Positions 1-28,667 of a stretch of 28,667 nucleotides of DNA are shown here, piece after piece (position 1 is the stretch's first letter; each line of letters starts with the position of its first letter). The translations under genes and the position numbers were made by a program. Location: positions 1-28,667 of the IMG/VR virus record IMGVR_UViG_3300020457_000064. One strand, written 5' to 3'. Under the pieces are notes generated by a model that did not search any database, was not told the DNA's origin, and saw only the letters and a program-made list of their open reading frames with translations. The DNA comes from a virus.

Positions 1-354
1 GCAACGTGCGTTGACTTCGTAGATGAGAAGACTGCTAAGAAGATTAAAATCAATTTGAACTATCTCATCCGTGAGGGTAAAGAGGTTAACCCATCTGATT
101 TTGATGATGATGGAAACTATGGCAGTTCCAATTTGATTGAGTTGTGGTGTGCTGTAAATGAGTTAAAGTTGAGAGCGTTGGAACTGTGCAGAGATAATGC
201 TGATTTTGAAACCTGTGTGATGGGTGACCCCGAACCAATCAAAGGCGAAGGATACGTCATGATCTCACGGTTCGGTTATTTCAAGTTGGTTGACCGTCGT
301 GAGTTTAGTTACAACAATTTCACTAATCCTAATCGGAGGTTTGCAGTAGCATGA
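1..354 (+). CDS. Unrecognised protein, 3' part only (5' end outside the window)
   Basis: The frame is open from base 1 to the TGA at 352-354, giving 117 visible residues. A TTG at 55 could be a start, but the frame is open upstream of it, so I read this as the C-terminal part of a longer gene. The protein is soluble-looking, with many acidic residues in the middle and an aromatic/basic end (RFGYFKLVDRREF). I recognise no domain. It lacks the usual features of a HicB antitoxin, although its stop overlaps the start of a HicA-like gene by ATGA, which suggests the two are translationally coupled. Codon use (CGT, CGG, CTG, TGC) is less AT-biased than in the structural genes downstream. Function is unknown. 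A non-standard partner for the toxin-like gene is possible but is inference. Confidence 0.6.
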   Translation, partial: ATCVDFVDEKTAKKIKINLNYLIREGKEVNPSDFDDDGNYGSSNLIELWCAVNELKLRALELCRDNADFETCVMGDPEPIKGEGYVMISRFGYFKLVDRREFSYNNFTNPNRRFAVA

Positions 355-521
355 AATGTAAACAGTTAAAAAAACGTGCTAAAGCGTTAGGGTGGTATTT
401 TATTCGCAACGGTGGGAGGCATGAGGTGTGGGGTCATGATGATCATGATCATAATGTCACTATCCCTTATAATGCTAAAGACTATGTTGGCAAACTCATC
501 TTAAGGCAATTGGCAATATAG
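351..521 (+). CDS. HicA-like mRNA interferase family protein (56 aa)
   Basis: The ATG at 351 overlaps the TGA of the preceding gene. The 56-residue product has the HicA/YcfA layout. It starts with a basic helix (KQLKKRAKALGW), then a strand with RNGGRHEVW, where His24 stands at the place of the catalytic His of the family G-S-H motif. Next comes a second strand ending in TIPY, then a helix ending LILRQLAI, matching the usual ILKQAGI-type end. HicA proteins are double-stranded-RNA-binding-fold RNases that cleave mRNA and are normally neutralised by HicB. The length is typical. No HicB-like gene follows; a strong terminator comes 30 nt later. The family Ser before the His is Arg here, and the His usual after the IP motif is missing, so activity is uncertain. 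The protein might instead be a phage regulator or host-takeover factor. Confidence 0.72.
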   Translation: MKCKQLKKRAKALGWYFIRNGGRHEVWGHDDHDHNVTIPYNAKDYVGKLILRQLAI

Positions 522-550
522 CATAGTCATCCGTTCGTGAATCAGACAGT

Positions 551-576
551 CCCCCCCGTTGATGGGGGGGTTGTTT
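551..576 (+). terminator. Rho-independent terminator after the hicA-like gene
   Basis: Seven C residues (551-557), a six-base loop GTTGAT and seven G residues (564-570) form a perfect 7-bp G/C stem, followed by the T-rich tail TTGTTT. It lies 29 nt after the hicA-like stop. A pure C7/G7 stem stands out in this AT-rich sequence. The tail has one G, so termination may be incomplete. Confidence 0.75.
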
Positions 577-658
577 ATAATTCCGATGGATCCCCTAAGC
601 TATAAACGACCCAGATCGACCTTTAAATATAAGGAAAATCAAATTTTTTTTTCTCATA

Positions 659-664
659 TATAAT
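659..664 (+). promoter_or_regulatory. Possible -10 box upstream of the AbrB-like gene
   Basis: An exact TATAAT lies 22 nt before the ATG at 687, in the otherwise gene-free 522-686 stretch and behind the terminator at 551-576. No convincing -35 hexamer is found 16-18 nt upstream (the sequence there is A/T-rich without TTGACA). This is therefore a weak call, supported mainly by position at the start of a new gene group. Confidence 0.35.
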
Positions 665-686
665 TTCGACACAGGATTGAATTTAT

Positions 687-863
687 ATGAAGAAAAATTC
701 TGGGAAAATTTTTGAGACTATACAGGTTGATTCAGTAACAAATCATTATTATGTTGAATTGCCCGAATGGGTCGTCAATGATTTTGGATGGTATGAGGGG
801 TCTGAGATTGAACTTACATTAGACGGAACTGAAATTGTTATCACAGAAAGAGAAAATGACTAA
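687..863 (+). CDS. Small AbrB/MazE-like protein (58 aa)
   Basis: The ATG at 687 is preceded by a short AGGA at 673-676. The 58-residue product has the outline of a SpoVT/AbrB swapped-hairpin DNA-binding domain. A first strand carries YYVELPEWVVNDFGW, comparable to the family pattern 'hxIPkxhhxxLGh'. Then come YEGSEIELTLDGTEIVIT, comparable to 'kxGdxVelxxxdgxlhI', and an acidic tail. This fold is used by transition-state regulators and by MazE-type antitoxins. Residues 1-18 add a strand that is not typical of the shortest members. The next gene starts inside it (ATG at 856), so the two are co-translated. Assignment rests on motif shape only. A purely structural or unrelated small phage protein remains possible. 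Confidence 0.55.
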   Translation: MKKNSGKIFETIQVDSVTNHYYVELPEWVVNDFGWYEGSEIELTLDGTEIVITEREND

Positions 864-1029
864 ACAAAATCCTACTTATCACATATACTTACAGAATAAT
901 TGTTTATTCAAAGATTTAACTGAGTGGGAGTTTAATATTATATGGAGACGGATATATAAGTCATATTTTACAGAAGATTTAACGTATGAAAAGTTAAGCG
1001 AACCTGAGATGATTGATGCATCATATTGA
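856..1029 (+). CDS. Small conserved-type phage hypothetical protein (57 aa)
   Basis: I chose the ATG at 856 over the upstream in-frame TTG at 835. It follows the purine-rich AGAAAGAGAAA and overlaps the preceding stop by 8 nt, a normal arrangement in T4-like phages. The product begins MTKQNPTYHIYLQNN and contains CLFKDLTEWEFNIIW, with a predicted strand followed by an amphipathic helix. Its layout resembles short cyanophage hypothetical proteins with an 'IYxxxxCLFxxLxExEF' pattern, and also the 55-aa protein at 1816-1983 (VIFSSLSQMEMFDRLEDL), so the two may belong to one small-protein family. No catalytic motif is seen and the function is unknown. Its stop codon lies inside the -35 box of the next promoter. 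Confidence 0.65.
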   Translation: MTKQNPTYHIYLQNNCLFKDLTEWEFNIIWRRIYKSYFTEDLTYEKLSEPEMIDASY

Positions 1030-1054
1030 CAATCGCTATATAAACTGATATAAT
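1026..1054 (+). promoter_or_regulatory. Perfect-consensus sigma-70 promoter for the glycosyltransferase-like gene
   Basis: TTGACA at 1026-1031 and TATAAT at 1049-1054 are separated by exactly 17 nt. A TG at 1046-1047, one base before the -10, makes it an extended -10 as well. The start of transcription would fall near 1061, about 16 nt before the ATG at 1077. That leaves a very short leader without an obvious Shine-Dalgarno sequence. The -35 box overlaps the stop codon of the preceding gene. This is what host RNA polymerase with its principal sigma factor would recognise, so early transcription is expected. Confidence 0.85.
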
Positions 1055-1076
1055 TGAATTGTAATTACAACACGTT

Positions 1077-1838
1077 ATGGCTAAAGGATTTACAGTAAAG
1101 GCAAAAACACCTGTAGCAACTAAAAAGAAAGAATCTGAGTGGGATTACGATAGAGCAAAGCAACTTGTACAAGGAAAATCAGTAGTATTCTGTTTACCTG
1201 GTAGAGGAGTATCGTATCAGTACTTAAAGTCCTTCGTTCAACTTTGTTTTGACTTAGTGCAAGCAGGGGCGAGTATTCAAATTTCACAAGATTATTCATC
1301 AATGGTAAACTTTGCAAGATGCAAATGTTTAGGAGCAAATGTACTGCGAGGACCAGAACAGTTACCATGGGATGGTAAACTAAAATATGACTGGCAATTA
1401 TGGATTGATAGTGATATTGTTTTCAATTCTGAGAAGTTTTGGCAATTAGTATTAATGGAAAAGGATCTTGCAGCAGGTTGGTATGCTACCGAAGATGGTA
1501 AAACTACATCTGTAGCACATTGGTTAGAGGAAGATGATTTCAGATCAAATGGTGGAGTGATGAATCACGAAACTGTTGAAAGTATATCCAAACGACGCAA
1601 ACCTTTTACAGTAGATTATACAGGTTTCGGATGGTTATTGATCAAGAAGGGCGTTTTTGAACATGAAGGAATGCCTTACCCATGGTTCGCACCTAAGATG
1701 CAAGTCTTCGAGTCAGGGCAAGTTCAAGACATGTGTGGTGAAGATGTATCTTTCTGTCTCGATGCAAAAGATGCAGGTTTCGAGATCTGGTGCGATCCAC
1801 GAGTACGTGTAGGACATGAAAAAACAAGAGTCATATAA
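1077..1838 (+). CDS. GT-A fold glycosyltransferase-like protein (253 aa)
   Basis: After a basic, Lys-rich N-terminus (residues 1-20), the protein shows a nucleotide-binding type start (SVVFCLPGRGVSYQYLKSF, about 35-53). A DxD motif lies in WIDSDIVF (Asp111 and Asp113), which in GT-A enzymes binds the divalent metal and the sugar nucleotide. Later GEDVSFC (Glu222-Asp223) and a C-terminal GH (His247) match the catalytic acid and third metal ligand positions of many GT-A proteins. It probably transfers a sugar from a nucleotide donor. The acceptor (virion protein, DNA or host surface glycan) cannot be told from the sequence. It has its own strong sigma-70 promoter, and the next gene starts inside its last codons. 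It lies just upstream of the late baseplate genes but is separated from them by a terminator. Such genes are common in marine T4-like phages. Confidence 0.8.
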   Translation: MAKGFTVKAKTPVATKKKESEWDYDRAKQLVQGKSVVFCLPGRGVSYQYLKSFVQLCFDLVQAGASIQISQDYSSMVNFARCKCLGANVLRGPEQLPWDGKLKYDWQLWIDSDIVFNSEKFWQLVLMEKDLAAGWYATEDGKTTSVAHWLEEDDFRSNGGVMNHETVESISKRRKPFTVDYTGFGWLLIKKGVFEHEGMPYPWFAPKMQVFESGQVQDMCGEDVSFCLDAKDAGFEIWCDPRVRVGHEKTRVI

Positions 1839-1983
1839 TATTATAGTAAACGATAAGGTGATATTCTCTAGTCTATCTCAGATGGAAATGTTTGATAGAC
1901 TAGAAGACCTCTCGATAGAATTCTATCAGACAGGCACACCGCATCCTAATGACATACGAACTGAAATTATTATGGAGGATTAA
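1816..1983 (+). CDS. Small acidic hypothetical protein (55 aa)
   Basis: The ATG at 1816 lies 23 nt inside the 3' end of the glycosyltransferase-like gene, in another frame, so the two are likely co-translated. The product begins MKKQESYNIIVNDKVIF and continues with a helix SQMEMFDRLEDLSIEFYQTG, then a proline-containing tail (PHPNDIRTEII). The strand-turn-strand-helix pattern and the 'ExxDxxEDLxxEFYxTGxPxP' section resemble short proteins found in many cyanomyoviruses. I cannot assign a function. The next gene begins directly after the stop with no spacer. It may be related to the 57-aa protein at 856-1029. Confidence 0.68.
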   Translation: MKKQESYNIIVNDKVIFSSLSQMEMFDRLEDLSIEFYQTGTPHPNDIRTEIIMED

Positions 1984-2133
1984 ATGGCAGTAAGAGCAAA
2001 AGGTGGTTTAGGTGGGGAAGGTTTTATACAATCACCGCCGAAGAAAACTCGTCAAGGGAATGGAAAGCATACAAAATACGCAGCAACATCCCGTAACTCG
2101 CCTCGAAAGAAGTATAGAGGACAAGGAAGATAA
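1984..2133 (+). CDS. Small, highly basic protein (49 aa)
   Basis: The ATG immediately follows the TAA of the preceding gene. The last codons of that gene contain GGAGG (ATGGAGGATTAA), which acts as a good ribosome binding site. The 49 residues include about 15 Arg/Lys and many Gly. They have a glycine-rich start (AKGGLGGEGFIQSPPKKTRQ) and a basic tail (SPRKKYRGQGR), with no hydrophobic core. It is probably disordered and binds nucleic acid or an acidic surface, for example RNA, DNA or a ribosomal or virion component. Very similar short basic proteins, with the KKTRQGxGKHxKYAATSRN type of sequence, are to my knowledge widespread in T4-like cyanophages, but their role is unknown. It is the last gene before the terminator and late promoter. 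Confidence 0.72.
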   Translation: MAVRAKGGLGGEGFIQSPPKKTRQGNGKHTKYAATSRNSPRKKYRGQGR

Positions 2134-2136
2134 CTG

Positions 2137-2162
2137 AAGCGTCTCGAAAGGGACGCTTTTTT
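2137..2162 (+). terminator. Rho-independent terminator with GAAA tetraloop
   Basis: AAGCGTCTC (2137-2145) pairs with GGGACGCTT (2150-2158) over 9 bp with one T-G wobble. It is closed by a GAAA tetraloop and followed by a run of T to 2162. It starts 3 nt after the stop of the basic protein gene. It separates the promoter-driven glycosyltransferase cassette from the late structural genes. Confidence 0.9.
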
Positions 2163-2166
2163 AATG

Positions 2167-2173
2167 CTAAATA
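2167..2173 (+). promoter_or_regulatory. Possible second late promoter box (CTAAATA)
   Basis: CTAAATA lies directly after the terminator and 37 nt before the full TATAAATA at 2204. CTAAATA-like variants are used as late promoter boxes in cyanomyoviruses. Here it could be a second start for the gp25 operon or a chance match in AT-rich DNA. Confidence 0.35.
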
Positions 2174-2203
2174 TTTCGATGTATGATTAATCCTAGTAAT
2201 AGG

Positions 2204-2211
2204 TATAAATA
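2204..2211 (+). promoter_or_regulatory. T4-type late promoter (TATAAATA) for gp25-gp6-giant protein
   Basis: An exact TATAAATA lies 34 nt before the gp25 start and after a terminator. In T4 this octamer is recognised by the phage late sigma factor gp55 with gp33 and the sliding clamp. No -35 element is needed, and none is seen here. Confidence 0.8.
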
Positions 2212-2245
2212 TATTAAGAAAACTGTTTATTATTTCTAATTTAAA

Positions 2246-2644
2246 ATGAACACGAGGATATCTAGGTCATTTAAAGATATTAGTTTGTCCTTTAAGAGAC
2301 ATCCAATAACAAATGATATTGGGTCTATTAGGAATGAAGATGCAATTAAAAAATCTGTAAGGAACATAGTTCAAACTATTCCTAGAGAAAAATTCTTTAA
2401 TTCTATCTTTGGTAGTGATATTACTGGTCTTCTATTTGATTTTGTAGACTTTGGTACTGCATCTAATATTCAAAGACAAATAGAGATCTCAATCAATAAT
2501 TTTGAACCAAGAGTTGAAAATTTAGACATAGAAGTAATTCCAAGACCAGATGATAATGCATTTGAAGTAATTATTCATTATGATATCATCGGACAACAGT
2601 TTCCTGCACAAGAGTTTTCCTTTTTATTAGAAGCCACGAGATAA
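2246..2644 (+). CDS. 25: Baseplate wedge subunit gp25
   Basis: The protein belongs to the GPW/gp25 family (T4 gp25 is also 132 aa). It keeps the family's conserved EPR signature (NFEPRVENLDI, Glu87-Pro88-Arg89) and the N-terminal pattern of a sheath-like fold. In contractile tails gp25 sits at the junction of baseplate wedge, tube and first sheath ring, and is thought to trigger sheath assembly. The start ATG at 2246 is the first after the late promoter; there is no strong Shine-Dalgarno. One nucleotide separates its stop from the gp6 start. In T4 gene 25 lies away from gene 6, whereas in marine T4-like phages the 25-6 pair is usual. Confidence 0.93.
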   Translation: MNTRISRSFKDISLSFKRHPITNDIGSIRNEDAIKKSVRNIVQTIPREKFFNSIFGSDITGLLFDFVDFGTASNIQRQIEISINNFEPRVENLDIEVIPRPDDNAFEVIIHYDIIGQQFPAQEFSFLLEATR

Positions 2645-2645
2645 T

Positions 2646-4601
2646 ATGCCTATTACTAAATTTACAAATCTAGATTTTGATCAAATAAAATCTTCCATCA
2701 AGAGTTATCTTCGGGCAAATTCAGATTTTACTGATTTTGATTTTGAAGGTTCTAACTTTTCGGTTTTAATTGACACTCTAGCATATAATACGTATATTAC
2801 AGCATTCAACTCAAACATGGTTGTAAATGAATCTTTTCTAGATTCAGCAACTGTAAGAGAAAATGTTGTATCATTAGCAAGAAATATTGGTTATGTACCC
2901 CGTTCTAGAAGTGCTGCACAGGCATCTGTTTCGTTTAACGTTACAACTGATACTAACTATGATACAGCAGTCTTAAAGGCAGGTTTAGTGTGTACTGGGC
3001 AAACAGATAATAGTTCTTTTGTATTCTCTATTCCTGATGATATAGAAAGAGCTGCAACGGTTGTAACTGATTCTAATGGGCAAGAAACAAGTAGATCTCA
3101 TAATTTTTCAAATATAACAGTCTATCAGGGAGTATATACTACTAAAAAATTCACTGTTGATGGTTCACTAGATCAAAGATTTATATTAGATAATATAGGT
3201 ATTGATACTGCTACTTTAGTTGTATATGTTAATAACTATAATGTTGATACAAATCAATATGAAAGTGTAGGAAGGGGTAATTTATATAAAAAAGTTGATA
3301 ATATTTTAAATATTGATAAAAATTCGGAAATATATCTGTTACAAGAGGTTCAGGATGAAAAATATGAACTTTTATTTGGTGATGGTTACTTTGGTAAAAA
3401 ATTAGAGAGTGGTTCTGTTATTACAATCAGTTATATTATCACTGATGGTGCCTCTGGAAATGGTCCTGGTGGGTCTAGTGGATCAGAAGGTGTATTTACC
3501 TTCTCTGGCACTATAGCAAACCCCTCTGGTGCCCTTATTAGTGTATCTACACCTACAATTACCACTGAAAATAAGGCAAGTAATGGTGGTGAAATCGAAT
3601 CTATCGATTCAATTAAGTATTATGCCCCTAGATTGTATTCATCACAGTACAGGGCGGTTACAGCAAGGGATTATGAGTCAATAATACAGCAAATTTACCC
3701 AAATACTGAAAGTGTTTCTGTTGTTGGTGGTGAAGAAGTGGATCCACCACAATTTGGAACAGTTTTTATCACAATTAAACCAAAAAATGGTGAATTTGTC
3801 TCTGATTTTGACAAAACACAGATACTTTCTGACTTAAAAAACTATTCTTTAACGGGAATTAATCAAAAAATCTTAGATCTTAAAATATTGTACATTGAAC
3901 TCGAAAGTTATGTCTATTATAACGATTCTAAAGTCGAAAATATCAATGATTTGAATGTAAGAGTTACAAATAATCTTGTAAAATACTCAAATTCACTAGA
4001 TCTTAACAAATTTGGAGGAAGATTTAGATATAGTAAAGTTTTAAGTGTAATTGACAATATTGATGACTCAATAACATCAAATATTACAAGAGTAAGAATT
4101 AGAAGGAACTTAAATGCTCTTATAAATCAATTTGCACAGTATGAATTGTGTTTTGGTAACCAATTTAATGTTAAAAAAGAAGGACTTAACATTAAAAGTA
4201 CGGGATTTAAGATATCTGGTTCAAATGACATGGTTTATTTGACAGATACGCCAAATGAAGATGAAAAAACTGGCATAATATCAATTGTTAAACCAGATAT
4301 TATTGATTCTTCAAAAACTGTTGTTGTTGAAGAGGCAGGAACAGTTGATTATATTAAAGGTGAGATAATTTTGACTACAATTAATATAACATCGACTCAA
4401 ATAGCAAATAATGTTATAGAAGTTCAAGCATTTCCAGAATCTAATGACGTTATAGGTCTTCAAGATTTATATCTTCAATTTTCCATTGGAAATAGTTCAA
4501 TAAATATGGTTAAAGACACTATTACTTCTGGACAACAAATATCTGGAGTTGGGTTTAAAGTTACCTCAAGCTATACAAACGGAGCATTAATAAGGGCATG
4601 A
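2646..4601 (+). CDS. 6: Baseplate wedge subunit gp6
   Basis: At 651 residues this is close to T4 gp6 (660). The N-terminal region (FTNLDFDQIKSSIKSYLRAN, then FEGSNFSVLIDTLAYNTY) is typical of gp6/Baseplate_J proteins. The central part has the family stretch around KYYAPRLYSSQYRAVTARDY (about residues 324-343), followed by a region on NTESVSVVGGEE. gp6 forms the heterodimer ring that links the wedges around the hub, binding gp25, gp53 and gp7. A glycine-rich loop (GNGPGGSSGSEG, about 271-282) is inserted before that. The stop overlaps the start of the giant protein gene by ATGA, so the two are probably translated in a coupled way and their products meet in the wedge. Confidence 0.93.
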   Translation: MPITKFTNLDFDQIKSSIKSYLRANSDFTDFDFEGSNFSVLIDTLAYNTYITAFNSNMVVNESFLDSATVRENVVSLARNIGYVPRSRSAAQASVSFNVTTDTNYDTAVLKAGLVCTGQTDNSSFVFSIPDDIERAATVVTDSNGQETSRSHNFSNITVYQGVYTTKKFTVDGSLDQRFILDNIGIDTATLVVYVNNYNVDTNQYESVGRGNLYKKVDNILNIDKNSEIYLLQEVQDEKYELLFGDGYFGKKLESGSVITISYIITDGASGNGPGGSSGSEGVFTFSGTIANPSGALISVSTPTITTENKASNGGEIESIDSIKYYAPRLYSSQYRAVTARDYESIIQQIYPNTESVSVVGGEEVDPPQFGTVFITIKPKNGEFVSDFDKTQILSDLKNYSLTGINQKILDLKILYIELESYVYYNDSKVENINDLNVRVTNNLVKYSNSLDLNKFGGRFRYSKVLSVIDNIDDSITSNITRVRIRRNLNALINQFAQYELCFGNQFNVKKEGLNIKSTGFKISGSNDMVYLTDTPNEDEKTGIISIVKPDIIDSSKTVVVEEAGTVDYIKGEIILTTINITSTQIANNVIEVQAFPESNDVIGLQDLYLQFSIGNSSINMVKDTITSGQQISGVGFKVTSSYTNGALIRA

Positions 4602-7600
4602 TAACGACTGGTATTGATAAAAGAATTCAAGTACAACAAATTGTTGATAATCAACTTCCTGAATTTGTATTAAGTGAAAGTCCGAAGACGGTAGACTTTT
4701 TAAAGCAATATTATATTTCTCAGGAATATCGTGGTGGTCCGATTGATATTACTGATAATTTAGATCAATATTTAAAATTAGATAATTTAACACCTGATGT
4801 TATAGTTGGTGTAACAACATTGGGTGCTAATATTACTAATGAAGATTTAACCATTAATGTTACAAATACGAAGGGATTTCCTAATGAATATGGACTTTTA
4901 AAGATTGGTGATGAGATTATTACATATACTGGTAAAACAAATACTAGTTTTACTGGTTGTGTTCGTGGATTTAGTGGAATAACAACATATCATGATGATA
5001 ATAGTCCAAGAGAATTAGTTTTTTCAACTTCTACTGCAGGAATTCATAATATTGGAGATTCTGTTTCTAATCTTAGTGCTTTATTTTTACAAGAATTTTA
5101 TAAAAAACTTAAATATACATTAACTCCTGGATTAGAAAATGCTGACTTTATATCTGATCTTGATGTTAATAATTTTATAAAAGAAGCAAAGTCATTTTTC
5201 CAATCAAAAGGTACTGAAGAATCTTTTAAAATCCTTTTTAAAGTATTATATGGAGTAGATCCTACAATAATTGATCTTGAAGATTATTTGATTAAACCAT
5301 CATCTTCAAAATATATTAGACGTGAAAGAATTGTTGCTGAAAGAATATCTGGAAATCCAATAAATTTACAAGGACAAACAGTTAGTAGGTCTGCTGATCC
5401 TAATGCTACAGCGTCTATATCCGAAGTTGAACCTGTTTTAGGTGTTCCAGGATCAGGAGTTCTTTCTGATTCTGATTATTTTATTTTGGATGCATTTATC
5501 GGATATGATGATGAAGAATATGTTACTGGAACCTTTAATATTCCAGGTAAAACAAAGGTTATTGGTAACGTATCTACTGGATCAACCATTATTACAGTAG
5601 ATTCTACTGTTGGTTTTGGTACTACTGGTACAATTATATCAGGTATTAACACTAATATTCAATATACTGATAAAACTTTAAATCAATTTTTAAATTGTTC
5701 TGGTGTTAATAATCCAATTTCTTCTGAAGATAATATAAGATTTGATGATAATATTTTTGGATATGAAAATGGGGATATAACAAAGAAAGTAGAGTTAAGA
5801 ATTACTGGAATTTTATCTAAATTTATTCCAAATGAAAATAATAGATTATCAATAGAGAATGAAAAGGTTATTATTAAAAGTCTTGGGGAAAATATTGAAA
5901 AAGGTAGTACAAATAAGGAAATATTTGCCAATTCGTGGATTTATAATTCATCACCATCATATGATATAATTTCTGAAAGTATAACAAGTGAAGGAACTAG
6001 TACTCTAACATTAAAAGAAGATATTCTTGATGTATTTGATACTACAGGACTATCTAAGGGTAATTATGTTGAAATTATTGAAAAAACATCTAATCCGTTT
6101 AAGAATAAATCAATTGTTACACCAATACAGGGAGTATCACCCGCTAAAATTAATGAAATTTCACTAGGTAATAATACAATTAAATTAGTTGATATTGAGT
6201 ATGATTTAGATCGTACAAAAACTTATGCTATAAGAAAGGTTTTAGATAAGGTATCAAGTACGGGTGCACCTGTTAAGTATGGAAATCAGCTAACATCAAA
6301 TGTTCAGAATGTCTATAATGAATCTGATACTCATTTATATGTTGCTTCTAATTCATTACCAAATTACACAATCACTAAAGATATTATAAAATCAGAGATT
6401 CCTATTGCTGATACATCAACAATACGAAATTACAATTCTGTAACTGAAAAATATTCAATAATATCATTTTCTAATAATGTGTCATTTGTTACTGGAGATG
6501 CAGTATATTATAGTGTACCAGAAGGTAAGGCAACATTGGTTGGATTGGAAGAAGGTGTATATTATGTTAAAAAATCTTTAAGTGATGGTCGAAAAATTAA
6601 TTTATACTTATCACCATCTTTTATTGAAACAGATGAACTTTTATCCAGATCTGGAGGAACTCCTAACAATTTCATAGAATTTGGTATACCATTAAAGAAT
6701 AATGACAAACATACTTTTACTTTATTAAAACATTATAATAAGGAAATAGGTAATCAACGATTATTAAAGAAATTTTCCGTAGATTTATCCTTAAATGATC
6801 GTAAAAAAATTGAAACTATTCCTGGACCTGTTGGAATGTTGATTGATGGTGTAGAAATTAATAATTATAAGTCATCAGACAGTATTTTTTATGGTCCAAT
6901 AGATAAATTTTCTGTTATAAGTCAGGGAAGTGGTTATGATGTAATTAATTTACCCGAAGTTTCAATTGTTGGTGGTTTGGGTTCTACTGCATTAGTTAAA
7001 CCTGTTATTGAGGGTGATGTTGAACAAATTTTAGTAGATCCTCAAAATTTTGATATTGAAAGTGTAAATTCAATAAAACTTACTGGTGGTAATAGTAGTG
7101 AAACTGTTATAAGACCTGTTGTTAGTAAAAGAAATAGAGAATTAGAGTTTGATGGAAGATTGGCTACTGCTAATGGTGGGGTTGATAACCAAGCAGAAAC
7201 AATAACCTTTAAAGAAAATCATAATTTAAAAAGTGGGCAAGTATTGATTTATGATAGAAATAGAAATAATCAATTAGGGATTACTACATGGGGTGGAAGT
7301 AATGCTGATGAATATAATTCTTTAATTCAGGGTGAACAATATTGGCCAGAAGTAGTTGGATTGAGTACTATTAAATTATTTGGTAATGAAAATGACTATA
7401 ATAGTGGTATTAATACCATAGCATTTACTTCTATTAATAAATCTGGTATTCATAAATTTAGACTTAAAGAGGCTAAAAATACCTTAAAATCTGTTGAAAT
7501 TATATCTTCAGGTGCTCCATTTACAAATCGTCAAGTTTATGTTAATCCAACTGGAATTTCTACATTTACTTCTACAGTTTCCTTTGATAATCATGGTTTT

Positions 7601-10600
7601 TCTGATGGAGAATTGATTAGTTATACAACTGCTGTTGGAATTGGTTCTACACTTCCCATATCTATTAGTGGTTTATCAACTTCAATTCAATATAAGGTTG
7701 TCAAAGTAGATAATAAATCTTTCAGACTTTGCGATGCTGGAATTGGTGGAACGTCAAATATAAATTATAATAATAATGATTATGTTAAATTTGGATCAAC
7801 AGGAACTGGATATCAGGTATTTAAGTATCCAGATATTCAAATTTCTCCAGAGGTTACATATTCTGTTTCAACATCTGATAAAATAAACTTAACTCCTATT
7901 ATTAAAGGTAAAGTAGTTGATGTAATACTTTATGAAAAGGGATCTTCATATGGTTCTCAAACAGTTATTAATTATCAAAATAATCCAGATATTATAACAA
8001 AAATTGGAAATAGTAGAACGGGAACTGTTATTCAACCAGCATTACAACCAATTATATCTGGTAGTAAAATAATTAAAGTTAATATTCAAAATGGCGGTGG
8101 TGAATATTATTCAATTCCTAATATAGAAGTCGTCGGTGATGGATCTAATGCAAAGATAAGACCAATAATAGATACTGACCCAAATTCAGAAACTTACTTA
8201 TCTATTATTGATCTAAAAATTATTAATGGTGGTGTTGGATTTACTACAAGTAAAACATCTATTAAGGTTACACCATCTGGGTCTAATGCAGTTTTTGGAT
8301 TAGATATTAGAAAATTAACTATAAACAATATAGAAAAATATGGTAGTGAGATACTAGAAGAATCTCAAAATGGATTAAGATATTCTGTAGTTGGATATTC
8401 TACAGATATTGGTTCTGATTATTATAATGATCCTAATCCTACTACTAATCATTCTTCAATTATCGGATGGGCTTACGATGGCAATCCAATATATGGTCCT
8501 TATGGTTACAGTGATCCTACTAAATTAGGTCCAGATATTAAGACCTTACAACCAAGTTACAAATTAGATACTTCTCAAGTTATTGATAGACCTGGTATTA
8601 CTACATTTGCAGCTGGATTTTTTGTTGATGATTATGTATATGATTCTACTATTGGTGATCTAGATGAACATAATGGAAGATATTGTAAAACTCCTGAGTA
8701 TCCTAATGGAGTATATGCTTATTTCGTAGGGGTAACAAGCGATATACCTGGACAAACTCCAAAATTCCCATATTTTATTGGAAATACTTATAGATCATCA
8801 GATGATGTTCTGGATCCAGAATTTAAAATAACACAATCCTTTGATTTTAATAATTCAGATTTAGTTAGAAATACTGCATCATATAAGATGATTTCTGAAT
8901 TTACAAATAATGATTTTATTATAGATTCGGATAAATTAGTTCCACAATTAACAGTTGTTGAATCAGTAACTCGTGGATCTGTAGATTCCTTAGAGATTGT
9001 CAATTCAGGTGAAAATTATAAATTAGGAGATAGTATCATATTTAATAATGAAAATACTGATGGATCTGGATTAAGTGCTAGTGTTAATTCAATATCTGGT
9101 GTACCAATAACAAATATTGAGACAATATATGAAGAATATGCAAATGTAAAATTAGTATGGAAGAATTCTAATACAGTATCTGTATCTATTTCAACATTCC
9201 ATGATTTATCTACTGGTAATAGTATTGAAATTTCTGGCATATCTAGTGATCTTAAATCAGTTACTGGATCTCATATTATTGGTGTTAATAGTGAGTCTAC
9301 ACTTTTATATCAAGAATGTATTGCAAATCCAACATCATTGGGTATTGTAACAGATGTTGTTGTTGGTAGAACATCTGATTTAATTTCTGTTGGTAGTAGT
9401 ATTGGTATTGGTTCAGAAAGATTTTTTGTTCTTAATAAGTTTGAAGATAGAAATATATTGAGGTGTGTTAGAGGTATTACTGGTACGGCACATACAATTT
9501 CTTCAAAAGTTACATTAATTCCAAATTCATTTGATATACCAGTAAAAACTGATTATTTTGACTCAAGATTGAATAAAGTTGTTTATTTTAATCCAAAACA
9601 GTCAGTTGGTATTGCAACTGTTGCTGGATTTTCAACGTCAATAACTGTTACAGTTGCTGGTCTTTCAGAAACAGTATCTGTACCTGCTCAAAGCATATAT
9701 CTTCCAAATCACGGATTTAAAACAGGAGATAAATTGATCTTTAAGGAACCTTTAAATATTGGATTTACCAATATTGGTGTATCTACTAATGGGGTTCCTG
9801 GTGGTAATGTTACTAGTATTGGTCACGATGATATTGTATATGCTATCAATAAGTCTAAGGATTATATAGGAATTGTTACTAATGTTGCTGAGATTGGATC
9901 TGGAATAGGAACAATTGGTCAAAGTTCTGGATTATATTTTATTAGTGATGCTGATGATGATTTCAGATACTCATTTAGAACACAATATAATCAAGTAACT
10001 GCTACCGCAGAAAAAATTCTAACAACAGTTTCTCTTTCTACTGATCATCAATTACGAGAACAAGATATAATTAATTTAGAAGTTAAACCAAGAGAATCTG
10101 TTGGTATTGGAACTTCTACTGCAATTAAAGTCAAATATCATAGTATTAAAAATAAATTATTAATTAATCCAATTGGATTTAATTCTACTGGTGTTAATAC
10201 TACTACAAATACATTAACTATTAATGCTCATGGATTAAAAACTGGAGATAAAGTATTATATGATAATACTGGTGTTGGTCAAACTATTGTTGGTGGTTTA
10301 AGTACTACTGGATATTTTGTTTATAGAATAGATGATAATAATATTAAATTATCAAATACTTATGCTCAATCTACAAAAGTTCCTCCTGATGTTGTATCTT
10401 TAACTGATAAGGGTGGTATTTCCCATGAGTTGTCTCTAATTAATCCTCCAATCAATATTATAAGAGATAATAATTTAGTATTTGATGTTTCAGATTCTTC
10501 ATTGTCTGGATATGATTTTAATTTATATTATGATAATAATTATGTCGATAATTTTGTATCTACTGGAAAAACTGATAGTTATATAATATCTAAAGTTGGA

Positions 10601-13600
10601 GCATCTGGAACTACTGGTTCTACTGTAACATTAAACTATTCTGATAATAATCCATTAAATTTATTTTATAATATAGAAAAAGGTGGATTTATAAGCACAT
10701 CTGATATTGATGTTGTCAATAAATCAAAAATTTCTTATATTGATAGTAAGTATAATAATAATTATTCTATTTTAGGTGTTACTAGTACTTCCTTTAAGGT
10801 TGTAGTAGAAGATAAACCAGAAATTCTTGGATATGCTGCAACTGCTATAGGAATAGGAACTATAACATATAATACTGATTCTATAAGGGCACGTGGTCCA
10901 ATTAACGATATTAAACTTAATTTTGGTGGAGAAGGATATAAGCAATTACCTACATTTGTAAGTGTTGCTTCAACTCAAGGAAAAAATGCTATTGTTTTAC
11001 CAAGATCTAAAAATGCAAATAAAATTAATAATACTAGTATATTAAATGTTGGATTTGAGTATTCTTCTGATAAAACTTTAGTACCAATAGCAAAAGTATC
11101 TCCTGTAATAGCATTAAAGAATTTTGATACAATTAAATCAGTAACTATAACAGATGGTGGTTCTGGATATCAATCTAACCCTAAATTAGTTGTTGTTGAT
11201 GCAGATACTAGACAAATTGTTGATTCTGGTGCTTTGGAGGCAATTGTTAGTCCATCAACTCAATCAATTGAGAATGTTAATGTATTATCTGAACCAAAAG
11301 GTATTGGTAATGCTTTAATATATGCAATTGATGGTACAAATGGTGTTACAATTACTAATGTTGATATTTGTTCATCCCAACCTAATAGTACAATAACAGG
11401 TATTGTTACATTTGTTTTAGGTACACCTGTACTTGGATTTAGCGAAATTCCATTTGCAATAGGGGATTCTGTATTTGTTGAGAATGTACAAAATATTGAT
11501 GATAATGGAACCACACTTAATTCACCAAGTAATGGATTTAAAACTTATCCAGTAACAAAAATAAATTCAACAAATCCATTTGAATTGGAAATTAATATAA
11601 ATGGTATTGCACCAAATCCTGGATTTGCAAAAGCAGAACAAATTTTTGCAACTTTAATTAATTATAGTAAGTATCCTAAATTTACTATAACTCAAGAATC
11701 TACAGGATTTATTGAAGGAGAAAATATATTAGTAGATAATAATGGACAATTTATTGATAGAGAACTTATTCTAGATAAAATTGGCAATGATTATATAAAA
11801 ATATTAGGTAAATATGATTTAAAGATTGATGATAAAATTAAAGGTGAGACTAGTGGTACTGTTGCTACTATTAATACCTTATATGAAAATAAAGGGTTTT
11901 TTACAGTAGATTATTCTTCTAGAAGAGATATTGGTTGGCTTGATAATATTGGAAAATTAGATCAAGACTATCAAGTATTACCTGATAATGATTATTATCA
12001 AAATCTATCTTATACTATTCAAAGTCCAATTGAATATAAAGAATTAATTGATCCTGTAAATAGATTGGTTCATACTACTGGACTTAAGAATTTTGCAGAT
12101 ACTGGAATTAGTTCTAGTACTAGTTCTGGATTAACAACAGCAGTAGATGCTTCAACTATAGTTCGTGATTTTCTTAGTGATAATAGGGTAGATTCTATTA
12201 ATGGATTTGATATGGTTAGGGATATTGATATTCTTACAAATCCATTAAGATCAAAATATATTCAATTTAAAAATAAAGAGTTAGTAAATTATTTCAAATG
12301 CAAAACTAATAGAGTTCTAGAAATAGATAATATTAATCGTTTATTTTCAAACGCAACAAATAATGCTAGTGTTACTGGAGATATTATATTAGCAAATGGT
12401 TATGATAGATTTTTGATTCAAGTTAGAAATCCAGAAAATAATGATATTCAATGTTCGGAAATTGTTACTTCAATAGATTATAACAATAATGATGTATATA
12501 CTATTGAAAGAGGTTCATTATCAAATACTGGTAAGGATGATACTTACAGAAGCCTTACAGATGTTATAGGAGTTTATGATGATGGTTATAAACTACAATT
12601 TATACCAAATAACACGTTTGATATAGATCTTGATATTAAAATTTTCCAAAATTCGTTTAATTCTATAAGTGGTGATATTAATACTGGAATTGGAACAACT
12701 AGTGTTGGTTTCTCTGAGTTAACTGGTATTGGTGCTCAGGTTGGTGCTGGTACTACTGTTACACTTACTTCAGATAATGTAGCGAATATGGAATCATATT
12801 TTGTATCTGCTGAGTTAAGAGATACTACTACTTTTGAGAATCAAATTGTTGATCTTTATATAACTCATGATGGAACAAATTCTTATATTGCTAGTTATGA
12901 CTTAGATATAAACAATGATAGTGGTATTGGTACTTTCTCATCAAAAATAGATTCTAATATTTTACATGTAGAATATACAAATGATAGATCCAATACAGTT
13001 GAAGTTAGATCTAAAATAGTAGGTTTTGGTACTACTGCTTCTGGTATTGGAACTTATAGATTTAAGTCTGCAGAACAACCAGATGGAAGTGAAGATTCTA
13101 TAAGGATACATTCTAATTTTGTAAATGTTGCATTAGGAGCAACTACAACTATTGCTCAATTTAATAAGACAAAAGATAGTACTGTTAAGAGTATAATAAG
13201 AACTTCAATAGGAAATACTAGCTCTGTACATCAATTATTAATGATTCATGATGGAACTGATACATTTATTGAACAGTATCCATTTATTTCTATCGGTAAT
13301 GATATTGGAATAGGTACTTTCTCTTCAAGTATAAGTGGATCTAATTTTAATTTAATCTTTACACCAAATACAGAATTTTATGGTGGTGGTAATATAGAAG
13401 TTCAAATTTTTAGTGAAATATTTAATACTAATATTGATAGTATTAACACACCTTCAATTCTTACTTACGGAAAATCTATTGATTCATTATCATTATTACA
13501 ATTTGATGGATCAAATAGTCTTAGAGGAAATAATAATGCCTTTAGATTAAGATATAAAGATACTCCAATTTTTGGAAAATATTTTAATCCTGATTCCAAT

Positions 13601-16600
13601 TCTTTAGTATCTTCTACTGGAATGTTTACTATTAAAGACCATTTCTTTAATAATAATGAAAAATTAGTTTATACCCCAGGATCTTCAATTGATAGTGTTG
13701 GAATCTCATCACTTGTAATGACTGGTGGAAACCCATTACCAAAAGAAGTTTATTGTATAAAGAGTGATACTGATAAATTCCAAGTATCGACTACGTTAGG
13801 TGGTTCAGCAGTAACATTCTCTGCATTAGGATCTGGTAATTATCATAGATTTGAAATGGATAAGAAAAATGAGAAGAGTTTAATTGTTCTAGACGATATT
13901 ATTCAATCACCTTTGGCATATACTCCAATTAAACATACTCTTACTGGTAATGTTAGTGGTCAGGTTTCTATATCAACATCAGTACTTTCTGTTTCTGGTA
14001 TTTCTACGATAGTTATTAATGATATTTTAAAAATTGATGATGAATATGTAAAAATAATCAATGTTGGTATAGGAACTACTAATGTTGGTCCAATATCACC
14101 CTCAGGTTCTTTAAAACTTATTGAAGTTGAAAGAGGATTTGTTGGAACATCTGCATCTACTCACACAGATACTGCTGATGTAAGATTATATAAAGGTGGA
14201 TATAATATTGTTGGGGATACAATTTACTTTAGTGAGGTACCTCGTGGAAATAATGAAATAGCAAAAACTGAGTCTAATAGAAATACTGGTAAAGCAAACT
14301 TTAGTGGAAGAGTTTATTTAAGGCAAGATTATTCTTCTAATGTAATATTTGATGACATATCATCAGAATTTACAGGAATAGGAAGAACATTTGTAATAAC
14401 TTCAAGTGGTATCAATACAATTGGTCTTACAACAGGAAGTACTTTAATGACGGTTAATGGTTTCTTCCAAAAACCAACTACTGAAAATAACTTAGGTAAT
14501 AATTATACATTTGATGGTAATGAAGCAGTAGGAATTACTAGTATAGTATACACTGGTATTACTTCAAATAATGGAGTTCTTATTGTTAGTGATACAGATG
14601 TTAATCAAAACCAACTTCCTAGATCTGGTCAGATTATTTCAATAGCATCTACTGGTGGATTAGGTATAGCACCTTTGGTTGGAGCAGCAGTAACAGCAGT
14701 TATTGGTGCTAATAAATCTATTGTATCTGTTGGTTTAGGAATTAATGATTTTAATGGATCTGGATATAGTTCTGGATTAAGTACAACTGGAGATGGTTTA
14801 ATATCTATTGGAATAATAGATGCTGCATATGATCATAGATTTGAGAGTGCTGTTACAAATTCTGTAACAGTCTCTGCAAATGGAATTGGTGCTAATGCAA
14901 CATTTACACCTACAGATGTTTCATATACGTCCAATACAGGCGTTCTAGTGTTGACAAAAAATGCTCATGGTCTTCTTACATCTGATTCTCATCAAGCAAC
15001 TACTGGGACGCAATATGATGCTACTGTCGGTATTATGACTGTTAAATTGGCAGCAACACCTAGTCCTGCACTTGCAGATGGTCAGTTAGTTAAAATTGAT
15101 GATCTTGGAGTTAAGTTTAAGTGTGCTTTGGATTCTAATGCTACTGATCATGATTATCCAAGAGAAAGTGATCCTCTTAGTGGTAAATGGGTTCCAATTT
15201 CTAATGTAAGTGGTGGAGATAAATTTGAAATTACTGTATTAGATTATGCTCCATCATCTAATACCAGTGTTCATACTTTTGTATCTGGTGTTGCTGGTGC
15301 TATTAAGAGATCTGCTAATACCTTATCAATTGCTAATAATGGTTTAACATTTAAATGTTCAAAGGATGGATATGCAACTGATCATACATATCCACGTGCA
15401 GGTGTTGATCCTGTTGCTGGAGTATCTACTACAATTGTAGAAGCAACTTCAAATAGTATTACTGTTAATGTTGGTTCTGGTGGTGGAGTTGGAACAGGAG
15501 CATCAATTAGAGCATCTGTTGGTGTTGGTGGAACTTTAACCTTTGAAGTTGTTACTGGTGGAAGTGGATATGTTAATCCTATTATTATGCCACCTTCCCC
15601 ATCATATGAAAATCTTGAAATAATTGGTGTGTCTAAATTATCAGTTGGTTCAACTACTGATACTGGAAAGGCAGCATTAATATCTCTTGATGTTGGACCT
15701 GTTTCTACGACTGGAATAGGATCGACTTTATATGAGGTTAAATCTTTTGAATTAACAAGAAAGGGTTATGGATTTGAAAAAGGAGATGTATTCAGACCAA
15801 TATTTGATGGTGAAATTGCAAATAAAGTTGGAATAGTTACTGATAAAGGTCTTTCATCAATGTTAAGTAATTTTGAAATTACCGTTGATAGTATATACAC
15901 TGATACATTTGCAATGTGGAATTTAGGTGAATTTGATTATCTAGATTCGATTCAAAGTCTTCAAGATGGAAGTAGAGTTAGATTCCCTTTAAATTTTAAT
16001 GGTGAATTGGTTGTATTTAAAACAGATTCAAGGGACGTTGATTCTCAGTTAATTGACATAAGATCTTTATTATTAATATTCGTTAATGGTGTTTTACAGG
16101 TTCCAGGAGAATCTTATCTATATGATGGTGGAACAAGTTTTGTATTTACAGAACCACCAGATGAATTTGATAATATTGCTCTTTTCTTCTATAAAGGAAC
16201 AAACAATGTAGATATTGAATATACTGATATAGTAGAAACCATAAAAACTGGTGATGAACTTCAAATTCTTAAAGATCCTGATAATAGGATATTAGATCAA
16301 GAAAAAAGAACAGTTTTAGGAATAACTACTTCTGATGTTGTTCAAACAAATTTATATTTTGATGTTGGTATTGATGATGATTTTGACAGACCTGTAGTTT
16401 GGAGCAAACAAAAACGTGATAAAATTATTAATGGTGAAAGTGTTTATAAATCAAGACCATCAATTGAACCATTGATATTCCCACAATCTAAAATAATTTC
16501 TGGATTAACAACAAATTCTACTGAACTTTTTGTAGATACTTTAAATTTATTTAATTATGAACTTGAATCACCTTTAAGTGTAAATGCATTAATTGTTGAT

Positions 16601-17419
16601 AATTCACAAACTTTAGCAGGTGCTTCTCTTACTGCTGTTGTTTCTGCTACTGGTACTGTTAGCTCTATTTCAGTTGTTGATGGTGGTTCAGGTTATGTTG
16701 GGACAACAACTGATGTTTCAATTGGAATACCAACAACTGGTCTATCAGGTACTGGTCTTAATCCTATTGCCCTTGGAACTGCAAATATTACTGCTGGAAT
16801 TATTACTAGTGTTACTGTCACAAATCCTGGAACAGGATATACTAGATCAAATCCACCACAAGTTATTGCACCAATACCAACGGCACCAAAAGAAGTTATT
16901 AGTGGTATTGCCAATACTGCTGGATTCTCTGGAATAGTTACTGGAATAACAACAACGAATGGAACCTCAGGTAATCCATTAGCATTAAAGTTCTTTATTA
17001 ATAGACCAGATGGTGTATCATGTGCTCCTTTATCTGTTGGATATCCAATTCATATTTTTGATACTTCGGTTGGATCTGGAGTAACTTCTATTGATAGTGG
17101 AAATGATGCTATAGTTGGAATAGGAACTACTTATTTGGATAATATTTACTATGTTCATTCAAGAGTAGTGACTGGTCCAAATAGATTTGAGTTTGTGGCA
17201 AATGTCGATTCTGGTTCTAATATTATTGGAATAGGAACAACTGGAATTGGATGTGGTAAATTCTCTTGGGGTAGATTATCTGGATTTACTAGATCATCAG
17301 ATCCAATATCTATTGCAGTAACTGGAAAAACAGTTAATACAGGATTCACAACTTATCCAACTATACAAAGAAGGAAAGCTGGGATTAGGGGCACTGGTGC
17401 AATAGACACTAAATTATAG
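4598..17419 (+). CDS. Giant modular baseplate/structural protein with YHYH-like domain (4273 aa), in the gp7 position
   Basis: One uninterrupted frame covers almost half of the window. Residues 1-60 (QIVDNQLPEFVLSE..., QYYISQEYRGGPIDI) and about 180-240 (FIKEAKSFFQSKGTEESFK, GVDPTIIDLEDYLIKPS) are of a type seen at the N-terminus of large cyanophage structural proteins. From about 770 onward GxGY beta-type repeats recur (near 777, 966, 1113, 1166, 1210, 1468, 2110, 2187, 3653, 3720, 4028, 4077). A YHYH-like domain lies at about 1280-1375 (GWAYDGNPIYGPYGY, DLDEHNGRYC, YAYF). Two tandem repeats of about 130 aa cover about 2690-2950, and two FKC-ATDH-YPR repeats lie near 3500 and 3585. The C-terminus is GKFSWGRL...RRKAGIRGTG. 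There is no signal peptide or membrane segment. Position between gp6 and gp8 matches T4 gp7 (1032 aa), so a wedge protein with long decorations is likely. Homology to gp7 cannot be shown here. Confidence 0.85.
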   Translation: MITTGIDKRIQVQQIVDNQLPEFVLSESPKTVDFLKQYYISQEYRGGPIDITDNLDQYLKLDNLTPDVIVGVTTLGANITNEDLTINVTNTKGFPNEYGLLKIGDEIITYTGKTNTSFTGCVRGFSGITTYHDDNSPRELVFSTSTAGIHNIGDSVSNLSALFLQEFYKKLKYTLTPGLENADFISDLDVNNFIKEAKSFFQSKGTEESFKILFKVLYGVDPTIIDLEDYLIKPSSSKYIRRERIVAERISGNPINLQGQTVSRSADPNATASISEVEPVLGVPGSGVLSDSDYFILDAFIGYDDEEYVTGTFNIPGKTKVIGNVSTGSTIITVDSTVGFGTTGTIISGINTNIQYTDKTLNQFLNCSGVNNPISSEDNIRFDDNIFGYENGDITKKVELRITGILSKFIPNENNRLSIENEKVIIKSLGENIEKGSTNKEIFANSWIYNSSPSYDIISESITSEGTSTLTLKEDILDVFDTTGLSKGNYVEIIEKTSNPFKNKSIVTPIQGVSPAKINEISLGNNTIKLVDIEYDLDRTKTYAIRKVLDKVSSTGAPVKYGNQLTSNVQNVYNESDTHLYVASNSLPNYTITKDIIKSEIPIADTSTIRNYNSVTEKYSIISFSNNVSFVTGDAVYYSVPEGKATLVGLEEGVYYVKKSLSDGRKINLYLSPSFIETDELLSRSGGTPNNFIEFGIPLKNNDKHTFTLLKHYNKEIGNQRLLKKFSVDLSLNDRKKIETIPGPVGMLIDGVEINNYKSSDSIFYGPIDKFSVISQGSGYDVINLPEVSIVGGLGSTALVKPVIEGDVEQILVDPQNFDIESVNSIKLTGGNSSETVIRPVVSKRNRELEFDGRLATANGGVDNQAETITFKENHNLKSGQVLIYDRNRNNQLGITTWGGSNADEYNSLIQGEQYWPEVVGLSTIKLFGNENDYNSGINTIAFTSINKSGIHKFRLKEAKNTLKSVEIISSGAPFTNRQVYVNPTGISTFTSTVSFDNHGFSDGELISYTTAVGIGSTLPISISGLSTSIQYKVVKVDNKSFRLCDAGIGGTSNINYNNNDYVKFGSTGTGYQVFKYPDIQISPEVTYSVSTSDKINLTPIIKGKVVDVILYEKGSSYGSQTVINYQNNPDIITKIGNSRTGTVIQPALQPIISGSKIIKVNIQNGGGEYYSIPNIEVVGDGSNAKIRPIIDTDPNSETYLSIIDLKIINGGVGFTTSKTSIKVTPSGSNAVFGLDIRKLTINNIEKYGSEILEESQNGLRYSVVGYSTDIGSDYYNDPNPTTNHSSIIGWAYDGNPIYGPYGYSDPTKLGPDIKTLQPSYKLDTSQVIDRPGITTFAAGFFVDDYVYDSTIGDLDEHNGRYCKTPEYPNGVYAYFVGVTSDIPGQTPKFPYFIGNTYRSSDDVLDPEFKITQSFDFNNSDLVRNTASYKMISEFTNNDFIIDSDKLVPQLTVVESVTRGSVDSLEIVNSGENYKLGDSIIFNNENTDGSGLSASVNSISGVPITNIETIYEEYANVKLVWKNSNTVSVSISTFHDLSTGNSIEISGISSDLKSVTGSHIIGVNSESTLLYQECIANPTSLGIVTDVVVGRTSDLISVGSSIGIGSERFFVLNKFEDRNILRCVRGITGTAHTISSKVTLIPNSFDIPVKTDYFDSRLNKVVYFNPKQSVGIATVAGFSTSITVTVAGLSETVSVPAQSIYLPNHGFKTGDKLIFKEPLNIGFTNIGVSTNGVPGGNVTSIGHDDIVYAINKSKDYIGIVTNVAEIGSGIGTIGQSSGLYFISDADDDFRYSFRTQYNQVTATAEKILTTVSLSTDHQLREQDIINLEVKPRESVGIGTSTAIKVKYHSIKNKLLINPIGFNSTGVNTTTNTLTINAHGLKTGDKVLYDNTGVGQTIVGGLSTTGYFVYRIDDNNIKLSNTYAQSTKVPPDVVSLTDKGGISHELSLINPPINIIRDNNLVFDVSDSSLSGYDFNLYYDNNYVDNFVSTGKTDSYIISKVGASGTTGSTVTLNYSDNNPLNLFYNIEKGGFISTSDIDVVNKSKISYIDSKYNNNYSILGVTSTSFKVVVEDKPEILGYAATAIGIGTITYNTDSIRARGPINDIKLNFGGEGYKQLPTFVSVASTQGKNAIVLPRSKNANKINNTSILNVGFEYSSDKTLVPIAKVSPVIALKNFDTIKSVTITDGGSGYQSNPKLVVVDADTRQIVDSGALEAIVSPSTQSIENVNVLSEPKGIGNALIYAIDGTNGVTITNVDICSSQPNSTITGIVTFVLGTPVLGFSEIPFAIGDSVFVENVQNIDDNGTTLNSPSNGFKTYPVTKINSTNPFELEININGIAPNPGFAKAEQIFATLINYSKYPKFTITQESTGFIEGENILVDNNGQFIDRELILDKIGNDYIKILGKYDLKIDDKIKGETSGTVATINTLYENKGFFTVDYSSRRDIGWLDNIGKLDQDYQVLPDNDYYQNLSYTIQSPIEYKELIDPVNRLVHTTGLKNFADTGISSSTSSGLTTAVDASTIVRDFLSDNRVDSINGFDMVRDIDILTNPLRSKYIQFKNKELVNYFKCKTNRVLEIDNINRLFSNATNNASVTGDIILANGYDRFLIQVRNPENNDIQCSEIVTSIDYNNNDVYTIERGSLSNTGKDDTYRSLTDVIGVYDDGYKLQFIPNNTFDIDLDIKIFQNSFNSISGDINTGIGTTSVGFSELTGIGAQVGAGTTVTLTSDNVANMESYFVSAELRDTTTFENQIVDLYITHDGTNSYIASYDLDINNDSGIGTFSSKIDSNILHVEYTNDRSNTVEVRSKIVGFGTTASGIGTYRFKSAEQPDGSEDSIRIHSNFVNVALGATTTIAQFNKTKDSTVKSIIRTSIGNTSSVHQLLMIHDGTDTFIEQYPFISIGNDIGIGTFSSSISGSNFNLIFTPNTEFYGGGNIEVQIFSEIFNTNIDSINTPSILTYGKSIDSLSLLQFDGSNSLRGNNNAFRLRYKDTPIFGKYFNPDSNSLVSSTGMFTIKDHFFNNNEKLVYTPGSSIDSVGISSLVMTGGNPLPKEVYCIKSDTDKFQVSTTLGGSAVTFSALGSGNYHRFEMDKKNEKSLIVLDDIIQSPLAYTPIKHTLTGNVSGQVSISTSVLSVSGISTIVINDILKIDDEYVKIINVGIGTTNVGPISPSGSLKLIEVERGFVGTSASTHTDTADVRLYKGGYNIVGDTIYFSEVPRGNNEIAKTESNRNTGKANFSGRVYLRQDYSSNVIFDDISSEFTGIGRTFVITSSGINTIGLTTGSTLMTVNGFFQKPTTENNLGNNYTFDGNEAVGITSIVYTGITSNNGVLIVSDTDVNQNQLPRSGQIISIASTGGLGIAPLVGAAVTAVIGANKSIVSVGLGINDFNGSGYSSGLSTTGDGLISIGIIDAAYDHRFESAVTNSVTVSANGIGANATFTPTDVSYTSNTGVLVLTKNAHGLLTSDSHQATTGTQYDATVGIMTVKLAATPSPALADGQLVKIDDLGVKFKCALDSNATDHDYPRESDPLSGKWVPISNVSGGDKFEITVLDYAPSSNTSVHTFVSGVAGAIKRSANTLSIANNGLTFKCSKDGYATDHTYPRAGVDPVAGVSTTIVEATSNSITVNVGSGGGVGTGASIRASVGVGGTLTFEVVTGGSGYVNPIIMPPSPSYENLEIIGVSKLSVGSTTDTGKAALISLDVGPVSTTGIGSTLYEVKSFELTRKGYGFEKGDVFRPIFDGEIANKVGIVTDKGLSSMLSNFEITVDSIYTDTFAMWNLGEFDYLDSIQSLQDGSRVRFPLNFNGELVVFKTDSRDVDSQLIDIRSLLLIFVNGVLQVPGESYLYDGGTSFVFTEPPDEFDNIALFFYKGTNNVDIEYTDIVETIKTGDELQILKDPDNRILDQEKRTVLGITTSDVVQTNLYFDVGIDDDFDRPVVWSKQKRDKIINGESVYKSRPSIEPLIFPQSKIISGLTTNSTELFVDTLNLFNYELESPLSVNALIVDNSQTLAGASLTAVVSATGTVSSISVVDGGSGYVGTTTDVSIGIPTTGLSGTGLNPIALGTANITAGIITSVTVTNPGTGYTRSNPPQVIAPIPTAPKEVISGIANTAGFSGIVTGITTTNGTSGNPLALKFFINRPDGVSCAPLSVGYPIHIFDTSVGSGVTSIDSGNDAIVGIGTTYLDNIYYVHSRVVTGPNRFEFVANVDSGSNIIGIGTTGIGCGKFSWGRLSGFTRSSDPISIAVTGKTVNTGFTTYPTIQRRKAGIRGTGAIDTKL
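12640..13450 (+). repeat. Tandem protein repeat inside the giant gene
   Basis: Two consecutive units of about 130-140 codons share the same order of motifs. The first has DLYITHDGTNSYIASYDLDINN then DSGIGTFSS; the second has LLMIHDGTDTFIEQYPFIS then DIGIGTFSS. Each ends in a strand-rich section with EVRS or EVQIFSE. The linker GTYRFKSAEQPDGSEDSIR joins them. The DNA has diverged, so this is an old duplication. Boundaries are approximate. Confidence 0.65.
15085..15450 (+). repeat. Two FKC-ATDH-YPR repeats inside the giant gene
   Basis: The first copy reads GVKFKCALDSNATDHDYPRE followed by SDPLSGKWVPI. The second reads GLTFKCSKDGYATDHTYPRA followed by GVDPVAGVSTTI. The shared core is G-h-x-FKC-x-x-D-x-x-ATDH-x-YPR-x-x-x-DP-x-x-G, with about 80 residues between copies. 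Each has a single Cys and a conserved His, which could be structural. Confidence 0.7.
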
Positions 17420-17427
17420 TATAAATA
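17420..17427 (+). promoter_or_regulatory. T4-type late promoter (TATAAATA) for gp8
   Basis: An exact TATAAATA starts one base after the giant gene's stop codon and ends 20 nt before the gp8 ATG. It fills the 28-nt gap between the two genes. It would allow gp8 and the 2425-aa protein to be made independently of a 15-kb transcript starting at the first late promoter. Confidence 0.82.
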
Positions 17428-17447
17428 AAGAAAAAAAGCTATAGAAG

Positions 17448-19070
17448 ATGGCGGCAATTGTAACAGATCAGTTTAGAATCAATAATGCTAGTAATTTTTT
17501 GGGGGATATTAATGATCCTTCAAATTCTTATTATGTGTTTGTGGGTTTGTCAAATCCTGGAATAGGTAATGCGTATGGTAGAACTGAAAGTCCTGCCAAA
17601 TGGAATTCTGATGGTTCCAGACCAAATCCAACTGATAATTTTAATTATTTAAATCATACCAAAGATACAATGATTTTTGGTAAGAAGGTTAATATAGATA
17701 ATGCTAGAAGAGTTATTAGAAAAGAAACTTGGACTAAAGGAACTCAATATGAAATGTATCGCCATGATTATCATATAGAAAATCAATCACCAAAAACATT
17801 TTCTTCTAGATTATATGATGCAAAATATTATGTAATTAATAAAGATTTTAGCGTTTATATTTGTATTGATAATGGTTCTTCAGGAATTAATACTACTGGA
17901 AATCTTTCTCAAAATGAACCTCTCTTTACTGGGTTAGAACCATCTGCTGCATCAGGAGATACTGATGATGGGTATGTATGGAAATACTTATTTACTGTTG
18001 CTCCAAGTGATATTATAAAATTTGATGCAACTGAGTATATACCTTTACCAAATAATTGGTCAACTTCTACTGACGCTCAAATACAATCTGTAAGAGATAG
18101 TGGAAATGCTGATATAAACAATAATCAAATTAAAAAAGTTTATATTGATGAAAGAGGTAATTCATATTCTGGTGGATTAGGTCAAGAATTTAATATTGTT
18201 GGTGATGGATCTGGTGGAAAAGTTATTGTTGATGTTGAGGGAACTCAAATAACTAAAACACAAGTTTCTGTTGGTGGTAAAGGATATACTTATGGTATGG
18301 TTGATTTAACCAATATTTCATCTGGTGCAATTAGTAATAATACTCCTGCTAAATTAGTTCCTATTATTCCACCATCAAAGGGACATGGATATGATTTATA
18401 TAAAGAATTAGGTGCTGATCGAGTTTTAATTTATGCTAGATTTGACGACTCTACAAAGGATTTTCCTTTAGATACTAAATTTGCACAAATTGGTATAGTT
18501 AAAAATCCTACTTCAATTGGATCAACATCGGTATTTACACAAAATCAATTTTCTTCGGTATCTTCATTATATCTTAGTGATTATCCAACAACTCCTATTG
18601 CTATTGGAACAAAAATTACTCAGAACATACAATCTGATGGTAAAGTTGTTGGAGAAGCAAGAGGTTACCTTGTTTCTTTTGATGAAATTTCATCTAACCC
18701 TAAAATTGCGATTCTAAAATATTATCAGGATAGATCATTGTATTTTAACCAAACTACTGGTGATCAAACAGATACATCTGGTATAAGTAGTTCTGGTTCT
18801 ACTACTGATGGAAAAATTTATCAATTCCAATCTGATGGAACTGAAGTTTCTATTGGCAGTACTACATGTGTTATTAATACCAATTTTTCTGGTATTACTA
18901 CAAATCCAACTGGTAATAAAGTTATTGAACTTGGTACTCAGTTCACAGATGGCATCTCAAGTTCTGAGATAAATAATCAGTCGGGTGATATTATCTATTT
19001 GGATAATAGAGCCTTAATCACAAGGGACAAACGACAAAAAGAAGACATTAAAGTTATCTTGGAATTCTAA
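17448..19070 (+). CDS. 8: Baseplate wedge subunit gp8 (540 aa, enlarged)
   Basis: The N-terminus (IVTDQFRINNASNFL..., YYVFVGLSNP) lines up with the start of T4 gp8 (KFRTEKMLNFYNS, IFITFGRSEPW). The DGYVWKYLF motif (about 174-182) matches T4 DGYVWEYLF, IGIVKNP matches T4 ISIITNP, and the end (GDIIYLDNRALITRDKRQ, then EDIKVILEF) matches the T4 gp8 C-terminus (GEMIYMENRPPI..., EINILFTF). gp8 is a wedge protein that binds gp7 and gp10 and takes part in sheath contraction signalling. T4 gp8 is 334 aa. The extra 200 residues include a middle insertion (about 225-300) with two glycine-tyrosine beta repeats (RGNSYSGG, GGKGYTYG) like those in the giant neighbour, and another between IGIVKNP and the C-terminal motif. 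A late promoter precedes it, and 5 nt separate it from the next gene. Confidence 0.92.
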   Translation: MAAIVTDQFRINNASNFLGDINDPSNSYYVFVGLSNPGIGNAYGRTESPAKWNSDGSRPNPTDNFNYLNHTKDTMIFGKKVNIDNARRVIRKETWTKGTQYEMYRHDYHIENQSPKTFSSRLYDAKYYVINKDFSVYICIDNGSSGINTTGNLSQNEPLFTGLEPSAASGDTDDGYVWKYLFTVAPSDIIKFDATEYIPLPNNWSTSTDAQIQSVRDSGNADINNNQIKKVYIDERGNSYSGGLGQEFNIVGDGSGGKVIVDVEGTQITKTQVSVGGKGYTYGMVDLTNISSGAISNNTPAKLVPIIPPSKGHGYDLYKELGADRVLIYARFDDSTKDFPLDTKFAQIGIVKNPTSIGSTSVFTQNQFSSVSSLYLSDYPTTPIAIGTKITQNIQSDGKVVGEARGYLVSFDEISSNPKIAILKYYQDRSLYFNQTTGDQTDTSGISSSGSTTDGKIYQFQSDGTEVSIGSTTCVINTNFSGITTNPTGNKVIELGTQFTDGISSSEINNQSGDIIYLDNRALITRDKRQKEDIKVILEF

Positions 19071-19075
19071 TCAAC

Positions 19076-22000
19076 ATGTCACAGAAAACAAATTTAAATA
19101 TAAACCCATATTATGATGATTTTAATGAAAGTAATAATTTTCATAGGGTTTTATTCAGACCAGGAAGACCTGTTCAAGCAAGAGAGTTAACAACTCTACA
19201 ATCAATATTACAAAATCAAGTTAAAGAATTTGGTAGTCATATTTTCAAAGAGGGGTCATTAGTTATTCCTGGTAATGTTGATTATAATAATAAATATTTT
19301 TCTGTAAAGTTAGAATCCGACCATCTTGGAATTCCAGTATCATTATATGCTGACCAATTAATAGGAAAAAAATTAAAAGGTCAAAACTCTGGAATTGAAA
19401 TTGAAGTTAATGATTATAAAACACCTTCAGATTCATCAGATATAACAGATTTAACATTATTCATCAATTACATTAGTTCTGATGATAACAACGTAGAGTC
19501 TAGTTTAACTGATGGTGAGCCTTTAATAGCTCAACAAGTTATAACATATGGTAATACAACAATTGATGTTGGAGAAAGTGTAGCTAATTTAATATCATCA
19601 AATGCTACTTTTACTGGTAGTTCAGTATCTATTGAAGATGGAGTTTATTTTATTAGAGGTAATTTTGTACATGTTTCTGCGGATACTATAATTCTAGATC
19701 CATATTCAAATGTTCCTTCATATAGGGTAGGTTTAAATATTTTAGAATCAATTATTACTGCAAAGGAAGATCCTTCTTTATATGATAATGCTAGGGGATT
19801 CTCTAATTATGCTGCACCAGGAGCAGATAGATTAAAAATTACTACCACCTTAGCAAAAAAATCTTTAACTGATTTTAATGATGGTAGTTTTGTTGAATTA
19901 GTTAAATTAAGAGATGGTAGTCTTAAAAAATTACAAGATTCTTCACAATATAGTCTAATTGCTAAGTATTTTGCTGATAGAACTTATGAAGAATCTGGAA
20001 ATTATTCTCTTGATAATTTTAATGTCAGAGTCTCGGAATCATTAAATGATAATATTTCAAATGATGGTATTTTCCAGTCAGATCAAGTTACTGAACAAGG
20101 AAATGCACCATCAGATGAATTGGGATGTGTTGAGATTGAATCTGGAAAAGCATATGTTAAGGGATATAGAGTTAATAGGATAGGAACAACTATTGTAGAT
20201 TTTGATAAACCAAGAGAAACCGAAACAATAAAGAGTGCAAAAGTTCCTTTTGAAATGGGATCTTTAATTAGGGTTAATAATGTATCTGGTACTCCATTAT
20301 TTGGACTTAATAATAATTCAAATACTGTTGAACTATATGATCAAAGAAGGGCATGGAATGAAACTACAGGTACTTGGAGTACAACACCCTCAGGTACTCA
20401 AATTGGAATTGCTAGGGTATATTCATTAGGACTGAGAAACACGCCTTACAGTGCCACTGAGGGCGGTGCTAGTGAATGGAATTTATATCTTTATGATATA
20501 CAAACATATACTAAACTAACATTAAATCTTGCCTTAGCTGCCCATGATTGTCCTACTAGTACATTTGTTCGAGGTGTAAGTAGTGGTGCTAGTGGATATG
20601 TAACAGAGGTTGCAGGAGCTGTTGTTACTATATCTCAGACTTCTGGAACATTTATTACTGGAGAAAAGATTTTAATTAATGAAACTGATGAGCATTCTAG
20701 ATCAATATCTAGTTTTGAAGTTTATGGTGCTGATGATATAAAATCTGTATATCAAGATAGTAGTGCTTTTGCTGGATTAAATGTTGACTTTTTTGCAGAT
20801 ACTGTATTAAGAGAATATCCAATTAATAATTTATCAATTACTGTAACACCAGATTGGGCACCTGGTCCTGTGACTCCTACTACTGCAACTTGGGGTGATG
20901 GAGATTTAACAATTACAGGTAATCAATTTAATCCAGCTCTTGGTATTAAAAAAGGATCTATAATTAAATATCAAGCAAAAGATTATTTTGATGTAAGTAA
21001 GGATGATGTTTTTAATAGAGTTGTTAGTATAGATACCGATTTAAGAGGATTAGAACTTAAAGGTGTTAGTAGAGTTGCTGGTGTTTGTACTGGATTTGTT
21101 GGTGTACTTACAGAAGCACAGGCTGGTTTTAGTCTTATGAAACCAGAGATATTAAATAATGAAAGTGCTGGTCTTTATACTCCCGTTGGACCTTTTAATC
21201 TTGCAGAATTAAATCTCTCAGATTCTGAATTAGTTGTTAGTGAACAGATAAAATCACAAACTGTATCTGGTGGTAAATTAACTGCTGTAACTGGATTATC
21301 AAGTGCATTCTTTACTTCATTTGATACTCAAAGATATTCTGTTTTTTATGGTAATGGAACTATTGCACCTTTAACAAAAGATCAGTTTACAAGATCTTCT
21401 GATGCATCTACAATTGTTATTGAAGGATTAACTAATGGTAGTAATGTTACGATTAATGCTACAACAGAAAAACAAGTAGTTAAAGAAAAAATTAAAGAAT
21501 ATACTAGAAGTAATCAACTTATTGTTAACAAGACTAATGCTGGTGTATCAACTACTACAAGTGGATTATCTACTAGTAGATATTATGGATTGAGAGTAGA
21601 AGACAAGGAAATTTCATTAAATGTTCCTGACGTATGTAATATAGTAACTATAGTAGAATCAAAAGATGAGACAGATCCAACATTAGATAAATTGACATTT
21701 ATTTCTGGATTAGCATTAGATGCAAATGTAGTTGTTGGTGAAAAAATTAAAGGTTCTGAAACTGGATCTGTTGCTCAGGTTGTAAGTGTATTATCTTCTA
21801 CGGAAATAACAATTGGTTATTTAAATACTAATAGATTTACTTTAGGTGAATTAATTACATTTGAAGAATCTAATATTGTCACTACATTACAAGGAATATC
21901 TCTTGGAAATGGTTCAGATATTACTTCAACTTATTCTTTAGATAAGGGTCAAAGAGAACAATATTATGACTATTCTAGATTAGTTAGAAGATCAGATCTT

Positions 22001-25000
22001 CCAGCACCTTCTAAGAAGATATTAGTAGTTTATAATTCATATAAAGTACCATCAAGTGATGAAGGTGATGTATTTACAGTAAATTCTTATGATAAAGATA
22101 GATATTCTAATGACATACCAATACTAGCGAATGGTATTAGGGCAACAGATATATTAGATTTTAGACCAAGAGTATCTGAATTTACTAGTACTGACAAATC
22201 ACCATTTGCGTTTACGAGTAGAGATTTTAGTGGTAATGGTGCTACTTCAACTTTGGTAGTATCATCAGAAGGTGATTCTGAAGTTGGATATAGTTATTAT
22301 TTGTCAAGAATTGATAAATTAATCCTATCCCCAGAAGAAGATTCTGAGGGTAATATGGGTAAATTCTCCTTAATAAAAGGTGTTTCTTCACTAAATCCAA
22401 AGGAACCATCATTGATCGATGATGCAATGCATGTAGCATCAATTCATCTTCCAGCATATTTGTATCATGCATCAGATGCAAAAGTAACTCTTGTTGATAA
22501 TAAGAGATATACAATGAGAGATATTGGAAAATTAGATGATAGAATATCTAATTTAGAAACAGTAACAAGTTTATCTTTACTTGAATTAGATACAAAATCT
22601 TTACAGATTAGAGATTCATCTGGAAATGATAGATTTAAAACTGGATTCTTTGTAGATGATTTTAAAGATGCTAGTAGAATGGATGTAAATAATCCAGATC
22701 ATAAAGTTGATGTTGATGGTTTAAAACAAGAAATGCTTGTTCCATTGGATAGGTATGCATTCCAACCAGAATTAGGTGTTGCAGAAACAGAAGATGTTAC
22801 TACTTGTGATTTTTCTCAGAATTTGCCATTATTAGATGAAAATTTACAAAAAACAGGAGATTTAATAACTTTAAAATATACTGAAATAGAATCAGATATT
22901 AAAAATGTATTTGCAAGCCATATGGAAAATGTAAATCCATTTACAGTTGTTAAATACGAATGTGATATTCAATTGACTCCACAATCTGATAATTGGACTA
23001 GGACTGAAATAATTGATGGTGGAACTAGAACTATAATAGGAGATACCGCAGGAGTAATTAATGAAGATATAATAACAGGAACAAGATTAGATACTCATAT
23101 GAGATCTAGGAATGTTAGTTTTTCTGCTGTTGGATTGAAACCTAAAACAAGATACTATCCATTCTTTGATGGTAGAAGTGGAATAGATGTTATTCCAAAG
23201 TTAATAGAAATAAGTATGGTCCAAGGATCATTTACAATTGGAGAAACTATTAGAGGTTATGATTGGGGTGATACAGGAGTTCCAACTCTTACATTTAGAG
23301 CTGCACAACCAAATCATAAAAAGGGTGCTTATAATTCACCTACATATACATTTGCAGAGAATCCATATGATCCAACAGTTAATGTATCAGCATCATATAC
23401 TGAGTCTTCCTCAATATTAAATGTAGATCTTGCATCATTATCAAAAGAGGCACAAGGAGATTATCATGGAAGAATGACTGTTGGTATGAGATTTATTGGT
23501 GAATCTAGTGGAGCAATTGCAGTACATTCGTATAGTATAGCAGAAGGAAATCCAATTAGATTAATTTCAGATTCTTTTGGTTCTTTATATGGATCATTCT
23601 TTATTAGAGATCCATTAACTACTCCACCACCACCACTAAGATTTAATAATGGTAGAAAGACGTTTAAAATTACATCTTCTGTTACTAATGATAGTACGGC
23701 ATTAGGTGATGTTGATAATACATCAGTTAGTGTGACTCATGGAGAAGCATTATATCGTACTAATGGAATTGTAACAACAGTTAATAGAACTGCAGTTACT
23801 ATTAGACTTCCAGATCCAGAACCTGAATATGATGATCCATTAGCACAATCATTTACTACTGATACAAATGGAATGTTCTTATCTTCTGTAGATTTATATT
23901 TTGCAGAAAAAGATGATTTTCAACCAATAAGTGTTGAGATAGTAACTGTTGAACTTGGAACTCCAACAAATCAAATAATACAGGGTTTTGCTCAAATTCA
24001 ATTAGATCCACAAGAATTAGATTCTTCTGGAACTTCTATTATTAAAACTTCTACTGATGCTTCCATAGCAACTAATGTTAAGTTCCCATCACCTGTTTGG
24101 TTGGAACCAAATACTGAATATGCTTTAAGACTTAGAGCAGGATCCACTAATGCATATAAGGTTTGGATTGCTAGAATGAGTGAACCTACTATTGAGACAA
24201 AAAATCTTGATAAAGATATTCAATCTATAGTTGGAACACAGTATATTGGTGGAAGTTTATTTAAATCTCAAAACGGAACAATTTGGACAGCAAGCCAATT
24301 TGAAGATCTTAAATTTACTTTATATCAATGCTCATTTGTTAATAATGGATCATTAACATTATATAATCCATCATTAAAATCTAATGACCCTAATATTTTT
24401 AAAACAGGAAATAACTCTATAGAGTTATTCCCAAGAAAATTAAAGGTTGGAATTACAACTGCAAATTCAACAGATCTTCTTGCTGATTTAGTACCTGGTG
24501 TAAAAATATCTTCTGCTTTAAGTGGATCTCCAACAGTTCCCACAGGTGCTACTGGATTCCTTGAACAATCTGGTGGTCCATTGTTAGTGAACACAGCTGG
24601 AAGAACAATTACTAGTGGTGGTTCTGGATATTCCTTTACTGGTACCCCAACTGTTGATTTGGTATCAATTACTGGTAATGGATCAGGTGCTACTGCTGTT
24701 CTAGGTATTTCTGGTGGTGTTATTAATGCAGTTTCTATTGCAAATACTGGTAGTGGATATGTAGTTGGTGATGTTGTTGGTGTTAAAACATCTAGTTTAC
24801 CCACAGGTAAGAACACAGGTGAAGGTGCTCAGATAACAGTATCTGATATTTGGGGTATTGATACTTTATACTTATCAGATGTTCAAGGAGAAAGTTACCC
24901 ATCAGAAAATGTTTTAGTATATACTAAGGCTAATGGTACTACTGTTACTCCTGTAGCAGGAACTGCACACACTACAATACAGAGTTCTTCTATTCTTGGA

Positions 25001-26353
25001 GAATTATATCAAGGTAATGTGATGAAAGTTGAGAAATATAATCATGGAATGACTTCTGATAATAATATAGTTGTATTGGATAATATCCAACCAGATACAG
25101 TTCCTGTTAATTTAAATGCAGATCTTAGTTCTACTTCAACTACCATATCTGTGGCAAATACATCAACATTTAGTACATTTGAAGGTATTTCCACAAGTAC
25201 TGGTTATGTGAAGGTTGGTAGTGAAATAATATTCTATGATGGTATTGGTGCAGGATCACTTAGTGTTGGTCAAAGAGGTTTTGGTGGATCTCCACAAGAC
25301 TCTCATCTTAGTGGGTCTTCTGTTTATAAGTATGAATTTAATGGAGTTTCTTTAACGGGCATTAATACTGAACATAACATGGCAAATAATTCTGTAGCAT
25401 TGAATGCACTTAAAACGATAGATACTTACTACATATCTGTTCCAAGAGGAGCAGGAAGACCAAATCTTCAAGATAGATCTACTGGACAAAATCAATTGAG
25501 TTTTACTCAATCTGCTTTTGGTGGAGGAGATGAAATAGTAAGTACACAAAATTTCCAGTATGATATGTTTAATCCTTCATTTAATGTCATGACTCCTACT
25601 AGTCAATCGACTATTAATGCACAATTGAGATCAGTATCTGGAACTAGTGATGGTGGAACAGAATCATCCTTTATAGATCAAGGATATGAAAATGTTGAAT
25701 TTAATTCAGTTAATAACCTATCTTCTCCACGTCTTCTTTGTTCTAGAGTTGATGAAGTAACCAGATTGTCTAATTTCCCTAGAAATAAATCAGTTACTTT
25801 ATCTGTTAATTTTGCAACTACTGATTCTAATGTATCTCCAGTATTGGATCTTGATAATGGAGCATTTAGATTATGGAGAAATAGATTAAATAATCCAGTA
25901 GCAGATTATGCTAGTGATTCTAGATCAAATGCATTAACTGGTGATCCACATGCAGCATGTTATATTTCACAAAAGGTGAATTTAACACAGGAATCAAACT
26001 CTTTAAAAGTTTTAATTGGTGCATATAGAGATGCTTCTGCTGATTTTAGAGTCTTATATAGATTATTTAAAGCAGATTCATCAGAAGTTCAAGAATCTTA
26101 TAAATTATTCCCTGGATATGATAATCTTGATGATAATGGTGTTGTAAAGAATGTCATTAATCCTGATTTAAATAGTGGTAGACCTGATGTTTTTGTTCCA
26201 TCTAGTGTTGAAAATGAATTTAGAGATTATGAATTTACTATTAATAATGAGGATAATTTTACTGGATTCCAGATTAAAATTGTTATTAGTGGAACAAATG
26301 AAGCAAAACCACCAAGATTTAAAGATCTGAGAGCAATTGCTTTAGCAAAATGA
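19076..26353 (+). CDS. Large DUF4815-type virion structural protein (2425 aa), in the gp9/gp10 position
   Basis: Residues 1-60 (YYDDFNESNNFHRVLFRPGR, then PVQARELTTLQSILQNQVKEFG and GSLVIPGN) are characteristic of the DUF4815 family of phage virion proteins. Further recognisable parts follow in order. Near 1140-1210 is a helical section (RDIGKLDDRISNLETVTSL..., DRFKTGFFVDDF). At about 1515 is a proline hinge (TTPPPPLRFNNGRKTF). At about 1588 begins a DPLAQSF-type beta domain. Two GGSGY repeats lie near 1843-1900, and a GSEIIFYDG...RGFGG module near 2040. The C-terminal domain (about 2150-2425) ends in PPRFKDLRAIALAK. There is no membrane segment. In T4 the region between gp8 and gp13 encodes gp9-gp12 and wac, so this is probably a baseplate-to-fibre connector or tail fibre protein; that is inference. 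Its stop overlaps the next ATG. Confidence 0.85.
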   Translation: MSQKTNLNINPYYDDFNESNNFHRVLFRPGRPVQARELTTLQSILQNQVKEFGSHIFKEGSLVIPGNVDYNNKYFSVKLESDHLGIPVSLYADQLIGKKLKGQNSGIEIEVNDYKTPSDSSDITDLTLFINYISSDDNNVESSLTDGEPLIAQQVITYGNTTIDVGESVANLISSNATFTGSSVSIEDGVYFIRGNFVHVSADTIILDPYSNVPSYRVGLNILESIITAKEDPSLYDNARGFSNYAAPGADRLKITTTLAKKSLTDFNDGSFVELVKLRDGSLKKLQDSSQYSLIAKYFADRTYEESGNYSLDNFNVRVSESLNDNISNDGIFQSDQVTEQGNAPSDELGCVEIESGKAYVKGYRVNRIGTTIVDFDKPRETETIKSAKVPFEMGSLIRVNNVSGTPLFGLNNNSNTVELYDQRRAWNETTGTWSTTPSGTQIGIARVYSLGLRNTPYSATEGGASEWNLYLYDIQTYTKLTLNLALAAHDCPTSTFVRGVSSGASGYVTEVAGAVVTISQTSGTFITGEKILINETDEHSRSISSFEVYGADDIKSVYQDSSAFAGLNVDFFADTVLREYPINNLSITVTPDWAPGPVTPTTATWGDGDLTITGNQFNPALGIKKGSIIKYQAKDYFDVSKDDVFNRVVSIDTDLRGLELKGVSRVAGVCTGFVGVLTEAQAGFSLMKPEILNNESAGLYTPVGPFNLAELNLSDSELVVSEQIKSQTVSGGKLTAVTGLSSAFFTSFDTQRYSVFYGNGTIAPLTKDQFTRSSDASTIVIEGLTNGSNVTINATTEKQVVKEKIKEYTRSNQLIVNKTNAGVSTTTSGLSTSRYYGLRVEDKEISLNVPDVCNIVTIVESKDETDPTLDKLTFISGLALDANVVVGEKIKGSETGSVAQVVSVLSSTEITIGYLNTNRFTLGELITFEESNIVTTLQGISLGNGSDITSTYSLDKGQREQYYDYSRLVRRSDLPAPSKKILVVYNSYKVPSSDEGDVFTVNSYDKDRYSNDIPILANGIRATDILDFRPRVSEFTSTDKSPFAFTSRDFSGNGATSTLVVSSEGDSEVGYSYYLSRIDKLILSPEEDSEGNMGKFSLIKGVSSLNPKEPSLIDDAMHVASIHLPAYLYHASDAKVTLVDNKRYTMRDIGKLDDRISNLETVTSLSLLELDTKSLQIRDSSGNDRFKTGFFVDDFKDASRMDVNNPDHKVDVDGLKQEMLVPLDRYAFQPELGVAETEDVTTCDFSQNLPLLDENLQKTGDLITLKYTEIESDIKNVFASHMENVNPFTVVKYECDIQLTPQSDNWTRTEIIDGGTRTIIGDTAGVINEDIITGTRLDTHMRSRNVSFSAVGLKPKTRYYPFFDGRSGIDVIPKLIEISMVQGSFTIGETIRGYDWGDTGVPTLTFRAAQPNHKKGAYNSPTYTFAENPYDPTVNVSASYTESSSILNVDLASLSKEAQGDYHGRMTVGMRFIGESSGAIAVHSYSIAEGNPIRLISDSFGSLYGSFFIRDPLTTPPPPLRFNNGRKTFKITSSVTNDSTALGDVDNTSVSVTHGEALYRTNGIVTTVNRTAVTIRLPDPEPEYDDPLAQSFTTDTNGMFLSSVDLYFAEKDDFQPISVEIVTVELGTPTNQIIQGFAQIQLDPQELDSSGTSIIKTSTDASIATNVKFPSPVWLEPNTEYALRLRAGSTNAYKVWIARMSEPTIETKNLDKDIQSIVGTQYIGGSLFKSQNGTIWTASQFEDLKFTLYQCSFVNNGSLTLYNPSLKSNDPNIFKTGNNSIELFPRKLKVGITTANSTDLLADLVPGVKISSALSGSPTVPTGATGFLEQSGGPLLVNTAGRTITSGGSGYSFTGTPTVDLVSITGNGSGATAVLGISGGVINAVSIANTGSGYVVGDVVGVKTSSLPTGKNTGEGAQITVSDIWGIDTLYLSDVQGESYPSENVLVYTKANGTTVTPVAGTAHTTIQSSSILGELYQGNVMKVEKYNHGMTSDNNIVVLDNIQPDTVPVNLNADLSSTSTTISVANTSTFSTFEGISTSTGYVKVGSEIIFYDGIGAGSLSVGQRGFGGSPQDSHLSGSSVYKYEFNGVSLTGINTEHNMANNSVALNALKTIDTYYISVPRGAGRPNLQDRSTGQNQLSFTQSAFGGGDEIVSTQNFQYDMFNPSFNVMTPTSQSTINAQLRSVSGTSDGGTESSFIDQGYENVEFNSVNNLSSPRLLCSRVDEVTRLSNFPRNKSVTLSVNFATTDSNVSPVLDLDNGAFRLWRNRLNNPVADYASDSRSNALTGDPHAACYISQKVNLTQESNSLKVLIGAYRDASADFRVLYRLFKADSSEVQESYKLFPGYDNLDDNGVVKNVINPDLNSGRPDVFVPSSVENEFRDYEFTINNEDNFTGFQIKIVISGTNEAKPPRFKDLRAIALAK

Positions 26354-26550
26354 TACAAGTTGAAGGTCATAAGCATCTTTATAGGGATGAAAAATCTGGT
26401 GCAATCATAAATCGTGATATGCAAGGATATTCTCAATATGTTGCTATGAGGAATAAAAAACAAACTGATGAAGAAGAGTTGAAAAGATTACGTTCTGATA
26501 TTGATGAAATAAAATCTCTTTTATATGAAGTGTTAAATAAAAGATTATAA
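26350..26550 (+). CDS. Small coiled-coil phage protein (66 aa)
   Basis: The ATG at 26350 overlaps the stop of the 2425-aa protein gene (ATGA), so the two are translationally coupled. The N-terminal half (MIQVEGHKHLYRDEKSGAII..., QGYSQYVAMRN) is compact and polar. The C-terminal half (about 36-66, DEEELKRLRSDIDEIKSLLY) is a clear heptad-type coiled coil, suggesting an oligomer. Proteins of this size and layout accompany the DUF4815 protein in cyanomyoviruses. A chaperone or minor virion component for the neighbouring large protein fits the location but is inference. The late promoter of the next gene overlaps its stop codon. Confidence 0.78.
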   Translation: MIQVEGHKHLYRDEKSGAIINRDMQGYSQYVAMRNKKQTDEEELKRLRSDIDEIKSLLYEVLNKRL

Positions 26551-26553
26551 ATA
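26546..26553 (+). promoter_or_regulatory. T4-type late promoter (TATAAATA) overlapping a stop codon
   Basis: An exact TATAAATA overlaps the TAA at 26548-26550 of the coiled-coil protein gene and ends 22 nt before the next ATG at 26576. Spacing to the start codon is nearly the same as at 17420-17427 (20 nt), which supports it being real. Confidence 0.8.
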
Positions 26554-26575
26554 TTTAAAAGTATATTGATTAATA

Positions 26576-26914
26576 ATGGCAGTATATGTATCCAATATTG
26601 TAATTGAGCAAGGATTTGACTTTGACACATCCTTTCAATTAGAGGATACTCGTTCTAATTCATTTTTGAGTTTGGCAGGTGCAGCTACAACAGCTATGCT
26701 TCGGAAGCATTCGTCAAGTGCAAACAAGGTTTCATTTGCAACTTCTGTCACTGACCCTGATGCAGGAATTATATCTATAAATTTAGTAGCATCAACTACT
26801 GTGAATATAAAACCTGGAAGATATGTTTATGATGTAAAAATAATAACCCAAGATGGTAGTGAATATAAAGCCATAGAGGGTTCAGCACTAGTTAGAGGTG
26901 GAGTTACAAGGTAA
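26576..26914 (+). CDS. Small virion-type beta-sandwich protein (112 aa)
   Basis: The product begins MAVYVSNIVIEQGFDFDTSF and continues with alternating strands, ending PGRYVYDVKIITQDGSEYKA and then EGSALVRGGVTR. This layout resembles small phage beta-sandwich proteins such as BppU-type N-terminal domains and other 'virion structural protein' annotations of T4-like cyanophages. The phrase RYVYDVKI...G....EG is common to such domains. It is the first gene after the third late promoter, and its stop overlaps the ATG of the fibre-like gene (TAATG). A role in fibre attachment or whisker/neck formation is suggested by location (T4 11/12/wac position) but is not proven. Confidence 0.78.
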   Translation: MAVYVSNIVIEQGFDFDTSFQLEDTRSNSFLSLAGAATTAMLRKHSSSANKVSFATSVTDPDAGIISINLVASTTVNIKPGRYVYDVKIITQDGSEYKAIEGSALVRGGVTR

Positions 26915-28107
26915 TGCCAAATATTAACGATAGAATTGGTTCACAGAATGTAATTAGAGTCTTATCTAATGCATCAGCACCTCCAACAAGATTAATTAAT
27001 TTACTTGACGTTGATTCTACTAGATCATCAGAAAATGGATTAGTTCTTGTATGGGATCATCCAACATCAAAGTTTGTATTATCAGATTTAATTCATTCTA
27101 CTGCTCTTAAAGTTTCAGGAATATCTACATTTTCAAATGTTACAAATTCTACAACCATAGGAAATGGTGCTTTAACTATTGCGGGTGGAGTAGGAATTGC
27201 TAAAGATGTTAATATAGGTGGAAGAACTGTTTTTGCAGGAATATCAACATTCAATGGAGATATTGTTGATATCAATAGTGCCGTAGATATTTTAAAAAGT
27301 TTAGTTGTACAATCAAATCTTAATGTAAGTGGTATTACTACCTTAGCTGGTTCTGGTGGTATTACTACTACTGGTGGAGATTTTTATGTTGGTGGAGATT
27401 TATATGTAAAGGATGATGTTACATATGATGAAGTTAATGGTAGAAATCTCAATATAACTGGTATTGGTACAATTGCCCAATTAGATATTGGAGGAAATGT
27501 ACAAGTTTCTGGTATGATGACTGTTGGGTCATCTAGTATAACATTTGATGGTGATAATGATATTATTAATGTTGGTTCTGGAATAACTATTAGTTCAGGA
27601 GAAGGATTTTCTGCTACTGCTGGATTATCAATTGCAGGTATTGCTACAATAATTGGTGGACTTAACGCAACTCTTCTTACTGTTGCTCAACCCAATATCA
27701 CATCACTTGGAACTTTAAGTGCACTTAATGTAAATGGTGATTTAACTCTTACTGGTGCAAGTTATGATGCTAGTTGGATTAGATCATCAGGTTTCTTTAG
27801 ATTAAATGATAATGCTAAGGCTACATTTGGAACTTCGGATGATTTGCAAATATATCATGATGGCAGTTCCAGTTATATAACGGATATTGGTACTGGCGAT
27901 CTTAGAATTCGAGGTGCTGCTGATGTAGTAATTGAAGATGTAGCTGGTGCAAATAGTGCTGTATTTAATACTGATGCTGGTGTAGAGTTATATTGGAGAG
28001 GTAGTGGTGCTGGTAAGAAACTGGAAACTACTCAAACAGGTGCAGTAGTAACAGGTATTTTAACTGCTACTCAATTAAGTGGAATCATTGATGGAGGTTC
28101 ATTCTGA
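26914..28107 (+). CDS. Tail-fibre-like structural protein (397 aa)
   Basis: Residues 1-60 (NDRIGSQNVIRVLSNASAPP, then LINLLDVDSTRSSENGLVLVW) form an N-terminal domain of a type seen in marine phage fibre proteins. The remainder is a run of short strands with repeated GISTF, GITT and GIGT turns, as in a trimeric beta-helix or beta-prism. Near residue 305 is the segment ATFGTSDDLQIYHDGSSSYI, with GTGDLRI and VELYWRGSGAGKKLETTQTG behind it. This is a recurring motif of marine phage fibres and surface proteins. It probably forms a homotrimeric fibre or whisker on the neck or baseplate. It lies where T4 has 11, 12 and wac, and its TGA overlaps the gp13 start. Host-recognition function is inference. 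Confidence 0.82.
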   Translation: MPNINDRIGSQNVIRVLSNASAPPTRLINLLDVDSTRSSENGLVLVWDHPTSKFVLSDLIHSTALKVSGISTFSNVTNSTTIGNGALTIAGGVGIAKDVNIGGRTVFAGISTFNGDIVDINSAVDILKSLVVQSNLNVSGITTLAGSGGITTTGGDFYVGGDLYVKDDVTYDEVNGRNLNITGIGTIAQLDIGGNVQVSGMMTVGSSSITFDGDNDIINVGSGITISSGEGFSATAGLSIAGIATIIGGLNATLLTVAQPNITSLGTLSALNVNGDLTLTGASYDASWIRSSGFFRLNDNAKATFGTSDDLQIYHDGSSSYITDIGTGDLRIRGAADVVIEDVAGANSAVFNTDAGVELYWRGSGAGKKLETTQTGAVVTGILTATQLSGIIDGGSF

Positions 28108-28667
28108 TGGCAAAACCAACAACTAGACAAGGACTAGTAGATTATTGTTTGAGAAAATTAGGTGCACCAGTACTAGAAATTAATGTTGATGATGATCAAT
28201 TAGATGATTTAGTAGATGATGCTATTCAATTATTTAATGAGCGTCATTTTGATGGTGTTGAAAGAATGTATCTTAAATATAAATTAACTCAATATGATAT
28301 TGATAGAGGAAGGGCAAATAATAAAACTGGTAGTTCAAATACTGCTGGTATTGTAACTACTACTGCAACTTCTACTGATATACCTGGTGTTGGTGGTATT
28401 ATTTCTAATTGGTATGAAACTTCTAATTTTATTCAAGTTCCAGATTCTGTAATTGGTGTAGAAAGAATATTTAAATTTGATACTAGTGCTATTTCTAATG
28501 GTATGTTTAGTGTTAAATATCAACTATTTTTAAATGATGTTGCATTTAATCTTGGATATAATGGTCTTTTAAGTTATTCAATGACAAAATCATATCTAGA
28601 AGATATTGATATGATGTTAACTACAGATAAGCAAATTAGATATAATAAAAGACAAGATAGATTATAT
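28107..28667 (+). CDS. 13: Neck protein gp13, 5' part (3' end outside the window)
   Basis: The ATG at 28107 overlaps the preceding TGA (TGATG). The frame stays open through 28667, giving the first 187 residues; T4 gp13 has 309. The start (RQGLVDYCLRKLGAPVLEIN, then VDDDQLDDLVDDAIQLFNERH) is the conserved N-terminal helix pair of gp13-type neck proteins. The section PDSVIGVERIFKFD is also family-like. gp13 with gp14 forms the neck that closes the filled head and joins it to the tail. A low-complexity loop (about 74-95, rich in Thr, Gly and Ser) sits after RGRANN. Position after the fibre gene matches T4 wac-13. Confidence 0.9.
   Translation, partial: MAKPTTRQGLVDYCLRKLGAPVLEINVDDDQLDDLVDDAIQLFNERHFDGVERMYLKYKLTQYDIDRGRANNKTGSSNTAGIVTTTATSTDIPGVGGIISNWYETSNFIQVPDSVIGVERIFKFDTSAISNGMFSVKYQLFLNDVAFNLGYNGLLSYSMTKSYLEDIDMMLTTDKQIRYNKRQDRLY

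Follow-up and report, generated by a model that had tools for sequence, protein, structure and literature searches.

This locus raises the question of how a protein of 4273 residues could serve in the baseplate at the place where phage T4 has gp7, of 1032 residues. The window, i.e., the whole stretch of viral DNA analysed (28,667 nucleotides), had been said in a preliminary description to encode one single-frame protein at the gp7 position, about four times the length of T4 gp7, and these statements held. The frame is uninterrupted on the plus strand, at exactly 4598-17419 with 4273 codons; its ATG overlaps the gp6 stop, and it takes up 12,822 of the 28,667 bases (45%). It lies between gp6 and gp8, and its residues 2-4259 align with positions 2-4178 of the 4179 in the phrog_2885 profile ('baseplate wedge subunit', 3550 bits), in agreement with the profile matches to T4 gp7 discussed below. 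The gene order gp25-gp6-gp7-gp8-large gene is identical in 10 relatives (P-SSM2, S-SRM01, P-HM2, S-T4, S-MbCM7, phiN3, HTVC008M, S-CREM2, S-CAM7 and ACG-2014f). Five of the ten carry a VrlC or VriC annotation on the large gene, and the name VrlC-type is borrowed from this place in the relatives. The ORF is best explained as an orthologue of gp7 from a T4-like myovirus of the cyanophage type, whose closest relatives point to the family Kyanoviridae. In a search for near-identical DNA, the only match was 34 bases long and stood in two records belonging to one phage. No tRNA was found, and promoter and terminator scans of 15000-28667 stayed at shuffle level.

In the reading preferred here, with a probability of about 80%, the wedge core of this gp7 is present in two parts (residues 1-312 and 2441-2530), which would meet once the chain has folded and would bind the gp6 dimer, the remainder forming a large periphery (Table 1). 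The T4 gp7 core is contiguous (about 650-910), and in small relatives the core lies within 500 residues; here the two regions look like two parts of one such core. In XM1 and AlgoCIS terms it would comprise the core bundle and the trifurcation unit.

Table 1. Features of the gp7 gene and its surroundings in the window
Feature	Residues	Position	Strand	Basis
gp25 wedge subunit (context)		2246..2644	+	phrog_261 'baseplate wedge subunit'; name from position and size, following P-SSM2
gp6 wedge subunit (context; expected partner of the core)		2646..4601	+	phrog_219, PF21379
gp7 gene, ATG, stop included	4273 aa	4598..17419	+	phrog_2885 end to end
First core part, predicted helices 5-25, 30-45, 48-59	1-60	4598..4777	+	conservation; aligned in 15 phages
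Site A, beta module inserted in core	66-150	4793..5047	+	absent in pf16, X1, Yut2, phiN3
Core helices with KGT motif (residue 204)	159-224	5072..5269	+	match to T4 gp7 729-758
Small beta domain, probably T4 gp7 ~765-845	240-312	5315..5533	+	profile alignment to 9f4a gp7 731-813
Site B, ~2,130 residues inside core	313-2440	5534..11917	+	motif spacing
Second copy of site A beta module	315-370	5540..5707	+	i-E 0.0011
YHYH-type domain (PF14240), C-terminal half of profile only	1280-1380	8435..8737	+
Second core part, D...YYQ..SY.I......H..G	2441-2530	11918..12187	+	match to T4 gp7 ~846-910
Site C, C-terminal extension	2531-4273	12188..17416	+	absent in S-CREM2, phiN3
Two YPR-type repeats	3480-3625	15035..15472	+
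gp8 wedge subunit (context)		17448..19070	+	phrog_438, PF09215
VrlC-type giant protein, DUF4815 (context)	2425 aa	19076..26353	+	PF16075; phrog_358 unknown function
Beta-module copy inside VrlC-type protein	2011-2071 of that protein	25106..25288	+	i-E 4.9e-6, first round

Assignment of the two parts is based on profiles from which T4 was left out. Among 177,635 PDB sequences, T4-type gp7 took ranks 1 and 2 both with the N-part profile (E 1e-6 and 2e-6) and with the profile of the island, i.e., the second core part (E 0.012 and 0.079), and the two parts match T4-type gp7 in the correct order. The island-to-T4 match, taken alone, is weak, its rank and order being correct. The N-part profile (70 sequences) matches all 16 other gp7-type proteins tested, and the island profile (44 sequences) matches 15 of the 16, missing T4; when relatives were added, with T4 held out, T4 gp7 was matched at 729-758 (i-E 9e-8) and 865-913 (i-E 5e-4). 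The background was provided by 469 other open frames (stop-to-stop stretches of at least 100 aa on both strands, many of them not genes), among which the best unrelated island match was 0.1, 0.44 and 1.2 in three rounds. Before iteration the N profile gave T4 an E of 2.1e-4, against 8.5e-4 for an unrelated ORF sharing a beta module, and this shared module accounts for the best unrelated frames of that profile (E 8.5e-4; i-E down to 2.9e-6). Because unrelated frames matched the module, a match of the N profile was taken as core only if it included the KGT part.

Residues 1-60 occupy the position of the wedge-core helix-turn-helix, and PF23786 (Baseplate_wedge) is found at residues 187-221, below its cut-off. 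In the PHROGs profiles, where T4 gp7 corresponds to phrog_964 over its full length, residues 1-420 of the window protein match phrog_964 at 725-756 (E 5e-4); the island alone gave no match to the T4 family at E 1. Both core parts are held by phrog_26741 (497 positions), at 84-144 and 375-447. A phmmer search of the whole gp7 against PDB sequences returned nothing at E 10, and T4 gp7 1-640 gave no phmmer match to the window gp7 at E 100, a result that concerns sequence and not fold. Relatives of about 500 aa leave no room for the T4-type N-terminal 640 residues.

The spacing of the signature motifs is 120 residues in T4 (position set by hand), 285-305 in pf16, X1 and Yut2 and 2262 in the window, the size of the second motif being constant; therefore, about 2,130 residues lie inside the core and about 1,740 after it. 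The spacing patterns missed the S-T4 island and the HPAG part of S-RIM2 (HPAS there), and the profiles find both islands. Both core parts are also present in the 6619-aa gp7 of S-SZBM1. The earlier suggestion that the protein joins a wedge core to a large structure is supported at the sequence level. No description of a split-core layout of gp7 was found in the literature searched, and this reading is what is new here; the protein itself belongs to a known family.

Conservation, expressed as identity in 50-residue bins over 99 rows (rows more than 80% identical left out), has a mean of 0.495 over the whole gp7. The N-terminus is conserved, as had been proposed, with 0.82 in residues 1-50 and 0.66-0.69 in 51-250; bin 251-300 is poorly conserved (0.43), and bins 451-550 vary strongly (0.29 and 0.26). 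The island proposed at 2446-2510 was also borne out: bin 2451-2500 has the highest identity outside residues 1-50 (0.75), and stretch 2424-2613 matches one place in each of 262 phage records. Both regions resemble wedge proteins through their matches to the T4 gp7 core. The other proposed islands, at 3800-3990 and the C-terminus, were not confirmed: the former is only average (0.56, 0.43, 0.48 and 0.46 in the bins from 3801, with 19-32 rows in most of the region), the last bin of the protein has 0.57, from 8 rows, and Pfam on residues 3801-4273 gave nothing.

The extra regions can be assigned to sites A, B and C. In S-RIM2, S-SZBM1 and S-TIM4 the site A module is in turn interrupted by some 500 residues. 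Site B is mostly beta as far as it was modelled (a beta-rich model up to residue 1180) and holds, close to its start, the second copy of the site A module, which was detected by a model not yet containing it (i-E 0.0011; the best among 200 shuffles was 0.054). Since later-round copies of the module had entered the model, first-round values alone are quoted. Site C has no counterpart in S-CREM2 and phiN3, whose gp7 proteins stop some 30 residues beyond the HPAG motif. YPR-type repeats number nine in P-SSM2, six in P-HM2, five in S-TIM4 and one in S-RIM2, with none in the other 14 proteins compared. The pattern G.GY...P.V occurs seven times in gp7 (mean 0.8, maximum 5 in 200 shuffles), which is real but uninformative.

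Structure prediction by segments and comparison with T4 gp7 gave a divided result: the beta lobes at about 770-1120 are good, whereas no confident core was obtained. The AlphaFold2 model of residues 1-1180 (64 sequences) has a mean pLDDT of 64.7, with values below 50 in residues 1-69, including the first core helices, and of about 45-77 in the later core helices. The model of full-length HTVC008M gp7 (1016 aa, 47 sequences) has a mean of 48.8, its core being unusable. Foldseek found no PDB match for either model at E 0.001. VIA-align placed residues 765-856 of 5iv5_BJ over 240-419 of the window model with a middling Z of 6.8 (rmsd 3.9, 86 aligned); this T4 baseplate chain, taken as gp7 on account of its numbering and its length of 1004 residues (the PDB profile search lists 5iv5 under gp7), is the seventh of 47 rows, behind unrelated chains, and is of interest for the register only. 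In the profile alignment the small beta domain falls on 9f4a gp7 731-813, but bin 251-300 reaches only 0.43 and the HTVC008M alignment falls elsewhere. Because the same T4 stretch aligned to the site A module in HTVC008M, the fold of T4 765-856 appears to recur.

The size of the protein, previously called exceptional, is so against T4 but not within its family. Versions of 3533-6619 aa stand at the same locus in ten named cyanophages. Among 11 cyanophage gp7 measured, seven are larger than that of the window (S-CAM7, P-HM2, S-T4, P-SSM2, S-RIM2, S-TIM4 and S-SZBM1) and four smaller (S-CREM2, S-MbCM7, S-SRM01 and ACG-2014f), and a giant gp7 of 7312 aa is already in print. The size is thus ordinary for the family, and the giant gp7 of marine cyanophages is an already known kind of protein. 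At least 599 metagenomic ORFs share the gp7 N-terminus; among the best 80 kept, 38 exceed 2750 aa, each of them with the island at an offset of 2325-2472, while the other 42 all end at the locus end, one of them reaching the island. The near-fixed offset in these 38 long relatives indicates that the window ORF is no chance frame. The giant gp7 proteins of phrog_2885 (P-SSM2, 5195 aa; S-SRM01, S-T4, S-CAM7, ACG-2014f) share with the window the locus, both core parts in order and an end-to-end match, with 35-45% identity over the first 2000 residues among the 40 records listed; they differ in length and repeat number.

Absence from virions, raised earlier as an argument against a baseplate role, does not apply to relatives of the window's phage. 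S-SZBM1_208 (6619 aa, equated with the S-SZBM1 gp7 locus by its length) was found in virions by mass spectrometry with 71 peptides and 13.5% coverage (PMC9146016, Table 1), and S-CREM2 ORF122 (1937 aa) with 91 unique peptides and 27.2% coverage (PMC10665884, Table 3). Like the window gp7, both follow gp6 and hold both core parts; unlike it, ORF122 stops just after the island, and S-SZBM1 gp7 has about 500 extra residues within its site A module and is separated from gp8 by other genes. The name 'ORF101' (the 6603-aa gp7 of S-TIM4) is absent from the main text of PMC6224464.

T4 gp7 (phrog_964; 5IV5, 5HX2, 9F4A) has the same place between gp6 and gp8, with the KGT helix part and the SY...HPxG part in the same order; it carries about 650 residues before the core, whereas the window protein has its extra mass inside and after it. 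The small gp7 of pf16, Xanthomonas phage X1 and Stenotrophomonas phage Yut2 (phrog_26741, about 500 aa) also follow gp6 and have both core parts in order but, unlike the window, lack the site A module and have only the short spacing given above, with 74-116 residues after the motifs. In pf16 no gp8 is annotated beside gp7, and a scan of viral contigs with pf16 gp7 for small relatives returned pf16 itself only. XM1 gp17 (242 aa) and the gp7-like part of AlgoCIS Alg12, fused to a gp6-like part, are described in passages of PMC10457771 and PMC8894135 as wedge parts meeting peripheral spikes or fibres, and are likened to the window protein by description only.

Here gp7 most likely serves as a wedge anchor bound to (gp6)2 that bears a large structure at the periphery. 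Site B would loop out at one fixed point, the C-terminal tail would leave at a second, and six copies (about 2.8 MDa, scaled from the S-SZBM1 mass and the six copies of T4) would surround the baseplate with a structure docking VrlC or fibres. By analogy, its large part may face outward and contact the host surface. According to passages of the two reports, XM1 gp17, a T4 gp7 orthologue, uses its C-terminus and a loop inside the core domain to meet the spikes (PMC10457771), and the name evolutionary hotspot is given to the gp7-like part of Alg12 (PMC8894135). Growth through insertions at a small number of fixed sites, with the core as anchor, would account for the range of lengths (498 to 6619 aa). 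The split core gives a likely wedge location within proteins that are among the largest recorded for bacteriophages: about 300 of 4,273 residues should lie on gp6 and the rest in the periphery. It also links families that PHROGs separates and in part files as 'head closure' or 'head and packaging', and it opens to testing the idea that baseplates grow in phages when modules are inserted into the gp7 core at fixed points. A more speculative proposal, which we regard as doubtful, is that most of the baseplate periphery of marine T4-like phages is an outgrowth of gp7 as a single chain, six such chains forming a host-contacting skirt. Modules would accrete at fixed points inside and after the split core, gp7 would assume tasks that T4 leaves to separate proteins such as gp9-gp12 and the long fibres, and contact would be passed directly to the gp6 ring via the two core parts.

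Alternatively, the long part could be a scaffold and docking skirt for VrlC and fibres without sensing the host itself; this narrower form of the preferred reading stands at about even odds. It agrees with the contacts of T4 gp7 with gp8, gp9, gp10 and gp6 given in a passage of PMC3004832, with the spike-meeting regions of XM1 gp17 (in the part cited of PMC10457771) and with the beta module common to gp7 and the VrlC-type protein, as expected of structural building blocks; the strongly varying bins 451-550, however, also fit exposure to a changing host. It is highly improbable that marine T4-like phages lack T4 gp7 and have VrlC in its place, the window ORF being an unrelated structural protein. 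Absence of gp7 from pelagimyophages and cyanomyophages is stated in a passage of PMC7029224, gp7 is counted among the divergent genes of the non-cyanophage core in one of PMC3037559, and the VrlC-type protein shares the beta module with the window ORF. The printed statement of absence is argued against by both core motifs, in order, in the window ORF and in 15 of 15 non-T4 relatives, by T4-type gp7 topping both PDB profile searches and by the reference pelagimyophage HTVC008M, which has both motifs plus a separate VrlC gene; VrlC-type proteins among the 469 other frames showed, among the matches listed, the beta module only (profile 58-136). Cleavage of a precursor to give a wedge core and separate outer proteins would suit the very long chain and the published peptide coverage of relatives (13.5-27.2% in the tables of PMC9146016 and PMC10665884), but is very unlikely: a cut between two distant core parts would separate the core, no protease domain is listed for the ORF in PHROGs and Pfam profile searches, and T4 gp7 is listed in PMC3004832 as a 119-kDa monomer.

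The YHYH-type domain, present in one copy, could make gp7 a tail-borne hydrolase acting on the host surface, which is considered unlikely. The PF14240 match is strong (85.5 bits against a cut-off of 25; 91.8 bits in a second search), a metal-dependent hydrolase is predicted for phage YHYH domains in a passage of PMC7824862, and the region is well conserved in parts (0.61 at 1251-1300, 0.68 at 1351-1400). However, bin 1301-1350 is average (0.46), and the match covers profile positions 88-183 of 193, so that with the N-terminal half of the profile unmatched and the YHYH string itself absent from the domain the proposed site may be incomplete. For this reason the domain is called YHYH-type, with no enzyme claim. 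A search of the region against genome contigs for cellular relatives gave seven contigs, and in five of them (L227, L229, L230, L231, L233) the ORF starts, judged by eye, read as gp7-type; these five therefore look like viral contigs in metagenome bins.

The gene that follows gp6 is real and well observed, as the preliminary description had it. Its product matches phrog_2885 ("baseplate wedge subunit", PHROGs) over residues 2-4259 (profile 2-4178/4179, 3550 bits). The wedge core with a large added structure, suggested in the same description, is retained in a more specific form: gp7 appears to have been interrupted by inserted sequence and not just made longer.

Features of the gp7 region in the window (nucleotide positions)
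Feature	Positions	Strand	Remarks
253-aa protein	1077-1838		phrog_1574 (unknown function); weak glycosyltransferase match
gp25	2246-2644	+	
gp6	2646-4601	+	
gp7-type ORF	4598-17419	+	4273 codons, single frame; overlaps the gp6 stop
YPR-type repeat	15035-15472		two copies
gp8	17448-19070	+	
VrlC-type protein	19076-26353	+	2425 aa
Copy of the gp7 beta module	25106-25288		inside the VrlC-type protein
397-aa ORF	26914-28107		patchwork of matches to many tail-fibre and wedge families
18-base tandem repeat	27372-27407		within the 397-aa ORF

The core is evident at the sequence level as two parts, the N part (residues 1-312) and the island (residues 2441-2530). Built from 70 sequences, the profile of residues 1-300 finds 16/16 other gp7-type proteins of the test set; that of residues 2420-2560, built from 44, finds 15/16, the miss being T4. 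Against 469 other open frames of the same loci, the best E-value is 0.46 for the island profile and 8.5e-4 for the N profile, close to T4 at 2.1e-4; unrelated frames reach the N profile via a common beta module. With relatives added and T4 held out, T4 is matched by the N profile at 729-758 (i-E 9e-8) and by the island profile at 865-913 (i-E 5e-4). Profiles from 15 (N part) and 11 (island) phages without T4 were also searched against 177,635 PDB sequences. T4-type gp7 takes ranks 1 and 2 in both searches (N part: 1.1e-6 and 2.4e-6, next 0.2; island: 0.012 and 0.079, next 0.57), and in the top gp7 the N part (731-813) precedes the island (846-909), as in the window protein. The link of the second motif to T4 is modest by statistics alone, its weight coming from rank and order. 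By profile matches, PHROGs itself gives the same bridge: T4 gp7 falls in phrog_964 from end to end, with a further match to phrog_2885 at 196-224; the first 420 residues of the window protein match phrog_964 at 725-756; and phrog_26741 (497 positions) contains both the N part (84-144) and the island (375-447). The island stretch also matches a wedge gene of Caulobacter phage Cr30.

The spacing between the first core signature (KGT, residue 204) and the second (YYQ..SY, then HPAG) is 120 residues in T4, where the motif position was set by hand, 285-305 in pf16, X1 and Yut2, 435 in Melnitz-3, 568 in HTVC008M, 847 in phiN3, 1629 in S-MbCM7, 1684 in S-CREM2, 2191-2205 in three cyanophages, 2262 in the window, 2275 in P-SSM2, 2400 in P-HM2 and 2763 in S-RIM2. 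YYQ..SY and HPAG are 25-26 residues apart in 15/15 proteins where the patterns found both (of 17). After HPAG, 28-31 residues follow in S-CREM2 and phiN3, 74-148 in X1, Yut2, pf16 and T4, 217-236 in HTVC008M and Melnitz-3, and 1781 in the window. By these patterns, the stretches between motifs vary in length and the second motif does not. A third growth point, between the first two core pieces, is the beta module at 66-150, which is absent from pf16, X1, Yut2 and phiN3 and recurs at residues 315-370. In S-RIM2, S-SZBM1 and S-TIM4 this module is itself interrupted by ~500 residues.

Conservation was scored in bins over 99 related rows, excluding those >80% identical. Residues 1-50 are the most conserved (0.82), followed by bin 2451-2500 (0.75; mean 0.495); bin 251-300, inside the claimed first core part, is poorly conserved (0.43). 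Residues 3800-3990 and the C-terminus, previously taken for conserved islands, are only average. In metagenomes, one island (offset 2325-2472) is found in 38/38 ORFs of sufficient length, a count drawn from the best 80 of at least 599 loci and hence from closer relatives.

In the accessible part of one report, T4 gp7 is said to be absent from pelagimyophages and cyanomyophages, where it appears to be replaced by VrlC (PMC7029224). Such a loss is at odds with HTVC008M, which has both gp7 core parts and a separate VrlC gene. A table in another report pairs DLP6 gp7 with counterparts from cyanophages and HTVC008M at 4-7.4% identity (PMC5349666); therefore, orthology is already assumed by some. 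No description of a split gp7 core was found in open-licence PubMed Central literature, judged largely from listings and passages. Besides its copy of the gp7 beta module, the window's VrlC-type protein has a weak match to phrog_438, the gp8 family, at residues 1844-1921 (E 7e-4); neighbouring baseplate genes may trade modules.

A split gp7 wedge core on gp6 with a large periphery has, as a whole explanation, a probability of roughly four in five. Residues 1-60, 159-312 and 2441-2530 would make up the (gp6)2-bound core, whereas the sites of the insertions at 66-150 and 313-2440 and of the C-terminal extension 2531-4273 would be exit points from which added chain builds the periphery. We infer the fold, the gp6 contact and the outward position by analogy. 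According to the sections consulted, T4 gp7 is a monomer in six copies contacting gp6, gp8, gp9 and gp10, and one of its domains swings out during the conformational change of the baseplate (PMC3004832). In XM1, two gp16 (gp6-like) chains are described as sharing the core bundle with the 242-aa orthologue, which contacts the tail spikes through loop 80-106 and its C-terminus (PMC10457771), and the gp7-like part of AlgoCIS is called a hotspot of evolutionary re-engineering (PMC8894135). Host sensing by the window gp7 is conjecture. S-SZBM1, whose 6619-aa gp7 is reported from virions, is said to have no long tail fibres (PMC9146016, in part), which is compatible with a possible role of a gp7 skirt in adsorption.

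At 4273 aa, the protein is of ordinary size for a giant gp7, a giant protein of already known kind. The product of the gene after gp6 has 498 aa in X1, 503 in Yut2, 523 in pf16, 896 in Melnitz-3, 1006 in phiN3, 1016 in HTVC008M, 1032 in T4, 1937 in S-CREM2, 3533 in S-MbCM7, 3895 in S-SRM01, 4225 in ACG-2014f, 4314 in S-CAM7, 4454 in P-HM2, 4749 in S-T4, 5195 in P-SSM2, 6378 in S-RIM2, 6603 in S-TIM4 and 6619 in S-SZBM1. Melnitz-3, S-RIM2, S-TIM4 and S-SZBM1 have additional genes before gp8, and pf16 has no gp8 annotated beside the gp7-type gene. Short forms occur in Kyanoviridae too, since HTVC008M and Melnitz-3 are filed there. The 7312-aa baseplate wedge initiator of P-SSM4 is given as the largest bacterial-virus protein in the data of one paper, seen in extract (PMC8553790). 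S-SKS1 (NC_020851), annotated with two separate wedge CDSs and an unannotated N-terminal region in which gp7 similarity is nevertheless present, was left out of the length comparison. Residues 1-2000 match in 465 phage records and the last 1940 residues in 225 (E 1e-5, part-length matches included).

The YPR-type repeat has 2 copies in the window, 9 in P-SSM2 (gp7 3538-4493) and 6, 5, 1 or none in others; none of 300 shuffled versions of the window protein contains more than one. Its number may explain some of the variation in C-terminal length. The predicted model of residues 1-1180 is mostly beta after 240, with good confidence at ~770-1120. Its structural match to T4 has a middling Z, with conflicting placement in a relative, and the core lacks a usable model in both structures predicted (HTVC008M gp7; window 1-1180). 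Residues 1280-1380 carry a YHYH-type domain (85.5 bits, second half of the profile only), in which the string YHYH was not found. Phage YHYH domains are predicted, in the portion seen of one paper, to be metal-dependent hydrolases (PMC7824862); here the domain is named by profile only and no enzyme role is claimed. This region also has matches within long ORFs of seven contigs from MAGs that carry the labels Flavobacteriales, Euryarchaeota, Gamma- or Betaproteobacteria. Five of the contigs start with gp7-type sequence (judged by eye), so these are probably viral sequences that were placed in MAG bins.

Apparent gp7 orthologues (HTVC008M, locus L115, 14725-17775, and other gp7 loci) are scattered in PHROGs over many families under conflicting names: wedge (phrog_2885, phrog_17744), head closure Hc2 (phrog_3465), head and packaging (phrog_4406, phrog_701, phrog_19630, phrog_18802) and unknown (phrog_26741).
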